In this document: positions 1 through 64,000 of the stretch, piece after piece
How the letters are laid out: the number at the start of each line of letters is the position of its first letter
How positions within the stretch are numbered: position 1 is the stretch's first letter
Source of the DNA: Isoptericola sp. AK164
GTDB taxonomy: Bacteria; Actinomycetota; Actinomycetes; Actinomycetales; Cellulomonadaceae
DNA length: 64,000 nucleotides
Assembly (NCBI RefSeq): GCF_029643425.1
Contig: NZ_CP119106.1
Coordinates: forward strand, 558,001-622,000
Reading direction: 5' to 3'
Made by a program: the position numbers and the translations under genes
Notes under the pieces: model-generated
What the model was told of the DNA's origin: nothing
Seen by the model: the letters and a program-made list of their open reading frames with translations, nothing else
The model's database searches: none

Positions 1-96
1 GGGACGGTTGAGCACGTTGGAGACGGTGCCGACCGAGACCTCGGCGAGCCGGGCGACGTCGGCGATGGACGTCCGGCGCTTGGTGCGCGGTGGCAT
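1..96 (-). CDS. LacI-family transcriptional regulator, N-terminal fragment
   Basis: Only the first 32 codons lie in the window; the gene runs off the left edge. They read as a short basic leader followed by the LacI helix-turn-helix: IADVARLAEVSVGTVSNVLN is the classic motif that inserts into the minor groove at a palindromic operator. The ATG at 96 has a purine-rich AGGAAG upstream. It is divergent from the rhamnose operon, with 230 bp of shared regulatory DNA holding two palindromes. By position it is the best candidate for the local rhamnose regulator. The effector-binding domain is not visible, so the ligand is inferred. Confidence 0.88.
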   Translation of the reverse strand, partial: MPPRTKRRTSIADVARLAEVSVGTVSNVLNRP

Positions 97-211
97 GCTT
101 CCTCTCCCCGTCGACAGTAGCGTGCGCTGCCGCCGGAGGTGAGCGGTGGCAGTGGTGCCACGGATCGTATCGGTTCGGGCGGTCCGTCGCCGCCTGCCGC
201 GCCGGTAGGCT

Positions 212-224
212 GGAAACCGCTTCC
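212..224. promoter_or_regulatory. LacI-type operator between lacI and rhaM
   Basis: GGAAACCGCTTCC is an imperfect palindrome with GGAA/TTCC ends and a central CG, the usual form of LacI/GalR-family operators. It follows directly after a -10-like TAGGCT at 206-211. It may control the divergent lacI gene or the rha operon. Similar sites occur at 11554, 35132, 36688 and 41051. Confidence 0.5.
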
Positions 225-245
225 CTGCGTCCGTGAGGACGGCTC

Positions 246-295
246 TTGCGCCGCACGGGAGGACACGGGTACCTTGGAGGCGTTGAAACGATTCA
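246..295 (+). promoter_or_regulatory. rhaM promoter with TGAA-N4-TTCA operator
   Basis: TTGCGC (246-251) and TACCTT (270-275), 18 bp apart, form a plausible sigma-70-type promoter. TGAAACGATTCA at 284-295 lies just downstream, about 32 bp before the rhaM start, where a bound repressor would block transcription. The same 12-bp palindrome type precedes all three PL11 lyase genes in this window, which argues for a shared regulator. Confidence 0.55.
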
Positions 296-326
296 TCGCG
301 CGTCGACGATGATGCGAGGAGGAACA

Positions 327-692
327 GTGGGAGACGACGGTAAGCGCCGGGTCATGTTCCAGTTCCGGGTCCACCCGGACCGGCTGGAGGAGTACGGTCG
401 CCGCCACGGCGAGGTCTGGCCCGAGATGCTGCGGGCCCTGCACGAGGCCGGCTGGGAGAACTACTCGATCTTCACCGCACCCGACGGTCAGGTCGTGGGC
501 TACTTCGAGAGCGCCGACCCGGACGCCGCGCGGGCCCGGATGGGGCTGACCGAGGTCAACGCCCGCTGGCAGGCCGAGATGGCCGAGTTCTTCGACGGCG
601 ACGGACCGGACGCGACCATGACCGAGCTGACGCCGGTCTTCCACCTCGAGACGCAGCTCGCCGCCGCGGACGCCGCGGACGACCAGGACTGA
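327..692 (+). CDS. rhaM: L-rhamnose mutarotase
   Basis: The enzyme interconverts alpha and beta anomers of L-rhamnose in the cytoplasm, supplying the form used by the isomerase. The 121-residue product matches the usual ~105-residue family once its N-terminal tail is discounted. It has the typical FQFRVHPDRLEEYGRRHGEV opening (sugar-binding Tyr and His), a WENYSIF strand and a late MTELTPVFHLE. An open frame extends upstream to 246, but the GTG at 327 is preferred because AGGAGG (317-322) sits just before it. It is the first gene of the rha operon, 12 bp before the isomerase gene. Confidence 0.85.
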   Translation: MGDDGKRRVMFQFRVHPDRLEEYGRRHGEVWPEMLRALHEAGWENYSIFTAPDGQVVGYFESADPDAARARMGLTEVNARWQAEMAEFFDGDGPDATMTELTPVFHLETQLAAADAADDQD

Positions 693-704
693 GAGAAGGA
701 CACC

Positions 705-1871
705 ATGCCCAGCTTCGACGACATCACCCCGGTCCTGGACCGCCTCGCCATCGAGGTGCCGTCCTGGGCCTACGGCAACTCCGGCACCCGCTTCAAGGTG
801 TTCTCCACCCCGGGCACGCCGCGCACCCCCGAGGAGAAGATCGCCGACGCCGCCCAGGTCCACCGGCTCACCGGACTGGCCCCCACCGTCGCGCTGCACA
901 TCCCGTGGGACAAGGTCGACGACTACGCGGCGCTGCGCCGGTACGCCAACGACCAGGGCGTCGACCTCGGGACGATCAACTCCAACACGTTCCAGGACGA
1001 CGTCTACAAGCTCGGCTCGCTGACGCACACCGACCCCGCGGTCCGCCGGAAGGCGATCGACCATCACCTCGACTGCATCGAGATCATGCACGCCACCGGG
1101 TCGAAGGACCTGAAGATCTGGCTGGCCGACGGCTCGAACTACCCCGGGCAGGCGGACATCCGCACCCGCCAGGACCTGCTGCACGAGGCGTTGACCGAGA
1201 TCTACGGCCGGCTCGGCGACGACCACCGCATGGTGCTCGAGTACAAGTTCTTCGAGCCGGCCTTCTACCACACCGACGTGCCGGACTGGGGCACCTCCTA
1301 CGCCCAGGTCGCCGCGCTCGGCGAGAAGGCGTTCGTCTGCCTCGACACGGGCCACCACGCCCCGGGCACCAACATCGAGTTCATCGTCGCCCAGCTCCTG
1401 CGGCTCGGGAAGCTCGGCTCCTTCGACTTCAACTCGCGGTTCTACGCCGACGACGACCTCATCGTCGGTGCCGCCGACCCGTTCCAGCTCTTCCGCATCA
1501 TGGCCGAGGTCATCCGCGGCGGCGGCCTCGACGAGGGCTCCCAGGTCGCGCTGATGCTCGACCAGTGCCACAACATCGAGGACAAGGTCCCCGGCCAGAT
1601 CCGGTCGGTGCTCAACGTCCAGGAGATGACCGCCCGCGCGCTGCTGCTCGACCGGGAGGCCCTGACCGCGGCGCAGGAGAACGGCGACGTCCTGGGGGCC
1701 AACGCGATCTACATGGACGCCTTCTACACCGACGTGCGCCCGCTGCTCGCCGAGTACCGCGAGAAGCGCGGCCTGCCCGCCGACCCCATGGCCGCGTTCG
1801 CCGAGTCGGGCTACCTGCCGAAGATCGCCGCCGAGCGCGTGGGCGGTCAGCAGGCCGGCTGGGGCGCCTGA
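705..1871 (+). CDS. rhaI: L-rhamnose isomerase
   Basis: Converts L-rhamnose to L-rhamnulose, the first committed step of the phosphorylating rhamnose pathway. The 388-residue protein is a TIM barrel of the Pseudomonas stutzeri-type rhamnose isomerase group found in actinobacteria, not the E. coli RhaA type. Visible features include an N-terminal SWAYGNSGTRFKVF, a metal-site region around LEYKFFEPAFYHTD, then CLDTGHHAPGTNIE and FDFNSRFYADDDL. These carry the Glu, Asp and His residues expected to bind two divalent metal ions. GAGAAGGA precedes the ATG. Gene order with rhaM and the aldolase supports the call. Confidence 0.87.
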   Translation: MPSFDDITPVLDRLAIEVPSWAYGNSGTRFKVFSTPGTPRTPEEKIADAAQVHRLTGLAPTVALHIPWDKVDDYAALRRYANDQGVDLGTINSNTFQDDVYKLGSLTHTDPAVRRKAIDHHLDCIEIMHATGSKDLKIWLADGSNYPGQADIRTRQDLLHEALTEIYGRLGDDHRMVLEYKFFEPAFYHTDVPDWGTSYAQVAALGEKAFVCLDTGHHAPGTNIEFIVAQLLRLGKLGSFDFNSRFYADDDLIVGAADPFQLFRIMAEVIRGGGLDEGSQVALMLDQCHNIEDKVPGQIRSVLNVQEMTARALLLDREALTAAQENGDVLGANAIYMDAFYTDVRPLLAEYREKRGLPADPMAAFAESGYLPKIAAERVGGQQAGWGA

Positions 1872-1874
1872 GGC

Positions 1875-2849
1875 ATGAGCACGACGACGGCGTCGACGGC
1901 GACGGCGAGCATCCGTGAGGAGGTGCTCGCCGGCCCGCACGGCGACCTGCGCGTCCGGGTGTACCGGCCCGGCTCCGGTGCTCCCGTGGCCGGGCTGGTC
2001 TGGGCGCACGGCGGGGCGTTCATGCACGGCGACCTCGACATGCCGGAGGCCGACCACGTCGCCCGCATCCTCGCCGCCGGCGGTGTCGCCGTCGTCAGCG
2101 TCGACTACGCGTTGGCGCCCGCGTTCGACCACCACGCCGTGCTGGCCACCGACGGGCTCGAGAAGGGCCTGGCGCGGATGCTCGCCGCCACCGACGGCGC
2201 GCGCTTCCCGGTCGCGTCCCAGGAGCTGGCCTTCGCCTTCGCCTGGGCGGTCGACGCCGACCTGGGCGTCCCGGCAGGCCGCTGGTCCCTCGGCGGGGCC
2301 AGCGCCGGCGGGAACCTCGCCGCGGGCGTGGCGCTGCGGCTGCGCGACGCCGCCGCCGGGGACACCGGCGCCGCGCCGGTCCCGCCGTCGTCGACCGCGC
2401 GCACCGTCCCCCGCAGCGTGGTGCTCGCCTACCCGGTGGCGCACCACGAGCTGCCGGACCCGTGGCCCGAGCTGGCCACCAAGATCGCCGCGCTGCCGCC
2501 GGACCGGAGCTATCCTCCGGCGGCAGTGCGGGCCATGAACGACCACTACCTCGGACACGAGCGCGGCCCGGACTCCCCGTACGCGTTCCCGGCCGGGCAC
2601 GACCTCCGTGGCCTGCCGCCGACCCTGATCGTCACCTCCGACCACGACGCGCTGCGGTCCTCCGGGGAGGCCTACGCCGCCGAGCTGGCCGTCGCCGGCA
2701 CGGACGTCATGGTCGTGCGCGAGGACGACACCCTGCACGGTCACCTCAACCAGCCGGACGACCCCGGGTGTGCGCGCAGCCTCGCGCGCATCACCGCCTG
2801 GCTCACGTCCGACGTGCTGGTCGGGACCACCCACGAACCACCCGCCTGA
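1875..2849 (+). CDS. Alpha/beta hydrolase of the hormone-sensitive-lipase family
   Basis: A 324-residue cytoplasmic esterase or lipase of the abhydrolase_3 group. The HGGAF oxyanion-hole motif lies near residue 50, the nucleophile elbow GGASAGG near residue 142, the acid in TSDHDAL near residue 258, and the catalytic His in LHGHLNQ near residue 292. It starts 3 bp after the isomerase stop, so it is co-transcribed with rha genes. No signal peptide is seen. A role in removing acetyl or other acyl groups from imported rhamnose-containing sugars is an inference from the operon; a lactonase-like role is also possible. Confidence 0.75.
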   Translation: MSTTTASTATASIREEVLAGPHGDLRVRVYRPGSGAPVAGLVWAHGGAFMHGDLDMPEADHVARILAAGGVAVVSVDYALAPAFDHHAVLATDGLEKGLARMLAATDGARFPVASQELAFAFAWAVDADLGVPAGRWSLGGASAGGNLAAGVALRLRDAAAGDTGAAPVPPSSTARTVPRSVVLAYPVAHHELPDPWPELATKIAALPPDRSYPPAAVRAMNDHYLGHERGPDSPYAFPAGHDLRGLPPTLIVTSDHDALRSSGEAYAAELAVAGTDVMVVREDDTLHGHLNQPDDPGCARSLARITAWLTSDVLVGTTHEPPA

Positions 2850-2880
2850 TCCACCGACACACCACCTTGTGGAGCATTCG

Positions 2881-4935
2881 ATGACGAACGAGACCGTTGC
2901 CGCTCTGGTCGAGCGGTCCAACCGCCTGGGCGCCGACCCGAAGAACACGAACTACGCCGGCGGCAACACGTCCGCCAAGGGCGTCGAGACCGACCCCGTC
3001 ACCGGTCAGGACGTCGAGCTGCTGTGGGTCAAGGGCTCCGGCGGCGACCTGGGCACCCTGACCGAGAAGGGCCTGGCCGCGCTGCGCCTGGACCGCATGC
3101 GCGCGCTGGTCGACGTCTACCCGGGCGTCGACCGCGAGGACGAGATGGTCGCGGCGTTCGACTACTGCCTGCACGGCAAGGGCGGCGCCGCCCCCAGCAT
3201 CGACACCGCCATGCACGGGCTCGTCGACGCCAAGCACGTGGACCACCTGCACCCGGACTCCGGCATCGCGATCGCCACCGCCGTCGACGGCCCGGACCTG
3301 ACCGCGACCATCTTCGGCGGCAACGTCGTGTGGGTGCCGTGGCGTCGGCCCGGCTTCCAGCTCGGTCTGGACATCGCCGAGATCAAGAAGGCCAACCCCG
3401 ACGCGATCGGGACCGTGCTGGGCGGCCACGGCATCACCGCGTGGGGCGACACCGCCGAGGAGGCCGAGGCCAACTCGCTGTGGATCATCGACACGGCGGC
3501 GGCCTACATCGCCGAGCACGGCAAGGCCGAGCCCTTCGGCCCGGCGCTCGACGGCTACGGCGCGCTGCCCGAGGCCGAGCGCCGCGCCAAGGCCGCCGCG
3601 CTGGCCCCGCACCTGCGCGCCGTCGCCTCGCACGACAAGCCGCAGGTCGGCCACTTCACCGACTCCGAGCCGGTGCTGGAGTTCCTCGCGCACGCCGAGC
3701 ACCCCCGCCTCGCCGAGCTCGGGACCTCCTGCCCCGACCACTTCCTGCGCACCAAGGTCAAGCCGCTGGTGATCGACCTGCCGGCGACCGCCAGCGTCGA
3801 GGAGATCGTCGAGCGGCTGCCGGAGCTGCACGAGGCGTACCGCGCCGACTACACCGCCTACTACGAGCAGGGTGCCGCCGAGGCGCGCGAGCGCGGCGAG
3901 GAGCCGCCCGCGATCCGCGGTGCCGACCCCGCGATCGTCCTCGTCCCCGGCGTGGGCATGTTCTCCTACGGCGGTGACAAGCAGACCGCCCGGGTGGCCG
4001 GCGAGTTCTACGTCAACGCCATCAACGTGATGCGCGGTGCCGAGGCCCTGTCGACCTACGCCCCGATCGACACCTCGGAGAAGTTCCGCATCGAGTACTG
4101 GGCGCTCGAGGAGGCCAAGCTGCAGCGCAAGCCCAAGCCGAAGCCGCTGGCCACCCGCATCGCGTTCGTCACCGGCGCGGCCTCCGGCATCGGCAAGGCC
4201 ATCGCCGAGCGGCTCGCCGCCGAGGGCGCCTGCGTCGTGATCGCCGACCTGGACGCCGAGAAGGCGCAGGGGGTCGCCGCGGAGATCGGGTCGACCGACG
4301 TCGCCGTCGGGCTCGCCGCGAACGTCACCGACGAGGCCGCGATCCGGGCCGCGCTGGACGAGGCCGTGCTCGCGTTCGGCGGCGTGGACATCGTCGTCAA
4401 CAACGCCGGGCTGTCGCTGTCCAAGTCGCTGTTCGAGACCACGGCCGACGACTGGGACCTGCAGCACGACGTCATGGCCAAGGGCTCGTTCCTGGTGTCC
4501 AAGCACGCCGCACGGATCCTCGTGGACCAGCACCTCGGTGGCGACATCATCTACATCTCGTCCAAGAACTCGGTGTTCGCCGGTCCGAACAACATCGCCT
4601 ACTCGGCGACCAAGGCCGACCAGGCCCACCAGGTGCGCCTGCTGGCCGCCGAGCTCGGCGAGCACGGGATCAAGGTCAACGGCATCAACCCCGACGGCGT
4701 CGTGCGCGGGTCGGGCATCTTCGCCTCCGGGTGGGGCGCCAACCGGGCCAAGACCTACGGCATCGAGGAGTCGGAGCTCGGCAAGTTCTACGCCCAGCGC
4801 ACGCTGCTCAAGCGCGAGGTGCTGCCGGAGAACATCGCGAACGTGGCGTTCTCGCTGTGCACCGCGGACTTCTCGCACACGACCGGACTGCACATCCCCG
4901 TCGACGCGGGTGTGGCGCAGGCGTTCCTGCGATGA
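2881..4935 (+). CDS. rhaD: Bifunctional rhamnulose-1-phosphate aldolase / L-lactaldehyde dehydrogenase
   Basis: A 684-residue fusion. Residues about 1-420 form a class II aldolase domain, with GGNTSAK near 30 and HLHPDSG (zinc ligands) at about 122-128. Residues about 425-684 form a short-chain dehydrogenase, with TGAASGIG near 430 and catalytic Tyr574-x3-Lys578 in YSATK. By family knowledge (RhaEW of Bacillus subtilis) the aldolase splits rhamnulose 1-phosphate into dihydroxyacetone phosphate and L-lactaldehyde, and the dehydrogenase oxidises the aldehyde to L-lactate with NAD. The ATG at 2881 is preferred over an upstream in-frame start at 2770 because the family begins here and the upstream stretch overlaps the hydrolase gene. 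Confidence 0.92.
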   Translation: MTNETVAALVERSNRLGADPKNTNYAGGNTSAKGVETDPVTGQDVELLWVKGSGGDLGTLTEKGLAALRLDRMRALVDVYPGVDREDEMVAAFDYCLHGKGGAAPSIDTAMHGLVDAKHVDHLHPDSGIAIATAVDGPDLTATIFGGNVVWVPWRRPGFQLGLDIAEIKKANPDAIGTVLGGHGITAWGDTAEEAEANSLWIIDTAAAYIAEHGKAEPFGPALDGYGALPEAERRAKAAALAPHLRAVASHDKPQVGHFTDSEPVLEFLAHAEHPRLAELGTSCPDHFLRTKVKPLVIDLPATASVEEIVERLPELHEAYRADYTAYYEQGAAEARERGEEPPAIRGADPAIVLVPGVGMFSYGGDKQTARVAGEFYVNAINVMRGAEALSTYAPIDTSEKFRIEYWALEEAKLQRKPKPKPLATRIAFVTGAASGIGKAIAERLAAEGACVVIADLDAEKAQGVAAEIGSTDVAVGLAANVTDEAAIRAALDEAVLAFGGVDIVVNNAGLSLSKSLFETTADDWDLQHDVMAKGSFLVSKHAARILVDQHLGGDIIYISSKNSVFAGPNNIAYSATKADQAHQVRLLAAELGEHGIKVNGINPDGVVRGSGIFASGWGANRAKTYGIEESELGKFYAQRTLLKREVLPENIANVAFSLCTADFSHTTGLHIPVDAGVAQAFLR

Positions 4936-6413
4936 GCGCGTTCGTCGCCGTCGACCTCGGGGCGACCAGCGGCCGGGTGATGCTCGGCGTCGTCACCGGC
5001 GGGGCCGGGGACGAGCACGTCGACCTCACCGAGGTCGCACGGTTCGGCAACGGCCCCGTCGAGATCCCCGAGTCCGACGGCACCGCGCTGCACTGGGACC
5101 TGCTGCACCTGTGGCGAGGGACCCTGGACGGCCTCCGCGCCGCCGGGGCCCTCGCCCGGGAGCGCGGTGTCGAGATCGCCGGGATCGGCATCGACTCCTG
5201 GGCGGTCGACCACGGACTGTTCGCCGCCGACGGCTCGCTGCTGGCCAACCCGCGTCACCACCGCGACCCCCGGCTGAGCGGTGTGGCGGAGGAGGTGCTC
5301 GGCAGGCTCGGTCCCGGCGAGCACTACGGCGTCAACGGGCTGCAGACCCTGCCGTTCAACACCGAGTTCCAGCTCGTGGCCGCCCGGCACGACGCCGTGT
5401 GGCCGCTCGTGGACTCGATCCGGCTGATTCCCGACCTCCTCGGCTCGTGGCTCACCGGGGTGACGGTCGCCGAGGTCACCAACGCCTCGACGACCGGGCT
5501 GCTGGACGCGACCACCCGGCAGTGGTCCGGCCCGGTCGTCGACGCCCTGCAGCGCGAGTACCCCGAGCTGGGCGACCTGCGGTCGAAGCTGGCCGACGTC
5601 GTCGAGCCGGGGACCGTCGTCGGGCACCTGACCGACCGCGTCCAGGACGCCACGGGGCTGGGTGCCGTCCCGGTCGTCGCGGTGGGGTCGCACGACACGG
5701 CCTCCGCCGTCGTCGGCGTGCCCGCCAAGGACGAGCGGTTCGCCTACGTCTCCTCCGGCACCTGGTCGTTGGTGGGCGTCGAGCTGGACGAACCCGTGCT
5801 CACCGAGGAGAGCCGGCAGGCGGACGTCACCAACGAGCTCGGCGTCGACGGCACCGTGCGCTACCTCAAGAACGTCATGGGGCTGTGGGTGCTCTCGGAG
5901 ACGCTGCGCACCTGGCAGGAGGCGGGCACGGAGGTCACGCTGGTCGAGGCGCTCGCGGCCGCCGCCGAGGCCCGGCCGCGTCGGACCGTCGTGGACGTCG
6001 ACGCCCCCGAGTTCCTCCCGCCGGGCGACATGCCGGCGCGGATCGCCGACGCCGCCCGGGCGAGCGGGCAGCCCGTGCCCGAGGGCGTCGGGGAGACGGT
6101 GCGCTGCATCCTCGACTCCCTCGCCGACGCCTACCGTCGTGTGCTGCACGAGGTGACCCGGCTGTCGGGCCGGCACGTCGAGGTGCTGCACGTCGTGGGA
6201 GGCGGCTCGCAGAACGAGCTGCTGTGCCGGCTCACGGCGGCCGCCACGGGTCTGCCCGTCGTCGCCGGACCTGTCGAGGGCGCCGCCCTCGGCAACGTCG
6301 TGGTCCAGGCCCGGGCCGTGGGGGCGCTCGACGGCGACCTGACCCGGCTGCGGGGCGTCGTCCGGCGCTCCTCGCGGCTGCGGCGCTACGAACCCCAGCT
6401 CGTCAACGGCTGA
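4932..6413 (+). CDS. rhaB: Rhamnulokinase
   Basis: Phosphorylates L-rhamnulose with ATP to rhamnulose 1-phosphate. The product is 493 residues, normal for the FGGY carbohydrate kinase family. DLGATSGR at the N terminus is the phosphate-binding segment with the serine typical of rhamnulokinases. GSHDTASAV near residue 252 carries the catalytic Asp, YVSSGTWSLVG follows, and VVGGGSQNELL is the adenosine motif. The ATG overlaps the aldolase stop (ATGA), so translation is probably coupled. It is the last gene of the rha operon and overlaps the end of the convergent downstream gene by 11 bp. Confidence 0.92.
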   Translation: MSAFVAVDLGATSGRVMLGVVTGGAGDEHVDLTEVARFGNGPVEIPESDGTALHWDLLHLWRGTLDGLRAAGALARERGVEIAGIGIDSWAVDHGLFAADGSLLANPRHHRDPRLSGVAEEVLGRLGPGEHYGVNGLQTLPFNTEFQLVAARHDAVWPLVDSIRLIPDLLGSWLTGVTVAEVTNASTTGLLDATTRQWSGPVVDALQREYPELGDLRSKLADVVEPGTVVGHLTDRVQDATGLGAVPVVAVGSHDTASAVVGVPAKDERFAYVSSGTWSLVGVELDEPVLTEESRQADVTNELGVDGTVRYLKNVMGLWVLSETLRTWQEAGTEVTLVEALAAAAEARPRRTVVDVDAPEFLPPGDMPARIADAARASGQPVPEGVGETVRCILDSLADAYRRVLHEVTRLSGRHVEVLHVVGGGSQNELLCRLTAAATGLPVVAGPVEGAALGNVVVQARAVGALDGDLTRLRGVVRRSSRLRRYEPQLVNG

Positions 6414-6906
6414 GCGGTGCCGGCGCCCCGGGTCCGTCGTGGCCCGGGGCCCCGGCCCCGTCTCGCGCGCGGTCCGGGGCGGCGAGCGTGAACCGTGCCC
6501 ACACGCGCTTCTCCCACGCGGAGTCCCGGTACCAGCCGACGTCGTCGGCGACGCGCAGGGCGAGCTGGAGCCCGAAGCCGCCCTTGCCGAGGTCGCGGTG
6601 GGGGCTGAGGATCGGCGGGAGGTCGGGCCGGGTGTCCGTCACGGAGACGACGGCGGTGGTCCCGTCGCACCGCAGCTCCAGGCCCGCCGGGCCGCCGGTG
6701 TACTCCAGGGCGTTGGACGCCAGCTCGTTGGCGATGAGGACGACGTGCTGGGGCTCGGCGCCCGACGGGGCCAGGCAGCAGTCGCAGGTGCCGCCCGCCA
6801 GGCGTCGCAACGCGCGGTCGAGGTCGGTGCGGATGCGGGCGAGATCGTCGGCGGACTCGACCGTCCAGCGGGCCAGGACGTGGTCGGGGTGAGTGGCGCC
6901 GGTCAT
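6403..6906 (-). CDS. RsbW-type anti-sigma factor / histidine-kinase-like ATPase
   Basis: A 167-residue protein with a GHKL ATP-binding fold: N box LIANELASNALEYT near residue 60, a G1-like DTRPDLP, and GKGGFGLQLAL as the G2 box. This domain architecture is typical of the many stand-alone actinobacterial serine kinases and anti-sigma factors (RsbW/SpoIIAB-like). CDCC near residue 42 is an odd cysteine cluster that could bind metal or sense redox. The C-terminal ~25 residues are Pro/Ala/Gly-rich and probably disordered. No partner sigma factor or antagonist is adjacent, so its target is unknown. Confidence 0.72.
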   Translation of the reverse strand: MTGATHPDHVLARWTVESADDLARIRTDLDRALRRLAGGTCDCCLAPSGAEPQHVVLIANELASNALEYTGGPAGLELRCDGTTAVVSVTDTRPDLPPILSPHRDLGKGGFGLQLALRVADDVGWYRDSAWEKRVWARFTLAAPDRARDGAGAPGHDGPGAPAPLSR

Positions 6907-7047
6907 CCCGCGCCCCCGAGCCGGACGAGCATCCCCTACTCCTCACCCCGTGCTGGACTCCGAGAACGATCCGGCGTCGAGCCTACAACCGGCCCCGGGC
7001 CGCCGCCCGTCGGCGGGGAAGGGGAGGGCGGCCGCTCCGTGCCGTCG

Positions 7048-7827
7048 TCAGCGGAAGCGCTGCACGGCCTGCGGCGCCGCCTCGGCGAGCTCACGCACCA
7101 CGGGGTGCTCGGCCGTCGACAGGACCTGCGACAGGCTCCCGGAGGCGACGAAGGTCCCCTCGCCGAGGACGTGCACGGTGGGGCAGAGCCGTTCGACGAG
7201 CTCCAGGTCGTGGGTGACGAGCAGCACGGCGGTGCCCTGGTCCGCGGTCGCGTCCGCGAGCCGGCGCACGACCTCGCCGCGCATCGCCGGGTCGACGGCG
7301 GTGAGCGGCTCGTCGAGCAGCAGCGCGTCGGGGCGCGTCGCCAGCGCCGAGGCCAGGGCGAGGCGCTGCTTCTCCCCGCCGGACAGGGTCCCGACCTGGC
7401 GGACGGCGAACCGCGGCTCGAGCGCGACGTCGTCGAGCAGCTCCTCGACGGTCCGGCCCGAGGCGCGGCCGGCCTTGCGGGCGTCCGCCAGGGCCTTGCC
7501 CAGCACGCGGTCGACGGTCCAGCGCGGGTCGACGTCGCCGATCCCCTCCTGGGCGACCCGGCGGACCTGGGTGCGGAAGGCCTTCTTGTCCCGCAGGCCG
7601 ATGCGGCTGACCGTGCGGCCGTGCCACGTGGCGTGCCCGCTGGTCGGCTTCACACGGCCGACCAGTGCCCGCACGATCGTCGACTTGCCGGCGCCGGACG
7701 GGCCGACGATACCGACGGGCGCCGAGCCGGTGGTGAGCTCGAGGTCGATGTCGCGGACGACGTCGGGGCCGCCGTAGCCGGCGGAGAGGCCGGAGGCGCG
7801 CAGGATCGGGGCGGTGTTCGAGCTCAT
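7048..7827 (-). CDS. ABC transporter ATP-binding protein, peptide/nickel-type
   Basis: A 259-residue ATPase subunit with Walker A GPSGAGKST near residue 43, a Q-loop in RRVAQEGIGDVDPRWTV, signature LSGGEKQR, Walker B ALLLDEP and a switch His in LLVTHD. The segment after the Q-loop (IGDVDPRWTVDRVLGKAL) resembles the oligopeptide/nickel (DppF/OppF) branch. No permease or binding-protein gene is next to it, so it is either an orphan that energises a transporter encoded elsewhere or a remnant of one. The ATG has a GAAGG-type site upstream. Substrate unknown. Confidence 0.78.
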   Translation of the reverse strand: MSSNTAPILRASGLSAGYGGPDVVRDIDLELTTGSAPVGIVGPSGAGKSTIVRALVGRVKPTSGHATWHGRTVSRIGLRDKKAFRTQVRRVAQEGIGDVDPRWTVDRVLGKALADARKAGRASGRTVEELLDDVALEPRFAVRQVGTLSGGEKQRLALASALATRPDALLLDEPLTAVDPAMRGEVVRRLADATADQGTAVLLVTHDLELVERLCPTVHVLGEGTFVASGSLSQVLSTAEHPVVRELAEAAPQAVQRFR

Positions 7828-7930
7828 CGGGACCTTCGGGGTGCAGGGGACTGGTGGCCCGCCGACGGAAAGGGGTGTCGACGGGCCACACGGTACGACG
7901 AACGGCGCGCGCCCGCGGTTCCCGTCAGTG

Positions 7931-7990
7931 CTGTGGGCATGAAATATGCAGCCCTCCGGTGGGGGAGGACTGCATATTTCATGCCCACAG
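7931..7990. repeat. Long perfect palindrome, 21-bp arms (TGTGGGC word)
   Basis: Positions 7931-7951 and 7970-7990 are exact reverse complements separated by 18 nt, part of which can also pair. The arm word (TGTGGGCATGAAATATGCAG) is nearly the same as that of the palindrome at 49218-49281. It lies 54 bp past the stop of the leftward isomerase operon, so it can act as a terminator, although no U-tract follows. Its AT-rich arm stands out against the flanking GC content. Confidence 0.8.
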
Positions 7991-8043
7991 CGAGGGTGGT
8001 GCCCACAGCTCGGGTCGTGCGCACGTCCCCGACGGAAGGACGG

Positions 8044-8925
8044 TCAGAGGTGCGGGGCGACGTGCTCCGCGTAGCGCTCCGCGACCGTCCGCGCGGTCTT
8101 GACCGGGTCCGCCGCCCAGATCCCCTCGTTGAAGATCTCGGTCTCGACGTCGCCGGTGTACCCGGCGTCGCGCACCCAGGACGAGATCGTCGCGAAGTCG
8201 ATGTACCCGTCGCCGACGTGCCCGCGCGAGTTCAGCGCCGTGGCGCCGAACGGCAGGTTCCAGTCGCAGACCTGATAGCTCGCGATCCGCCCCTCGCGAC
8301 CGGCCCGCTCGATCGACCCCCGCAGCTCCGGGTCCCACCACACGTGGTAGGTGTCCACCACGACGCCCACGGTGCGGGCGTCGAACGGGGCGGACAGGTC
8401 GAGCGCCTGACCCAGCGTGGAGATCACCGCGCGGTCGGCGGCGAACATCGGGTGCAGCGGCTCGAGGACGATCCGCACGTCGTGCTCCGCCGCGATCGGC
8501 GCGAGGTCGGCCAGCCGGTCCGCCACCCGGGCACGGGCCGCGACGACGTCACGGTCGGTGCCGGGCGCCGGGGGCGCCTCGGGGGAGGACCCCGGCAGGC
8601 CGCCGACGACGAACACGAGCTCGCGCGTCCCGACCGCGGCGGCCTCCTCGATCGCCCGGGTGTTCTCCGCGATCGCGTCGCGGACGCCCTCGTCCGTGGC
8701 GGCCGTGAGGAACCCGCCCCGGCACAGCGAGGAGACGGTCAGCCCGGCGTCCTCGACGATCGTGCGGGCGGTCTCGGCGCCGTGCTCGGCGACCTGGTGC
8801 CGCCACAGCCCGACGGCGCCCATCCCGGCGGCGGCCGCCGCCTGGACCGCCTCGGGCAGCGAGGCGTGCTTGACCGTGGCGGTGTTGAGCGAGCAGCGCG
8901 ACAGGTCCGCGCTCTGCGCGCTCAT
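8044..8925 (-). CDS. Sugar phosphate isomerase/epimerase family TIM-barrel protein
   Basis: A 293-residue AP-endonuclease-2/xylose-isomerase-like barrel. Likely metal ligands include Glu in IVLEPLHPMF, Asp/His in VVVDTYHVWWD, and late Glu residues in DVETEIFNE. The start ATG at 8925 has a strong AAGGAGGG. It is the third gene of a leftward operon (oxidoreductase, DUF993 protein, this gene). Such barrels isomerise or epimerise keto-sugars, or dehydrate 3-keto-inosose-like compounds. The substrate is not identifiable from sequence, but linkage to a Gfo/Idh oxidoreductase suggests an oxidised sugar or cyclitol. Confidence 0.75.
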   Translation of the reverse strand: MSAQSADLSRCSLNTATVKHASLPEAVQAAAAAGMGAVGLWRHQVAEHGAETARTIVEDAGLTVSSLCRGGFLTAATDEGVRDAIAENTRAIEEAAAVGTRELVFVVGGLPGSSPEAPPAPGTDRDVVAARARVADRLADLAPIAAEHDVRIVLEPLHPMFAADRAVISTLGQALDLSAPFDARTVGVVVDTYHVWWDPELRGSIERAGREGRIASYQVCDWNLPFGATALNSRGHVGDGYIDFATISSWVRDAGYTGDVETEIFNEGIWAADPVKTARTVAERYAEHVAPHL

Positions 8926-9010
8926 GCGATTCCCTCCTTGCGTGACCGCTGCGGTGCCTCGCTGCGGTACACCTCGTTCCTCGGCGTCCCTCCGCGGGGG
9001 CTCCTCGCGC

Positions 9011-10294
9011 TCACGAGTCGACCCCGTTCGTCGTCAGCAGCGCCCGCAGCCGCACCGCGGCCAGGTCCGGGTCGAGCAGCATGCCGCAGTCGTCGGCCAG
9101 CCGGGCCAGCGTGACCAGGTGGGCCAGGGACCGGCCGGAGTGCAGTCCGCCGACGAGCTGGAAGCCCTCCTGGAAGCCGTTCAGCCAGCTGAGGAACGCC
9201 ACGCCGGTCTTGTAGTAGTAGGTCGGCGCGGCGAAGATGTGCCGCCCGAGCTTCTCGGTCGAGGCGAGGATGGAGTACCCCCGCGCGGCGCCCTCGTCGT
9301 CCCCGTCCGCACCGGCGTCGAACGCCTGCAGCGCGGTGGAGGCCGCCGGATAGATCGCCGCGAAGATGCCGAGCAGCGCGTCCGAGTAGCCCTGGGAGTC
9401 GCCGGCGATGAGCTCGGGGTAGTTGAAGTCGTCGCCGGTGTACAGCCGCACGCGTGACCCGTCCAGCGCCGCGAGGGTGCGACGTAGCCCGATCTCGTGC
9501 TGGGCGTCCAGCAGCGAGACCTTCACGCCGTCGACCTTGTCCTGGTGGGCCTTGATGAGGTCGACGAACGTCGCCGTCGCGGTCTCGACCGAGTCCGAGC
9601 CCCAGTAGCCGGCCAGCGCCGGGTCGAACATCGTGCCGAGCCAGTGCAGGACCACCGGCTGGTCGGCCTCGGCGAGCACGGCGTCGTAGACCCGGGCGTA
9701 GTCCTCGGCGGACCGGGCGACCTTCGCCAGCGCGCGGGAGGCCATGACGATCACCTGCGCGCCGGCCTCCTGCACGACCCGGACCTGCTCGCGGTACGCC
9801 TCGACGACGGCGTCGAGCGCCGCCGCGTCCCCGCGCTGCCACCCGGCCACGCGGGCGGGGTCGAGCTGGTCGGTGCCGGCGCCGCAGGCGATGGCACCGC
9901 CGACGGACGCGGCCTCGGCGGCCGAGCGGCGCACGAGCTCCTGGGTGGCGGCCCAGTCCAGGCCCATGCCGCGCTGGGCGGTGTCCATGGCGTCGGCGAC
10001 GCCCAGGCCGTACCGCCAGATCTGGTGGCGGTAGGCGAGGGTGGCATCCCAGTCGACGACGGCGGGGGCGCCGGGCACGTTCTCGGCCCCGATCTGCGGG
10101 ACCACGTGCGCGGCGGCGAAGGCGACCCGCGACCGGATCGACCCGGTCGGCGCCTGCCACGGGCCGGGGGCGTTGAGTTCGCGCACCTCGGTCCCGGCGA
10201 CGCGACCGCCGTCGTCGAACCGTGGCAGCCGCACGGTCGCGCCGCTGGCCTCGAGCACCGGGGCGCCGGCGGCGCCCGTCACCGCGGCGCTCAC
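9011..10294 (-). CDS. DUF993 family, dihydrodipicolinate-synthase-like protein
   Basis: A 427-residue protein of the DUF993 family, annotated as related to DapA/NAL class I aldolases. Segments such as PVVLHWLGTMFDPALAGYWG, VDGVKVSLLD (a Lys in the strand where Schiff-base aldolases carry theirs) and YTGDDFNYPEL fit a TIM barrel. The GTG at 10294 overlaps the stop of the upstream oxidoreductase gene (GTGA), showing tight coupling; a much longer open frame continues upstream but is the antisense-free shadow of that gene. A retro-aldol or keto-acid lyase reaction is an inference. No characterised member is known to me. Confidence 0.72.
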   Translation of the reverse strand: MSAAVTGAAGAPVLEASGATVRLPRFDDGGRVAGTEVRELNAPGPWQAPTGSIRSRVAFAAAHVVPQIGAENVPGAPAVVDWDATLAYRHQIWRYGLGVADAMDTAQRGMGLDWAATQELVRRSAAEAASVGGAIACGAGTDQLDPARVAGWQRGDAAALDAVVEAYREQVRVVQEAGAQVIVMASRALAKVARSAEDYARVYDAVLAEADQPVVLHWLGTMFDPALAGYWGSDSVETATATFVDLIKAHQDKVDGVKVSLLDAQHEIGLRRTLAALDGSRVRLYTGDDFNYPELIAGDSQGYSDALLGIFAAIYPAASTALQAFDAGADGDDEGAARGYSILASTEKLGRHIFAAPTYYYKTGVAFLSWLNGFQEGFQLVGGLHSGRSLAHLVTLARLADDCGMLLDPDLAAVRLRALLTTNGVDS

Positions 10295-11457
10295 AGCGTG
10301 ATCTCCGGGACGTCGAGGCGGCGGCCCTCGGACGAGGACTGCAGGCCGAGCTCGGCGAGCTGGACGCCGCGGGCGGCGGACAGCAGGTCGAAGCGGTGCT
10401 CGCGCCCGGCGACGACGTCGCGCAGGAACTCCTCCCACTGCGCCTTGAAGCCGTTCTCCAGCTCGGCGTTGGCGGGCACGTCGGTCCACTGCTCGCGGAA
10501 CGACTCGGTGACGGGAAGGTCGGGGTTCCAGACCGGCTTGGGCGTGTTGGAGCGCTGCTGGGAGACGCACTTGAACAGGCCGGCGACGGCGGAGCCGTGC
10601 GTGCCGTCGATCTGGAACTCGACGAGCTCGTCGCGGTACACGCGCACGGCCCAGGAGGAGTTGATCTGCGCCACGACGGGGTCGCCGTCGGGCGTGGCCA
10701 TCTCGAAGATGCCGTAGGCGGCGTCGTCGGCGGTGGCGTCGTAGGGCTTGCCCTGCTCGTCCCAGCGGGTGGGGATGTGGGTGATCGTCTGGGCGTTGAC
10801 CGTCTTGACGGTGCCCAGGATGCCCTCGAGCACGTAGTTCCAGTGGCAGAACATGTCGGTGGTCATGCCGCCGCCGTCCTCGGCGCGGTAGTTCCAGCTC
10901 GGGCGCTGGGCCGGCTGCGTCTCGCCCTCGAACACCCAGTAGCCGAACTCGCCGCGCAGCGACAGGATCCGGCCGAAGAACCCCTCGTCCACCAGGCGAC
11001 GCAGCTTGACCAGGCCCGGCAGGTAGAGCTTGTCGTGCACGACGCCGGCGGTCACGCCGGTCTCGTCGCGCAGCTTGGCGAGCTCGATCGCCTCGGCGAG
11101 CGTCTCGGCCGTCGGCTTCTCGGTGTAGACGTGCTTGCCCGCCTTCATCGCCTTCGACAGCGTCTGGGGGCGCAGGTTGGTCATCGCGGCGTCGAAGACG
11201 ATGTCGGTGTCCTCGGCGTGGACGATGCCGTCCAGGTCGGTCGTGTACTCGCTGATGCCGTGCTTGGCGGCGAGGTCGGCGAGCTTGGCCTCGTTGCGGC
11301 CCACGAGGATCGGCTCGACCTGCACGCGGCTGCCGTCCGGCAGGGTCACACCGCCCTGCTCGCGGATCGGCAGGATGGAGCGGAGCAGGTGCTGGCGGTA
11401 CCCCATGCGGCCGGTCACGCCGTTCATGGCGATGCGCAGGGTGCGGGTGGTGGTCAC
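10291..11457 (-). CDS. Gfo/Idh/MocA family oxidoreductase
   Basis: A 388-residue NAD(P)-dependent sugar or cyclitol dehydrogenase. The Rossmann start is RIAMNGVTGRMGYRQHLL, an unusual GVTGRMG in place of GxGxxG that is typical of the DapB-like end of this family. The catalytic EKP motif is in HVYTEKPTAE near residue 113, and the C-terminal domain has MFCHWNYVLEG. It is first in the operon with the DUF993 protein and the TIM-barrel isomerase, and its promoter region is shared with a divergent LacI regulator. It probably oxidises a sugar to a keto-sugar that the next two enzymes process. Confidence 0.83.
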   Translation of the reverse strand: MTTTRTLRIAMNGVTGRMGYRQHLLRSILPIREQGGVTLPDGSRVQVEPILVGRNEAKLADLAAKHGISEYTTDLDGIVHAEDTDIVFDAAMTNLRPQTLSKAMKAGKHVYTEKPTAETLAEAIELAKLRDETGVTAGVVHDKLYLPGLVKLRRLVDEGFFGRILSLRGEFGYWVFEGETQPAQRPSWNYRAEDGGGMTTDMFCHWNYVLEGILGTVKTVNAQTITHIPTRWDEQGKPYDATADDAAYGIFEMATPDGDPVVAQINSSWAVRVYRDELVEFQIDGTHGSAVAGLFKCVSQQRSNTPKPVWNPDLPVTESFREQWTDVPANAELENGFKAQWEEFLRDVVAGREHRFDLLSAARGVQLAELGLQSSSEGRRLDVPEITL

Positions 11458-11553
11458 GGACGGACTCCTTCGTCGGACGCGCGGGGCGTCGCTGCGGTGC
11501 TGCCGTGCGGCGAGAGCTGCCGCGGCTCGGCAGGAGCGGGTGTGGTCGAGGAC

Positions 11554-11583
11554 GGAATGCGCTTTCCGGTCTCACGGTAAGGT
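11554..11583. promoter_or_regulatory. LacI-type operator and promoter between oxidoreductase operon and its regulator
   Basis: GGAATGCGCTTTCC at 11554-11567 is a near-perfect palindrome of the LacI class, in the middle of the 209-bp divergent region. A -10-like TAAGGT follows at 11578-11583 for the rightward regulator gene, so the operator would overlap its -35 region. This fits autoregulation plus control of the divergent catabolic operon. Confidence 0.5.
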
Positions 11584-11666
11584 GTCTCCCGCGGCACGTC
11601 AAGCAGTCGCCGTCCGGCCCGGTCCGCCCCGCGGACGGCCGGTCCGCAGCGGACGAGGAGGATCAG

Positions 11667-12689
11667 GTGGCCAGAGCGCGGTTGCAGGACGTCGCCGACC
11701 GGGCCGGGGTGTCCCTGGCGACCGCGTCGCGGGTGCTCAACGGGTCGGCCCGCCAGCCCGGACCCGAGCTGGTCAGCCGTGTGCGCGCGGCCGCGGCGGA
11801 GCTCGGCTACGTCGTCAACGCGCAGGCCCAGGCGCTGGCCCGGTCGCGCACCGGCCTGCTCGGTCTCGTGGTGCAGGACATCTCCGACCCCTACTTCTCC
11901 TCGATCGCCGCCGGTGCGCAGGCCGCCGCCCGCGAGCACGGGCGCATGGTCCTGCTGGCCTCCACCGACCGCGACCCGTCCGCCGAGCACGACGCCGTCG
12001 CGGCCTTCGCCGCCCACCGGGTCGACGCCGTCGTCGTGGTCGGCACCCGGTGGTCGGCCGAGGAGGACGCTCCGGTGGCCGCCGAGCTCGCCGCGTTCGA
12101 GGCGTCCGGGGGGCGCGCGGTCGTCGTCGGGCAGCCGCTGGGACCGGCCGTCGTGGTGCGTCCGCCCAACGCCGAGGGTGCCGCGGACCTCGCGACCGCG
12201 CTGCTGGCCGAGGGGCACCGGCGGTTCGTCCTGCTCAGCGCCGCGAGCCGCGTCCGCACGGCGCAGGAGCGCGCCGGGTCGTTCGCCGAGGCCGTGACCG
12301 CCGGCGGCGGCGAGGTCGTGGAGGTCGTCGAGCGCGAGTTCTCCCGCGACGGCGGGTACGCGGCCGGCGACCGGGTCGCCGAGCTGGCGCGCGCCGCGGT
12401 CGCCGATGGTCTCGACGCCCCGTGCGTCTTCGCGGTGAGCGACGTCATGGCGATCGGTCTGATCGCCCGGCTGCGCGATATCGGTGTCGGCGTGCCCCGC
12501 GACGTCCGGGTGGCGGGCTTCGACGACATCCCCACCCTCCACGACCACGTCCCGGCCGTGTCCACGGTGCACATCCCGCTGGAGGAGATGGGGCGGCTGG
12601 CCGTGGCGGCCGCCGTGTCCGAGGACGGTGCCGACGTCGGCGCCTCCGTCGGGCACGAGGTCGTGCTGCGCGAGTCCACCGCGCGCTGA
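11667..12689 (+). CDS. LacI-family transcriptional regulator
   Basis: A 340-residue repressor-type protein. The N-terminal helix-turn-helix reads LQDVADRAGVSLATASRVLN (residues 5-24), followed by a hinge and a periplasmic-binding-protein-like effector domain from about residue 60, with typical GLVVQDISDPYFSSIAAG and AGFDDIPTLHDHVPAVSTV. The GTG start at 11667 has GGACGAGGAGGA just upstream; an open frame beginning at 11505 is longer than the family needs. It is divergent from the oxidoreductase/DUF993/isomerase operon and very likely controls it through the palindrome at 11554. Confidence 0.88.
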   Translation: MARARLQDVADRAGVSLATASRVLNGSARQPGPELVSRVRAAAAELGYVVNAQAQALARSRTGLLGLVVQDISDPYFSSIAAGAQAAAREHGRMVLLASTDRDPSAEHDAVAAFAAHRVDAVVVVGTRWSAEEDAPVAAELAAFEASGGRAVVVGQPLGPAVVVRPPNAEGAADLATALLAEGHRRFVLLSAASRVRTAQERAGSFAEAVTAGGGEVVEVVEREFSRDGGYAAGDRVAELARAAVADGLDAPCVFAVSDVMAIGLIARLRDIGVGVPRDVRVAGFDDIPTLHDHVPAVSTVHIPLEEMGRLAVAAAVSEDGADVGASVGHEVVLRESTAR

Positions 12690-12702
12690 GGATCAGCGCT
12701 CG

Positions 12703-13320
12703 TCAGCTCTCGTCGCCGGGGGTCAGGCGCATCAGGACGCGCGGGAAGCCGTCGAGCCGCGACGACGTCGCGGCGGCGACCTGGAACCCCGCACGCTCGA
12801 ACATCGCCCGGGTGCCGACGTAGGCCATCGTGGTGTCGACGGTCTCGCCCCGGTTGTCCAGCGGGTACGCCTCGACGGCGGGTGCGCCGCGATCCAGCGC
12901 GAACCGGACGGCTCCGGCGATCAGCGGTGCGGTCAGGCCGGTCCCGCGGTACCCGGGCCGCACGCGCAGGCACCACAGCGACCACACGTCGAGGTCGTCG
13001 ACGTGCGGGATCGAACGGCTTCGCGCGAAGGCCGTGTCCGCGCGGGGGTGGATCGCGGCCCAGGCCACGGGCTCGCCGCCGAGGGAGGCGATGACGCCGG
13101 GCGGCGGGTCCTCGGCGCAGAGCTCGCGCACCCGCTCGCGCCGCGCCGGTCCGCGCAGGCGCCGGTTCTCCGCGGACCCGATCCGGTAGCCCAGGCAGAA
13201 GCAGACGGTCGCGTCCGGGCGTCGGGGGCCGACGAGAGCGGTGACGTCGTCGAGGTCCGAGGCGGCGTGCACCGCGACCGGTGCCGGCGGCGGCCCGCCG
13301 GGCGCGGCGGCTCGGGGCAT
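12703..13320 (-). CDS. GNAT family N-acetyltransferase
   Basis: A 205-residue acyl-CoA-dependent acetyltransferase. The acetyl-CoA binding motif A is CLRVRPGYRGTGLTAPLI near residues 118-135 (R/Q-x-x-G-x-G/A form), followed by a helix and AMFERAGF near the C terminus, the usual GNAT motif B region. It is convergent with the LacI gene (13 bp apart) and divergent from the PL11 gene. Substrate not predictable; such genes are common singletons and it may have no link to sugar metabolism. Confidence 0.75.
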   Translation of the reverse strand: MPRAAAPGGPPPAPVAVHAASDLDDVTALVGPRRPDATVCFCLGYRIGSAENRRLRGPARRERVRELCAEDPPPGVIASLGGEPVAWAAIHPRADTAFARSRSIPHVDDLDVWSLWCLRVRPGYRGTGLTAPLIAGAVRFALDRGAPAVEAYPLDNRGETVDTTMAYVGTRAMFERAGFQVAAATSSRLDGFPRVLMRLTPGDES

Positions 13321-13421
13321 CGCTGCACCTCCCGCGACACGGCGTCCGGAGGATTCCGGACACCTCCGATCCTCGTGGTCCCGTCCCGGCGGGGCAACGG
13401 GAGGCGACGGATGCGTGCCCC

Positions 13422-13468
13422 TGGCACATGTCGCCGTCGTGCCCTAGGGTCGTGTGTGAATCGATACA
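13422..13468 (+). promoter_or_regulatory. Promoter and TGAA-N4-TTCA-like operator of the first PL11 lyase gene
   Basis: TGGCAC (13422-13427), a 17-bp spacer and TAGGGT (13445-13450) form a candidate promoter. TGAATCGATACA at 13457-13468 differs by one base from the perfect palindrome TGAATCGATTCA and lies right at the expected transcription start. It matches the sites before rhaM and the other two PL11 genes. The leader before the ATG at 13579 would be about 120 nt. Confidence 0.55.
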
Positions 13469-13578
13469 AGATGTCGGTTCAACGCTCCGACGCTGTGGCG
13501 AGGACGCCGACCGGCGTGCCGACGTGGTCACCTCCGTCGAGCGTGTTCATCGATGCAACGACGCATGGAAGGAACCTG

Positions 13579-15942
13579 ATGCGACGACGCAGGACCACCT
13601 GGCTGGCGGCGAGCGCCGCGGCCTGCAGCCTCATCGTCCCGACGGCGGCCGCCACCGCGGTACCGCCCTCGCACGCCGGGCCGGACGACACCGTCCAGCT
13701 CGAGGCCCTCGACCGCGGGCTGGTCGCCGTCACCACCGACGACGGTGTCTACCTCGGCTGGCGCCTCCTGGGCTCCGAGGTCACCGGCGCCACGTCCGAC
13801 GGCATGACCGGGGCGGACTTCGCCGTCTACCGCGACGGCGAGAGGATCGCCACCGTCACCGACTCCACCAACTACCTCGACACCGCCGGGACTCCGGACT
13901 CCCGCTACCGGGTCGTGCCCGTGGTCGACGGCACGGAGCAGCGGCGCGACCGCTCCGCCGTCGTCACCCCCTGGGGGCAGGACCACCGGGCGATCGCGAT
14001 GAACAAGCCCGACGACGGCGTCACCCTGGTCGTCGAGGAGTACAGCTACTCCGCGAACGACCTGTCGGTGGCCGACCTCGACGGCGACGACGAGCTCGAG
14101 CTCGTCGTCCAGTGGGACCCCTCCAACGCCAAGGACGTCTCCCAGAAGGGCTACACCGGCAACACCTATCTCGACGCCTACGAGATGGACGGCACCCAGC
14201 TCTGGCGCATCGACCTCGGCGTCAACATCCGGTCCGGAGCCCACTACACCCAGTTCCCCGTCTACGACTTCGACGGGGACGGCCGGGCCGAGGTCATGGT
14301 CAAGACGGCCCCGGGCACGAAGGCCACGCGCTACACCCCGAGCGGGCAGGTCAGGGACACCCGCCACGTGCAGATCCCGGCGGACGACGTCGCCGCCGGC
14401 ATCACGCACGACGACGACTACCGCATGAGCGCCGACGACTACCTCGAGCACGTCGTCGACATGTTCGCCGGCTGGACCGAGAACCCCGAGGTGTCCTCCG
14501 GCCAGTGGCCCGCCACCCTCAAGGAGGCGTTCGCCGACGCGATGCCCGGCATCGACGACCCCACCTCGGAGAACTACCTCCCGGACTACGCGTACCCGCT
14601 GTCCGCGGCGGACGCCCGGGCCACGGCCGAGTACTTCGTCGACGTCTACGCTCCCGCGCGCAGCGGCCGCAACGACCTGCGCACCTTCGAGGGCTTCGTC
14701 GTCTCCGGCCCCGAGTACCTCTCGGTCTTCGACGGGAAGTCCGGCAAGCCGCTCGAGACCGTCGACTACACGCCCGCCCGGTACGACGACGGGCTGCGGT
14801 GGGGCGACTACGCCATGTCCCGCATCGAGCCGGGCAACCGGGTCGACCGCTTCCTGGCCGGCGTCTCCTACCTCGACGGCGAGCACCCCTCGGCCGTGTT
14901 CGCCCGCGGCTACTACACGCGCACCACGCTCGTCGCCTACGACTGGGACGGCCGTGAGCTGACGCAGCGCTGGGACGTCGACTCCGGGTGGACGCCGATG
15001 GACAACCCGTTCAACGACGGTCCGCACGGCACCCCGGGCACCGACCCCGAGTTCGGCCGGATCACCACGCAGGGCCAGCACTCGATGTCCTCGGCCGACC
15101 TGGACGGAGACGGCAAGCAGGAGATCCTCTACGGCGCCGCCGCCATCGACCACGACGGCTCGCTGCTGTGGAACGCCACGGCCGAGATGCCGCCCGAGTC
15201 CGCGAACCCCGGGGCCGAGGCGGGGCTGGGGCACGGCGACGCCATGCACGTCACCGACATCCTGCCCGAGCGCCCGGGCCTGGAGGCGTTCATGGTGCAC
15301 GAGGGCGGCCCGTGGGCCCCGTTCGGCACCTCGCTGCTCGACGCCGCCACCGGCGAGGTCATCGAGGGCGTCTACTCGGGCCGCGACACCGGTCGCGGGA
15401 TGATCGGCGACGTCCGGCCGGACGTGCCGGGCATCGAGATGTGGTCCTCCATGCCGGGCGGCACCGACGCCTCCGGTCTGCTCGACTCGGACTGGAACAC
15501 GCTGTCGGCGTCGACCCCGGGGACGAACCAGTCGGTGCGCTGGGCCGCGGACGGGTCCACGCAGGTCTTCGACTACGACCGCCTCTCGAACGACGTGCGC
15601 GAGTGGGAGCCGAAGATCGTCGACTGGGCCTCCGGCTCCGAGCGCGTGCTGGAGGGCACGCTGACCAACAACGACACCAAGGGCAACGCCGGTCTGATCG
15701 CCGACGTCCTCGGTGACTGGCGCGAGGAGATCCTCGTGCGGTCGGCCGACTCCTCCGAGATCCGGCTCTACACCTCGACCGAGGTGACGGACACCAAGAT
15801 GTACACGCTGCTGCACGACCCCCAGTACCGCGCGGAGGTCGCCCGCCAGCAGACCGCGTACAACCAGCCCTCCTACCCGGGCTTCTACCTCGCCTCGGAC
15901 ACCGACTACACGGAGGTGCCGCTGCCGCCGAACGCCGGCTGA
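13579..15942 (+). CDS. Secreted rhamnogalacturonan lyase, PL11
   Basis: A 787-residue polysaccharide lyase family 11 enzyme that cuts rhamnogalacturonan I by beta-elimination. A Sec signal peptide (MRRRRTTWLAASAAAC..., hydrophobic to about residue 27) leads directly into the beta-propeller domain. Calcium-binding-type repeats such as VADLDGDDELE, YDFDGDGRAEVMVKT and SADLDGDGKQE, together with GYTGNTYLDAYEMDG, are diagnostic of the family. It has a single catalytic domain, without the FnIII and carbohydrate-binding modules of its two paralogues. It carries an insertion of about 100 residues (roughly 252-372) that they lack. GAAGGA precedes the ATG; an upstream in-frame extension is rejected because it removes the signal peptide. 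Confidence 0.9.
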   Translation: MRRRRTTWLAASAAACSLIVPTAAATAVPPSHAGPDDTVQLEALDRGLVAVTTDDGVYLGWRLLGSEVTGATSDGMTGADFAVYRDGERIATVTDSTNYLDTAGTPDSRYRVVPVVDGTEQRRDRSAVVTPWGQDHRAIAMNKPDDGVTLVVEEYSYSANDLSVADLDGDDELELVVQWDPSNAKDVSQKGYTGNTYLDAYEMDGTQLWRIDLGVNIRSGAHYTQFPVYDFDGDGRAEVMVKTAPGTKATRYTPSGQVRDTRHVQIPADDVAAGITHDDDYRMSADDYLEHVVDMFAGWTENPEVSSGQWPATLKEAFADAMPGIDDPTSENYLPDYAYPLSAADARATAEYFVDVYAPARSGRNDLRTFEGFVVSGPEYLSVFDGKSGKPLETVDYTPARYDDGLRWGDYAMSRIEPGNRVDRFLAGVSYLDGEHPSAVFARGYYTRTTLVAYDWDGRELTQRWDVDSGWTPMDNPFNDGPHGTPGTDPEFGRITTQGQHSMSSADLDGDGKQEILYGAAAIDHDGSLLWNATAEMPPESANPGAEAGLGHGDAMHVTDILPERPGLEAFMVHEGGPWAPFGTSLLDAATGEVIEGVYSGRDTGRGMIGDVRPDVPGIEMWSSMPGGTDASGLLDSDWNTLSASTPGTNQSVRWAADGSTQVFDYDRLSNDVREWEPKIVDWASGSERVLEGTLTNNDTKGNAGLIADVLGDWREEILVRSADSSEIRLYTSTEVTDTKMYTLLHDPQYRAEVARQQTAYNQPSYPGFYLASDTDYTEVPLPPNAG

Positions 15943-15958
15943 GCAGGACGAGCAGCAG

Positions 15959-16054
15959 GCGGGGGTCCGACCCCGACGGCACGGTCGTCAAGCGGGAAGC
16001 GCAGGGCGCGCAGCGCCCGTGAGCGCGACCGTGCCGTCGGGGTCGGACCCCCGC
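15959..16054. repeat. Long perfect palindrome, 29-bp arms, at convergent gene ends
   Basis: Positions 15959-15987 and 16026-16054 are exact reverse complements with a 38-nt loop that has its own small GC hairpin. It lies between the stop of the rightward PL11 gene (16 bp away) and that of the leftward glycosyltransferase gene (37 bp away). It can therefore terminate both transcripts. No T-run flanks it. Confidence 0.82.
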
Positions 16055-16090
16055 CGTCCGTCGTGGCGGAGCGGTGTCGCGGCCGGACCC

Positions 16091-17293
16091 TCAGGCGGCG
16101 ACCTGCAGGCCGGTGCCGCGGAACGCCTGCTCGAGCACCTGGGCGTAGCCGGACAGCATCCGCACGTGGCTGAACCGCTGGCGTGCGGCAGTGAGCGCGC
16201 CGCGCAGCTCGCCGCGCCGGGCCGCTGCCTCGATCCACGTCTCGGCGATCTCCTCGGCGTCGAAGCTCGTGACGAACCCGATGCGCTCGACCAGGCGGGC
16301 GCTGTCGCCGACCGGGGTGGTGACGGGGACGGCGCCGCTCATCGCGCCCTCGATGAGGCACAGCGGGGCGGCCTCGCCGAACGCCGAGGTGAGGGCCACG
16401 ACGTCGGCCATCGCAAAGACGTTCTCCATGTCCCGGCGCACGCCCTGCGGGTGGACCCGTGCCAGCAGGTCCGGATGGTCGCCGAAGGTCTCCTCGAGGT
16501 CCGCGACCAGGCCGGTGTTCTCCGTGGTCATGCCGGCGCCGCACATCATCACGTGACCGGCGGGCTCCCGCTCCAGGAAGGCGCGGGCGGCGGCCAGGAA
16601 GAGCCGGGGGTTCTTCATGGCGTCGTAGCGGGCCGCGTAGGCGACCAGGGTGGCGTCGGCCGGGATGCCGTGCGCACCGCGCAGCGCCATGCGCCGGACG
16701 CGGCGCAGCGGGTGGTAGCGGGTGAGGTCGATGCCGTTGGGCACGACCCGCAGCAGGTGCTCCGGGACGCCGGCGGCGGCGTAGGCCTCCTTGGTGGACT
16801 CCGCGCAGCAGATGCCGGCGACGAGCCGGCCGCTGTCGGCGGCGGCCTTGAGGTCGTCCAGCGCCGCGCCCGAGTGCTCCGGGTCGCTGCGGTGCAGGCA
16901 GGCCACCACGGGGCGGTCCGGGAAGCCCGGGTGCACGGCGAGGCGCAGCGGCTGCTCCTTGAGGGACATCACGACGTCGACGCCGGTGGCCTCGCGGGCG
17001 GCGATCTCCATCTCGGCGTCGGTGAAGGTCCGGGGGTCGTGGTCGTCGTCGGTCGACCGACCGAGGGTGGAGATCCGCACGCCGACCGACCGCAGGGACC
17101 GGTACCGCGGGTCGTCCTGCATCCGCTGCAGCATCGTCTCGCGTCGCACGGCGTCGTGGATGCTGAGGGCCGAGTGCTGCTGGTGGCCGTGGGTGTGCAG
17201 ACCGGATACGACGGTCGAGTGCAGGACACGCGCACCGCCGGAGAAGAATCCCTCGTAGAGGGACAGGACACGAAGAGAACTGTGCTCGAACAC
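16091..17293 (-). CDS. Glycosyltransferase, GT4-like
   Basis: A 400-residue retaining GT-B glycosyltransferase. The C-terminal nucleotide-sugar domain contains VVPNGIDLTRYHP, LVAYAARYDAMKNPRLF and the ExxE-type FGEAAPLCLIEGAMSGAVPV near residues 310-330, as in GT4 enzymes. The upstream GTG at 17302 lies inside AGGAGG, so the second GTG at 17293, 8 bp after AGGAGG, is the better start. No transmembrane segment is evident. Neighbours are a PL11 lyase and a small P-loop kinase; acceptor and donor are unknown. Confidence 0.78.
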   Translation of the reverse strand: MFEHSSLRVLSLYEGFFSGGARVLHSTVVSGLHTHGHQQHSALSIHDAVRRETMLQRMQDDPRYRSLRSVGVRISTLGRSTDDDHDPRTFTDAEMEIAAREATGVDVVMSLKEQPLRLAVHPGFPDRPVVACLHRSDPEHSGAALDDLKAAADSGRLVAGICCAESTKEAYAAAGVPEHLLRVVPNGIDLTRYHPLRRVRRMALRGAHGIPADATLVAYAARYDAMKNPRLFLAAARAFLEREPAGHVMMCGAGMTTENTGLVADLEETFGDHPDLLARVHPQGVRRDMENVFAMADVVALTSAFGEAAPLCLIEGAMSGAVPVTTPVGDSARLVERIGFVTSFDAEEIAETWIEAAARRGELRGALTAARQRFSHVRMLSGYAQVLEQAFRGTGLQVAA

Positions 17294-17428
17294 GCTGACC
17301 ACCTCCTGCTCTCAGGGTGGAGGTGCGTGATGTGGGGGTGATGACCGTGGTGTTACGTCTTCATGACACTTTGCGGGCCGATGACGTGGACAGTCCTGGC
17401 GGTCCGCGAGCGTTCGCCGGGTCGAGGG

Positions 17429-18082
17429 TCAGGCGAGCGCGCGGATCTCGTGCTCAGCGGCGTGCGGTGCGAGGGGGCGGCACCCGAGCCTGGTCCAGCG
17501 GCGCACCAGGGCGGGTTCGGCGCGCAGCAGCCCCCAGCCGCGGCGCAGCAGCGTGAACGGCGGCTTGCGGGACTCGGCGAGGTCGCGCAGCAGGCGGAAC
17601 CAGAACGTCACCAGGCGCGGGCGTGCCAGGCAGATGGCGTCGGCCAGGATGCCCTCGGCGCGCAGGTCGGACACGAGCTCGGCGGCGAAGACGCCCTCGG
17701 CCAGCACCACCTTCTCGCCGTGCGCGTCGACCATCGTGGCGCCGGTCCGGCGCGACGTCGGGATGTCGTAGACGGGGACCTCGGTGCGGCCGGTGGTCGC
17801 GAGGGTGCGCAGCGCCTGCAGGGCGGCCTCGTGGTCCCAGCTCGCCGGGTCGTCCCAGTCGACGATGCCGAAGGCGTGCGGCATGCCGGGGTGGTCGTGG
17901 TCGCGGTAGAAGTCGTCGAGCATGACGACGGGCAGCCCGAGCCGGCGCGTCAGGGCGGACTTGCCGCTGCCGGAGGCTCCGGTGAGCAGCACGATCCGGG
18001 TGGCGGGACGACGTGCCTCGGCCGGGACGTCGAAGAGGGCGTCGGACGGCGGCACGGGAGCGGGCAGGTCGCTGTCGGTCAC
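17429..18082 (-). CDS. Uridine-kinase-like P-loop protein
   Basis: About 217 residues with Walker A TGASGSGKSAL near residue 30, followed by LPVVMLDDFYRDHDHPGMP (the LDDFYR segment is typical of uridine kinase/phosphoribulokinase-like P-loop kinases) and VVLAEGVFAAEL as a Walker-B-like strand. The GTG at 18082 is the most reasonable start; the open frame goes to 18214 but would then run through the regulatory palindrome at 18152, and no clear ribosome site separates the options. Substrate unknown. It is leftward, divergent from the xylanase gene. Confidence 0.68.
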   Translation of the reverse strand: MTDSDLPAPVPPSDALFDVPAEARRPATRIVLLTGASGSGKSALTRRLGLPVVMLDDFYRDHDHPGMPHAFGIVDWDDPASWDHEAALQALRTLATTGRTEVPVYDIPTSRRTGATMVDAHGEKVVLAEGVFAAELVSDLRAEGILADAICLARPRLVTFWFRLLRDLAESRKPPFTLLRRGWGLLRAEPALVRRWTRLGCRPLAPHAAEHEIRALA

Positions 18083-18151
18083 GGGAGCCCATTGTGCGGC
18101 GTCGGCGACGTGCGGGCGACCGGCACGCGAGGGGTGCGGGCATTGCGAAAC

Positions 18152-18171
18152 CGATATCGATAACGATATCG
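18152..18171. promoter_or_regulatory. Operator-like palindrome upstream of the xylanase gene
   Basis: This 20-bp site has CGATATCG at both ends (18152-18159 and 18164-18171) around ATAA, giving an 18-of-20 symmetric palindrome, preceded by GAAAC. It lies 58 bp before the GH10 start and 70 bp before the divergent kinase gene. The form is LacI-like but differs from the rhamnose and GGAAA-type operators, so another regulator, perhaps xylan-responsive, is likely. Confidence 0.5.
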
Positions 18172-18228
18172 TCGCGAGTCCGACGGCTCGACGACGAGCC
18201 GCCGGGCTCCACACAGGAAGGAACGACG

Positions 18229-19386
18229 ATGTCCCATTCCCCGAGCACCAGGCGTGCTGCCGCCGTCGCGGCGTCGGCGGTCGCCGCCCTCGCCCTGTCC
18301 GGCACCGCGGTCCAGGCCACCCCGCCGGAACCGACCCTGCGCGCAGAGGCGCCCCGCGACCTCGAGATCGGCAGCGCCGTCTGGGGCCAGCGCGACCTCC
18401 TCGACCACGACCCCCAGGAACCGACCGCGTTCCAGCAGGTCCTCGCCGCGGAGTTCGGCTCCCTCACCCCCGAGAACGACATGAAGTGGGCCGAGATCCA
18501 CCCCGAGCCGGACGTCTACGACTTCTCCGGTGCGGACGCGCTCGTGGAGTTCGCGAAGGCCCACGGCCAGGAGGTCCGCGGGCACACGCTGCTGTGGCAC
18601 AGCCAGAACCCGGACTGGGTGACCGAGGCGAGCGAGACCTGGACCTGCGACGAGGCGCGCGACGTCCTCGAGGACCACGTCCGCACCGTCGTCGGCCGCT
18701 ACGCCGGCGACATCTACGAGTGGGACGTGGCCAACGAGCTCTTCCAGGACGAGTGGGACGCGGGCGGTGTGCGGCTGCGCACCGAGGCCAACCCGTTCCT
18801 GGCGGCCTGCTCCGAGGACCCGGTCGGCCTCGTCGGAGACGTCTTCCGGTGGACGCACGAGGAGGACCCGGCCGCGGTGCTGTTCCTCAACGACTACAAC
18901 GCCGAGGGCGTCAACGCCAAGACCGACGCCTACTACGCGCTGGCCCAGGAGCTGCTCGCCGACGGCGTGCCGCTGCACGGGTTCGGCGCCCAGGGCCACC
19001 TGAGCCTGCAGTACGGGTTCGACGCGTCGATCCAGGCGAACTTCGAGCGGTTCGCCGACCTCGGGCTGAAGGTGGCGGTCACCGAGGCCGACGTCCGCAT
19101 GCCGCTCGGCGAGGACGGCGAGCCGACCGCCGAGCAGATCGCGCTCCAGGCGGAGCGGTACGACGCGATGCTCCGGGCCTGCTTGGACGTGGCCGCCTGC
19201 ACGAGCTTCACGGTCTGGGGCTTCGACGACGGGCGGTCGTGGGTCCCCGACGTGTTCCCCGAGGGGTACGCCACGATCATGACCGAGGCCTACGAGAAGA
19301 AGCCTGCCTACGACGTCCTGCTCGAGAGCCTCACCGCGGCCACGCCCGGCCGGTCCCCGCGGACCCCGCCGGGTCTGAACAAGTAA
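18229..19386 (+). CDS. Secreted endo-1,4-beta-xylanase, GH10
   Basis: A 385-residue family 10 glycoside hydrolase that cuts xylan backbones with retention. A signal peptide (MSHSPSTRRAAAVAASAVAALALSG..., to about residue 30) is followed by one GH10 barrel and no carbohydrate-binding module. Landmarks: TPENDMKW, GHTLLWHSQNP, acid/base Glu170 in WDVANELF and nucleophile Glu286 in VTEADVRM. WDVANE and TEADV depart slightly from the usual WDVVNE and TELDI, but both glutamates are present. GGAAGGA precedes the ATG. It has its own operator, so it probably responds to a different sugar from the PL11 genes. Confidence 0.93.
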   Translation: MSHSPSTRRAAAVAASAVAALALSGTAVQATPPEPTLRAEAPRDLEIGSAVWGQRDLLDHDPQEPTAFQQVLAAEFGSLTPENDMKWAEIHPEPDVYDFSGADALVEFAKAHGQEVRGHTLLWHSQNPDWVTEASETWTCDEARDVLEDHVRTVVGRYAGDIYEWDVANELFQDEWDAGGVRLRTEANPFLAACSEDPVGLVGDVFRWTHEEDPAAVLFLNDYNAEGVNAKTDAYYALAQELLADGVPLHGFGAQGHLSLQYGFDASIQANFERFADLGLKVAVTEADVRMPLGEDGEPTAEQIALQAERYDAMLRACLDVAACTSFTVWGFDDGRSWVPDVFPEGYATIMTEAYEKKPAYDVLLESLTAATPGRSPRTPPGLNK

Positions 19387-19396
19387 GGCATTCGGT

Positions 19397-19496
19397 CGAG
19401 GTAGGCAACTTCCGGCCGAGGTAGGCAACGTCCGGCCGAGGTAGGCGACCCCGCGCGATGGCGACGCCTACCTCGGCCGGACGTTGCCTACCTCGG
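19397..19496. repeat. Tandem 20-bp units folding into a 32-bp-arm palindrome
   Basis: A unit reading GAGGTAGGCAAC-T/G-TCCGGCC starts at 19398 and 19418, with a partial third copy at 19438. The same words return on the other strand, so 19416-19447 and 19465-19496 are exact reverse complements with a 17-nt loop. The element lies between the convergent xylanase and lutC genes and supplies the TAG stop codon of lutC (19488-19490). A bidirectional terminator role is plausible. Confidence 0.82.
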
Positions 19497-20201
19497 CGAC
19501 ACCAGCAGCACGTGCAGCGTGCGCGGCCCGTGCACCCCCTCGACCCGGTCGAGCTCGATGTCGCTGGTGGCGCTCGGGCCCGAGATCCACGTCTGCGGCC
19601 GCTCCGGGTGCGCGGACAGCCGGCGCACCATCTCCGGCACGGTCTGGACCACCTGGTCGGTCCGCACGACGCACAGGTGCACGTCGGGCACGAGCGAGAC
19701 CGCCCGGCGTCCCTGGTCGGGCTCGCCGTCGAGCACGATCGTGCCGGTCTCGGAGCAGGCGACGCGCGCCGCGGTCACCACGGCGTCCAGCGCGTCCAGG
19801 TCGCCGGCCGTCAGCGGCGCCTCCGGCGTGTCCCGGTGCACGACGACGTCGTCCGTCAGGGCGGCCAGCCACCCGGCCTCGAGGCCGGACGGGGCCACGA
19901 GCGCGGTCGGGGCGGACCGGTCGGTTTCGGCCCCCGGGAGCTCCGCCACGAGCGCGGCGATCGCCGCGGGCAGCTCGTCGGGGGAGACCTGCCGCACGTG
20001 CGCCATGTAGTCCTCGAGCCGGTCCACGAGCTGCTCGACGACAGCCTCCGACCCGGGCGCGTCGTCCCCGGCGGTCCGGTACTCCCGCGGCACCTCCACG
20101 GCCGCGGGCGCCGTGCCGACCCGCCCGGCCGCCGTCGTCCCCGTCCCCGGCTGCCCGAGCGCCGCCCGGATCCGCTGCAGCACCTCCTCGCGCGCGCTCA
20201 T
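19488..20201 (-). CDS. lutC: L-lactate utilization protein LutC (LUD domain)
   Basis: A 237-residue LUD-domain protein, the third subunit of the LutABC iron-sulfur lactate oxidase that converts L-lactate to pyruvate. Family features include VACSETGTIVLDGEPDQGRR near residue 155, HLCVVRTDQVVQTVPEM, and the C-terminal ISGPSATSDIELDRVEGVHGP, the typical end. The ATG overlaps the lutB stop by 4 bp. Its TAG stop is provided by the palindromic repeat that follows. It is third in the leftward lutABC operon. Confidence 0.9.
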   Translation of the reverse strand: MSAREEVLQRIRAALGQPGTGTTAAGRVGTAPAAVEVPREYRTAGDDAPGSEAVVEQLVDRLEDYMAHVRQVSPDELPAAIAALVAELPGAETDRSAPTALVAPSGLEAGWLAALTDDVVVHRDTPEAPLTAGDLDALDAVVTAARVACSETGTIVLDGEPDQGRRAVSLVPDVHLCVVRTDQVVQTVPEMVRRLSAHPERPQTWISGPSATSDIELDRVEGVHGPRTLHVLLVSPR

Positions 20202-21757
20202 CGCTCGCCCCCGTCCTTCTCGTGCTCTGCCATCCACTGCCGGAACGTCTGCTTCGGCGGCGCGGGCAGGTCCCGCGACCGGGTCCACGCGGACGCCGGC
20301 GGCGGGGCGTGCGAGACGACGCCGTCGGACCCGCCGAGCGCGTGCCCCAGCGTGGCGGCACGTCCCGCCACGCCGAACCGTCCGCCGTCGGACATCACCC
20401 AGGAGGCCGCCTTCATGGCCGCCCGCCACGGGTCCACGGCCGACCGGCTCCGGTCGGCGTCGACCTCGCGGGCCCGCAGGTCGACGAGGATCGAGGGGAT
20501 GTCGATCTTGACGGGACAGACGTCGTAGCAGGCGCCGCACAGCGTCGAGGCGTAGGGCAGCGAGGAGTTGACGTCGTCGGAGCCGGACAGGCCGCCGCTG
20601 GACGCCGTGAGCTGCGGGGTCAGGATCGCCCCGATGGGGCCCGGGTAGACCGACCCGTAGGCGTGCCCACCGACCCGCTCGTACACCGGGCACACGTTGA
20701 GGCACGCCGAGCAGCGGATGCAGTGCAGCGCCGAGCGGCCCACCTCGTCGGCCAGCACGTCCGTGCGGCCGTTGTCGAGCAGGACCAGGTGGAACTCCTG
20801 CGGGCCGTCGCCGGGGGTCACGCCCGTCCACAGCGAGGTGTACGGGTTCATGCGCTCGCCGGTGGAGGACCGCGGCAGCAGCTGCAGGAACACCTCCAGG
20901 TCGTCGTAGGTCGGGACGAGCTTCTCGATGCCCATCACCGTCACGAGGGTCTCGGGCATCGTCAGGCACATGCGTCCGTTGCCCTCGGACTCCACGACGG
21001 CCAGGGTGCCGGTGTCGGCGACGCCGAAGTTCGCGCCCGACACGGCGACCTTCGCCGAGAGGAACTTGCGCCGCAGGTGCGCGCGGGCGGCCATGGCCAG
21101 CTCGCGCGGCACGTCCGACAGGTCCTCGGGGGCGTCGCCCATGCGCCGGCGGAAGATGTCGCGGATCTCGGACCGGTTGCGGTGGATCGCCGGGACGAGG
21201 ATGTGCGAGGGCATGTCGTCGGCGAGCTGGACGATGAGCTCGGCCAGGTCCGTCTCGATGGCGGCGATGCCCTCGTCGGCCAGGTGCTCGTTGAGGCCGA
21301 TCTCCTGGGTCGCCATGGACTTGACCTTGACGACCTCGTCGGCCTGCTTGGCCCGGGCGATCTCGGTGACGATGCGGTTCGCCTCGGCCGCGTCCCGGGC
21401 CCAGTGCACGACGCCGCCGCGGGCGGTGACGTTCTCCTCCAGCCGGGCCAGCAGGTCGGGCAGGTCGGCCATCACCTGCTCCTTGACGGCCGAGCCGGCG
21501 TCCCGCAACGCCTCCCAGTCGGGGACCTCGCCGACGACGGCGGCCCGCTTGCCGCGGATCGTGCGGGTGGCGTGCCCGAGGTTCGCGCGGAGCTGGTCGT
21601 CGCGCAGGGTCTGCTTCGCCGCCGCCGGGAAGGCGTCGCCCCAGCGCAGCGGCTCGTCGGGGTGGGGGACCGGGCCGAACGGCTCGTCCGGGGCGTCGCC
21701 GCCGGTCGCGCCGTCGGACCGGCGCCGGATGCCGGGGATGCCGAGGAACGTGCTCAT
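20198..21757 (-). CDS. lutB: Iron-sulfur protein LutB of lactate oxidation
   Basis: A 519-residue subunit with an N-terminal LUD domain (about 70-300) and a C-terminal ferredoxin-like part. Cys346, 349, 352 and 356 (CIRCSACLNVCP) and Cys407, 410 and 414 (CGACYDVCP) would bind two 4Fe-4S clusters, as in LutB/YkgF. SGANFGVADTGTL is the conserved LUD motif. The ATG at 21757 overlaps the lutA stop by 4 bp. Together with LutA and LutC it would oxidise L-lactate without a flavin dehydrogenase. The rhamnose pathway at 3-5 kb generates its substrate. Confidence 0.93.
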   Translation of the reverse strand: MSTFLGIPGIRRRSDGATGGDAPDEPFGPVPHPDEPLRWGDAFPAAAKQTLRDDQLRANLGHATRTIRGKRAAVVGEVPDWEALRDAGSAVKEQVMADLPDLLARLEENVTARGGVVHWARDAAEANRIVTEIARAKQADEVVKVKSMATQEIGLNEHLADEGIAAIETDLAELIVQLADDMPSHILVPAIHRNRSEIRDIFRRRMGDAPEDLSDVPRELAMAARAHLRRKFLSAKVAVSGANFGVADTGTLAVVESEGNGRMCLTMPETLVTVMGIEKLVPTYDDLEVFLQLLPRSSTGERMNPYTSLWTGVTPGDGPQEFHLVLLDNGRTDVLADEVGRSALHCIRCSACLNVCPVYERVGGHAYGSVYPGPIGAILTPQLTASSGGLSGSDDVNSSLPYASTLCGACYDVCPVKIDIPSILVDLRAREVDADRSRSAVDPWRAAMKAASWVMSDGGRFGVAGRAATLGHALGGSDGVVSHAPPPASAWTRSRDLPAPPKQTFRQWMAEHEKDGGER

Positions 21758-22557
21758 CGGGCGACCTCCACGGAGTCGGCGCCCGAGCGGGCGCGGGGCA
21801 GGGCGGTGGGTTCGGAGCGGGTCGAGGCCAGGATCTCGGCGAGGTGCAGCGTCCCGACCCCGGCGCGCTCCCGCGAGAGGCCGCCGCCGATGTGCATGAG
21901 GCAGGACATGTCGCCGGCGGTCAGCACCTCGGCCCCGGTGCCGCGCACGTTCGCCGTCTTGTCCGCGAGCATCGCGGCCGAGGTGTCGGCGTTCTTCAGC
22001 GCGAAGGTGCCGCCGAACCCGCAGCACGACTCGGCCTCGGGCAGCTCGACCAGGTCGATGTCCTCGACGGCGCGCAGCAGCCGCAGCGGGCGCTCGCCGA
22101 CGCCGAGCATGCGCAGCGAGTGGCAGGTCGGGTGGTAGGTGACCCGGTGGGGGAACCAGGCGCCGACGTCGGTGACGCCGAGCACGTCGACGAGCAGCTC
22201 GGACAGCTCGTAGGTCTTCGCGGCCACGGCGTCGGCGGTGGCGGCCAGGTCGTCGAGGCCCGCGCGACGGCAGACCATGGCCTGCTGGTGGCGGACCGAC
22301 CCCGTGCACGACCCGGAGGGGATCACGACGGCGTCCCACTCGCCGTCGGCCACGGGGGCGAAGGTCTGCACGTGGTTGCGCACCACGGGCACGGCCTCGT
22401 CCACGTAGCCGGTGTTGATGTGCATCTGTCCGCAGCAGGCCTGGCTGCGGGGGTAGACGACGTCGTGCCCGAGCCGTTCCAGCAGGCGCACGGTGGCGCG
22501 CGGGGCGCCGGGGAAGAGGGTGTCCGCGATACAGGTCGCGGCCAGGGCGATGCGCAA
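21754..22557 (-). CDS. lutA: Lactate oxidation subunit LutA (CCG domains)
   Basis: A 267-residue protein with two cysteine-rich CCG domains: SQACCGQMH near residue 40 and ESCCGFGGTFA near residue 175, plus GSCTGS and YHPTCHSLR. These bind an iron-sulfur cofactor in LutA/GlpC-type proteins. The start is taken as TTG at 22557 because AAGGAG lies 7 bp upstream and the family opens with R-[IV]-x-L-x-x-T-C. First gene of lutABC, divergent from a GntR regulator across 99 bp with two operator-like sites. Confidence 0.9.
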   Translation of the reverse strand: MRIALAATCIADTLFPGAPRATVRLLERLGHDVVYPRSQACCGQMHINTGYVDEAVPVVRNHVQTFAPVADGEWDAVVIPSGSCTGSVRHQQAMVCRRAGLDDLAATADAVAAKTYELSELLVDVLGVTDVGAWFPHRVTYHPTCHSLRMLGVGERPLRLLRAVEDIDLVELPEAESCCGFGGTFALKNADTSAAMLADKTANVRGTGAEVLTAGDMSCLMHIGGGLSRERAGVGTLHLAEILASTRSEPTALPRARSGADSVEVAR

Positions 22558-22597
22558 CGTCCGGCTCCTTCGGCGGCGGCGTGATGACACTACGTAA

Positions 22598-22639
22598 GGT
22601 CCGACCACTGTAGACCATGAATCGGCTTGTGGTCAGACC
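22598..22639. promoter_or_regulatory. Paired GGTCNGACC operators for the GntR regulator
   Basis: GGTCCGACC (22598-22606) and GGTCAGACC (22631-22639) match the GGTCnGACC core bound by FadR/LldR-type GntR proteins. Their centres are 33 bp apart, about three helical turns, so two dimers would lie on the same DNA face. They sit in the lutA-GntR divergent region. Confidence 0.65.
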
Positions 22640-22656
22640 GACGCTAGGATCGATCC

Positions 22657-23364
22657 GTGCGTACCCACGAGAGAGTCCTCGCCCGCATCGAGTCCGACCT
22701 GGCCGCCGGCCGGTGGGCGCTGGGGGAGCGGCTCCCCGCCGAGCGGGCGCTCGCGGAGGAGCTCCAGGTCTCGCGTCCCTCGGTGCGCGAGGCGATCCGG
22801 ATCCTCGAGGCCATGGGCATGATCCGCACCGCGGTCGGCTCGGGGCCGGACGCCGGTGCGACCGTCATCGACCGCCCCGCGGCCGGCCTCGGCGCGGCCG
22901 TGCGGCTGCACGTCGCGTCCGGGACCCTGCCGGTCCACGACGTCGTCGCGACGCGCGACGCGCTGGAGAGCTGGGCGGTCCGCGAGGCCGCGGGCCGCGG
23001 CGCCGGCTCGGACGACGACTGGGTCGCGGAGGCCGGGCGGCTCCTGGCCGCCATGGAGGTCCCGGACCTGGCGGTCGACGAGTTCGTCCGGCTCGACCAG
23101 GACTTCCACCTGGTCCTGGTCCGCCTCGGCGAGAACCAGCTCGTCGAGGCGATCCTCACCGGGCTGCGCAGCGCGGTGAGCTCCTACGTCGCGCGCGGCG
23201 TCGAGCAGCTGCCGACCTGGCCCGCGACGGCGGACCGGCTGTGCCGCGAGCACCGGACGATCCTCGACGCGGTGGTCGCCGGCGACGTCGACCGGGCCGT
23301 CCAGGTCACCCACGACCACATCTGGGGCTTCTACCGCGAGACGGGTCTGGCCGGCGACGTCTAG
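22657..23364 (+). CDS. FCD-domain GntR regulator, probable lactate regulator
   Basis: A 235-residue regulator with a winged helix-turn-helix (residues about 5-70; ERLPAERALAEELQVSRPSVREAIRILEAMG) and an FCD effector domain (about 90-225). Metal-binding residues are visible in DALESWAVRE, RLDQDFHLVLV and EHRTILDAVVAGD. LldR/PdhR-type proteins of this class sense lactate or pyruvate. The GTG start leaves 99 bp to lutA with two GGTCnGACC sites. Control of lutABC is inferred from position and site match. Confidence 0.85.
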   Translation: MRTHERVLARIESDLAAGRWALGERLPAERALAEELQVSRPSVREAIRILEAMGMIRTAVGSGPDAGATVIDRPAAGLGAAVRLHVASGTLPVHDVVATRDALESWAVREAAGRGAGSDDDWVAEAGRLLAAMEVPDLAVDEFVRLDQDFHLVLVRLGENQLVEAILTGLRSAVSSYVARGVEQLPTWPATADRLCREHRTILDAVVAGDVDRAVQVTHDHIWGFYRETGLAGDV

Positions 23365-24575
23365 ACGCTGCGCCGCGCGGACTCGGCGAACGACCCGCTC
23401 AGCGGCAGGTCCGGCACGAGCAGCGCCTGCACCGCGTGGTAGATGTCCGGCTTGCCGTCCCAGACGGTGGCCGCCGGGCGGTCGTCGGGGTCGAGCTCGT
23501 GGTGCCACGAGCCGCCGTCGGTGTCGACGAACCGGTCCCGGAGCAGGTCCCACCAGGACGTCGCGAGCTCGCGGTAGCGCGGCTCGTCCGTCACCGCCGC
23601 CAGCACCTCGGCCGCCGCGACGGCCTCGGCCGCGACCCAGTGGAAGCGGCGCCGCTCGACGGGCTCGCCGGACCAGTCCACCGTGTAGACGAACCCGGTG
23701 CCGTCGAACCCGTCGGCGAGGGCCCGGTCGAACAGCCGTCGGGCGGTCTCCGTGCGTCGGCCCGGGGTCCCCCCGGCGACGTCGACCTGGAGGAGGAGCC
23801 GGGCCCACTCGAAACCGTGCCCCGGGGTGGACCCGTAGGGCTTGAACGGGTCGCGGGGGCGGTCCGCGTTGAGCTCGAGGTCGGGGGTCCAGTCGGTCGT
23901 GAAGTGCTCCGGGACCCGCCAGCGCGTCGCCCCGGCCCACTGCTCCACCCGGTCGCAGATCCGCACGGCGCGGTCGTGCCACCGGGGGTCGCCGGTCGCG
24001 TCGGCGGCGGCGAGCAGCGCCTCGACGCCGTGCATGTTCGCGTTGATGCCGCGGTAGGTCGACAGGACGGTCCAGCTGCGGTCCCACTCGTCGACGAGCA
24101 TCCCCGGCCCGTCGTCCCAGAACCGTCCGTCGAGGACGTCCAGGGCCTCGTCGAGCAGGGCTTCCGCGCCGGGGCGTCCGGCCTGGACCGCGGAGGAGGC
24201 GGCGAGCACCACGAACGCGTGGGTGTAGGCCGCCTTGGTGCCGTCGACGGCGTCGTCCGGCCCGACGGCGGCGAACCACCCGCCGTGCTCGGCGTCGTGC
24301 AGCGGGCCGGTCAGACCGGCCAGGGCCCGGTCGGCGAGGGCGTCGCACCCGGCGACGCCCAGCAGGTGGCCCAGGGCGTACGAGTGGGCCATCCGGCAGG
24401 TGATCCAGGTCTGCGTCGGCCGGGTCCGGTCCGCCGCGCCGTCCGCGTCGAGCCAGGCCGCGCCGTCCGGGCCGCCCAGCGCGGCGGCGCCGAAGTCGAG
24501 CAGGCGGCGGACCTCGGCGGCACGCCACCGACGGGCGTCGACGGCATCTGTGTCGGTCGGCCCGTGATCGGTCAC
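23361..24575 (-). CDS. AGE-family N-acylglucosamine 2-epimerase / aldose-ketose isomerase
   Basis: A 404-residue (alpha/alpha)6-barrel protein of the AGE superfamily (N-acylglucosamine 2-epimerase, YihS, mannose isomerase). Signature segments are RMAHSYALG, NANMHGVEALLAA, TPGHGFEWARLLL (active-site His and Glu) and KPDIYHAVQALLVP. The GTG at 24575 has GAGAGGA upstream. It overlaps the convergent GntR gene by 4 bp. The YihS/mannose-isomerase-like form (GHGFEWA, KPDIYHAVQA) suggests an unphosphorylated aldose such as mannose or a rhamnose-like sugar. The exact substrate is uncertain. Confidence 0.8.
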   Translation of the reverse strand: MTDHGPTDTDAVDARRWRAAEVRRLLDFGAAALGGPDGAAWLDADGAADRTRPTQTWITCRMAHSYALGHLLGVAGCDALADRALAGLTGPLHDAEHGGWFAAVGPDDAVDGTKAAYTHAFVVLAASSAVQAGRPGAEALLDEALDVLDGRFWDDGPGMLVDEWDRSWTVLSTYRGINANMHGVEALLAAADATGDPRWHDRAVRICDRVEQWAGATRWRVPEHFTTDWTPDLELNADRPRDPFKPYGSTPGHGFEWARLLLQVDVAGGTPGRRTETARRLFDRALADGFDGTGFVYTVDWSGEPVERRRFHWVAAEAVAAAEVLAAVTDEPRYRELATSWWDLLRDRFVDTDGGSWHHELDPDDRPAATVWDGKPDIYHAVQALLVPDLPLSGSFAESARRSV

Positions 24576-24726
24576 CGAAGCGGTCCTCTCGGTCGGTCGT
24601 GGGGGCGGGCGCGTCGCCCCGCCCGGTCCCAACGTAGGTCACCGTTCGTCCGCGTGCCGAGGGCGCGGAAAGGCGTCGCCGGGCTGATGGCGGCCGATCG
24701 ACCGGGCTTCGGTCGGGTGGGTGCCG

Positions 24727-24782
24727 TGGACAGCGCTATCCCTGACCGCCATGATGGGGGTGCGCGTTGATGAATCCATTCA
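24727..24782 (+). promoter_or_regulatory. Promoter and operator of the second PL11 lyase gene
   Basis: TGGACA (24727-24732), a 17-bp spacer and CATGAT (24750-24755) form the promoter. TGAATCCATTCA (24771-24782) starts 16 bp after the -10, placing a repressor just past the start site. The third PL11 gene has exactly the same boxes, spacer and operator at 28242-28297. The leader of about 85 nt after the operator is also similar between the two. Confidence 0.65.
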
Positions 24783-24868
24783 GAAAATCTGTCCAAGAAC
24801 CTCTCACCGGCGAGAGGGGCGCGCACCGGCTGCCAGCCGGACTCGATGACGAGACGACGAGGTGACCC

Positions 24869-27800
24869 GTGCATCGATCGAGAGAGTCCCGGACGTTCGA
24901 CGACCGGCGACCACGACACCCCCTGACGACGACGGCGCTGGCCGCGCTCACCGCCGCCGTGATGGCCGCCGCCGGCGCCGTGCCCGCGGCCGGCGCCACC
25001 GACGGCTCCGAGCCGACCGATACCTACTTCGACTTCCAGTGCGACGGCAACCCCGTGGCCGACGGCTACGTCGAGGTCGGCACGTCCACGACGTACGACG
25101 AGGCCCGCGGCTACGGCCTCGAGGAGGCCCTGGCCTCGAACGCCTGCCGGGACCGAGGGTCCGACACCGACGAGGACCGCGACTTCCTGCTCCCGGGGAG
25201 CACCCCGTTCCTGGCCGACCTCCCGAACGGTGTGTACACGCTCGTGCTGCACTCCGGTGACGGCATCGCGTCCAGCAACACCGGCATGGTGGCCAACGGG
25301 GTCACGCTCAGCGACGCCCGCGCGGACTCGGGCGTCGTCAACGTCCGGACCCTGGAGGGCGTCCCCGTCACCGACGGGCGGCTCGAGGTGCGCTTCACCG
25401 GAAGCTCCGTGCGGGCGAACGCCCTCGAGGTCCTCATCCCGGTCGAGGTCCCGGCCGACGTCTCCGGGACGGTGCAGGCCTCCGCGGACCCGAGCGTCGA
25501 GCTGGGCTGGGGCGCCGTCGACGGCGCCACGGGCTACCGGGTGCACCGGTCGGCCGACGGCGGCGAGAGCACGCGGGTCGCCGACCTGCCGGCGGGCACG
25601 ACGTCGTGGACCGACGTGGACGTCGAGCTCGCGCACGACTACACCTACCGCGTCGCGACCGTCGGCGAGACCGGACGGGAGTCCGCGCCGTCGGAACCCG
25701 TCGAGCTGACGATCGCCGACCCGGACGTCGACGCTCCGGCAGTGCCGCAAGGCCTCGTGGCCGAGGGCACCGACCTGAGCTGGCAGCCGGTCGACGGTGC
25801 CCTGGCCTACGACGTCTACCGGGGACGCCCGGGGCGGTCCACCACGCTGGTCGAGCGGACGGCCGACACCACCTGGTCCGACGACGCGGCCGAGCCGACG
25901 CGCGACTACACCTACCAGGTGGCGGCCGTCGGCCTCGGTGGACGTTCCGAGCGCTCCGCCGTCGTCGAGGTGCCGGCGTCGGTCGAGCTGTCCCGGCAGG
26001 CCGAGCGCATCGGCCGCCAGCCTGTCGCGGCGCAGTCCGAGGACGGCGTCTACGTCGGCTGGCGGATGCTGGGCGAGGACCCCGAGTCGATCGCGTTCCA
26101 CGTCTACCGTGACGGCGAGCAGCTCACCTCCGAGCCCCTCGGCGGATCGACCAACTATCTGGACGCCGACGGCCAGGCCGGCTCCTCCTACCGGATCTCC
26201 TCCGTCGTGGACGGCACGGAGCGGTGGGCCACCGCCGAGTTCGGCGTGTGGGACGGCCAGACGCTGGACCTCCCGCTGGACAAGCCGGCCGACGGCGAGA
26301 CGCCCGCCGGGGACGCGTTCAGCTACTCGGCGAACGACGCCTCCGTGGCAGATCTCGACGGTGACGGCGAGTACGAGTACGTCGTCAAGTGGTATCCGTC
26401 CAACGCCCAGGACAACTCCCGTCCCGGCTACACCGGCAACACGCTCCTGGACGCCTACGAGCTCGACGGCACCCGGCTGTGGCGCATCGACCTCGGTGTG
26501 AACATCCGTTCCGGCGCCCACTACACCCAGTTCCAGGTGTTCGACTACGACGGCGACGGGAAGGCCGAGGTGGCGGTGAAGACGGCCGACGGCACCGTCG
26601 ACGGTGCGGGCACGGTCATCGGTGACGCCTCCGCCGACTACCGCCGCTCCGACGGCTACGTGCTGTCCGGCCCGGAGTTCCTCACCGTGTTCGACGGGGA
26701 GTCCGGCGTCGCGCTCGACACCGTCGACTACGTGCCGCCGCGCGGCGACGTGAGCTCGTGGGGCGACGGCTACGGCAACCGGGTCGACCGGTTCCTGGCG
26801 GCCTCGGCCTACCTGGACGGCGAGACCCCGTCGATGGTGTTCGCTCGTGGCTACTACACCCGGGCCGTCATCGCGGCCTTCGACTTCGACGGGGAGGAGA
26901 TCAGCGAGCGGTGGGTCTTCGACTCGGACGTCGAGGGCGGTCAGTACCGCGGTCAGGGCAACCACGACATGCAGGTGGCGGACGTCGACGGCGACCAGAA
27001 GGACGAGATTGTCTACGGGTCGATGACCGTCGACGACGACGGGAACGCGCTGTACAACACCGGGCTCGGGCACGGCGACGCCATGCACGTCTCGGACTTC
27101 GACCCGACGCGTCCGGGTCTGGAGCTCTTCGCCGCGCACGAGTCGATGGGTCAGTCCGGCAACCGGGGCGCGACGTTCCGCGACGCCGAGACCGGCGAGA
27201 TCCTCTGGTCGATCCCGGCCGAGCGGGACACGGGCCGTGCGGCGATGGCCGACATCGACCCGCGGTACGACGGCGCCGAGGGTTGGGCCGTGGGTGGTGA
27301 CGCCTCCTGGAACTCCGAGGTCGGCCAGCTGGTGTCCTCCACCAGCGGTGAGGTGATCGCCGAGTCGATCCCGGCGGCCAACTTCACGACGTTCTGGGAC
27401 GGCGACCTGCTGTCGGAGATCGGTGACCACGACTTCGACTCCGAGGCCTACCAGGGCGTGCCGACGATCTCGAAGTGGGACTACGAGAACGCCGAGGAGG
27501 TGGAGATCTACCGCGCCGAGGGCACCCGGTCCAACAACGGCACGAAGGGCAACCCGGCCCTCCAGGCGGACATCTTCGGCGACTGGCGCGAGGAGTTCGT
27601 GACTCGCACGGACGACTCGACCGCGCTGCGGATCGCCACCACGGTAGACCTGACCGAGCACCGCCTGCGGACGCTCATGTCGGACTCCCAGTACCGCCTG
27701 GCCGTGGCCTGGCAGAACACGGCCTACAACCAGCCGCCGCACACCTCGTACTTCATCGGCGAGGGGATGGAGGCACCGGAGGCCCCGCGTCTGGCGTACA

Positions 27801-28105
27801 CCACCGAGGCGGAGACGATGCCGATCGTCGTCGACGAGGCGCCGGAGAAGGTCGTCGTCACGGCCGAGAAGCTGGACGACGGCACGGTCACGGCGACCGT
27901 GCGGATCGTGCAGGGCGGTCCGGCGACGGCGGTGACGCTGCGGATCGACGGCGAGGAGACCGCCTCCGTGGACCTGCCCGACGGGTCGACCGCGGTCGAC
28001 CTCGACCTCGGGGAGCTGTCGGCCGGCAAGCACGAGCTCACGGCGACAGCCGTCAACGAGCTCGGTGCGGTGGAGAGCGCGGAGCGTCAGGTCACGATCT
28101 CGTGA
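24869..28105 (+). CDS. Secreted modular rhamnogalacturonan lyase, PL11
   Basis: A 1,078-residue enzyme. Order of parts: signal peptide (to about residue 45); a galactose-binding-like domain (about 50-190, FDFQCDGNPVADGYVEVG, DLPNGVYTLVLHSGD) as found in rhamnogalacturonan esterases; two fibronectin type III domains (about 195-285 and 290-370); the PL11 catalytic domain (374 to about 960) with the calcium-type repeats VADLDGDGEYEYVVKW and FDYDGDGKAEVAVKT; and a C-terminal Ig-like domain. No sortase or S-layer anchor is seen. The GTG start follows GACGAGG. It is a tandem paralogue of the next gene, with long stretches nearly identical at the DNA level. Confidence 0.92.
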   Translation: MHRSRESRTFDDRRPRHPLTTTALAALTAAVMAAAGAVPAAGATDGSEPTDTYFDFQCDGNPVADGYVEVGTSTTYDEARGYGLEEALASNACRDRGSDTDEDRDFLLPGSTPFLADLPNGVYTLVLHSGDGIASSNTGMVANGVTLSDARADSGVVNVRTLEGVPVTDGRLEVRFTGSSVRANALEVLIPVEVPADVSGTVQASADPSVELGWGAVDGATGYRVHRSADGGESTRVADLPAGTTSWTDVDVELAHDYTYRVATVGETGRESAPSEPVELTIADPDVDAPAVPQGLVAEGTDLSWQPVDGALAYDVYRGRPGRSTTLVERTADTTWSDDAAEPTRDYTYQVAAVGLGGRSERSAVVEVPASVELSRQAERIGRQPVAAQSEDGVYVGWRMLGEDPESIAFHVYRDGEQLTSEPLGGSTNYLDADGQAGSSYRISSVVDGTERWATAEFGVWDGQTLDLPLDKPADGETPAGDAFSYSANDASVADLDGDGEYEYVVKWYPSNAQDNSRPGYTGNTLLDAYELDGTRLWRIDLGVNIRSGAHYTQFQVFDYDGDGKAEVAVKTADGTVDGAGTVIGDASADYRRSDGYVLSGPEFLTVFDGESGVALDTVDYVPPRGDVSSWGDGYGNRVDRFLAASAYLDGETPSMVFARGYYTRAVIAAFDFDGEEISERWVFDSDVEGGQYRGQGNHDMQVADVDGDQKDEIVYGSMTVDDDGNALYNTGLGHGDAMHVSDFDPTRPGLELFAAHESMGQSGNRGATFRDAETGEILWSIPAERDTGRAAMADIDPRYDGAEGWAVGGDASWNSEVGQLVSSTSGEVIAESIPAANFTTFWDGDLLSEIGDHDFDSEAYQGVPTISKWDYENAEEVEIYRAEGTRSNNGTKGNPALQADIFGDWREEFVTRTDDSTALRIATTVDLTEHRLRTLMSDSQYRLAVAWQNTAYNQPPHTSYFIGEGMEAPEAPRLAYTTEAETMPIVVDEAPEKVVVTAEKLDDGTVTATVRIVQGGPATAVTLRIDGEETASVDLPDGSTAVDLDLGELSAGKHELTATAVNELGAVESAERQVTIS

Positions 28106-28128
28106 GGTGACCCGACCCGATCCCGACC

Positions 28129-28169
28129 CGGCCGGGGGTCGCCGTCGTCCGCGACGGGGCCCCCGGCCG
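28129..28169 (+). terminator. Hairpin terminator after the second PL11 gene
   Basis: CGGCCGGGGG and CCCCCGGCCG enclose an inner GCCGTCG/CGACGG stem and a TCCG loop, starting 24 bp after the stop. No U-run follows, as is common for GC-rich actinobacterial terminators. Almost the same hairpin follows the third PL11 gene, so it was probably copied along with the gene. Confidence 0.75.
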
Positions 28170-28241
28170 TCTGCTGCGTGGGTCGGCTCCCGCGAGGCGG
28201 ACGGGCCCCTCGGGGAACGAGGGTGCCGGAGCAGGTCGGTC

Positions 28242-28297
28242 TGGACAGCCTCGCTCGGAGCAGGCATGATGACCACAGACGCGCTTGAATCCATTCA
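28242..28297 (+). promoter_or_regulatory. Promoter and operator of the PL11-CE12 gene
   Basis: TGGACA (28242-28247), a 17-bp spacer and CATGAT (28265-28270) are followed 16 bp on by TGAATCCATTCA (28286-28297). A second half-site, CCATTCAAC, lies just downstream at about 28304-28312. The arrangement is the same as at 24727-24782 to the base pair in spacing. Confidence 0.65.
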
Positions 28298-28384
28298 AAA
28301 AAACCATTCAACAAACCTCACCGACGAGGGGCCAGCGCGTCGCCGGCCGAGGCCGGACTCAACGACGAGACGACGAGGTGACCA

Positions 28385-31300
28385 GTGCATCAGCCCAGCA
28401 GGCACTCACGTGCCGAGCGAGCAAGCGCTTACCAGCACCAACCGGACAACCCGACCGCTCCGACCGCCCGGACCGCCAGGTCCCTCGTGGCCGGTGCCGC
28501 CGCCGCAGCCCTCGTGCTGCCGCTCCTGCCCGCCGCCGCGACCGCGGCCGAGGAGGAGCCTGCCCAGTGGTCCTTCGACTTCGGCACCGCAGACAGCCCC
28601 GTCGCGGAGGGCTTCACGCAGGTCCACGGCGGCACCGCCTACAGCGCGGAGACCGGCTTCGGCATCACCACGGGTGAGCAGGCCTCCCGCGACCGCTCCA
28701 CCGACGTCGACCCCCTCACCGGAGACTTCGTGCTCGGGTCCGACTGGGAGTTCGCGGTGGACGTGCCGAACGGCACCTACGACATCGAGGTCTGGACCGG
28801 GGACACCCTCGCGGGGACCTCGAGCGTGCGGACCTCCGTGTCTCCCGAGGGCGGCGAGGCCACCAACATCTACGCCGACGCCGAGCAGACCGCCAGCGGC
28901 ACGCTGTCCGCCGAGGTCTCCGACGGCCAGCTCAACCTCGGCATCACCGGCAAGGGCTACGGCTACGTCAACGGCATCCAGATCACGGAGTCGACCGGCG
29001 ACGGCGGCGACGACGGGTCCGGTGACGGCGGGGGCGACGACGGGTCCGGCGACGGCGGCACCACCGGTGCCGCCGGTCCCGAGAACGTCCGCATCGCCCA
29101 CGCGAGCGCCGACCAGGTCGTCGTGCGCTGGAACGAGGTCGCCGGTGCCAGCGAGTACGTGCTGACCCGCAGCGACGCCGTGGACGGCGAGTACACCGAG
29201 ATCGCCCGGACCGGGTCGCGCGAGGTGTTCCACGCCGACACCGACGTCGACACCTCCGCCGTGCACTACTACCGCGCGCACGCCGTGACCGCGGACGGCC
29301 TCACCGAGGCGTCCGCGCCGGTGGTCAGCACGCTGGCGAGCGAGCCGAGCTTCCCCGAGTCCGGCACCCTGCAGATCGACCTCGGCTCCGGGGCCGTGGC
29401 CGACGGTGCGGTCGGCGTCGACGCCGACACCGCGTACACCGCCGAGAACCGCCTCGGGTTCGTCGACACCTCCGTGGTGACGGCGACGGACGACGGCGGC
29501 GACAACGCCCTGCGCGGCGACTTCGTCACGACCGACGGCGGACAGCTCGTCGTCGACCTGCCGAACGGCGACTACACGGTCGACCTGATCGCCGGCGCGG
29601 CCGACGCCGCCACGGACGTCGCGATCACCGCCGAGCAGATGGCCAAGGTCCAGCAGACCGAGCGGGCTGCCGGCGAATACCTCGAGATGTCGTTCGACAT
29701 CGCCCTCGTGGACTCCCAGCTCAACCTGCAGATCGCCGGCGGCGCCGCGAACCTCAACGCGCTGACGATCACGCGTCTGGGCGACCGCGACGCGGCCGAC
29801 CGTCCGACCGCATTCGTCACCGGCGACTCGACCGTCCAGACGTACGACGAGTACTGGGCGCCGCAGGCCGGCTGGGGTCAGATGATCGAGCGGTTCCTGT
29901 CCGACGACGTCGCGGTGGACAACCACGCCATCGGCGGCCGGTCCTCGAAGAACTTCATCAGCCAGGGCCGCCTCGACACCGTGCTGAAGCAGATCCGTCC
30001 GGGCGACTACCTGTACGTCCAGTTCGGCCACAACGACAACAGCTACGGGGTCGACGACCGCTGGGCCGCCCCGGGCGACTACGCCTGGTACCTGCGCACC
30101 TTCGTCGAGGGGGCCGTCCAGCGCGGCGCCCAGCCGATCCTGGTCACGCCGGTCTCGCGCCGGTCGTTCGACCCGGACACCGGGGAGTTCAACGTCTCCT
30201 TCCCGGACTACGTCCAGGCCGCCACGGACGTCGCCGCCGCCACGGGCACCCCGCTGGTGGACCTGTCGGCCTCCTCGCGGGCCTACCTGAACGAGATCGG
30301 GCCGGAGGCCGCCAAGAGCGTGTTCCTGCACGTGCCGGCCGGGGTGTACCCGAACCGACCCAACGGCACGACGGACGACACCCACTTCCAGGAGTACGGC
30401 GCCATCCAGATGGCCCGCCTGGTCGCGCTGGACACCGCCGAGCTGGACGTCCCGCTCGCGGACGAGGTCGTGGACGCCGAGCCGCCGGCCGACGTCCCCG
30501 AGGCGCCGGCCGGCGTCGTCGCGGGCAACATCTCCGCCTCGAGCGCCACCCTGACGTGGACCGAGGTGGAGGGCGCCGACATCTACAATGTGTTCGCCAA
30601 GGCGTCCGACGCCGGGGACGACGCCTGGGACCTCGTCACCACCTCGACCATCGGCGTGGCGAACGTCGGCGGGCTCACCGAGGGCACCTCGTACGACCTG
30701 CGCGTCGTCGCGGTCAACGGGGCGGGCGACTCGGAGCCGTCGGCCACGGTCACGATCGAGACCAAGGCGCCGATCTACAAGTTCGACCTGCAGCTCGCCT
30801 CCAACGGCGTCACCGAGGACGGGTACACCGCCTTCGACGACACCACGCTGTACACCGCCGAGCTCGGCTACGGCTTCACCTCGGACTCCGGTCCCGGTGG
30901 CCGCGACCGCGGCACCGGCGACGGCCAGCTCGACGACCTGCAGCGCGACTTCCTGCTGCCGAGCGCCGGCACCCCGATGCGGTTCGACGTGCCGAACGGC
31001 ACCTACGCCGTCGAGGTGATCTGGGGTGACCTCATCGGGACCGCCCGTCTGGGCGTGACCATCGAGGGCACCGACTACGGCTCGTCGAACGCCGGCCGTG
31101 GCGGCACCTCCAGCAAGATCGTCCAGCCGGTGGTCGTCACCGACGGGACGATCGACATCGTCGCCGAGGGCTGGTTCAACGGCCTGACGATCACGCCGCT
31201 GCTGTACGCGCCGACCGAGCTCACCGCCGGCGACGTGTCCATCGACGGGTCCGCCGTCGAGGTCCCGCTGAGCTGGCAGCCGGCCGAGGACGTGGCGGGC

Positions 31301-33886
31301 TACCGCGTCTACCGCCTCGCCGAGGGCGCGGCGGAGCCGACGGCGCTCGCCGACGTCGAGTCCGGCGTGACCGAGTTCGTGGACACCACGGCGGACGTCG
31401 GCCTGCAGTACACCTACACCGTCGTGGCGACGGACGACGCCGGCAACGAGTCGGTGCCGTCGAACGAGCTCGGGCTGACGACGGTGGACCCGGACGTCCC
31501 GACCGCCCCGACGCCGTCGGGCCTGGCCGTGGGCGACATCGCCAAGAACGCGGTCTCGCTGGGCTGGGAGCCCGTCGAGGACGCGCTCTTCTACCACGTG
31601 TACCGCGAGGACAAGGGCGGCGAGCTGGTCCTGATCGACCGGGCTGCGGACGCGCAGTACACCGACACCGACGTGCTCACCACCGTCGAGTACACCTACG
31701 CGGTGGCCTCGGTGAACGCCGGTGGTGTCTCCGAGCTGTCGGAGACGGTGACCTCGGAGGCCGTGACGAACCTGTCGCGGCAGGCCGAGCGCATCGGCCG
31801 CCAGCCCGTCGCGGCGCAGTCCGAGGACGGCGTCTACGTCGGCTGGCGGATGCTGGGCGAGGACCCGGCGTCGATCGCGTTCCACGTCTACCGCGACGGC
31901 GAGCTGCTGACGGACGAGCCGATCAGCGGGTCGACGAACTACGTGGACACGGACGGCCAGGCCGGCTCCTCCTACCGGATCTCCTCCGTCGTGGACGGTA
32001 CGGAGCGGTGGGCCACGCAGGAGTTCTCCGTCTGGGACGGCCAGACGCTGGACATCCCGCTGAACAAGCCGGCCGACGCCTACACGAAGGACGGCCAGCC
32101 GTACTCCTACACCGCGAACGACGCCACCGTGGCGGACCTCGACGGTGACGGCGAGTACGAGTACGTCGTCAAGTGGTACCCGACCAACGCCCAGGACAAC
32201 TCCCGTCCCGGGTACACGGGGAACACCTACCTGGACGCCTACGAGCTCGACGGCACCCAGCTGTGGCGCATCGACCTCGGGATCAACATCCGCTCCGGCG
32301 CCCACTACACCCAGTTCCAGGTGTTCGACTACGACGGCGACGGGAAGGCCGAGGTGGCGATGAAGACCGCCGACGGCACCACCGACGGCGTCGGCACGGT
32401 CGTCGGGGACGCCCGGGCGGACTTCCGCCAGTCCAACGGGTACGTGCTGTCCGGTCCGGAGTACCTGTCGGTCTTCGACGGCGCCTCCGGCGAGGTGCTC
32501 GACACGATCGACTACGTGCCGCCGCGCGGCGACGTCGGCTCGTGGGGCGACGGCTACGGCAACCGGGTCGACCGGTTCCTGGCGACGACCGCCTACCTCG
32601 ACGGCGAGACGCCGTCGATGGTGTTCAGCCGTGGCTACTACACCCGGACGGTCATCGCGGCGTTCGACTTCGACGGGGAGGAGCTCAGCGAGCGCTGGGT
32701 CTTCGACTCCGACGAGGCGGGCGACCAGTACCGCGGTCAGGGCAACCACGACATGCAGACCGCGGACGTGGACGGCGACCAGAAGGACGAGCTCGTCTTC
32801 GGGTCGATGACCGTCGACGACGACGGCTCGGTCCTGGTCAACACCGGGCTCGGGCACGGCGACGCCATGCACGTGTCGGACTTCGACCCGTCGCGTCCGG
32901 GCCTGGAGCAGTTCGCGGCCCACGAGAACATCCCCGCCTCGGGCAACCGGGGGGCGACGTTCCGCGACGCCGAGACCGGCGAGATCCTCTGGTCGATCCC
33001 GGCCGAGGTCGACACCGGTCGTGCCGCCATGGCCGACATCGACCCGCGGTACGACGGCGCCGAGGGCTGGGCCGTGGGCGGCGACGCCGCCTGGGACTCG
33101 CCCGTCGGCCAGCTCGTGTCCTCGTCCGGCGAGGTGATCGCCGAGTCCATCCCGGCGGCGAACTTCACCACCTTCTGGGACGGCGACCTGCTGTCCGAGA
33201 TCGGGGACCACGACTGGGACGGTGACGCCGGCGTCGGCGTGCCGACCATCGCCAAGTGGGACTACGAGAACGCCGAGGAGGTGGAGATCTACCGGGCCGA
33301 GGGGACCTTCTCGAACAACTACACCAAGGGCACGCCCGCACTGCAGGCGGACCTGTTCGGTGACTGGCGCGAGGAGATCGTCAGCCGCACGGAGGACTCC
33401 ACCGCCCTGCGGATCTCGACCACGGTGATCCCGACCGAGCACCGGCTTCGGACGCTCATGTCGGACTCCCAGTACCGCCTGGCCGTGGCCTGGCAGAACA
33501 CCGGCTACAACCAGCCGCCGCACACCTCGTACTTCATCGGCGAGGGCATGGAGACGCCCGACGCACCGCGTCTGGCGTACACCACCGAGGCGGAGACGAT
33601 GCCGATCGTCGTCGACGAGGCGCCGAAGAAGGTCGTCGTCACCGCCGAGAAGCTGGACGACGGCACGGTCACGGCGACCGTGCGCAGCGTCCGGGGCGGC
33701 GCCGTGACGTCGGTAGTGCTCCGCGTCGACGGGCAGACGGTCGCCACGGCCAGCCTGCCCGACGGGGCCTCGACGGTCGACTTCGACCTCGGGGCGCTGG
33801 AGCCCGGCAAGTACGAGCTCACCGCCACCGTGGCCAACGAGCTGGGCTCCGTCGAGAGCAGGGGGCGTCAGCTCACGATCTCGTGA
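28385..33886 (+). CDS. Giant secreted rhamnogalacturonan acetylesterase-lyase (CE12 + PL11)
   Basis: A 1,833-residue protein. After a long signal region (to about 55) come a galactose-binding-like module (58-205), an Asp/Gly linker (about 206-234), FnIII, a second module (about 325-470), a CE12 GDSL esterase (about 475-700; Ser482 in GDSTV, a GGRSS block, GHND, and Asp664/His667 in DDTH), FnIII, a third module (about 797-940), two FnIII domains, PL11 (1130 to about 1715) and a C-terminal Ig-like domain. It would remove acetyl groups from galacturonate in rhamnogalacturonan I and cut the backbone. GTG start after GACGAGG. Both activities are inferred from intact motifs. Confidence 0.92.
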   Translation: MHQPSRHSRAERASAYQHQPDNPTAPTARTARSLVAGAAAAALVLPLLPAAATAAEEEPAQWSFDFGTADSPVAEGFTQVHGGTAYSAETGFGITTGEQASRDRSTDVDPLTGDFVLGSDWEFAVDVPNGTYDIEVWTGDTLAGTSSVRTSVSPEGGEATNIYADAEQTASGTLSAEVSDGQLNLGITGKGYGYVNGIQITESTGDGGDDGSGDGGGDDGSGDGGTTGAAGPENVRIAHASADQVVVRWNEVAGASEYVLTRSDAVDGEYTEIARTGSREVFHADTDVDTSAVHYYRAHAVTADGLTEASAPVVSTLASEPSFPESGTLQIDLGSGAVADGAVGVDADTAYTAENRLGFVDTSVVTATDDGGDNALRGDFVTTDGGQLVVDLPNGDYTVDLIAGAADAATDVAITAEQMAKVQQTERAAGEYLEMSFDIALVDSQLNLQIAGGAANLNALTITRLGDRDAADRPTAFVTGDSTVQTYDEYWAPQAGWGQMIERFLSDDVAVDNHAIGGRSSKNFISQGRLDTVLKQIRPGDYLYVQFGHNDNSYGVDDRWAAPGDYAWYLRTFVEGAVQRGAQPILVTPVSRRSFDPDTGEFNVSFPDYVQAATDVAAATGTPLVDLSASSRAYLNEIGPEAAKSVFLHVPAGVYPNRPNGTTDDTHFQEYGAIQMARLVALDTAELDVPLADEVVDAEPPADVPEAPAGVVAGNISASSATLTWTEVEGADIYNVFAKASDAGDDAWDLVTTSTIGVANVGGLTEGTSYDLRVVAVNGAGDSEPSATVTIETKAPIYKFDLQLASNGVTEDGYTAFDDTTLYTAELGYGFTSDSGPGGRDRGTGDGQLDDLQRDFLLPSAGTPMRFDVPNGTYAVEVIWGDLIGTARLGVTIEGTDYGSSNAGRGGTSSKIVQPVVVTDGTIDIVAEGWFNGLTITPLLYAPTELTAGDVSIDGSAVEVPLSWQPAEDVAGYRVYRLAEGAAEPTALADVESGVTEFVDTTADVGLQYTYTVVATDDAGNESVPSNELGLTTVDPDVPTAPTPSGLAVGDIAKNAVSLGWEPVEDALFYHVYREDKGGELVLIDRAADAQYTDTDVLTTVEYTYAVASVNAGGVSELSETVTSEAVTNLSRQAERIGRQPVAAQSEDGVYVGWRMLGEDPASIAFHVYRDGELLTDEPISGSTNYVDTDGQAGSSYRISSVVDGTERWATQEFSVWDGQTLDIPLNKPADAYTKDGQPYSYTANDATVADLDGDGEYEYVVKWYPTNAQDNSRPGYTGNTYLDAYELDGTQLWRIDLGINIRSGAHYTQFQVFDYDGDGKAEVAMKTADGTTDGVGTVVGDARADFRQSNGYVLSGPEYLSVFDGASGEVLDTIDYVPPRGDVGSWGDGYGNRVDRFLATTAYLDGETPSMVFSRGYYTRTVIAAFDFDGEELSERWVFDSDEAGDQYRGQGNHDMQTADVDGDQKDELVFGSMTVDDDGSVLVNTGLGHGDAMHVSDFDPSRPGLEQFAAHENIPASGNRGATFRDAETGEILWSIPAEVDTGRAAMADIDPRYDGAEGWAVGGDAAWDSPVGQLVSSSGEVIAESIPAANFTTFWDGDLLSEIGDHDWDGDAGVGVPTIAKWDYENAEEVEIYRAEGTFSNNYTKGTPALQADLFGDWREEIVSRTEDSTALRISTTVIPTEHRLRTLMSDSQYRLAVAWQNTGYNQPPHTSYFIGEGMETPDAPRLAYTTEAETMPIVVDEAPKKVVVTAEKLDDGTVTATVRSVRGGAVTSVVLRVDGQTVATASLPDGASTVDFDLGALEPGKYELTATVANELGSVESRGRQLTIS

Positions 33887-33908
33887 GCTGAGCTGAGCTG
33901 AGCTGAGC
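33884..33908 (+). repeat. TGAGC pentanucleotide repeat (x5) over the PL11-CE12 stop
   Basis: Five exact TGAGC units run from the stop codon of the lyase-esterase gene. Because the unit is 5 bp, TGA falls in all three frames, giving a triple stop just before the terminator hairpin. It is absent after the paralogous gene, so it probably arose by slippage after the duplication. Confidence 0.85.
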
Positions 33909-33913
33909 CGACC

Positions 33914-33955
33914 CGGCCGGGGGTCGCCGTCGTCCGCGACGGTGGCCCCCGGCCG
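33914..33955 (+). terminator. Hairpin terminator after the PL11-CE12 gene
   Basis: CGGCCGGGGG (33914-33923) pairs with CCCCCGGCCG (33946-33955) around an inner stem. It differs by one inserted base from the hairpin at 28129-28169. It separates the pectin lyase pair from the KAS III-like gene. Confidence 0.75.
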
Positions 33956-34028
33956 TCGTCGTGCCGGGCGTCGCCGGCGACGTCTCGCCTTCCGAACGGG
34001 CAGGCGGGACAGCGGGCCGCGGCGTGCC

Positions 34029-35066
34029 ATGATCGGAGTCATGCTCTCGCTCCCCGCCGGTGCGGCCGGCTCCCGGATCGTCGGCCTCGGTCACCACCAG
34101 CCCGCCAAGGCCCTGACCAACGACGACATCGCACAGTTCGTCGAGACGAACGACGAGTGGATCCGGTCGCGCACCGGCATCGTCACCCGGCACGTCGCCG
34201 CCGACGACGTCACGGTGGCGGACATGGCCACCGCGGCGGCGGAGCACGCGCTGGCCGACGCCGGGGTGGCGAGCGACGACGTCGACCTGGTGATCGTGGC
34301 CACGACCACCGCGGCCGACCGTTCGCCGAACACCGCGGGCCGGGTGGCCTACGCGCTGCGTACCGGGGTCCAGCCGGGGGCGAGCACGCCGGAGGGCGAG
34401 GACGAGCCGGACCTGCGCGGGGTCGTCGGACCCGGCGTCATCGACGTCAACACCGCCTGCTCCGGGTTCGCCTACGCCGTGGGCCTCGCCGACCAGGCCA
34501 TCCGCGCCGGCAGCGCCCGGACCGCCGTCGTCGTCGGCTCGGAGAAGCTGACGGCGGTGACGGACTGGTCCGACCGGTCCACCTGCATCCTCACGGCCGA
34601 CGGGGCCGGTGCCGCGGTGCTCCAGGCCGCCGAGGAGCCCGGCGTCGGGCAGGTCGTGTGGGGCTCCGAGCCGGAGATCACCCCGGCGGTGCGGATCGAG
34701 GCCCCGGCCGAGCGCTTCGCGCAGGACGGCCGTGCGGTGTTCAAGTGGGCGATCACCCGGGCCGCCGAGCGGGCCCGCCGTGTGGTCGAGGCCTCCGGGC
34801 TCACGCTGGACGACGTCCAGGTGCTGGTGGCCCACCAGGCGAACCTGCGGATCATCGAGCCGCTGGCGAAGTCGCTCGGGCTCGAGGACCGCATCGTGGT
34901 CAGCGACATCACGGAGTCGGGCAACACCTCCGCGGCCTCGATCCCGCTGGGCCTGTCCAAGTGGTGGCATGACGGGCGGATCCCCGCGGGGGTGCCGGCG
35001 CTGCTGTTCGGCTTCGGCGGCGGGTTCACCTGGGCCGGCCAGGTGGTCATGACGCCGCAGCGCTGA
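34029..35066 (+). CDS. 3-oxoacyl-ACP synthase III family protein (FabH-like)
   Basis: A thiolase-fold condensing enzyme of about 345 residues. The catalytic triad is intact: Cys144 in NTACSGFAY, His269 in AHQANLR and Asn299 in SGNTSAAS. TNDEWIRSRTGI is the typical N-terminal signature. FabH condenses an acyl-CoA with malonyl-ACP to start fatty acid synthesis. Here it stands alone among sugar genes with no other fab genes, so a housekeeping role is doubtful and a side role in secondary metabolism or acyl transfer is possible. Two ATGs (34029, 34041) lack a clear ribosome site; the choice is tentative. Confidence 0.82.
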   Translation: MIGVMLSLPAGAAGSRIVGLGHHQPAKALTNDDIAQFVETNDEWIRSRTGIVTRHVAADDVTVADMATAAAEHALADAGVASDDVDLVIVATTTAADRSPNTAGRVAYALRTGVQPGASTPEGEDEPDLRGVVGPGVIDVNTACSGFAYAVGLADQAIRAGSARTAVVVGSEKLTAVTDWSDRSTCILTADGAGAAVLQAAEEPGVGQVVWGSEPEITPAVRIEAPAERFAQDGRAVFKWAITRAAERARRVVEASGLTLDDVQVLVAHQANLRIIEPLAKSLGLEDRIVVSDITESGNTSAASIPLGLSKWWHDGRIPAGVPALLFGFGGGFTWAGQVVMTPQR

Positions 35067-35122
35067 GTCCGCTCCGGCGCCCACCTGGTCGTTCGCCAGG
35101 CACGGTCGGGGCAGGGGTCCGG

Positions 35123-35143
35123 TAAAGTGGTGGAAACCGCTTT
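35123..35143 (+). promoter_or_regulatory. -10 box and LacI-type operator before a Gfo/Idh gene
   Basis: TAAAGT (35123-35128) is a -10-like hexamer directly followed by GGAAACCGCTTTC (35132-35144 region), a palindrome of the GGAAA-type LacI class. It is 28 bp before the TTG start of the oxidoreductase and shares GGAAACCGCTT with the site at 212-224. Confidence 0.5.
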
Positions 35144-35171
35144 CTGACCCGGAAGACCCCAGGAGCCAACG

Positions 35172-36524
35172 TTGTCCTCCACCACCAGCCGCCTCCGCTA
35201 CGCCGTCGTCGGCACCGGCCACCGTGCCGGCATGTTCGTCGGCGGGCTGCTCGAGAACCACGCCGACGAGGGCGAGATCGTCGCCTGGGTCGAGCCCAAC
35301 CCGGTGCGTGCCGCCGTCCACGAGGCGCGCGTCGCCGCCAAGGTCGGCGGCACCCGCCCGGTCTACGCCCCGGCCGACCTGGAGAGGGCGATCGCCGAGC
35401 AGCAGGTCGACCGCGTCGTGGTCACCAGCGTCGACAACACCCACGCCGAGATGGTCTCCCGGGCCCTGCGCGCCGGCGTCGACGTCGTGGTGGAGAAGCC
35501 CATCGCCGCCTCGGCCGACGAGGCGCGGCAGATCGCCGACGCCGTGGCCGAGACCGGCCGCGACGTCACGATGACCTTCAACTACCGCTACTCGCCGCGG
35601 AACTCGGCGCTGCGCGAGGTCGTCGCCTCCGGCGAGATCGGGCAGGTGCTGTCCGTGCACTTCGACTGGGCGCTGGACACCGTCCACGGGGCCGACTACT
35701 TCCGGCGCTGGCACCGCGAGAAGGTCAACAACGGCGGGCTGCTGGTGCACAAGTCGAGCCACCACTTCGACCTCGTCAACTGGTGGATCGACGACGTGCC
35801 GACCCGGGTCTTCGCCAGCGGCGGCCGCCGGTTCTACGGCGACGACGGCGCGCACGAGACGGACTACGAGCCCACCGCGGGCGAGCAGGACCTGCGGGCC
35901 CGGGGCGTGGACCCGTGGGCGATGGACCTCGACAAGGACCCGTACCTGCTCGAGCTCTACGGACCCGAGGCCCAGGCGCACGACGGCTACGTGCGCAACA
36001 AGTCGGTGTTCGACGCCGGCATCACCACCGAGGACACGCTCGGCCTGGTCGTCGAGTACGCCGGCGGGGCGATGCTGACCTACTCCCTGACGGCGCACAG
36101 CCCCTGGGAGGGGTACCGCGTCGTGGTCAACGGCACGCGGGGCCGCGCCGAGCTGGAGGTCGTCGAGCGCGGGTCCGTGCTCTTCGGCGACGACGGGCGC
36201 GCCGTGCTGGACCCGAGCTTCAGCGACGCCTACGCCGAGGACGCCGTGCGCCCCGTGGGCGAGCGCCTCGTCGTGCAGCGGCACTGGGAGCAGGCCGAGG
36301 AGCGCCCGATCGTCGCGGTCGCCGCCGGCGGGCACGGCGGTGGCGACACGCTGCTGCTCTCGGACGTGTTCCACGGCCGCGACGAGGTCGACCCGCTGGG
36401 ACGTGCCGCGGGGTTCCTCGACGGCCTGCGCGCCTCGGGCGTGGGGTACGCGGGCAACCGCTCGCTGGAGACGGGGGAGCCGGTGCGTCTCGCCGACCTC
36501 GGCCTCGGCGTCGACCTGGGCTGA
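35172..36524 (+). CDS. Gfo/Idh/MocA family oxidoreductase
   Basis: A 450-residue NAD(P)-dependent dehydrogenase for sugars or cyclitols. The Rossmann motif is AVVGTGHRAGMFVGG, the catalytic EKP is VVVEKPIA with Lys109, and the second domain has NNGGLLVHKSSHHFDLVNWW with the expected active-site His cluster. The C-terminal part is longer than in typical members. Translation starts at TTG 35172, supported by AGGAG six bases upstream. A LacI-type operator lies in its promoter. It is followed by a long palindrome and then a degenerate paralogue. Substrate unknown. Confidence 0.82.
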   Translation: MSSTTSRLRYAVVGTGHRAGMFVGGLLENHADEGEIVAWVEPNPVRAAVHEARVAAKVGGTRPVYAPADLERAIAEQQVDRVVVTSVDNTHAEMVSRALRAGVDVVVEKPIAASADEARQIADAVAETGRDVTMTFNYRYSPRNSALREVVASGEIGQVLSVHFDWALDTVHGADYFRRWHREKVNNGGLLVHKSSHHFDLVNWWIDDVPTRVFASGGRRFYGDDGAHETDYEPTAGEQDLRARGVDPWAMDLDKDPYLLELYGPEAQAHDGYVRNKSVFDAGITTEDTLGLVVEYAGGAMLTYSLTAHSPWEGYRVVVNGTRGRAELEVVERGSVLFGDDGRAVLDPSFSDAYAEDAVRPVGERLVVQRHWEQAEERPIVAVAAGGHGGGDTLLLSDVFHGRDEVDPLGRAAGFLDGLRASGVGYAGNRSLETGEPVRLADLGLGVDLG

Positions 36525-36532
36525 CCCCCTTC

Positions 36533-36607
36533 CCGCGAGATCGACGCACCCGTGCCGAGATCGACGCACCGTGCGTCGATCTCGGCACGGGTGCGTCGAT
36601 CTCGCGG
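36533..36607. repeat. Long perfect palindrome, 37-bp arms (CGAGATCGACGCAC word)
   Basis: Positions 36533-36569 and 36571-36607 are exact reverse complements around a single C. Within each arm CGAGATCGACGCAC (first base varying) occurs twice, separated by CCGTGC. It begins 9 bp after the stop of the oxidoreductase gene and precedes the operator of the next gene, so it probably terminates transcription. It is the longest such element in the window. Confidence 0.85.
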
Positions 36608-36687
36608 TGGGGCGGTGGCGGTGGGCGTGGTGCCGTCTCACATCGTCGAACACGTCTGGACCCGGGAGGCGCGGCGGGTTACAGTCC

Positions 36688-36701
36688 GGAAAGCGCTTGC
36701 C
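36688..36701 (+). promoter_or_regulatory. LacI-type operator before the second Gfo/Idh-like gene
   Basis: GGAAAGCGCTTGCC is a near-palindrome with the AAGCGCTT core typical of LacI/CcpA-class operators, 27 bp before the ATG at 36728. It would overlap the transcription start. It belongs to the same GGAAA group as 11554 and 35132. Confidence 0.5.
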
Positions 36702-36727
36702 AACCTGCCAGACACTGGAGACCGACG

Positions 36728-37780
36728 ATGACGTCCACGACCGCACCCGCGACGGCACCCGCCCCCGCACGTCCGGCGGGCCGCCCGCCGGCTCCTGGCC
36801 CGGACCGGCCGCGCACCGCCGTGCGCACCGCACGACGACGGGCCGTCCTCGTGGGCGACGGTCCGACGGCGGAGGCCGTCCGTGACGCGCCGGCCGGGCC
36901 GCACGCCGACGTCGTCGACCTGGTCGCCGACCTGGTCGGCGGCTCGGCGTCGAGCGAGGCCGCCGACGTCGACCGGCTGGTGCGCGAGACGGCGCCGGAC
37001 GTCGTCGTGGTCGCGTCCTCCCGCCCGACAGCCGCCGTCGTCGCCGCCCTGGACACCGGCGCGGACGTCGTGCTGGACGGCGCACCGGCCGGGGCCGGCG
37101 AGATCTACACGCTGGCCGAGGCCGTGCGGCGCGCCGAGGGCCGGCTCTCCGCCGCCTTCGACGACCGCTACGCCGCGGCCGCGGCGGAGCTGCGCCGGGT
37201 CGTGGCCGACGGGCGGCTCGGCACGGTGGTCTCGGCCCACGCCGAGTGGCTCCACGCGAACCGCGACCCCCGGACCGCGGCCGCGCGCACCAGCCGCCGG
37301 GCCGACATGCTCGGATGGTGGATCGACGACCTGCCGGTGTCCGTGTTCGCCCAGGGGCCGGGGTCCACGGGCCGGGCATCCGGCGTCGCGTCCGGCCACG
37401 GCATGGTGCTCGGCTACCAGGACGGGGCGACGGTCACCTGCAGCGAGACGGCGGGCGGTCCGCGCACCGGCTACCGGGTCGCGGTGAACGGGACGCTGGG
37501 CCGGGCGGACCTCGAGGTCGTCCACGGGCAGGGGGCCCGGCTCGTGGTGCACCGGCACGGCGGCGGCGCGGACGTCGTCCTGGACGCCGGTGCCGTCGCA
37601 ACCGACGGGCGCTCGGCCATGCTCCGCGCCCTGCTGGCGGGCGGCGACGACGCCGGACCGCTGCGCCGTCGCGCCGACGGGTCCGACCTGCTGCGTGCCG
37701 CCGGGGTCGCGGCCGCGGCCGCCCGCTCGGCGGCCTCGGGCCGCGCGGTCCCGCTGAGCGCGCTCGGCCTGGCGCTCTGA
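36728..37780 (+). CDS. Degenerate Gfo/Idh/MocA-like protein, catalytic motif lost
   Basis: A 350-residue divergent paralogue of the gene upstream. Shared blocks include GWWIDDLPVSVFAQG (upstream: NWWIDDVPTRVFASG) and GYRVAVNGTLGRADLEVV (upstream: GYRVVVNGTRGRAELEVV). The nucleotide-binding loop is VLVGDGPTAEAV, not GxGxxG. The EKP segment has become VLDGAP (residues 115-120), removing the catalytic Lys, and the HKSSHHFD histidine cluster is replaced by TSRRADML. The frame is intact and has its own operator and promoter region. It may be non-enzymatic (binding or sensing), or a gene decaying without frameshifts. An Ala/Pro-rich N-terminal tail of about 35 residues is extra. Confidence 0.75.
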   Translation: MTSTTAPATAPAPARPAGRPPAPGPDRPRTAVRTARRRAVLVGDGPTAEAVRDAPAGPHADVVDLVADLVGGSASSEAADVDRLVRETAPDVVVVASSRPTAAVVAALDTGADVVLDGAPAGAGEIYTLAEAVRRAEGRLSAAFDDRYAAAAAELRRVVADGRLGTVVSAHAEWLHANRDPRTAAARTSRRADMLGWWIDDLPVSVFAQGPGSTGRASGVASGHGMVLGYQDGATVTCSETAGGPRTGYRVAVNGTLGRADLEVVHGQGARLVVHRHGGGADVVLDAGAVATDGRSAMLRALLAGGDDAGPLRRRADGSDLLRAAGVAAAAARSAASGRAVPLSALGLAL

Positions 37781-37814
37781 GCCGTCCGCCGGCTCGCCGC
37801 AGCGGGGCCGTGCG

Positions 37815-38960
37815 TCAGCGGGTCCAGGGCGCCCCGAGCTCGCTGAACGTCTGCTGGCGGCGCGCGACCTGCTCGCACCAGTCGGCGACGTCGCTGACGA
37901 CCGGGTGCCGGGCGTCGCCCTCACCGACCCACGTGACGAGCTCGTCCGGCATCGGCCGCGGGTCCGGGCCGGTGCGGACGGCCTCCAGCACGCGCATGAA
38001 CGCGCCGGTGTCCCGCACGTCGCACAGCAGGCGGCGCTGCGGGTCGTCGTCGGCGCGCACCTCGAGCAGGTCCTCCAGCAGCGAGGTGCGGCCGTAGGTC
38101 TTGTCCAGGGTGAGGCGGTCGCTGCGCAGCACGAGCCGGTCGGACTCGTAGAACAGCTCGATCTCGCCCGCGGTGCCGAGCACCAGCACCCGGGCCCGGG
38201 TCCGCTCGGCCGCGCACAGGGTCAGGCCGAAGCCGTAGCGGGTGCCGTCCGCCGCGGTGACGCGGACCGAGGACGTGTCGTCGGCCTCGATCGGGTTGGC
38301 CCGGTAGAGGTCCGTGTCCACCCAGGCGACGTCCTCGGCGCGGGTCACGCCGCCGATCCGCAGCGCCGTGGCCACCGCGTGCGCGAGCGGGTTCGTCACG
38401 ACGCCGTCGACGACGTCGCGACCGTCCAGCCGTCGGCGGCCCGCCCACGGCGCCCGGGCCCAGTACGCGGCGTCGCGCACCCAGGTCCCGACGGCGCCGA
38501 ACCCGACGACGTCGCCGATCTCGCCGCGGGCGACGAGCTCGGACACCGCGGGCAGGGCGTGCGACCCGAAGGTCTGGAAGCCCACCTGGCAGGACCGGCC
38601 CGTGCGCTCGGTGACGGCGACGAGCTCGGTCAGCTCGGCCAGCGACGCCGTCGTCGGCTTCTCCAGCAGCACGTCCATGCCCGCCTCCATGGCCGCCCGG
38701 GCCAGCGGCAGGTGGGTGGGGATGGGCGTGCAGAGCACGACGACGTCGGGGCGGACGGCGTCGTCGGCCGACAGCAGGTCACCGAGGGTGGGGTACCAGG
38801 GGGTCCCGGCCCCGTGGGCCGGGTGGTCGGGGTCCGGCTCGCGCGGGTCCACGACCGCGCACAGCTCCGCGCGGCCCGCACGGGTCAGCTCGAGCGCGGT
38901 GCGGACGTGGTTGGTCCCGTGGCCGTGGATGCCGACCACGGCGAGGCGGGGGCTGCTCAT
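37815..38960 (-). CDS. Gfo/Idh/MocA family oxidoreductase
   Basis: A 381-residue dehydrogenase with a Rossmann start (LAVVGIHGHGTNHV), intact EKP in DVLLEKPTTAS near residue 98, and a C-terminal beta-sheet domain. GIHGHGTNH, with His in place of the usual GxGxxG, marks a subgroup. It lies 19 bp downstream of the LacI-DUF6807 fusion gene in the same leftward unit. By family knowledge DUF6807 (PmoA-like) proteins and Gfo/Idh proteins are often neighbours, so the pair probably acts on one sugar system. Convergent with the degenerate paralogue. Confidence 0.82.
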   Translation of the reverse strand: MSSPRLAVVGIHGHGTNHVRTALELTRAGRAELCAVVDPREPDPDHPAHGAGTPWYPTLGDLLSADDAVRPDVVVLCTPIPTHLPLARAAMEAGMDVLLEKPTTASLAELTELVAVTERTGRSCQVGFQTFGSHALPAVSELVARGEIGDVVGFGAVGTWVRDAAYWARAPWAGRRRLDGRDVVDGVVTNPLAHAVATALRIGGVTRAEDVAWVDTDLYRANPIEADDTSSVRVTAADGTRYGFGLTLCAAERTRARVLVLGTAGEIELFYESDRLVLRSDRLTLDKTYGRTSLLEDLLEVRADDDPQRRLLCDVRDTGAFMRVLEAVRTGPDPRPMPDELVTWVGEGDARHPVVSDVADWCEQVARRQQTFSELGAPWTR

Positions 38961-38979
38961 GGAGGTGCTCCTGGGATGG

Positions 38980-40947
38980 TCAGCGCAGGCCGGTGGCCAG
39001 CGCGGCGGCGTCGTCGATGTCGAGCTCCCGGTCCAGCAGGGCCGCCACGACGCCGGTCTCGACGGTCCCGCCGGCGGGGACCCGCAGAGGGGTGTCCCAG
39101 GCCAGGGCGGGGCAGGCGCCGGGGTACTCGGCGGCGCGCAGGAACCAGTGCCGTGCGGGGGAGGTCTGGGTCAGGAGCGTGGTCGTGCTGTGCTCCTCGC
39201 CCCGCGCGTCGCGGTGGCGCTGCACGAATGCCACCCACGGCGAGGTCGAGCCGTGCGCGAGGTCCTCGCCCTCGCCCTCGGCGGACAGCACGCGCGTCCG
39301 GTGCGCCAGCGGGAGCCGCCAGAACAGTCCTCCGTAGCCGGCGCCGGGCCGGCCGTTCGTCGCGGGGGAGCTGATCTGCAGCGGGCCGTGCGCGGCGTGC
39401 AGCGTGGAGCGCCACTCCAGCACCCACCCGTCGTCCAGCAGGCGTGCCCCGACGCGACGTCGCTCGTCGAGCACCGGGCGGCCGTGCTCGTCGGTCCAGG
39501 CGACCGTGTCCAGCAGGACGTTCGGGGACAGCGGGTCGATCGTGGTCTGGACCGACGTCTGGCGGCCGTGGTTGGGCAGCAGCGTCGGGCCGACGTCGGC
39601 GACGAACGTGCGCCCGCCCCAGTAGCTGGTGCCGTTGACGTCGGGCACGGCGAGGCTGACCCCGTAGTGGTGGCGGTGGTCGACCGGGCCCGACTCCGTC
39701 AGCGGGATCCCGGCCAGCGAGCTCACCGGGTGCAGGAACGGTCGCGGCGAGTGGATGGTCGGCAGGTCCTGGCCGGAGTCGTAGCGGGCCAGCGGTGCGC
39801 GGTCGACGCTGCGGTAGAGCGCGGGCACCCCCTGCTCGAGGCTCCAGGCGGGGTCCTGCTCGGCCTGGGTGACCTCCGGGACGGCGGTGGCGGCGGCCAC
39901 CGGGTCCTCGGGCAGGGCCGTGGCGCGCACGGCCGAACGGGGTACCGGTCCGGTGCTCGCGCGGACCTGGAGCTGGACCCCGAAGCGCGTCGTCTCGGCC
40001 GCGTGACCGGCGTCGTCGACCACGGCGTGCAGCTCGCGCCAGGCGTGCCGTCCCAGGTCCTGCTGCGGCACGGCGACGGTGGTCAGTGCCGGGGTGGCGT
40101 AGCGCGCCAGCTCGATGTCGTCGACGCCGCACACCGACAGGTCCGCCGGGACGGCGACGCCGGCCTCGTTCAGGGCGGCGAGCAGCCCGAAGGCCACCAG
40201 GTCGTTGAACGCCACGGCGGCCGTCACGCGGCTGGCCAGGACGTCCGGTGCCGCGGCGTGCCCGGCCGTGATGTCGGAGCCCGCGGGGAGGTCGACGACC
40301 TCGAGGTCCGGGTGACGCTCGCAGCTCGCGGTGAGGCCGCGGCGTCGTGCGATGTCGGAGACCGAGGCGCGGGGACCGGCGACGTAGGCGATGCGCCGGT
40401 GCCCGAGCTCGACGAGGTGCTCGACGACCTGCACCATCGCGTCGGCGTAGTCCACCACCAGGCTCGGGGCGCCGCGCGGGACGTCCCGGTTGACCACCAC
40501 GGCGGGGGAGACCTCCGGCAGCAGGGCGTCGAGCGCGCCGTCGGGCATGCGTGGCGAGACCAGGATGAGCGCGTCGCAGCGTGCGCGCGCCTCCCGGGCG
40601 ATCGACGCCTCGGTGCCGGGGTCCTCGGCCGAGTCCGCCACCAGCACGCGGTAGCCGTCCTCGCCGGCGGCGGAGGTGACGCCGCGCAGGATCTCCTGGA
40701 AGACGGGGTTGGCGAGGTCCGGGACGACGAGGGCCACGGTGGTGGTCCGGCCCAGCGAGAGGCTGCGCGCCACGTTGCTGGGGCGGTAGTTCAGCTCGAT
40801 CGCCGCCTCCTGCACGCGGGCGGAGATCGCGGGGTCCACGGTGCTGCGGCCGTTCATCACCCGGGAGACCGTCGCGCGGGAGACCCCGGCCGCTCGTGCG
40901 ACGTCGGCGATCGTCACCGCGGGTCGGCGCGTGGTCGCACCAGGCAT
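38980..40947 (-). CDS. LacI-type regulator fused to a DUF6807 (PmoA-like) domain
   Basis: One uninterrupted 655-residue frame. Residues 1-335 are a full LacI regulator: helix-turn-helix VTIADVARAAGVSRATVSRV, hinge, and effector domain ending in CGVDDIELARYATPALTTV and QVRASTGPVPRS, the usual LacI end. After a linker of about 35 residues, residues about 373-650 match DUF6807: FLHPVSSLAGIPLTESGPVD, HRHHYGVSLAVPDVNGTSYW, and late IDPLSPNVLLDTVAWTDEHG. Both halves look complete, so a frameshift or sequencing join is unlikely. The DUF6807 part might bind or modify the inducer. GGAGG precedes the ATG. It is divergent from a sugar ABC transporter with paired operators between. Confidence 0.87.
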   Translation of the reverse strand: MPGATTRRPAVTIADVARAAGVSRATVSRVMNGRSTVDPAISARVQEAAIELNYRPSNVARSLSLGRTTTVALVVPDLANPVFQEILRGVTSAAGEDGYRVLVADSAEDPGTEASIAREARARCDALILVSPRMPDGALDALLPEVSPAVVVNRDVPRGAPSLVVDYADAMVQVVEHLVELGHRRIAYVAGPRASVSDIARRRGLTASCERHPDLEVVDLPAGSDITAGHAAAPDVLASRVTAAVAFNDLVAFGLLAALNEAGVAVPADLSVCGVDDIELARYATPALTTVAVPQQDLGRHAWRELHAVVDDAGHAAETTRFGVQLQVRASTGPVPRSAVRATALPEDPVAAATAVPEVTQAEQDPAWSLEQGVPALYRSVDRAPLARYDSGQDLPTIHSPRPFLHPVSSLAGIPLTESGPVDHRHHYGVSLAVPDVNGTSYWGGRTFVADVGPTLLPNHGRQTSVQTTIDPLSPNVLLDTVAWTDEHGRPVLDERRRVGARLLDDGWVLEWRSTLHAAHGPLQISSPATNGRPGAGYGGLFWRLPLAHRTRVLSAEGEGEDLAHGSTSPWVAFVQRHRDARGEEHSTTTLLTQTSPARHWFLRAAEYPGACPALAWDTPLRVPAGGTVETGVVAALLDRELDIDDAAALATGLR

Positions 40948-41050
40948 CCTTGCCTCCGTCCTCGGTCACGCGTGGATCACGCGTGGATCACGTCCTGATC
41001 ACGACCGGCGCTCGGCACGAGGGTCGGTCCAGGAGTTGACCGTACACCAT

Positions 41051-41100
41051 GGGAAACCGGTTCCACCTGTGGTACGTTCCTCAGCAGCAACCGGTTTCCC
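41051..41100. promoter_or_regulatory. Paired LacI operators between the fusion regulator and the ABC transporter
   Basis: GGGAAACCGGTTCC (41051-41064) and GCAACCGGTTTCCC (41087-41100) are two copies of a GGAAACCGGTTTCC-type palindrome in opposite orientation. Their centres are 34 bp apart, close to three helical turns. CCACCTGTGG (41063-41072) is a further small palindrome between them. Cooperative binding of the divergent LacI-DUF6807 protein is likely. Confidence 0.65.
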
Positions 41101-41159
41101 GGTGCGGGCACCGACGCCCGGGCCGGCGGGAGCGATCGACGACGATCAGGAGGACGACG

Positions 41160-41207
41160 ATGGTGTCCACCGCGACACGGCACGGGGAGGTGCCGTCATG
41201 TCCGTGA
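41160..41207 (+). CDS. 15-codon upstream ORF overlapping the permease start
   Basis: ATG at 41160 is preceded by a strong AGGAGG (41148-41153) and encodes MVSTATRHGEVPSCP, ending in TGA at 41205-41207. It is out of frame with the permease gene and overlaps its ATG (41198) by 10 bp. Its ribosome site is at least as strong as that of the permease, so it could couple or limit permease translation. It could also be a chance ORF; no family is known. Confidence 0.4.
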   Translation: MVSTATRHGEVPSCP

Positions 41208-42121
41208 TCCAGGAGGTTGCCAAGACGCGCGGTGCCGCCCGTGAGACGCGGAAGGGTGACGGCAAGGCCGCAGCGATCTTCCTCGCGCCCTGGTTCCTGG
41301 GCCTGGGGCTGATCACCGCCTTCCCCCTGCTCGCCTCGCTGTACCTGTCGTTCACCGACTACAGCCTGCTGGAGGCACCGAGCTGGATCGGCGTCCAGAA
41401 CTACGTCGACATGGTCTCGGACCCCCGATGGCTGAAGTCGCTGGGCGTGACGTTCCGCTACGTCTTCATCTCGGTGCCGCTCCAGCTCGCCGCCGCGCTC
41501 GCGCTGGCGATGGTGCTCGACCGCGGGCTGCGGGGGCTGGCGATCTACCGCTCGGCGTTCTACCTGCCGTCCCTGCTGGGGAGCTCGGTGGCGATCGCCC
41601 TGCTGTGGCGCCAGATCTTCGGCGCCGACGGCCTGGTCAACCAGGTGCTCGCCTACTTCGGCATCCAGGGCGTCGGCTGGGTCTCCCACCCGGACTACGC
41701 CCTGGGAACCCTGATGATCCTCAACGTGTGGACCTTCGGTGCACCGATGATCATCTTCCTCGCGGGGCTGCGCCAGATCCCCACGATGTACTACGAGGCC
41801 GCCTCCATCGACGGGGCGAGCAAGTTCCGGCAGTTCTTCAGCATCACGATCCCGCTGCTGAGCCCGATCATCTTCTTCAACCTCGTGCTCCAGCTCATCA
41901 ACGCCTTCCAGACCTTCACCCAGGCGTTCGTGATCTCCAACGGCACAGGTGGCCCGATCGACGAGACCTTGTTCTACACGCTGTACCTCTACAACCAGGG
42001 GTTCGGCTCGTACAACATGGGCTACGCCTCGGCGATGGCCTGGGTGCTGCTGCTCATCGTCGCCGGGCTGACGGCCGTCAACTTCCTCGCCTCCAAGTAC
42101 TGGGTCTTCTACGATGACTGA
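41198..42121 (+). CDS. Carbohydrate ABC transporter permease (MalF/LacF-type)
   Basis: A 307-residue inner-membrane permease with about six transmembrane helices. The EAA loop YYEAASIDGASKFRQFFSITIPLLSP near residue 205 docks the ATPase. It belongs to the CUT1 family that imports mono- and oligosaccharides. GGGGAGG precedes the ATG. It overlaps the second permease gene by 8 bp, and the binding-protein gene follows. No ATPase gene is nearby; a shared MsiK-type ATPase encoded elsewhere, as is usual in actinobacteria, is inferred. Control by the LacI-DUF6807 protein is likely. Confidence 0.92.
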   Translation: MSVIQEVAKTRGAARETRKGDGKAAAIFLAPWFLGLGLITAFPLLASLYLSFTDYSLLEAPSWIGVQNYVDMVSDPRWLKSLGVTFRYVFISVPLQLAAALALAMVLDRGLRGLAIYRSAFYLPSLLGSSVAIALLWRQIFGADGLVNQVLAYFGIQGVGWVSHPDYALGTLMILNVWTFGAPMIIFLAGLRQIPTMYYEAASIDGASKFRQFFSITIPLLSPIIFFNLVLQLINAFQTFTQAFVISNGTGGPIDETLFYTLYLYNQGFGSYNMGYASAMAWVLLLIVAGLTAVNFLASKYWVFYDD

Positions 42122-43070
42122 CACGCCCGTGCGCCCCGACGCACACGCCGCCACCACCGACGACCGGTCACCCGTGCGCCCCCGGCGCCCGCTGTCGGAG
42201 GTCGCCGCCGAGATCCCGGACTCCCCGCGCAAGCGGTCGTGGCAGCCCCGAGCGCGCCGGCTGCTGAAGCACGCGCTGCTCATCGGCTTCGGCCTGGTGA
42301 TGCTCTACCCGTTGCTGTGGATGCTGTCGAGCTCCTTCAAGCCGAACGACATCATCTTCCGTGACACGGGGCTGATCCCGACCGAGCTCGACCTGACCAA
42401 CTACGGCGACGGCTGGTTCGCGCTGCTGCACCCGTTCCACCACTACCTGCTGAACTCGGCGATCGTGGTGCTCGGATCGGTGCTCGGGAACCTCATCTCC
42501 TGCTCGATGGCGGCCTACGCCTTCGCACGGCTGAAGTTCCGCGGCCGGCCGATCTGGTTCGCCATCATGCTGATGTCGATCATGCTGCCGATCCACGTCG
42601 TCATCGTGCCGCAGTACATCCTGTTCTCCGAGCTGGAGTGGATCAACACGTTCCTCCCGCTCGTCGTGCCGAAGCTGCTGGCCACGGACGCGTTCTTCAT
42701 CTTCCTCATGGTGCAGTTCTTCCGCGGGCTGCCGAAGGACCTCGATGAGGCGGCACGTCTGGACGGCTGCGGGCACGGCCGGATCTTCCTGCAGATCATG
42801 CTGCCGCTGTCGCTCCCGGCCCTGGCGACGACGGCGATCTTCACGTTCATCTGGACGTGGAACGACTTCTTCAGTCAGCTCATCTTCCTCACCGACCCCG
42901 AGATGTACACCGTCCCGATCGCGTTGCGGACGTTCATCGACGCCACGAGCGCCAGCTCGTGGGGCCCGTTGTTCGCGATGTCGATCGTCTCCCTCGTCCC
43001 GATCTTCTTCATCTTCCTCTTCGGCCAGAAGTACCTGGTCAAGGGGATCGCCACGACCGGCATCAAGTAG
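42114..43070 (+). CDS. Carbohydrate ABC transporter permease (MalG/LacG-type)
   Basis: A 318-residue permease with six predicted helices and the EAA loop DEAARLDGCGHGRIFLQIMLPLSLPA near residue 220. The N-terminal ~50 residues are polar and basic and extend into the cytoplasm. It ends in KGIATTGIK, the typical C terminus of CUT1 MalG-type permeases. It pairs with the preceding MalF-type protein. Confidence 0.92.
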   Translation: MTDTPVRPDAHAATTDDRSPVRPRRPLSEVAAEIPDSPRKRSWQPRARRLLKHALLIGFGLVMLYPLLWMLSSSFKPNDIIFRDTGLIPTELDLTNYGDGWFALLHPFHHYLLNSAIVVLGSVLGNLISCSMAAYAFARLKFRGRPIWFAIMLMSIMLPIHVVIVPQYILFSELEWINTFLPLVVPKLLATDAFFIFLMVQFFRGLPKDLDEAARLDGCGHGRIFLQIMLPLSLPALATTAIFTFIWTWNDFFSQLIFLTDPEMYTVPIALRTFIDATSASSWGPLFAMSIVSLVPIFFIFLFGQKYLVKGIATTGIK

Positions 43071-43148
43071 CACTCCGACCCGGCCCGACGGTGGGCCACT
43101 GCTGGATGACAACGACGACGTTCTCGTCACGCACACACAAGGAGAATC

Positions 43149-44504
43149 ATGCGAGCAACGACCACACGACGCGGCCGCCGGAACGCCGCCGCCTTCATCG
43201 CGCTGACCGCGGCGAGCACCCTCGCGCTGGGTGCCTGCTCGGGAGACGCCGGCGGCCCGGCCGCCGAGGGCGACGACACCGGGTCGTCCGAGGAGGGCGG
43301 CGGTGACGGCGGCGACGGCGTCGAGATCCGCTTCTCGTGGTGGGGTTCCGACGACCGTCACCAGACCACCCAGGAGATCATCGACCTCTTCGAGGAGAAG
43401 AACCCGGACATCACCGTGGTGCCCGACTTCACCGACTGGGGCGGGTACTGGGACAAGCTGGCGACCACGGTCGCCGGCGGTGACACCCCCGACGTCATCA
43501 CCCACGAGGAGCGCTTCATCGCCGACTACGCCAACCGCGGCGTGCTCGCGGACCTGGAGTCCCTCGACATCGACACCTCCGAGGTCCCCGAGAGCATCAT
43601 CGACTCCGGTCGCGTCGACGGGACCCTGTACGGCATGGCCACCGGCGTGAACGCCTACGCCATCACGGCGGACCCGACGGTGTTCGAGGAGGCCGGCGTC
43701 GAGATGCCGGACGACACGACCTGGACGTGGGACGAGTTCGTCGAGATCTCGGCGCAGATCTCCGAGGCCGCCGGCGACGGCGTCTGGGGCACCCAGGACA
43801 TCGGCTTCAACGAGGCCGGGCTCAACATCCTCGCCCGCCAGAAGGGCCAGTCGCTCTACAACGAGGACGGCTCGCTCGGTGTCGACGCCGAGACCGTGGC
43901 CGAGTTCTTCCAGATCGGCGTGGACCTGCAGGAGTCGGGTGGTACGCCGGACGGCTCGCGCACCATCGAGATCCAGAACGCCGGCCCCGAGGGCTCGCTG
44001 CTCGGCACGAACGCCGGCGCCATGGGCGTCTGGTGGACCAACCAGCTCGGCGCCCTGAGCGCCGCCTCGGGCCACGAGCTCGAGCTGCTGCGCATGCCGG
44101 GCGAGTCGGAGTTCGAGCGCACCGGCATGTACTTCAAGCCGGCCATGTTCTACTCCGTCGCCGAGGACACGGAGCACCCGGAGGCCGCGGCGAAGTTCGT
44201 CGACTTCCTGGTCAACGACCCGGAGGTCGCGCAGCTGCAGCTCACCGACCGCGGTCTGCCGTCGAACCTGTCGGTGCGCGAGTCCATCGAGGGCCAGCTC
44301 GAGGCCGCCGACGCGCGTGTCGCGGAGTTCATGGCCGACCTCGAGTCCGACATCGTGGACGGTCCGCCGGTGCCGCCGAACGGCGCCGGTGACGTCCAGG
44401 ACGTCATGATCCGGCTCAACACCGAGGTGCTCTTCGGTTCCATGACGCCGGAAGAGGCCGCCGAGCAGTTCCTCACCGAGGTCGCGGAGGTGACCGGGAG
44501 CTGA
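43149..44504 (+). CDS. Sugar-binding lipoprotein of the ABC transporter
   Basis: A 451-residue extracellular solute-binding protein, family 1. The lipobox LALGAC places the lipidated Cys near residue 29, followed by an acidic Gly-rich linker (about 30-57) and the two-lobed binding fold, with FSWWGSDDRHQTTQEIIDLF and DVITHEERFIADYANRG. A start next to AAGGAGAA supports the ATG. It is the most downstream transporter gene and is followed by a strong terminator. The specificity is unknown; a pectin-, xylan- or cyclitol-derived saccharide is plausible from context. Confidence 0.92.
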   Translation: MRATTTRRGRRNAAAFIALTAASTLALGACSGDAGGPAAEGDDTGSSEEGGGDGGDGVEIRFSWWGSDDRHQTTQEIIDLFEEKNPDITVVPDFTDWGGYWDKLATTVAGGDTPDVITHEERFIADYANRGVLADLESLDIDTSEVPESIIDSGRVDGTLYGMATGVNAYAITADPTVFEEAGVEMPDDTTWTWDEFVEISAQISEAAGDGVWGTQDIGFNEAGLNILARQKGQSLYNEDGSLGVDAETVAEFFQIGVDLQESGGTPDGSRTIEIQNAGPEGSLLGTNAGAMGVWWTNQLGALSAASGHELELLRMPGESEFERTGMYFKPAMFYSVAEDTEHPEAAAKFVDFLVNDPEVAQLQLTDRGLPSNLSVRESIEGQLEAADARVAEFMADLESDIVDGPPVPPNGAGDVQDVMIRLNTEVLFGSMTPEEAAEQFLTEVAEVTGS

Positions 44505-44544
44505 GGACCGTTCGGCGTGGGCTGATGCCACAGCTCACCTGACA

Positions 44545-44594
44545 CGACGGGTGCGGGGTCGTCGCCGGAGCCTCCGGCGGCCCCGCACCCGTCG
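44545..44594 (+). terminator. Two-level hairpin terminator after the transporter operon
   Basis: CGACGGGTGCGGGG (44545-44558) pairs perfectly with CCCCGCACCCGTCG (44581-44594). The loop holds a second perfect stem, CGCCGGAG/CTCCGGCG (44563-44579). It lies 40 bp after the binding-protein stop and probably separates it from the UxaA-type gene. Confidence 0.8.
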
Positions 44595-44673
44595 CTCCCC
44601 GGCCGCGGGCGGTCGGGAACCGGCCCCGCCCACCGGCGGGGCTGACCCGTGTGCGAAGGACGGAACGATCGCG

Positions 44674-46269
44674 ATGAACGACCTGCTCGTGCTGCGTGAC
44701 GGCGACGACGTCGCCGTGGCCACCCGGGACCTGAGCCCCGGCGACCGTGCCGGGACGCCCGACGGCGGTGCCGTCGTCGTGCGCGACCCCGTCCCCCGCG
44801 GGCACAAGCTCGCCCTGCGGGCCGTGGCCGCCGGGGACCCGGTGCGCAAGTACGGGCAGGTCATCGGTGTCGCGACCTCCGCCGTCGAGCCCGGTGACCA
44901 CGTCCACGCCCACAACCTCGGGTTCGACCCGGGCGAGCGGGAGGCTCCCCTCGGTGGCGAGCACACCGAGCTGGTGGTGCCCGACGGGCCGCGCCCGACG
45001 TTCCGGGGATACCGGCGCTCCGACGGCCGGGTCGGCACCCGCAACTACGTCGCCATTCTGACCAGCGTGAACTGCTCGGCCTCGACGGCGCGGATGATCG
45101 CCGACCAGTTCCGCGGTGCCGCGCTCGACGAGTACGAGCACGTCGACGGGGTCGTGCCCCTGACGCACACCTCCGGCTGCGGCCTGGTGCCGGACTCCGA
45201 GGGCGGGCAGGTGCTGCTGCGCACCCTGCGCGGGTACGCCGCCCACCCCAACGTCGCCGGGGTGCTCGTGCTGGGCCTGGGCTGCGAGATGGTGCCCGGG
45301 GCGGCGCTGTCCGCCCGGTCGGGGACCGTGACCGACCTGGGGATGCCCGGCGTGGGCGCCCCGGACCCGGAGGACTCCTCCGCGCTGCTGGCCGCCATCC
45401 CCGACGACACCGTCGTGCGCTCGATGACGATCCAGGAGACCGGGGGAGTGCGCGCCACGGTGCGTGCCGGCGTCGAGGAGATCCGGGCGATGCTGCCCGA
45501 GGTGAACGCCCGGCGCCGGACCGAGTGCGACGTGGCCGATCTCGTCCTCGGGCTGAACTGCGGCGGCTCGGACGGCTACTCCGGCATCACCGCCAACCCG
45601 GCCCTCGGCTGGGCCTCGGACCGGATCGTCGGCTACGGCGGCACCTCGGTGCTGGCCGAGACGCCCGAGGTCTACGGTGCCGAGCACCTGCTGACGGCCC
45701 GGGCCACGTCGCCCGGGGTGGCGAAGAAGCTGCTCGACCGCATCGACTGGTGGCAGGACTACGTCGCCGCCGGCGGCGGCACCCTCGACAACAACCCCTC
45801 GCCGGGCAACAAGGCGGGCGGGCTGACCACGATCCTGGAGAAGTCGCTCGGCGCCGTGGCCAAGGGCGGCCAGGCGGACCTGGCCGCGGTGTACGAGTAC
45901 GCCGAGCCGATCACCGACCGCGGCTTCACCTTCATGGACACCCCGGGCTACGACCCGGTCTCCGTGACGGGGCTGGTCGCCGGCGGCGCGAACGTCGTCG
46001 TCTTCACCACCGGTCGCGGGTCGGTCTTCGGCTGCCGCCCGACGCCGTCGATCAAGGTTGCCACGAACACGCCCATGTACGAGCGCATGAGCGAGGACAT
46101 GGACGTCAACGCCGGGCGCATCGTCGACGGCACCGCCGCGCTGGAGGAGGTCGGCGCCGAGCTGCTCGAGCGGATCCTCGCCGTGGCCTCGGGAGAGCGC
46201 ACCGTCAGCGAGGAGCTGGAGATCGGCACCGAGGAGTTCATCCCCTGGCACCTGGGTGCGGTGACCTGA
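44674..46269 (+). CDS. UxaA-family altronate/galactarate dehydratase
   Basis: A 531-residue protein with an N-terminal SAF domain (about 1-95, VGDH-type strand VEPGDHVHAHNL) and a C-terminal altronate hydrolase domain. It contains RVGTRNYVAILTSVNCSAST, THTSGCGLVPDSEG, GLGCEMVPG and NCGGSDGYSGITANPALGW. The cysteines and His are conserved iron-binding candidates. UxaA dehydrates D-altronate to 2-keto-3-deoxygluconate in galacturonate breakdown; related enzymes act on galactarate and other sugar acids. Neither UxaB nor UxaC is here, so the true substrate is open. The ATG at 44674 has only a weak, distant AAGGA. Confidence 0.82.
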   Translation: MNDLLVLRDGDDVAVATRDLSPGDRAGTPDGGAVVVRDPVPRGHKLALRAVAAGDPVRKYGQVIGVATSAVEPGDHVHAHNLGFDPGEREAPLGGEHTELVVPDGPRPTFRGYRRSDGRVGTRNYVAILTSVNCSASTARMIADQFRGAALDEYEHVDGVVPLTHTSGCGLVPDSEGGQVLLRTLRGYAAHPNVAGVLVLGLGCEMVPGAALSARSGTVTDLGMPGVGAPDPEDSSALLAAIPDDTVVRSMTIQETGGVRATVRAGVEEIRAMLPEVNARRRTECDVADLVLGLNCGGSDGYSGITANPALGWASDRIVGYGGTSVLAETPEVYGAEHLLTARATSPGVAKKLLDRIDWWQDYVAAGGGTLDNNPSPGNKAGGLTTILEKSLGAVAKGGQADLAAVYEYAEPITDRGFTFMDTPGYDPVSVTGLVAGGANVVVFTTGRGSVFGCRPTPSIKVATNTPMYERMSEDMDVNAGRIVDGTAALEEVGAELLERILAVASGERTVSEELEIGTEEFIPWHLGAVT

Positions 46270-46322
46270 CGGTCTGGTCCCGGACGCCGCCCGCCACCGT
46301 GGTGAGCCCGGCCGCGGAAGGA

Positions 46323-46814
46323 TCAGGCGTCGATGACGCGGGCGACGACGGCGCACCGGTCGTCGCCCGGCGCCGCGGCGGACGCGGCCCGTGCGAGCAG
46401 AGCCCGCAGGTGGTCCCGCTCGACGGCGCTGAGGTCGGCGAGCAGGGCGTCCTCGGCGGCGCGCACGCGGGCGTCGAGGTCGGCCAGCACGGCGCGTCCG
46501 TGCTCGGTCGCCACGATGCGTCGGGCGCGTCGGTCCGCGGGGTCCTGCTGCCGCTCGACGAGGCCGCACCCGACGAGCTCGTCGAGCAGGTAGGTCATGA
46601 CGGTGCGGTCGATGCCGAGCCGGGCGGCCAACGCGGCCTGGGTCGGCGGGGCGTCCTGGACGACGGCGGCGAGCACCTCGTACCCGCGGGCGCCGTGCGG
46701 GACGTCGGCGCAGGCGGCGGTGACCCCGTCGCTCCACTCGCGCAGCAGCGCGGCGAGCGGCCAGCCGAGCGGGCTGTGCCCGGTGGCCGTGTCCGCCGTC
46801 GTCCCGGTGCTCAT
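46323..46814 (-). CDS. MarR-family transcriptional regulator
   Basis: A 163-residue winged-helix regulator. The recognition region is TQAALAARLGIDRTVMTYLLDELVGCGLVERQQDPADRRARRIV (about residues 58-102), including the DxRxRR wing typical of MarR. It is divergent from the LLM-FAD oxidase fusion gene across 120 bp holding a perfect 8-bp-arm palindrome. It probably represses that oxidase and itself in response to a phenolic or electrophilic compound, as is usual for MarR, but the ligand is unknown. Confidence 0.87.
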   Translation of the reverse strand: MSTGTTADTATGHSPLGWPLAALLREWSDGVTAACADVPHGARGYEVLAAVVQDAPPTQAALAARLGIDRTVMTYLLDELVGCGLVERQQDPADRRARRIVATEHGRAVLADLDARVRAAEDALLADLSAVERDHLRALLARAASAAAPGDDRCAVVARVIDA

Positions 46815-46864
46815 GGCCTCATGGTAGCCGGAATGAGCGGTCTCTGAGACGAGTTGTCACTGAT

Positions 46865-46885
46865 ATCGTCTGTGCAGCAGACGAT
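46865..46885. promoter_or_regulatory. MarR-type operator before the oxidase fusion gene
   Basis: ATCGTCTG and CAGACGAT form a perfect inverted repeat around TGCAG (46865-46885). A related core, GTCTCTGAGAC, is at 46840-46850. Both lie in the divergent region between the MarR gene and the oxidase gene. Confidence 0.6.
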
Positions 46886-46934
46886 CTCTCGGGCGACGTG
46901 CTCGGGAGCGCCACCCTCGCCCGGAGGTCCCCGC

Positions 46935-49202
46935 ATGACGGACTACGGCCACGACCTGGTCTTCGGTACGTTCCTCACCCCGTCCAACCGCGACCCGCAG
47001 GCGCCCGTGCGCCTGGCACGGACGGCCGAGTCCGCCGGGCTGGACCTGGTCACCTTCCAGGACCACCCCTACCAGCCCGGGTTCCTCGACACCTGGACGC
47101 TGATCGCCTACGCGGCCGCCGTCACCGAGCGCGTGCACCTCGCCGGCAACGTGCTCAACCTGCCGCTGCGCCAGCCGGCGGTGCTCGCCCGGTCCGTGGC
47201 CAGCCTCGACCTGCTCAGCGGCGGGCGCATCGACCTCGGCCTCGGTGCGGGCGGGTTCTGGGACGCGATCGAGTCGATGGGCGGCGAGCGGCTCACTCCT
47301 GGGGAGTCCGTCGACGCGCTGTCCGAGGCGATCGAGATCATCCGGGGCGTCTGGGACGCCGGCGAGCGACGTCCTCTGCGCACCGCCGGGGAGCACCACC
47401 GGGTCTCCGGTGCCAAGCGTGGTCCCGCCCCCGCGCACGACGTGCCGATCTGGCTGGGCGCGTACAAGCCCCGCATGCTGCGGCTCGTGGCGCGGCAGGC
47501 CGACGGGTGGCTGCCGTCGCTGGGGTACATGAAGGACGGCGACCTGGCCCGCGGCAACGCGATCATCGACGCCACGGCCGAGGAGGCCGGGCGGCACCCG
47601 GCCGAGATCCGGCGCCTGCTGAACGTCCAGGGCGCGGTCACGGCCGACCGGCAGGGCTTCCTGCAGGGTCCGGTGGACCAGTGGGTCGAGGAGCTCGCGG
47701 GGCTGGCCCTGCACGACGGCGTCGGCACGTTCATCACGGCCACCGACGACCCCCAGATGCTCGCCGTCCTCGGCGGCGAGATCGCCCCGGCCGTGCGCGA
47801 GCTGGTGGCCCGCGAACGGGCCTCGGCCGGCACCCCCGCGGCGGCCACCCGGCGCGGCCGCTCCGCGATCGAGCTGCGGCGCGAGGGCATCGACTACGAC
47901 GCGGTGCCCGCCGCGCTGGCCGAGCGCGCCGTCGAGCCCGGCGACCGCGCCTACGACGCCGTGCGCCACAACTACCTGCGCTCCGGCGCCCCCGGCCTGG
48001 TGCTGCGGCCGCGCACCACCGCGGAGGTGGCCGACGCCGTCGCCTGGGCGCGGTCGCAGGACGTCCCGCTGGGCATCCGCTCGGGCGGGCACGGCATCAG
48101 CGGCCGGTCCACGAACGACGGCGGCATCGTCGTCGACCTCGGCGCGCTGGACCGGATCGAGGTGGTGGACGAGGCGACGCGGCGGGTGCGGCTCGGCGCC
48201 GGTGCCACCTGGGGGCAGGTCGCCGAGGCGCTCGCGCCGCGCGGCTGGGCGATCAGCTCGGGCGACTACGGCGGTGTCGGCGTCGGCGGGCTCGCCACCG
48301 CGGGCGGGGTCGGGTTCCTCGGACGGACCTACGGGCTGACCATCGACCACGTCGTCGCGGCGGAGGTCGTCACGGCCGACGGCCGGGTCGCCCACGCCTC
48401 CGCCGAGGAGAACCCGGACCTGTTCTGGGGCCTGCGCGGCGCCGGCGGCAACCTCGGGGTCGTCACCTGGGTGGAGATCGAGGCCATGGCGCTGGAGAAC
48501 GTCGTCTTCTCCCAGATGGCGCTCGACGCGACCGACACCGCCGGCCTGCTGGAACGCTGGGGCGCCGCGGTGGAGTCCGCGCCGCGCGAGCTGACCAGCT
48601 TCCTCATCCTGTCCCCGGCGCGTGCGGGCCAGGGACCGGTCGCCCAGCTCATGACCGTCTACGCCGGCCACGACACCGACGCCGCCGTCGAGCAGCTCGA
48701 ACGGCTCGCCGACGCCGGACCGCTGCTCGGGCACCAGGCCTACCTCATGCCGTACTCCGGCGTCGTCCAGGCGGGGGACAAGCACCACTCCGGCGGGGGA
48801 GACCCGGCCGTGCGGTCGGGGCTGGTGCCCCACCTGGACACGGCGACGAGCCGCGCCTTCGAGCGTCTCGCGCACTCGGGCGACGCCTACTTCCTGCAGG
48901 TCCGGGCCACCGGCGGGGCTGCCCACGACGTGCCGGACGACGCGACCGCGTACGCGCACCGGCGACAGAACTTCCTGCTGTCGGCCATGTCGTCGAGCCA
49001 GGAGCGGATCGACCGCGCCTGGGACGCCGAGATGGCGCCGTACACCGAGGGGCTCTACCTCTCCTTCGACACGGACACCCGGCCCGAGCGGCTGGCCGAG
49101 GCGTTCCCGGAGCCGACGCTGTCGCGGCTGCGCGAGGTCAAGGCCGAGTGGGACCCGGACAACCTCTTCCGGGCGAACTTTCCGGTCCGCCCGGCCCTCT
49201 GA
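46935..49202 (+). CDS. LLM luciferase-like oxidoreductase fused to an FAD-linked (BBE-type) oxidase
   Basis: A 755-residue fusion. Residues about 1-300 are a luciferase-like monooxygenase (FLTPSNRDPQAPVRLARTAESAGLDLVTFQDHP, RIDLGLGAGGFWD), using F420 or FMN. Residues about 320-755 are a PCMH-type FAD oxidase: GIRSGGHGISGRS with His386 as the likely covalent flavin link, GVGVGGLATAGGVGFLGR, and a C-terminal berberine-bridge block NLFRANFPVRP. The second covalent Cys of bicovalent enzymes is absent (SSGDYGGVG). GGAGG 7 bp before ATG 46935 fixes the start. Regulated by the divergent MarR gene. Substrate unknown; two flavin steps on one small molecule are inferred. Confidence 0.85.
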   Translation: MTDYGHDLVFGTFLTPSNRDPQAPVRLARTAESAGLDLVTFQDHPYQPGFLDTWTLIAYAAAVTERVHLAGNVLNLPLRQPAVLARSVASLDLLSGGRIDLGLGAGGFWDAIESMGGERLTPGESVDALSEAIEIIRGVWDAGERRPLRTAGEHHRVSGAKRGPAPAHDVPIWLGAYKPRMLRLVARQADGWLPSLGYMKDGDLARGNAIIDATAEEAGRHPAEIRRLLNVQGAVTADRQGFLQGPVDQWVEELAGLALHDGVGTFITATDDPQMLAVLGGEIAPAVRELVARERASAGTPAAATRRGRSAIELRREGIDYDAVPAALAERAVEPGDRAYDAVRHNYLRSGAPGLVLRPRTTAEVADAVAWARSQDVPLGIRSGGHGISGRSTNDGGIVVDLGALDRIEVVDEATRRVRLGAGATWGQVAEALAPRGWAISSGDYGGVGVGGLATAGGVGFLGRTYGLTIDHVVAAEVVTADGRVAHASAEENPDLFWGLRGAGGNLGVVTWVEIEAMALENVVFSQMALDATDTAGLLERWGAAVESAPRELTSFLILSPARAGQGPVAQLMTVYAGHDTDAAVEQLERLADAGPLLGHQAYLMPYSGVVQAGDKHHSGGGDPAVRSGLVPHLDTATSRAFERLAHSGDAYFLQVRATGGAAHDVPDDATAYAHRRQNFLLSAMSSSQERIDRAWDAEMAPYTEGLYLSFDTDTRPERLAEAFPEPTLSRLREVKAEWDPDNLFRANFPVRPAL

Positions 49203-49217
49203 CCCCGACCTGCCCCT

Positions 49218-49281
49218 CGTTGTGGGCGTGAAATCTGCAGGTCGGACCCCGGTCCGACCTGCAGATTTCACGCCCACAACG
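49218..49281. repeat. Long perfect palindrome, 31-bp arms (TGTGGGC word)
   Basis: Positions 49218-49248 and 49251-49281 are exact reverse complements with a 2-nt loop. The outer arm word TGTGGGCGTGAAATCTGCAG differs at two positions from the word in the element at 7931-7990, 41 kb away. It lies between convergent genes, 15 bp after the oxidase stop and 22 bp before the end of the small membrane protein gene. Confidence 0.85.
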
Positions 49282-49303
49282 GCTCGGGCGGGGGCGCGGC
49301 CGG

Positions 49304-49582
49304 TCAGGGGCCGAGAGCGCCGATCGCCACGGAGAACAGCACGGCCGCGAGCGCGGCCAGCCCCAGCAGCGCCCCGACGAGCCCGTGCCACATGCCGGGC
49401 AGGCCGTCCCGGTCGGCGACGTGGCTGCCGAACGAACCGAGTCCGAGCGCGGCCACGCCGAGCGGTGCCGACACCCAGTCCCCGACGACCGGCACGACCG
49501 CGCAGGCCAGCGCCGCGATCCCCAGAGCGAGGGCCCACTCGCAGGACCGTGGCGCACCGTGCCGCGTACCGTCGTCCTGCAT
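49304..49582 (-). CDS. Small membrane protein, function unknown
   Basis: A 92-residue protein with about three hydrophobic segments (residues about 15-33, 38-52 and 65-88; e.g. WALALGIAALACAVVPVVG). A short polar N terminus precedes them. The pattern resembles small DUF4190-like actinobacterial membrane proteins, but I cannot assign a family with confidence. The ATG at 49582 is the first start. It is downstream of, and on the same strand as, the MerR gene, 91 bp away. Confidence 0.55.
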   Translation of the reverse strand: MQDDGTRHGAPRSCEWALALGIAALACAVVPVVGDWVSAPLGVAALGLGSFGSHVADRDGLPGMWHGLVGALLGLAALAAVLFSVAIGALGP

Positions 49583-49673
49583 GCCCGCCCTTCGTGTCGC
49601 GGGCAGGGGATCCGGCCCGTCGTGCCCGTGACGTCGATCTCCCGGGCGCAGAGATCGTACCTGCGGCGCGGGG

Positions 49674-50477
49674 TCAGACCGGCGCGACGGGTTGCTGCAG
49701 CTCGGTCACCCAGTCGGTCTGGTCGGTGCCCTCGGCCCGGACGTAGAGCTCGCGGCACGGTGCGTCCGGTGCGAGTCCGCGCGCCGCCGCCTCGCCGTGC
49801 AGCGACTGCCAGCTGGCCGGGATGCGTTCCATCGGCCCGAGGTGGACGGCGCACGCCGCCTGGGCGACCGCCGGCAGGGTGACGATCTCGAACCCGTCGC
49901 GCGGCTCGCCGTCGTAGGCGTACCCGACGACGACGTCGATCCCGTCCTCGCCGATCGCGTACTGCGCGACCGGGGTCTCGAGCAGGCCGCGGTTCGGCTG
50001 CAGCGCCTCGGCGACCGCCCCGAACAGCGGCCCGACGACGGCGCCGATCTCGGGCTGCTCGGTCACGTGGGCCCGACGCGCGGCCAGACGCAGCGCGGGC
50101 AGGGGCTTGACGACGATCTCGATGGTGGACATGGTCTGCTCCTCACTGATGAGCCGGAGCCGGCGTTCCACGTCCGCGAGCCGGGCGGAGGCGAGCGCGT
50201 GCTCGCGCTCGACCGCCTCCCGCCGGGTCTCGAGCAGCTCGGTGAGCCGCTCGTCCGCGACGCCGTCGGCGAGGATCGCCGCGACGTCGTCGATCCCGAA
50301 CCCGAGCTCGCGCAGCGCGACGATCCGGTGCAGCCGGGCGAGCTGGGACGGGTCGTAGGACCGGTACCCGGTGAGCTCGTCCACGTGGGCGGGCACGAGC
50401 AGCCCGGTGGCGTCCCAGTGCCGCAGCATGCGGTGGGTCACCTGGCCGATCTGCGCGAAGGCTCCGATGGACAACAT
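49674..50477 (-). CDS. MerR-family regulator with GyrI-like effector domain
   Basis: A 267-residue regulator. The N-terminal MerR helix-turn-helix (residues 1-70: IGAFAQIGQVTHRMLRHWDATGLLVP, TGYRSYDPSQLARLHRIVALRELGFG) is followed by a dimerisation coiled coil (about 75-115) and a GyrI-like small-molecule-binding domain (about 118-265). BmrR-type proteins of this form bind hydrophobic drugs and activate exporters. It is divergent from the aldo/keto reductase gene by 65 bp. The MFS exporter at 53-55 kb is a possible but distant target. Confidence 0.85.
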   Translation of the reverse strand: MLSIGAFAQIGQVTHRMLRHWDATGLLVPAHVDELTGYRSYDPSQLARLHRIVALRELGFGIDDVAAILADGVADERLTELLETRREAVEREHALASARLADVERRLRLISEEQTMSTIEIVVKPLPALRLAARRAHVTEQPEIGAVVGPLFGAVAEALQPNRGLLETPVAQYAIGEDGIDVVVGYAYDGEPRDGFEIVTLPAVAQAACAVHLGPMERIPASWQSLHGEAAARGLAPDAPCRELYVRAEGTDQTDWVTELQQPVAPV

Positions 50478-50542
50478 GACACCGTTCTCCCGTCTGCCAT
50501 CGTGTGAGGGTCAAGCCCCCTCCTGCGTGCCAGGATGGCGGC

Positions 50543-51604
50543 ATGCCTCTCGCACCGCGATATCTCGCCGCCGAGACCCGCTACGAGTCCATGACCTACC
50601 GCCGCACGGGACGATCGGGGCTCGACCTGCCCGCGTTGTCGCTGGGCCTGTGGCACAACTTCGGCGACGTCAACCCGTTCGAGACGCAGCGCGCCATCCT
50701 GCGCCGCGCGTTCGACCTCGGGGTGACGCACTTCGACCTGGCGAACAACTACGGTCCGCCCTACGGCTCGGCCGAGGAGAACTTCGGGCGACACCTCGCC
50801 GCCGACCTCGCGCCCTACCGGGACGAGCTGGTGATCTCGACCAAGGCCGGGTACGACATGTGGCCCGGCCCGTACGGCGACCACGGCTCGCGCAAGTACC
50901 TGCTGGCCTCGCTCGACCAGTCGCTGGGACGCCTGGGGCTCGACTACGTCGACATCTTCTACCACCACCGCCCGGACCCCTCGACGCCGCTCGAGGAGAC
51001 CATGGGGGCGCTGGCCTCGGCGGTGCAGCAGGGCAAGGCGCTGTACGTCGGGGTGTCCAACTACTCCCCGGCGCGCACCCGTGAGGCCGCGCGCATCCTG
51101 GCGGACCTGGGCACGCCGCTGCTCATCCACCAGCCCAGCTACTCGATGTTCAACCGGCATGTCGAGGATCCGCACCGCGAGGACCCCTACGACGGTCGCC
51201 AGAGCGAGTCGCTGCTCGACGCCGTGGAGGACCTGGGCGTGGGCACCATCGTGTTCTCCCCGCTGCAGCAGGGTCTGCTGACCGGGCGGTACCTGTCGGG
51301 TGACGCTCCGGCGGGCTCCCGCGCGGCGCGCTCCGACTCGCCGTTCCTGTCGAGCGACGCCCTGAGCGAGACGTACCTGACCCGGGCGCGGGCCCTGCAC
51401 GAGATCGCGGCCGGGCGGGGCCAGAGCCTCGCCCAGCTCGCGCTGTCCTGGGTGCTGCGCGACCCGCGGATCACCTCGGCCCTCGTCGGCGCCTCGTCGG
51501 TGGAACAGCTCGAGGACAACCTCGGGGCGCTGGCCGCCGGGCCGCTGACCGAGGAGGAGATCGCCGCCGTCGAGCCCTACGCCGTCGACGGCACCGGACG
51601 CTGA
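50543..51604 (+). CDS. Aldo/keto reductase, L-glyceraldehyde-3-phosphate-reductase-like
   Basis: A 353-residue NADPH-dependent reductase. The tetrad is visible: Asp and Tyr in HFDLANNYGPPYGSAEE, Lys in VISTKAGYDMWPGPYG, and His in FYHHRPDPSTPLEET. The PYGSAE and GYDMWPGPYG segments place it with YghZ/GPR-type proteins, which reduce L-glyceraldehyde 3-phosphate and methylglyoxal. The ATG at 50543 with AGGA upstream is preferred to a GTG at 50504. It heads a three-gene unit with two sugar kinases, 20 bp apart, suggesting detoxification or metabolism of a sugar phosphate. Confidence 0.87.
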   Translation: MPLAPRYLAAETRYESMTYRRTGRSGLDLPALSLGLWHNFGDVNPFETQRAILRRAFDLGVTHFDLANNYGPPYGSAEENFGRHLAADLAPYRDELVISTKAGYDMWPGPYGDHGSRKYLLASLDQSLGRLGLDYVDIFYHHRPDPSTPLEETMGALASAVQQGKALYVGVSNYSPARTREAARILADLGTPLLIHQPSYSMFNRHVEDPHREDPYDGRQSESLLDAVEDLGVGTIVFSPLQQGLLTGRYLSGDAPAGSRAARSDSPFLSSDALSETYLTRARALHEIAAGRGQSLAQLALSWVLRDPRITSALVGASSVEQLEDNLGALAAGPLTEEEIAAVEPYAVDGTGR

Positions 51605-51624
51605 GCGACCCGGGGAGGAACGAC

Positions 51625-52512
51625 ATGCGCACCTGCTGGTTCGTCGGACTGACGACCCTCGACGTCGTGCACCGCGCCGCCGGGCGACCGGGCCGCGACG
51701 AGAAGGTCACCGCCTCGCGCCAGGACGTCGCCGCGGGCGGCCCGGCCGCCAACGCCGCCGTCACCGCCGCCGCCCTCGGGGCCCGGGCCGTCCTCGTCAC
51801 CGCCCTCGGCAGCAGCCCCGTCGCCCGGGCCGCCCGCGCCGACCTGGAGGCCTGCGGCGTCGAGGTGCACGACGTCGTGGCCCCCGGGGAGGACTTCCCG
51901 CTCGCGGTCTCGGCGGTGCTGGTCGACGACGCGACCGGCGAGCGGTCGGTCGTCTCGGCCGACGCGGCGTTGGCCGAGGCCCCGCCGCCGACGTTCCTGC
52001 GCGACCTGCCCGCGCCCGACGTCGTCCTGTTCGACGGGCACCACCCGGTGATCGCGGGTGCCGCCGTCGGGCACCTCGAGAACCGTGACCCGCGGCCGCA
52101 GGTGCTGCTCGACGCCGGACGCTGGCGGCCGTTGTTCGCCGAGCTGCTGCCCGTCGCGGACGTGGCGGCGGTCTCCGCCCGGTTCACGGTGCCCGGGCAC
52201 GACGACGTCGTGTCCGGGACGCACGCCCTCGGCGCGCGTGGCGTGGTGGTCACCCACGGCGGCGGGCCGGTCGAGTGGTCCACCGGCGGCGAGGCCGGGA
52301 CCGTCGCCGTGCCGCCGGTCGACGCCCGCGACACCCTCGGCGCGGGGGACGCGTTCCACGGGGCGCTCGCCGTCGAGCTGGCCGACGGCGCCACGCTGCC
52401 CGTGGCCTGCGCGGCCGCGAACGAGGTCGCCTCGACCCGCGTGGCGCACGTCGGGCCGCGCGCCTGGCTCACCGAGGTGCGCGCCGAGACGCGTGCCGAG
52501 GCCCCCCGGTGA
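51625..52512 (+). CDS. PfkB-family carbohydrate kinase
   Basis: A 295-residue ribokinase-like sugar kinase. The second PfkB signature DTLGAGDAFHGAL near residue 235 holds the catalytic Asp and anion hole. The N-terminal AAGGPAANAAVTAAALGA is the first signature. GGGGAGGAA precedes the ATG. Its stop overlaps the start of the next kinase (GTGA). Which sugar is phosphorylated is not evident; the family includes fructose, ribose, KDG and tagatose 6-phosphate kinases. Confidence 0.87.
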   Translation: MRTCWFVGLTTLDVVHRAAGRPGRDEKVTASRQDVAAGGPAANAAVTAAALGARAVLVTALGSSPVARAARADLEACGVEVHDVVAPGEDFPLAVSAVLVDDATGERSVVSADAALAEAPPPTFLRDLPAPDVVLFDGHHPVIAGAAVGHLENRDPRPQVLLDAGRWRPLFAELLPVADVAAVSARFTVPGHDDVVSGTHALGARGVVVTHGGGPVEWSTGGEAGTVAVPPVDARDTLGAGDAFHGALAVELADGATLPVACAAANEVASTRVAHVGPRAWLTEVRAETRAEAPR

Positions 52513-53138
52513 CGGGGACGACGGCGGAGCTCGTCGGGCGTGCGCGGGCGCTCGCGGTGCCGGGCCGGCGGGCGATCCTCGGGATCGTCGGGGCGCCCGG
52601 CTCCGGCAAGTCCACGCTGGCCGCGGCACTCGGCGAGGCGCTGGGACCGGACCTCGCCGTCGTCGTCGGGATGGACGGTTTCCACCTGTCGGACGCGGTG
52701 CTGGCGGCCCACGGCAGCCGGGGGCGCAAGGGTGCGATCGACACGTTCGACGACGGCGGCTACGCGGCGCTGGTCGACCGGCTCGCGGACGCCCGGCCCG
52801 GCGACCCGCCGGTCTACGCCCCGGTGTTCCGGCGCGAGATCGAAGAGCCGGTCGCGGCCGGCGTCGAGGTGCCCTCCGACGTGTCCCTGGTGGTGACCGA
52901 GGGGAACTACCTGCTGGCGCCCTCGGGTGCCTGGCCGCGGGCACGGGCCTGCATGACCGAGGTCTGGTACGTCGAGGTGCCCGACGACGTCCGGCTGGCC
53001 CGGCTGGAGGCGCGGCACCGGGCGTTCGGCAAGAGCCCCGCCGACGCGTCCCGGTGGGCGCGGGGCTCGGACCAGGTCAACGCCGAGCTGATCGAGAGCA
53101 CGCGGGACGCCGCGGACCTCGTCGTCACACCCGGCTGA
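52509..53138 (+). CDS. Uridine-kinase-like nucleoside/sugar kinase
   Basis: A 209-residue P-loop kinase with Walker A GAPGSGKSTL near residue 29, VVGMDGFHLSD (catalytic Asp strand) and VTEGNYLL as the Walker-B strand. This branch, related to pantothenate kinase and uridine kinase, contains the sugar-operon-linked kinases often annotated as fructose-transport-associated. GTG start overlapping the PfkB stop shows coupling. A paired role of the two kinases on the same sugar is inferred from context. Confidence 0.8.
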   Translation: MTGTTAELVGRARALAVPGRRAILGIVGAPGSGKSTLAAALGEALGPDLAVVVGMDGFHLSDAVLAAHGSRGRKGAIDTFDDGGYAALVDRLADARPGDPPVYAPVFRREIEEPVAAGVEVPSDVSLVVTEGNYLLAPSGAWPRARACMTEVWYVEVPDDVRLARLEARHRAFGKSPADASRWARGSDQVNAELIESTRDAADLVVTPG

Positions 53139-53148
53139 GTGCCGGGGG

Positions 53149-53169
53149 CGGGGTCGACGGGCGACCCCG
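53149..53169. terminator. Bidirectional hairpin between kinase and MFS genes
   Basis: CGGGGTCG (53149-53156) and CGACCCCG (53162-53169) form a perfect 8-bp stem with a 5-nt loop, directly between convergent stops at 53138 and 53170. It can serve both transcripts. Confidence 0.65.
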
Positions 53170-54759
53170 TCAGGCGCGGTCGTCGGCCACCGGGGCCTCC
53201 GTCGTCTCCCGGGAGCGTCGGCCCAGCGTCAGGGTCGCCCCGAGCCCGAGCAGCAGGAACCCGCCGGCCGCCCACGCCGACCACCGGGTGCCCTGGGTCA
53301 GGGCCGCCCGGGCGTCGTCGGCGACCGAGGCCGTGGCCGGGTCCTGCTCGAGCCCGGCGATCGCGCCGCCGGCGCTGTCCACCACCGCCGTGACCGTGGT
53401 GGCGCGCTGCGCCTCGGGAACGCCCTGGTCCGCGAGCCGTGCGTCGAGGTCCGCCGCGGTGGTGGTGAACAGGATGGTGCCCAGGATCGCGATGCCGAGG
53501 GCGGACCCGACCTGACGTGCGGTGCTCTGGGTCCCCGACGCCGCGCCCGAGACCCGCACGGGCACGTCGGCCAGCACGACCCCGGTGAGCTGGGCCGTGG
53601 CCAGTCCGACGCCGAAGCCGTACACGACCAGGAACGGCACCACCGACACCCACGTCGAGTCAGGACGGGCCACGACGCCGAGGCCCACGACGCCGACGAT
53701 CTCGGCCGCGATGCCCAGGCGCACGATCGGCACGGCGCCGTACCGGACCGTGAGCGCCTGGGCGGCGCCGCTGGCCAGGAAGGACCCGCCGGCCAGCGCG
53801 ACGAGGATCCAGCCGGTGGCCAGCGCGTCGTAGCCGAGGACGTTCTGCAGCCAGATCGGCAACGAGAGCAGGATGCCGAACTCGCCGAGGGACACCACGA
53901 GAGCGGCGACGTTGCCGTTGCGGAAGGAGGCGATGGCGAACAGGTCCAGGGGGATCAGCGTCGGGCGCCCCTGTCGGGCGCGGCGCAGGCCGCGGCGCAC
54001 GAACAGCGCTGCCGCGACGACCCCGACGCCCAGCGCGACGGGTACGGGCGACAGCGCCCACGGCCACCAGGTGGCGGCGTCGTCGAGGGTGGTCCACCAG
54101 CCGAGCGAGCGCCCCTCGATGAGTCCGAAGACGAGGCCGCCGAAGGCCACGACGGACAGCAGCGCCGCGACGCCGTCGGTCCCGCGTCGTTCGTCCGCCC
54201 GCGACTCGGTCACCACGAGCGCCGCGGCCACGAGGATCAGCGCCCCGAGCGGGATGTTGATGCCGAACGCCCAGCGCCACGAGTAGTCGGTGGTGAGCCA
54301 GCCGCCCAGCAGCGGGCCGACGGCGGCCATGCCGCCGATGGTCGATCCCCACACGGCGAAGGCGATGCCGCGCTCGCGGCCGCGGAAGGTCGCGTTGATG
54401 ATCGAGAGCGTCGTCGGCAGGATCATCGCGCCGCCCAGGCCCTGGACGAGGCGGGCGCCGACGAGGACGGTGCCGTCGGGTGCGGTGGCGGCCAGCAGCG
54501 AGGACGCGGCGAAGACCACGACGCCGGTCATCATCATGCGGCGCCGGCCCCAGCGGTCGGCGAGCACGCCGAGCACGAGCAGGAGCGAGGCGAAGACGAG
54601 GGTGTAGGACTCCTGGACCCACTGGACCTGGGTGGAGTCGATCCCCAGGTCGTCGACGATCGACGGGATCGCCACGTTGACGATCGTCGAGTCGACGATG
54701 ATGAGCGAGACGGCGACCGACACGGTCACCAGCGCGAGCCATCGACGGCGGTCCGGCAC
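53170..54759 (-). CDS. MFS drug exporter, DHA2 (EmrB/QacA) family
   Basis: A 529-residue proton antiporter with about 14 hydrophobic helices. Motif A is LADRWGRRRMMMTG after helix 2, the DHA2-typical first-helix segment is VDSTIVNVAIPSI, and motif C is WGSTIGGMAAVGPLLGGWL in helix 5. Such proteins export toxic cations, dyes or antibiotics. The start is taken as GTG 54759 after GGGAGGG, though TTG 54771 is possible. A 26-bp palindrome overlaps the ribosome site. No adjacent TetR gene is present. Confidence 0.87.
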   Translation of the reverse strand: MPDRRRWLALVTVSVAVSLIIVDSTIVNVAIPSIVDDLGIDSTQVQWVQESYTLVFASLLLVLGVLADRWGRRRMMMTGVVVFAASSLLAATAPDGTVLVGARLVQGLGGAMILPTTLSIINATFRGRERGIAFAVWGSTIGGMAAVGPLLGGWLTTDYSWRWAFGINIPLGALILVAAALVVTESRADERRGTDGVAALLSVVAFGGLVFGLIEGRSLGWWTTLDDAATWWPWALSPVPVALGVGVVAAALFVRRGLRRARQGRPTLIPLDLFAIASFRNGNVAALVVSLGEFGILLSLPIWLQNVLGYDALATGWILVALAGGSFLASGAAQALTVRYGAVPIVRLGIAAEIVGVVGLGVVARPDSTWVSVVPFLVVYGFGVGLATAQLTGVVLADVPVRVSGAASGTQSTARQVGSALGIAILGTILFTTTAADLDARLADQGVPEAQRATTVTAVVDSAGGAIAGLEQDPATASVADDARAALTQGTRWSAWAAGGFLLLGLGATLTLGRRSRETTEAPVADDRA

Positions 54760-54767
54760 GAGCCCTC

Positions 54768-54793
54768 CCAATGCACAGCATGCTGAGTATTGG
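54768..54793. promoter_or_regulatory. 26-bp palindrome at the MFS gene start
   Basis: CCAAT and ATTGG ends with a perfect CAGCATGCTG centre give a 26-bp palindrome with two mismatched pairs. It lies just upstream of, and touches, the ribosome site of the MFS gene, 34 bp after the Lrp gene stop. It looks like a TetR- or MarR-type operator; the regulator is not identified in the window. Confidence 0.6.
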
Positions 54794-54826
54794 TGACTCT
54801 ACCCCCTGGCGCTGAGGCCGCGGGGG

Positions 54827-55300
54827 TCAGACCTCGCGGCGCAGCTTCTCCACCAGCGGCTGCACCCGGTAGGGGATGAGCTCGCCCATGGCCAGGGAGG
54901 TCTCGGTCCGCTCCACCCCGTCGACGCGCAGGATCGCCGCGTCGATGCGGAACAGGTGGTCGGTGTCCCGGCACACGACGTGCACCCGCAGGTCGGCGGT
55001 GCCGCTGTGCCCGTAGGCCTGCACGACCTCGGGGATCCGGGCCAGGTGCTCGACGATCCGTGCCAGGTCGCGCTGGTGGACGGTGATCTCGATGAAGGCC
55101 AGCAGCGGGTGGCCCAGCACCGCGGGGTCGATGCGGCGGTCGAAGGAGAGGAACGCGCCCGCGTCCTCCAGCCGCGCCAGCCGGGCGGCCACGGTGTTGC
55201 GGGAGATCCCCAGGTTCTGGGCGAGGGCGACCGTGGTCGCGCGGGGGTCGTCGGCGAGCGCCCGCAGCAGGTCCAGGTCCACGGCGTCGATGCTGTGCAC
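54827..55300 (-). CDS. Lrp/AsnC-family regulator, probable bkd regulator
   Basis: A 157-residue protein with an N-terminal helix-turn-helix (DAVDLDLLRALADDPRATTVALAQNLGISRNTVAARLARLEDAGAF) and a C-terminal RAM effector domain (about 65-150, AFIEITVHQRDLARIVEHL). Lrp-type proteins bind amino acids. It is divergent from the branched-chain 2-oxoacid dehydrogenase operon, as BkdR is elsewhere. The GTG has no ribosome site, but TAGGCT lies 6 bp upstream as a -10, so the transcript may be leaderless. Confidence 0.87.
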   Translation of the reverse strand: MHSIDAVDLDLLRALADDPRATTVALAQNLGISRNTVAARLARLEDAGAFLSFDRRIDPAVLGHPLLAFIEITVHQRDLARIVEHLARIPEVVQAYGHSGTADLRVHVVCRDTDHLFRIDAAILRVDGVERTETSLAMGELIPYRVQPLVEKLRREV

Positions 55301-55352
55301 GCGGTCAGCCTAGTCCCGAACGCCGGGTCGAGCTGCCGACCGGACCGGCCCC

Positions 55353-55373
55353 CGGTGAGCAGTCTGCTCACCG
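55353..55373. promoter_or_regulatory. Operator-like palindrome between lrp and bkd genes
   Basis: CGGTGAGCA and TGCTCACCG are perfect reverse complements around GTC. A second inverted pair, CCGTGC/GCACGG, spans 55371-55396. They are the strongest symmetry in the 203-bp divergent region and are likely binding sites for the Lrp protein. Confidence 0.6.
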
Positions 55374-55503
55374 TGCCCGGCCGGGACGATGCACGGTGCG
55401 CAGCCCGCCGAGGGCTGGTGGTGCGGTGTGACGTACCAGCGTTACCTTCGCCACAACGGCGCTCGACGAGGAGCGTCGACCCCGATGCGAGGTGAGGCCA
55501 CCC

Positions 55504-56868
55504 ATGCCCAGCACCACGGATCCGAGGACGCACCACGACCTGTCACGAGCGGGAGAATCGGTGTCCTCGGCGGACAGTGCCCACGGCGGCGCACGTGACC
55601 ACGTGCCGGCCGGGTGGGTGCAGCACGAGAACGGCCGGTCCGACGACGTCCCGGCCGACGGCGGGACGGCGCCGGAGGCCGGCACGCGGCCCGACGGCGG
55701 GAGCACCGCCGAGCCCGTGCGGCTCCTGGACCCGGACGGCACCCGGCACGGCGACCCCGACCTGGACCGCTGGCTCGAGGACGTGGACGACGCCGCGATG
55801 CTGCGGCTGTACACCGACATGATGGTCGCGCGCCGGATCGACACCGAGGCGACCGCCCTGCAGCGCCAGGGCCAGCTCGGCCTGTGGCCGCCGCTGCTCG
55901 GCCAGGAGGCCGCGCAGATCGGGTCGGCCCGCGCCCTGCGGCCCGACGACTTCGTGTTCTCCAGCTACCGCGAGCACGGCGTGGCGCACGTGCGCGGCGT
56001 CGCGCCCACCGACCTGCTGCGCGTGTGGCGCGGTGTCTCCGGCTCCGGGTGGGACCCGTACGAGCACCGCATCGCCCCGATGCAGGTCATCATCGGCGCC
56101 CAGACCCTGCACGCCGTCGGCTACGCCGTCGGGATGCTCATCGAGAACGCCACGGCCGATGGAGGGCCGGACGGCGGGATCGGCATCGCCCCGCCCGCGG
56201 CGGGCGACCAGGACGCTCCGGAGCGGACCGCGGCCACGATCTCCTACTTCGGCGACGGTGCGACGAGCCAGGGCGACGTCCACGAGGCGATGACCTTCGC
56301 CGCCACGTGGGCCGCCCCGACCGTGTTCTTCTGCCAGAACAACCAGTGGGCGATCTCCGAGCCGGTGGCCCTGCAGTCCAAGGTGCCGCTGGTCGAGCGC
56401 GCCCGCGGCTACGGGATGCCCGGCGTGCGCGTCGACGGCAACGACGTGCTCGCCTGCCTGGCGGTCACGCGCGAGGCCCTGCACCGGGCCCGCACCGGCG
56501 GCGGACCGACCCTCGTCGAGGCCGTCACCTACCGGATGGGCCCGCACACCACGGCCGACGACCCCACGCGGTACCGCACCCCCGACGACCTGGAGGCGTG
56601 GGCCGAGCGGGACCCGATCGACCGGCTGGCCGCCCACCTGAGCGAGCGCGGCGTGCTGGACGACGACGCCCGGGCCGCGGCGCAGCAGGCTGCGGACGAC
56701 CTGGCCGCCGAGCTGCGTGCCGGCATCACCGAGATCCCCGACCCGTCGTGGACCACGGTCTTCGACCACGTCTACGCCGAGCCGCACGCGCCGCTGGACG
56801 CCGAGCGGGACGCCTACGGGCGCTACCTCGACGGCTTCGCCGACGCCCCCGAGGAGGCAGCCCGATGA
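55504..56868 (+). CDS. bkdA: Branched-chain 2-oxoacid dehydrogenase E1 alpha subunit
   Basis: A 454-residue thiamine-diphosphate-dependent subunit. The ThDP motif runs from GDGATSQGDVHEAM to FFCQNNQWAIS (GDG-x(~27)-NN). RIDTEATALQRQGQLGLWPP and FSSYREHGVAH are typical of E1 alpha. An N-terminal tail of about 75 residues is acidic, Gly-rich and probably disordered. It decarboxylates branched-chain 2-oxoacids (from Leu, Ile, Val) and transfers the acyl group to E2 lipoate. The ATG at 55504 overlaps the E1 beta start by 4 bp at its end. The following genes for leucine breakdown favour the branched-chain over the pyruvate enzyme. Confidence 0.88.
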   Translation: MPSTTDPRTHHDLSRAGESVSSADSAHGGARDHVPAGWVQHENGRSDDVPADGGTAPEAGTRPDGGSTAEPVRLLDPDGTRHGDPDLDRWLEDVDDAAMLRLYTDMMVARRIDTEATALQRQGQLGLWPPLLGQEAAQIGSARALRPDDFVFSSYREHGVAHVRGVAPTDLLRVWRGVSGSGWDPYEHRIAPMQVIIGAQTLHAVGYAVGMLIENATADGGPDGGIGIAPPAAGDQDAPERTAATISYFGDGATSQGDVHEAMTFAATWAAPTVFFCQNNQWAISEPVALQSKVPLVERARGYGMPGVRVDGNDVLACLAVTREALHRARTGGGPTLVEAVTYRMGPHTTADDPTRYRTPDDLEAWAERDPIDRLAAHLSERGVLDDDARAAAQQAADDLAAELRAGITEIPDPSWTTVFDHVYAEPHAPLDAERDAYGRYLDGFADAPEEAAR

Positions 56869-57902
56869 CCGACATGACCCTGGGCCAGGGCCTCAACACC
56901 GGCCTGCGGCAGGCCCTCGGCGACGACGACAAGGTCGTGCTCCTCGGGGAGGACATCGGCACCCTCGGCGGCGTGTTCCGCGTGACCGACCAGCTCCAGC
57001 GCGAGTTCGGCCCGCACCGCGTGATCGACACCCCGCTGGCCGAGTCCGGCATCCTGGGCACCGCCGTCGGGATGGCCTGGCGCGGGTTCCGGCCGGTGGT
57101 GGAGATCCAGTTCGACGGGTTCGTCCAGCCGGCCTGGGACCAGATCGTCAACCAGGTCGCCAAGATGCACGCCCGCACCGGCGGGGCCGTGCGGATGCCG
57201 ATCACCGTGCGCATCCCCGTGGCCGGGGGCATCGGCGCCGCCGAGCACCACTCGGAGTCGCCGGAGGCGTACTTCGTGCACACCGCCGGGCTGCGCGTGG
57301 TGTCGGTGTCGAACCCGCAGGACGCCTGCACGGTGCTGCGCCAGGCGATCGCCAGCGACGACCCGGTCGTCTTCTTCGAGCCGAAGCGGCTGTACCACGT
57401 CAAGGGTCCGGTGGAGGTGGAGGACCTGACCGCCGTCCGTCCGATGGGCGCGGCCCGCGTGGTCCGCCCGGGCGAGGACGTCACCGTCGTCACCTGGGGC
57501 TCGCACGTGTCGACGTCCCTGGACGCGGCCGAGGCGATGGCCGACGACGGCGCCTCGGTCGAGGTCGTCGACCTGCGCTCGCTGTCGCCCTGGGACTCCG
57601 ACGCCGTGGTGGCGTCGGTGCGCCGCACCGGTCGGCTCGTCGTCGTGCACGAGGGTCCCCGCCAGGGTGGCGTCGGCGCGGAGATCTGCGCGGCCGTCAC
57701 CGAACGGTGCTTCGCCGAGCTGGCGATGCCACCGGTGCGGGTGACCGGCCACGACGTGCCCTACCCGCCGGCGAAGGTCGAGGGGCACTACGTGCCCGAC
57801 CTGGACCGGGTGTGCTTCGGCATCGACCAGGCGCTCGGCCGGTTGCCGCTGGAGACCTTCGCACCCGCCCCGACCATGACGACCGGAGAGGTGGCCGCAT
57901 GA
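56865..57902 (+). CDS. bkdB: Branched-chain 2-oxoacid dehydrogenase E1 beta subunit
   Basis: A 345-residue subunit that completes the E1 heterotetramer. Family landmarks: [76 protein letters not shown] and [15 protein letters not shown] overlaps the E1 alpha stop (ATGA), and its own stop overlaps the E2 start in the same way, so subunit ratio is probably set by coupled translation. Confidence 0.92.
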
Positions 57903-59307
57903 GCGCCCAGGAGATCTTCCGCCTGCCGGACCTCGGCGAGGGCCTGACGGAGTCCGAGATCGTCGAGTGGAAGGTGTCCGTGGGCGACACGGTCACCCTC
58001 AACCAGGCGATCGCCGAGGTCGAGACGGCCAAGGCGATGGTCGAGATCCCGTCGCCGTTCGCCGGGACCGTGGCCGCGCTGCACGCCGCGGAGGGCGACG
58101 TCGTCGAGGTCGGCGAGCCGCTGGTCACCTTCGGCACCGGCGACGGCGACGACGCGGGCGACGACGCCCCCGCCGGTGCCTCGGCCGACGATGTCGCCTC
58201 CGCCCCCGAGCCGGCGCCCGAGTCGACGGCACCCGGGCCCACGGTCCCCGCGACGACGCCGGAGCCGAGCCCCGCCACCGGGTCGCCGTCCTCGCCGTCC
58301 TCGGCGTCGGCGAACGGGACGTCGGGGGAGTCCTCCGGCGCGAACCTCGTCGGCTACGGCACCCGCGCCGCCCGCAAGGGCAGGCCGACGCGACGGCCCC
58401 GCACACCCGTCGAGGCCCCGCCCGCCCCGGTGCGGAACACCGGACCCAGCGCCGGGCAGGCCACCGCCCCGGCCGCCACCTCGACCACCGGGAGGCCGGC
58501 CGAGCACCGCGTGAAGGTGCGCAGCGTGCGCAAGCACACCGCGGCCGCGATGGTCGCCAGCGCGCGGGTCCCGCAGGCCACGGTCCACCTCACCTGCGAC
58601 GTGACCGAGACGCTCGCCCTGGTGGCCCGCCTGCGCGAGCACCCGCGCACCCGGCACACGAAGGTCGGGCTGCTCACGGTCGTCGCCCGCGCGGTCTGCG
58701 GGCTGGTCCCGCAGCACCCGGCGCTCGTCACCCGCTGGGAGGAGCACGACGACGGCGCGGCCGAGCTCGTCCGCTCGCCGCACGTCAACCTGGGCATCGC
58801 GGTCGCGACCGACCGGGGCCTGGTGGTGCCGCACGTCCCGCGGGCCGACGAGCTGTCGCTGGTGGGGATGGCGCGCGCCCTGCGCGAGCTGACCACGACC
58901 GCCCGGTCCGCGCGCACCCGTCCGGACCGCCTCACCGGCGGCACCCTGACGCTGACCAACGTGGGGGTCTTCGGCGTCGACGCGGGCAGCCCGCTGCTCA
59001 ACCCGGGCGAGTCGGCGATCCTCGGCATCGGGCAGATCGCCCGCCGGCCGTGGGAGCACGACGGCGAGATCGCGCTGCGCGACGTGGTGACGTTCAGCCT
59101 GACCTTCGACCACCGGGTCGTGGACGGCGAGCAGGGCGCCCGGTTCCTCGCGGACCTGGGCGGGCTGCTCACCGACCCGGCGCTGGCGGTGCTGCTGGGT
59201 GGCCGCGACGAGCCCGCGCCCGACGCGACGGAGCAGGACGACGCGGAGCCCCACGACGGCGCCGCGGGGCGCAACGGTACGGCCGCGCCGCGCGAGGCGG
59301 TGACCGT

Positions 59308-59311
<4 letters not shown>
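57899..59311 (+). CDS. bkdC: 2-oxoacid dehydrogenase E2 acyltransferase lacking a subunit-binding domain
   Basis: A 470-residue dihydrolipoamide acyltransferase. An N-terminal lipoyl domain (1-80) has Lys45 in VETAKAMVE. The catalytic domain (about 205-440) has His405 in DHRVVDG and [20 protein letters not shown]. Between them lie about 120 residues rich in Ala, Pro, Ser, Thr, Asp and Arg ([18 protein letters not shown]). No peripheral subunit-binding domain (LAKELGVDLxxVxGTGxxGR-type) is seen where other BkdC proteins have one. E3 or E1 docking may therefore differ. The last ~35 residues are acidic. No E3 gene lies nearby. Confidence 0.88.
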
Positions 59312-60930
<1,619 letters not shown>

Positions 60931-60935
60931 GGACC

Positions 60936-63017
60936 GTGCGCACCGAGATGTTCTCCACCGTCCTGGTCGCCAACCGCGGCGAGATCGCCTGCCGCGTCAT
61001 GACCACCCTGCGCCGCCTCGGTATCCGCTCCGTGGCCGTGCACACCGGCGCCGACGCCGACGCGCGCCACGTGCGCGAGGCCGACGTCGCGGTGTCGCTC
61101 GGCGAAGGACCCGCCGGCTATCTGGACCCGGACGCCGTCGTGGCGGCCGCCGTCGCGTCCGGCGCCGAGGCGGTCCATCCCGGGTACGGCTTCCTGTCGG
61201 AGAACCCGGCGCTGGCCCGGGCCTGCGAAGCCGCCGGGATCGTGTTCGTCGGTCCGCCCGTCGCGGCGATCGAGACGATGGCCGACAAGGTCGCCGCCAA
61301 GCGCCTCGTCGCCCAGCACGAGGTCCCGGTGCTGCCCGGGACGCTGGACGCCTTGCTGCCCGACGACGCCCTCGTCGCCGCGGCCGACGACGTCGGCTTC
61401 CCGCTGCTGGTCAAGCCCGTCGCGGGCGGGGGCGGCAAGGGCATGGTCGTCGTGCGGTCCGCGGGCGAGCTCCCGGACGCGCTGGCCTCGGCCCGTCGCG
61501 TGGCGACCTCCGCGTTCGGCGACGACGGCCTGCTGCTGGAGCGGCTCGTGGACACCCCGCGGCACGTCGAGGTCCAGGTGCTCGCCGACTCCGCGGGGAC
61601 CGTCGTCCACCTCGGCGAGCGCGAGTGCACCCTGCAGCGCCGGCACCAGAAGATCGTCGAGGAGGCCCCCTCCCCGGCGCTGGACGACGTCGCCCGCGAC
61701 CGGATGGGGCGGGCCGCCTGCGAGGTCGCCCGCTCGGTCGGGTACGTCGGCGTCGGCACGGTGGAGTTCCTCGTGCCGGCCGGTGCGCCCGAGGCGTTCT
61801 CGTTCATCGAGATGAACACCCGCCTGCAGGTCGAGCACCCGGTCACCGAGATGGTCACCGGCCACGACCTGGTCGAGGCCCAGCTCCGGGTCGCCGCGGG
61901 GGAGAAGCTGTGGTTCGCCCAGGACGACGTGCACCTGACCGGGCACGCGATCGAGGCGCGGATCTACGCCGAGTCCCCGGCGCGGGACTTCCTGCCCTCG
62001 GTCGGGGACGTCCTCGTCCTCGACGACGCCGGGGTGGCGGCCGGGCCGTCCGCGATGCCGCTGCGGCTGGACGCCGGCGTCGCCGCGGGGGACGCCGTCT
62101 CCGGCCACTTCGACCCGATGATCGCCAAGGCGGTCGCGCACGGGGCCGACCGCGACGAGGCCCTGGCCCGCCTGGACGGTCTGCTGTCACGCCTCACCGT
62201 GCTCGGCGTCGAGACCAACACCGGGTTCCTGCGGGACCTGCTCGCCGACCCCGACGTGCGGGCCGGCCGCCTGGACACGGGGCTGGTGGACCGCCTCACC
62301 GCGCGTCCGGCCGGGACCGACGACGCGGGCGGGACCGTCGGAGCAGGTGGGGCGGGCCAGGTGGCCGCGGCGCTGCTCGCCGGACTGCCGGCACCGTCCG
62401 ACGGTGGCGTGCCCGACCCGTGGGCCGCCGACGGCTGGCGTCTCAACGCCGGGGCCGCACCGCGCCGGATCGGCCTGCGGGGCCCGGACGGCACGGTGGC
62501 CGACCTCGAGCTCGCCGGTGCGCGGGACGGCGCCACCCTCGTGCCCGACGACGGTGACCCCGTCGACGCCGCGCTCCGGCCCGCCGGCGGTCCGGCGCAC
62601 CGGTGGCTGCTCACCACGGCCGGGCGGACCCGGCCGGTCTCGGCGCTGCGGGTCATCGCCGGCGACACCGACACCGTGTGGGTGGCCGTCGACGGCCGCA
62701 CCTCCGCGTGGACGGTGCTCGACCGTGCCGCCCGGGCGAGCCTGCGCCGCGCCGAGCGGGTCGCCGGCGCCGCACCGGACGGCGGTACCGCCGTCGGCCC
62801 CCTCGAGCTCCGGGCGAAGATGCCCGGCACGGTCACCGCGACCCACCCCGCAGGACCCGTCGACGCCGGCGCCGCCGTCGTCGTCGTCGAAGCCATGAAG
62901 ATGGAACACCCCCTCACCGCACCGGCCGCAGGGACCCTGCGCGTCCTGGTGCGCCCCGGCGACCAGGTCCGCCTCGACCAGGTGGTCGCCGTCGTCGAGC
63001 GCGAAGGAGCGTCATGA
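60936..63017 (+). CDS. Biotin carboxylase / BCCP alpha subunit of methylcrotonyl-CoA carboxylase
   Basis: A 693-residue alpha subunit. The biotin carboxylase part (about 5-450) has VLVANRGEIACRV, the ATP-grasp glycine loop KPVAGGGGKGMVVV, FIEMNTRLQVEHPVTEM and ERECTLQRRHQK. A less conserved middle links to a C-terminal biotinyl domain with Lys655 in VEAMKMEHP. It pairs with the preceding carboxyltransferase. The GTG at 60936, after GAGGA, is chosen; ATG 60948 is the alternative. Confidence 0.9.
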   Translation: MRTEMFSTVLVANRGEIACRVMTTLRRLGIRSVAVHTGADADARHVREADVAVSLGEGPAGYLDPDAVVAAAVASGAEAVHPGYGFLSENPALARACEAAGIVFVGPPVAAIETMADKVAAKRLVAQHEVPVLPGTLDALLPDDALVAAADDVGFPLLVKPVAGGGGKGMVVVRSAGELPDALASARRVATSAFGDDGLLLERLVDTPRHVEVQVLADSAGTVVHLGERECTLQRRHQKIVEEAPSPALDDVARDRMGRAACEVARSVGYVGVGTVEFLVPAGAPEAFSFIEMNTRLQVEHPVTEMVTGHDLVEAQLRVAAGEKLWFAQDDVHLTGHAIEARIYAESPARDFLPSVGDVLVLDDAGVAAGPSAMPLRLDAGVAAGDAVSGHFDPMIAKAVAHGADRDEALARLDGLLSRLTVLGVETNTGFLRDLLADPDVRAGRLDTGLVDRLTARPAGTDDAGGTVGAGGAGQVAAALLAGLPAPSDGGVPDPWAADGWRLNAGAAPRRIGLRGPDGTVADLELAGARDGATLVPDDGDPVDAALRPAGGPAHRWLLTTAGRTRPVSALRVIAGDTDTVWVAVDGRTSAWTVLDRAARASLRRAERVAGAAPDGGTAVGPLELRAKMPGTVTATHPAGPVDAGAAVVVVEAMKMEHPLTAPAAGTLRVLVRPGDQVRLDQVVAVVEREGAS

Positions 63018-64000
63018 TCGCCGATACCTCGTCCACCGCCCTGACCGACCGTCAGCGCAAGCTCAGCCAGACCGTCCGCGAGTTCGCCGACGAGGTCGTC
63101 GCGCCGGCGGCGTACCAGTACGACACCGAGCGGCGCCTGCCGATCGAGATCATCCACCAGATGGGCGAGCTCGGGTTGTTCGGGCTGCCGTTCCCCACCG
63201 AGGTCGGCGGGCAGGGCGAGGACTACGTCTCGCTGTGCCTCGCGGTCGAGGCGCTCGCCCGCGTCGACCAGTCCATCGCCGTCACGCTCGAGGCCGGCGT
63301 CGGGCTCGGCATCATGCCGATCTACCGGCACGGCACCGACGCCCAGCGCGAGCAGTGGCTGCCCGACCTCGTCTCGGGCCGCGCGCTGGGCGCGTTCGGG
63401 CTCACCGAGGCCGGTGCCGGGTCCGACGCCGGAGCCACCCGCACCACTGCCCGCCTCGAGTCCGGAGCGGCAGGCGACGAGTGGGTCATCGACGGGTCCA
63501 AGCAGTTCATCACCAACTCCGGGACCCCGATCACCAGCGTCGTGACCATCACCGCCGTCACCGACCGGCGCGACGACGGGACGCCCGAGCTGTCCACCAT
63601 CCTCGTCCCGGCCGGCACCCCGGGCCTGACGGTCGGGGAGAGCTACGACAAGGTCGGCTGGCACACCTCGGACACCCACCCCCTGACCCTCGAGGGCGTG
63701 CGGGTGCCGGCGTCGAACCTGCTCGGCGAGCGCGGGCGCGGGTACGCGAACTTCCTGCGGGCGCTCGACGAGGGGCGCATCGCCTTCGCGGCGCTGGCCA
63801 CCGGTGCCGCCCAGGGCTGCCTCGAGGAGGCCGTGCGGTACGCGACGGAGCGCGAGGTGTTCGGCCACGCCATCGGGCAGAACCAGCACATCGCGTTCAC
63901 CATCGCGCGCATGCAGGCCCGCGTGCACGCCGCCCGGCTGTGCTGGCTCGACGCCGCCCAGAAGCTCATCCACGGCAAGCCCTTCAAGGCCGAGGCGTCC
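63014..64000 (+). CDS. Acyl-CoA dehydrogenase, partial (isovaleryl-CoA-dehydrogenase-like)
   Basis: The first 329 codons are present; the gene runs off the right edge. An N-terminal helical domain with FGLPFPTEVGGQGEDYVSL leads into the FAD-binding middle domain (GAFGLTEAGAGSDAGATRT, VIDGSKQFITNSG) and the start of the C-terminal helices (GRIAFAALATGAAQGCLEEA). AAGGAG precedes the ATG, which overlaps the carboxylase stop (ATGA). Position after MCC genes suggests isovaleryl-CoA or a related branched acyl-CoA as substrate. The catalytic base position is not yet reached. Confidence 0.88.
   Translation, partial: MIADTSSTALTDRQRKLSQTVREFADEVVAPAAYQYDTERRLPIEIIHQMGELGLFGLPFPTEVGGQGEDYVSLCLAVEALARVDQSIAVTLEAGVGLGIMPIYRHGTDAQREQWLPDLVSGRALGAFGLTEAGAGSDAGATRTTARLESGAAGDEWVIDGSKQFITNSGTPITSVVTITAVTDRRDDGTPELSTILVPAGTPGLTVGESYDKVGWHTSDTHPLTLEGVRVPASNLLGERGRGYANFLRALDEGRIAFAALATGAAQGCLEEAVRYATEREVFGHAIGQNQHIAFTIARMQARVHAARLCWLDAAQKLIHGKPFKAEAS

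Follow-up and report, generated by a model that had tools for sequence, protein, structure and literature searches.

Proteins that carry a PL11 rhamnogalacturonan lyase and a CE12 acetylesterase in one chain have been described before. Pamy_4308 of Paenibacillus amylolyticus 27C64, a close counterpart of the protein studied here, was reported in 2018 as a secreted 188-kDa protein with PL11, CE12, and CBM37 domains, induced by rhamnogalacturonan I (RG-I) (PMC6339884; our citations of this paper, here and below, refer to excerpts of it). According to the same excerpts, the RG lyases characterised up to 2018 are inhibited by acetylation, and Pamy_4308 "is likely able to cleave acetylated RG-I directly" (PMC6339884). 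A 2023 paper counted 50 CE12:PL11 proteins in CAZy, none of them characterised; one was modelled, and synergy was proposed (PMC10483417). Ruminococcus fusions with the architectures PL11-Doc-CBM35-CE12 and PL11-CE12-CBM13-CBM13-CBM37 have been known since 2014 (PMC4081043). No activity data for any CE12-PL11 fusion were found in the open-licence literature, and later data may exist elsewhere.

Here, we analysed a CE12-PL11 fusion gene from the 3.58-Mb genome of an Isoptericola strain. All positions are given within the window, i.e., the whole 64-kb stretch of DNA that was analysed. We consider it probable (about 0.82) that the product works outside the cell as a bifunctional enzyme on acetylated RG-I, with the esterase and then the lyase acting on the same polymer, spaced by a connector, and that its gene is induced with its locus.

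Gene and module architecture

The fusion gene occupies positions 28385–33886 of the plus strand, starts with GTG, has AGGTGA just 5' of this start, and encodes 1833 aa in a complete frame. The plus strand is the coding strand. The overlapping minus-strand ORF of 1878 aa, antisense to the fusion gene, is not a gene, because GC content at codon positions 1, 2, and 3 (0.67, 0.49, and 0.97) fits the plus strand and because relatives align with the 1833-aa protein end to end. A chance frame in high-GC DNA was ruled out on the same two grounds.

Pfam search of the protein yielded RGL11_C (E = 2.6e-235), RGI_lyase (E = 1.1e-31), Lipase_GDSL (E = 6.8e-9), AGA-YXIM_GBD in three stretches, and fn3; AlphaFold models of the N- and C-terminal halves had mean pLDDT values of 87 and 85. 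Pfam, PDB, and fold matches confirmed the original prediction of a CE12 esterase and a PL11 lyase in a single 1833-residue protein, and its secretion is supported by a predicted N-terminal signal peptide. No cell-wall anchor was seen at the C-terminus when the sequence was read directly. The order of modules is signal peptide, GBD1, FnIII, GBD2 with CE12, FnIII, GBD3, two FnIII, PL11, and a C-terminal beta-sandwich (Table 1). Three galactose-binding-like modules had been predicted; all three hold by family (AGA-YXIM_GBD). GBD2 belongs to the esterase itself, as the N-terminal domain native to the YxiM type, which leaves GBD1 and GBD3 as the only additional modules. These modules may bind sugars. 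CBM35 was rejected as the identity of GBD3, which matches AGA-YXIM_GBD and YxiM and for which no CBM35 match was reported. The four FnIII modules expected from the first reading were all recovered, two by Pfam at a looser threshold and two by module alignment and predicted models. The C-terminal beta-sandwich, whose counterpart in the tandem paralog gave a weak Pfam match to Big_3_5, and the YesX-type loop of the lyase were both absent from that reading.

Table 1. Positions of the features of the fusion gene and of related elements in the window.
Feature	Residues	Position	Strand	Basis or remark
Operator-like palindrome variant		283..296		Motif matches
Third PL11 gene, more distant		12484..15942	+	Start probably near 13.5 kb
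Operator-like palindrome variant		13456..13469		Motif matches
Operator-like palindrome, second copy, upstream of tandem paralog		24770..24783	+	Motif matches
Tandem paralog, GBD-FnIII-FnIII-PL11-Ig, without esterase	1078 aa	24869..28105	+	Pfam, alignment
Operator-like palindrome TTGAATCCATTCAA		28285..28298	+	About 87 bp upstream of fusion start
Predicted signal peptide, long n-region	1–54	28385..28546	+	Direct sequence reading
GBD1 (AGA-YXIM_GBD)	62–189	28568..28951	+	Pfam
FnIII module 1	233–318	29081..29338	+	Module alignment, predicted model
GBD2, N-terminal domain of YxiM-type esterase	326–462	29360..29770	+	2o14 alignment, fold match
CE12/GDSL esterase catalytic domain	470–692	29792..30460	+	Pfam, PDB, fold match
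Esterase triad codon	Ser482	29828..29830	+	
Esterase triad codon	Asp664	30374..30376	+	
Esterase triad codon	His667	30383..30385	+	
FnIII module 2	707–791	30503..30757	+	Pfam
GBD3 (AGA-YXIM_GBD), between esterase and lyase	797–946	30773..31222	+	Pfam
FnIII modules 3 and 4	947–1127	31223..31765	+	FnIII chain 3mpc over 1043–1119; predicted models
PL11 rhamnogalacturonan lyase	1131–1735	31775..33589	+	Pfam, PDB, fold match
YesX-type loop in lyase	1565–1576	33077..33112	+	Alignments
C-terminal beta-sandwich, poorly conserved	about 1740–1833	33590..33883	+	Predicted models

Esterase and lyase domains

The N-terminal part matched B. subtilis YxiM (2o14; E = 1.5e-34 over residues 326–659, covering GBD and esterase) and rhamnogalacturonan acetylesterase (1deo; E = 6.7e-9) among PDB sequences. 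The esterase fold matched 1deo/3c1u at a TM to target of 0.78, including the Aspergillus rhamnogalacturonan acetylesterase. In the fold search with the N-terminal half, YxiM ranked first, yet with a TM to target of only 0.50 and an rmsd of 12, which is probably due to inter-domain angles. The CE12 blocks GDS (G480-D481-S482), GGRS (G517-G518-R519-S520), GHND (G548-H549-N550-D551), and DxxH (D664/H667) are all present. The triad Ser482, Asp664, and His667, placed correctly in the original prediction, and the oxyanion residues Gly517 and Asn550 did not vary among 25 diverse fusions (the query and 24 relatives).

In the C-terminal part, the best PDB sequence match was YesX (2zuy; E = 1.5e-226), and the B. 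licheniformis PL11 enzyme and YesW matched with values to 1e-210. The RGI_lyase beta-sheet domain and the eight-bladed RGL11_C propeller are both present, and the model of this half fitted YesX, YesW, and 4cag with TM to target of 0.96–0.97. Arg1546, Lys1648, and Tyr1708 align with Arg452, Lys535, and Tyr595 of YesW, which we take from the YesW structures to be active-cleft residues with a catalytic role, and are kept in the same 25 fusions. All eight catalytic or oxyanion residues checked were thus retained; this ruled out an inactive domain and agrees with the earlier view that both domains are intact.

The lyase contains an insertion (Table 1) at the position of the YesX loop, where YesW and 4cag, the B. 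licheniformis enzyme, have a gap. In YesX, this loop sets the exo mode of cleavage. The fusion's lyase may be exo- rather than endo-acting (YesX-like, EC 4.2.2.24), a mode that the original prediction had left out of account, because its loop lies at the YesX position and 2zuy carries the title of an exotype lyase; it would then release disaccharides from chain ends while the esterase cleared acetyl groups ahead of it. YesX is also the best match in sequence and structure, but the two loops are unlike in sequence and the structural matches hardly differ (TM to target: YesX 0.96, YesW 0.97), and we rate exo action a little below even odds.

Distribution and spacing of the fusion

In a survey of 200 genomes of the same family, the esterase module had 30 close matches, 29 of which lay in open frames of 1,556–2,176 residues, long enough for the fusion. 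Twenty cases were taken with flanks: PL11 was in the same frame in all 19 intact ones, and in the twentieth, which lies on a short draft contig, a frame change interrupts the sequence. Among GTDB species genomes, 369 relatives were found; in 75 of the best 80 of these, CE12 and PL11 formed a one-frame fusion, in a sample biased towards the fused subfamily, from which the query was taken. The five remaining cases comprised one running off a contig end, two in which the halves lie in overlapping frames and frameshifts are probable, and two two-gene arrangements in Nesterenkonia. Hosts of the fusion include Isoptericola, Cellulomonas, Arthrobacter, Sanguibacter, Demequina, Kribbella, Microbacterium, Streptomyces, and Paenibacillus. 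In the plasmid collection searched, a Paenibacillus cellulosilyticus megaplasmid carried markers of both domains in one frame of 1989 codons; otherwise, just distant or separate matches were obtained.

In this CE12 subfamily, the fused form is the rule (75 of the best 80 of 369 relatives), and its wide occurrence, together with the esterase tree, ruled out a recent, unique event. The original prediction had regarded the fusion as exceptional and separate enzymes as usual. This did not hold, and many such fusions are already in print (PMC6339884, PMC10483417, PMC4081043): the type is published and widespread, and the Isoptericola protein is a further member.

CE12 preceded PL11 in all 75 fusions from the best 80 of the 369 relatives, and the connector between them measured 431–447 aa (mean 438, sd 3.7). 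This near-constant length extended across many families, Bacillota (Paenibacillus) included. The constant core is GBD2-CE12-FnIII-GBD3-FnIII-FnIII-PL11. Outside it, GBD1 and the C-terminal domain vary or are lacking; GBD1 is optional, being absent from several relatives.

In the two Nesterenkonia genomes, the halves are two adjacent secreted proteins (L097:7509-12362 and L113:7449-12350), split after GBD3 in both. Each half carries a signal peptide of its own, and the two peptides are homologous. Because a single change of state on the esterase tree (short search) accounts for the split, it seems to have arisen from the fused form. Sphingomonas sp. R1 also carries CE12 and PL11 as adjacent separate genes. 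Both arrangements speak for a reading in which joining the domains serves only their co-expression and co-secretion at 1:1, without catalytic gain and with each acting on separate polymer molecules. Co-expression alone does not, however, demand a near-constant connector in 75 fusions, and among the rows compared the split occurred just once, as a derived state; we regard this explanation as tentative, with perhaps one chance in three.

Locus and related genes

The locus contains genes for rhamnose isomerase, a class II aldolase/dehydrogenase, an FGGY sugar kinase, lactate utilisation (LUD), a GntR regulator, altronate dehydratase, a binding-protein ABC transporter, and two further PL11 proteins. 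As far as gene content indicates, it fits the breakdown of a rhamnose-galacturonate polymer, and these catabolic genes support RG-I as the likely substrate, in line with the original prediction. The substrate of the esterase itself is a putative one, because acetylated xylan and other pectin also serve as substrates of CE12 enzymes. It is nevertheless improbable that the esterase acts off the lyase's backbone (on acetylated homogalacturonan, xylan, or side chains) and clears neighbouring wall polymers: pectin, rhamnogalacturonan, and xylan are listed as CE12 substrates (PMC10483417) and the NCBIfam pectin acetylesterase model PaeY matched weakly (66.6 bits vs. a cut-off of 1000), but the genes of the locus point specifically to rhamnose and galacturonate and the fold match includes the Aspergillus rhamnogalacturonan acetylesterase.

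Palindromes of the TTGAATCCATTCAA type occur seven times in the window vs. 0.18 expected, with variants upstream of PL11 genes and near rhamnose genes (Table 1). Of 41 relatives, 20 have a similar palindrome close to where the fused frame starts, whereas about 1 would be expected. A regulator may bind at this predicted operator. Elsewhere in the window, a LacI-family regulator and a DUF6807 domain share one 655-residue frame (38980–40947), and a ketoacyl-ACP synthase III-like gene (33942–35066), out of keeping with a pectin locus, lies directly 3' of the fusion.

The tandem paralog is a mosaic relative to the fusion: its PL11 domain is 86% identical and its GBD/FnIII scaffold only about 23–47%, with a sharp identity boundary at the lyase start. 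A PL11 tree places it together with the fused lyases of the Isoptericola genome and of the nearest relative (G042). The simplest reading of these sequence comparisons would be that an older lyase gene acquired sequence from the fusion by module exchange or gene conversion. The third PL11 gene has an insertion of ~100 residues in the lyase domain, between profile positions 116 and 124.

Discussion

In the enzyme that we propose, the N-terminal YxiM-type CE12 esterase would remove O-acetyl groups from the backbone galacturonate of RG-I, and the C-terminal PL11 lyase would then cut the exposed rhamnosyl-galacturonate bonds of the same polymer by beta-elimination. The conserved FnIII-GBD-FnIII-FnIII connector would hold the catalytic domains about 440 residues apart and probably confines both to one stretch of substrate. 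The gene would be induced together with the neighbouring genes for uptake and catabolism of rhamnose and galacturonate. We infer both activities and their order, and prefer this explanation, because of the domain and structure matches, the invariant catalytic residues, the fixed order and spacing, and the locus content, and because, in the excerpts cited, Pamy_4308 is RG-I-induced and RG lyases are inhibited by acetylation (PMC6339884). Against it we count the tandem lyase-only paralog, which has no linked esterase, and the split form in Nesterenkonia, which shows that linkage is not essential.

A bolder proposal, which we consider unlikely as it stands, is that these proteins form a stable, widely shared class of RG-I enzymes in which a fixed-length connector under selection sets the esterase a given distance ahead of an exo-lyase and couples both steps on one chain. 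A single protein performing both steps would be useful for pectin processing, given the inhibition of RG lyases by acetylation noted in the excerpts (PMC6339884), and could explain the use of native pectin by these actinobacteria. The Nesterenkonia split and the lyase-only tandem paralog offer ready-made natural comparisons for the benefit of linkage. The near-constant connector, the derived Nesterenkonia split, and the exo-type loop seem to be unreported in the open-licence literature found.

Like the Isoptericola protein, Pamy_4308 is a single secreted chain with PL11 and CE12, and the deacetylate-then-cleave idea was already proposed for it; by the same excerpts, it differs in coming from Bacillota and in its annotated CBM37, and they name no GBD or FnIII modules for it (PMC6339884). 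HUW50_16055 of Metabacillus sp. KUDC1714 likewise has CE12 first, a middle beta-sandwich, and PL11 last, with the catalytic triad and calcium sites kept (PMC10483417). Its middle module was called CBM35 (PMC10483417), whereas that of Isoptericola is a YxiM-type GBD, the two being compared by description only, and the Isoptericola fusion has an extra N-terminal GBD-FnIII pair. The Ruminococcus fusions share both catalytic families in one chain but differ in the opposite order and in a dockerin or CBM37 (PMC4081043); they probably represent an independent fusion event. B. subtilis YxiM (2o14), YesX (2zuy), and YesW (2z8r) match the respective halves in sequence and fold and are separate proteins there. 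In C. thermocellum, Cthe_0246 (Doc-CBM35-PL11) and Cthe_3141 (CE12-Doc-CBM35-CE12) combine both activities within one predicted regulon and are joined by the cellulosome, as separate chains on a scaffold rather than the single chain of Isoptericola.

Follow-up and report, generated by a model that had tools for sequence, protein, structure and literature searches.

The question raised by this locus is why a complete LacI-type regulator should run on, in one reading frame, into a complete DUF6807 domain, and what the second half might do for the first. The window, that is, the whole stretch of 64,000 nucleotides from the chromosome of Isoptericola sp. AK164 that was analysed, contains on its minus strand an ORF for 655 residues which begins with ATG, is preceded closely by GGAGG and has no internal stop (Table 1). 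According to Pfam, a LacI helix-turn-helix, a full sugar-binding core, an Ala/Pro-rich linker and a complete DUF6807 domain follow one another in a single chain; Peripla_BP_3 is matched from model position 1 to 167 of 167 (121.9 bits), DUF6807 from 6 to 269 of 270 (207.3 bits, cut-off 27). The reading of the earlier note, a complete LacI protein continuing without a stop into a complete DUF6807 domain with an HRHH-type motif, is therefore borne out. The features that mark LacI-family members are found as well: the PF00356 helix-turn-helix, the effector core and, judged from the sequence pattern, palindromic operator-like sites near the gene. In the predicted full-length structure the sugar core matches LacI, CcpA and PurR of the PDB (LacI and CcpA with Z about 30), and residues 338–360 of the linker have a pLDDT under 50. 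The linker also differs in length among aligned relatives, the length figures including negative values where domain edges overlap. In NCBIfam the DUF6807 half matched nothing; the matches were confined to models of the LacI type and of sugar-binding proteins, all below cut-off.

Table 1. Features of the LacI-DUF6807 locus (coordinates are those of the window)
Feature	Coordinates	Strand	Basis or remark
LacI-DUF6807 fusion gene	38980..40947	-	655 aa; ORF and Pfam
LacI helix-turn-helix, residues 12–57	40777..40914	-	Pfam PF00356, 59.8 bits, cut-off 27
Periplasmic-binding-like sugar core, residues 69–332	39952..40743	-	PF00532 at 69–310, PF13377 at 175–332
Ala/Pro-rich flexible linker, about residues 336–380	39808..39942	-	Low pLDDT, variable length
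DUF6807 domain, residues 381–651	38995..39807	-	PF14100; predicted mutarotase-like fold
D423-H-R-H-H427 motif, candidate active site	39667..39681	-	Conservation of D, H, H
Operator-like palindrome proximal to fusion gene	41052..41065	+	Sequence pattern
Operator-like palindrome proximal to transporter	41086..41099	+	Sequence pattern
Gfo/Idh/MocA dehydrogenase	37815..38960	-	Pfam; ATG at 38960, 19 bp downstream of fusion
Sugar ABC permease 1, divergent	41198..42121	+	PF00528
Sugar ABC permease 2	42114..43070	+	PF00528
Sugar solute-binding protein	43149..44504	+	PF01547, PF13416
UxaA/GarD-family (galactarate/altronate) dehydratase	44551..46269	+	PF20629, PF04295, PF08666; start uncertain, 44674 possible
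Second Gfo/Idh gene of the neighbourhood	35172..36524	+	Pfam; operator-like site GGAAACCGCTTTC with one mismatch at 35132

LacI, CcpA, PurR and RbsR, LacI-family repressors of sugar operons (regulons in PMC4052901), have in common with this locus the helix-turn-helix, the sugar-binding core, palindromic AACCGGTT-type sites and a divergent sugar transporter. LacI factors are described in PMC4052901 as two-domain proteins, and in its main text the words "fused" and "fusion" do not occur; the window protein, in contrast, adds a complete C-terminal domain of 270 residues with a predicted enzyme fold. DUF6807 is a common domain of carbohydrate clusters, and the tail is a full-length match to PF14100 which adjoins a Gfo/Idh gene as standalone members do; classical standalone copies carry DHVWHKG, whereas the copy in the window reads DHRHHYG and is fused to a repressor. 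In search results PF14100 was also met under its old name "methane oxygenase/PmoA", which we take to be a misnaming. Literature searches yielded no published activity for any DUF6807 protein; a metagenomic operon is on record in which a PF14100 gene lies beside an enolase-superfamily gene and two new beta-galactosidases (PMC5342196).

The nearest named relatives of the host belong to Isoptericola, and in 11/11 loci from named relatives (10 Isoptericola, one Myceligenerans) LacI and DUF6807 share one ORF; because the joined frame recurs in all of them, and because purifying selection acts on both halves in the pairs compared below, the fusion is real and no sequencing error. In the family, DUF6807 is present in 75 of 150 genomes. 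Twenty family loci, which were picked for long open frames so that their proportions are no frequencies, comprise 14 fusions, one locus whose linker is frame-shifted (L045) and five whose DUF6807 stands apart from LacI, in clusters of comparable type (L044, L055, L056, L057, L060); none of the best-scoring 30 family hits given as loci is a LacI fusion. In the order, at least 42 full-length matches were found in at least 40 of 396 genomes, and in five further genomes of family f19 (G169, G279, G350, G227, G292) both halves were matched as separate pieces in one frame, which brings the fusion to at least 45/396 genomes with six family labels (f1, f9, f11, f13, f14, f19). Among 396 genomes of the phylum, with three candidates scored per genome, E 1e-140 was reached by the own genome only, a level below which the f19 fusions score. 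PF14100 is matched in 21 of 392 genomes of the phylum; of the loci listed for these, only those of G000 (the own genome), G169 and G227, all of this order, have LacI in the same frame; no fusion was found outside the order in the genomes sampled. Searching plasmids by tblastn gave four records with the DUF6807 half, and in the one Nonomuraea region examined LacI and DUF6807 are separate ORFs.

The layout of dehydratase, solute-binding protein, two permeases, divergent LacI-DUF6807 and Gfo/Idh recurs in relatives, and Pfam identifies the facing genes as the sugar ABC transporter that had been read there before. In a second layout a GH43 gene directly precedes LacI-DUF6807 (for example L165–L169, L171, L174, L176). 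A pectate lyase gene comes right after Gfo/Idh in L007 and L011, and GH28, pectate lyase or pectinesterase, GH88, KduI and KduD are encoded at the loci of other relatives; near the GH43-DUF6807 gene of the own genome, a xylose isomerase and an FGGY kinase are found. With these pectin/uronate and plant-sugar enzymes nearby, the pathway points to pectin or related plant polysaccharides. That the Gfo/Idh dehydrogenase is a functional partner, as the earlier note had supposed from its position, is supported in two ways: of 30 family loci with standalone DUF6807 (L001, L015–L043), all but L016, that is 29, have Gfo/Idh as an immediate neighbour, and Pfam reveals Gfo/Idh-DUF6807 fusions in relatives (L172:6100-8100, L175:4188-6194, L209:373-2289), one of the three under another family label of the order. 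The own genome encodes, in addition, a GH43-DUF6807 fusion (L123:7073-9478, G000 about 2.832–2.834 Mb; Pfam). DUF6807 is thus joined, in separate proteins, to the LacI regulator, the Gfo/Idh dehydrogenase and the GH43 glycosidase of such clusters, which ties it to one pathway and makes its function testable. Two minor observations belong here: the second Gfo/Idh gene of the neighbourhood is followed by a weaker gene of this type (36851-37780, plus strand) in which only the C-terminal domain is matched, with 27.6 bits at a cut-off of 27; and in L172 the Gfo-DUF6807 gene is followed by one for a 717-residue protein (8113-10266, plus strand) to which, with the thresholds applied, neither Pfam nor NCBIfam assigned a family.

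Between the fusion gene and the divergent transporter lie twin AACCGGTT palindromes with conserved spacing. Both fall within 41051–41100, the stretch at which the earlier note had proposed to test DNA binding. With up to two mismatches the palindrome is matched four times in the window, against 0.08 expected. The exact GGAAACCGGTTNC occurs three times in the genome of 3.58 Mb, at 41052 and 41087 of the window and at G000:2834492, the latter 14 bp before the assigned ATG of GH43-DUF6807; the reversed-pattern control gave 0 sites in the own genome. Ten of the 11 named-relative loci have two upstream sites 34–35 bp apart, and L013 has one. Exact GGAAACCGGTTNC sites are found in 20 of 22 relatives, each with at least one at its own LacI-DUF6807 locus (19 fused; that of G110 is the frame-split L045), and by coordinates 42 of the 74 sites in these 20 genomes belong to LacI-DUF6807 loci, whichever the layout, the other 32 being located elsewhere, with 0 for the reversed pattern across the relatives' genomes. 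G084, of the same genus and without DUF6807, has no exact GGAAACCGGTTNC site; G058 has no exact site either, a variant being present. In families f11, f13, f14 and f19, 23 of 25 loci (L085–L094, L097–L111) have no AACCGGTT within the 420 bp that immediately precede LacI. Similar sites may also serve other LacI regulators of this genome, so that the fused protein is only presumed to be the binder. One such gene starts at the left edge of the window (1–2849; L124), where GGAAACCGCTTCC at 212 precedes a gene reading like a rhamnose mutarotase, together with a RhaA-like isomerase; these genes probably form a rhamnose operon under a separate regulator.

What the tail may be is suggested by structure prediction. 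The full-length model was of low quality over DUF6807, and all 50 PDB matches listed for it were LacI-type or related sugar-binding proteins; the domain was therefore modelled alone (AlphaFold2, 12 sequences), giving a pLDDT of 67.6, with the motif region under 50, and a pTM of 0.72. For this model of pLDDT 67.6, the best VIA-align match was 3k25 (Z 14.2, rmsd 3.7, 209 residues aligned, 8% identity), and GalM 4bze was also matched (Z 13.6, rmsd 3.6, 211 aligned); the best Foldseek hit had E 1e-4 and TM 0.40. By sequence, none of 24 DUF6807 domains matched a solved structure significantly (best E 0.21). The tail is tentatively predicted to share the beta-supersandwich fold of the galactose mutarotase/aldose 1-epimerase superfamily, at Z about 12–14 and with only 5–13% identity in the listed matches, and this modelled fold would suit the sugar-handling role that had been proposed for it. 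The residues common to copies not fused to LacI, namely D423, H424, H427, W443-G-G, E495, R497, R544 and R604, are all present in the window protein. D423, H424 and H427 are kept in 40/40 copies not fused to LacI (31 classical; seven of similar clusters, two of these seven being fused to Gfo/Idh; and the copies of L003 and L096), while at least one motif residue is lost in 17 of 73 fused-type copies, E495, R497, R544 and R604 being kept in 73/73. The losses are not spread evenly: where Gfo/Idh lies directly downstream, the motif is kept in 34/34 fused copies; without it, 19/36 keep and 17/36 have lost it (Fisher p 1.4e-6, uncorrected for relatedness). The comparison covers 70 distinct fused copies, free of near-duplicates, with at least 500 bp of downstream sequence; a further 19 fused rows had less and were set aside. 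An intact motif is not confined to copies beside Gfo/Idh, as more than half of the 36 copies without it show; the converse alone holds.

We therefore consider, with a probability of about one half, that the protein is the LacI repressor of a plant-polysaccharide operon of the pectin/uronate type which carries, on a flexible linker, one of the pathway's enzymes in the form of a mutarotase-fold DUF6807 domain. When sugar is absent, the LacI half would sit on the twin AACCGGTT sites and shut both divergent promoters, that of its own gene and the Gfo/Idh gene and that of the transporter and the dehydratase; sugar entering the cell would free it from the sites. The DUF6807 half would then work on the same sugar or on the product of Gfo/Idh, for example as a mutarotase or as a lactonase before the dehydratase, by which repressor and enzyme would be made and controlled together; substrate at the tail would probably feed back on the repressor. 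Dehydrogenase, DUF6807 and dehydratase would suit an oxidative route from aldose via lactone and acid to a keto-deoxy acid. The pattern of conserved residues suggests that in the lineage of the window the tail may catalyse a step of the pathway, and that elsewhere it may be decaying to a structural or sensory role. Against the preferred reading count the 19/36 copies that keep the motif without Gfo/Idh next to them, the middling confidence of the domain model, the missing AACCGGTT before LacI in most f11, f13, f14 and f19 loci and the 32 exact sites at other places, besides the want of a published DUF6807 activity.

The two parts can exist apart. LacI and DUF6807 are separate genes in L096 and L224, where the stop codon of LacI overlaps the start codon of DUF6807 (GTGA in L096, ATGA in L224), so fusion is not obligatory; L113 and L114 have a LacI without the DUF6807 tail. 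The earlier note had named relatives with two separate proteins as evidence against the fusion; these relatives, together with the standalone copies of L044, L055–L057 and L060, do exist and show that the parts are separable, but they do not undo the fusion. In a tree of 113 DUF6807 rows, limited to domains of 200 to 360 residues and free of exact copies, the fused type forms one clade (73 rows: 70 fused, 3 split; support 98/91) whose sister consists of the GH43-DUF6807 of the own genome and L096. In a second tree of 62 chosen domains L224 joins these two, the support of the fused clade dropping to 91/79. The LacI tree (70 of 75 LacI rows and 11 rows as outgroup; five near-copies were removed by locus name, and L224 is not included) places L096 inside the fused clade on a long branch, whereas L096 and L224 lie outside in the DUF6807 trees; the unfused pairs may accordingly be either a pre-fusion state or later splits. 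The tail-less L113 and L114 fall, in the LacI tree, into clades whose other members are fused, one with 6 rows (100/99) and one with 12 (100/97), for which at least two losses of the tail are the simplest reading. An origin of the own GH43-DUF6807 by deletion of LacI from a GH43/LacI-DUF6807 operon was also considered; it is unsupported, as GH43-DUF6807 groups with L096 (and L224) in the DUF6807 trees, although long branches temper this evidence.

Such pairs lead to the alternative that fares best, in which the tail is an active DUF6807 enzyme joined to LacI by loss of a stop codon between overlapping operon genes, the halves working independently and without cross-talk. The overlapping unfused pairs, which in the DUF6807 trees form the sister branch of the fused copies, are what this alternative needs; the variable length of the linker agrees with it too, as do the regulator-free fusions of DUF6807 to Gfo/Idh and GH43. 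It is nevertheless unlikely in our view, for the fusion has been kept across six family labels and also where Gfo/Idh is not adjacent and the motif has decayed, that is, where a mere passenger enzyme should vanish.

The same decayed copies bear on a second alternative, that the DUF6807 half is a non-catalytic, lectin-like sugar-binding domain that adjusts the repressor, in the window protein as elsewhere. Both halves are under purifying selection in 6/6 pairs compared (dN/dS 0.11–0.25 for LacI, 0.11–0.32 for DUF6807), including two pairs that have lost the motif (0.24 and 0.32 for DUF6807). Two further points count against the reading preferred above: since the domain is kept in the 17 of 73 fused-type copies with a lost motif residue, retention of the fusion does not depend on catalysis in those copies, and since a tail-less LacI orthologue occurs in a similar cluster (L113), regulation there does not require the tail. 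In favour of the second alternative, several fused lineages have lost the motif and kept the rest of the domain, and there is a precedent in BzdR, a regulator with a shikimate-kinase-like domain whose enzyme activity was lost toward a sensor function, as described in PMC3602430. Extended to the window protein, however, this alternative is doubtful, more so than the independent enzyme, because D423, H424, H427, E495, R497 and other residues of the family are intact in the window's lineage and the Gfo/Idh pairing typical of standalone DUF6807 has been retained. Less probable by far than either, and practically negligible, is an artefact of this assembly in which a missing stop codon or a frameshift joins two genes, a doubt raised in the earlier note: the linker frame is indeed shifted in two genomes, but the identical joined frame is present in all 11 named relatives and dozens of genomes and aligns across genera. 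The two shifts, in L095 and L045, lie in the GC-rich Ala/Pro linker and may be due to sequencing error, decay or slippage.

The repressor with an enzyme of its own pathway, to return to the reading we prefer, may go further in one tentative respect, to which we give somewhat less than an even chance: as a bifunctional repressor-enzyme, for which both kinds of domain are present and which would count as a trigger enzyme, it would turn over the pathway sugar or the Gfo/Idh product in its tail, occupancy of which would tune the LacI half, and the order would keep the series from separate, overlapping genes over active fusion to decayed sensor. A single protein would then gauge not only concentration but also flux. 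Enzyme-derived domains are already known from other regulators; besides BzdR, MocR has an aminotransferase-like domain (PMC5320631). Both combine a DNA-binding half with an enzyme-derived half, as the window protein does; in these two the enzyme fold is the effector domain, whereas the LacI of the window keeps its full effector core and has the enzyme fold added. Literature searches turned up no LacI protein that combines the full effector core with a further, complete enzyme-fold domain, and no paper recognisable, from titles and the openings of abstracts, as describing the LacI-DUF6807 fusion. Should the tail be active, a classic LacI repressor would have incorporated one of its pathway's enzymes into its own polypeptide, and living intermediates would span the way from two genes over the fusion to a decayed active site. 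A further unusual fusion in the window, noted in passing, is a 782-residue ORF at 46854-49202 on the plus strand, which combines a luciferase-like monooxygenase (residues 46–270) with an FAD-binding/BBE oxidase (381–515 and 754–777).
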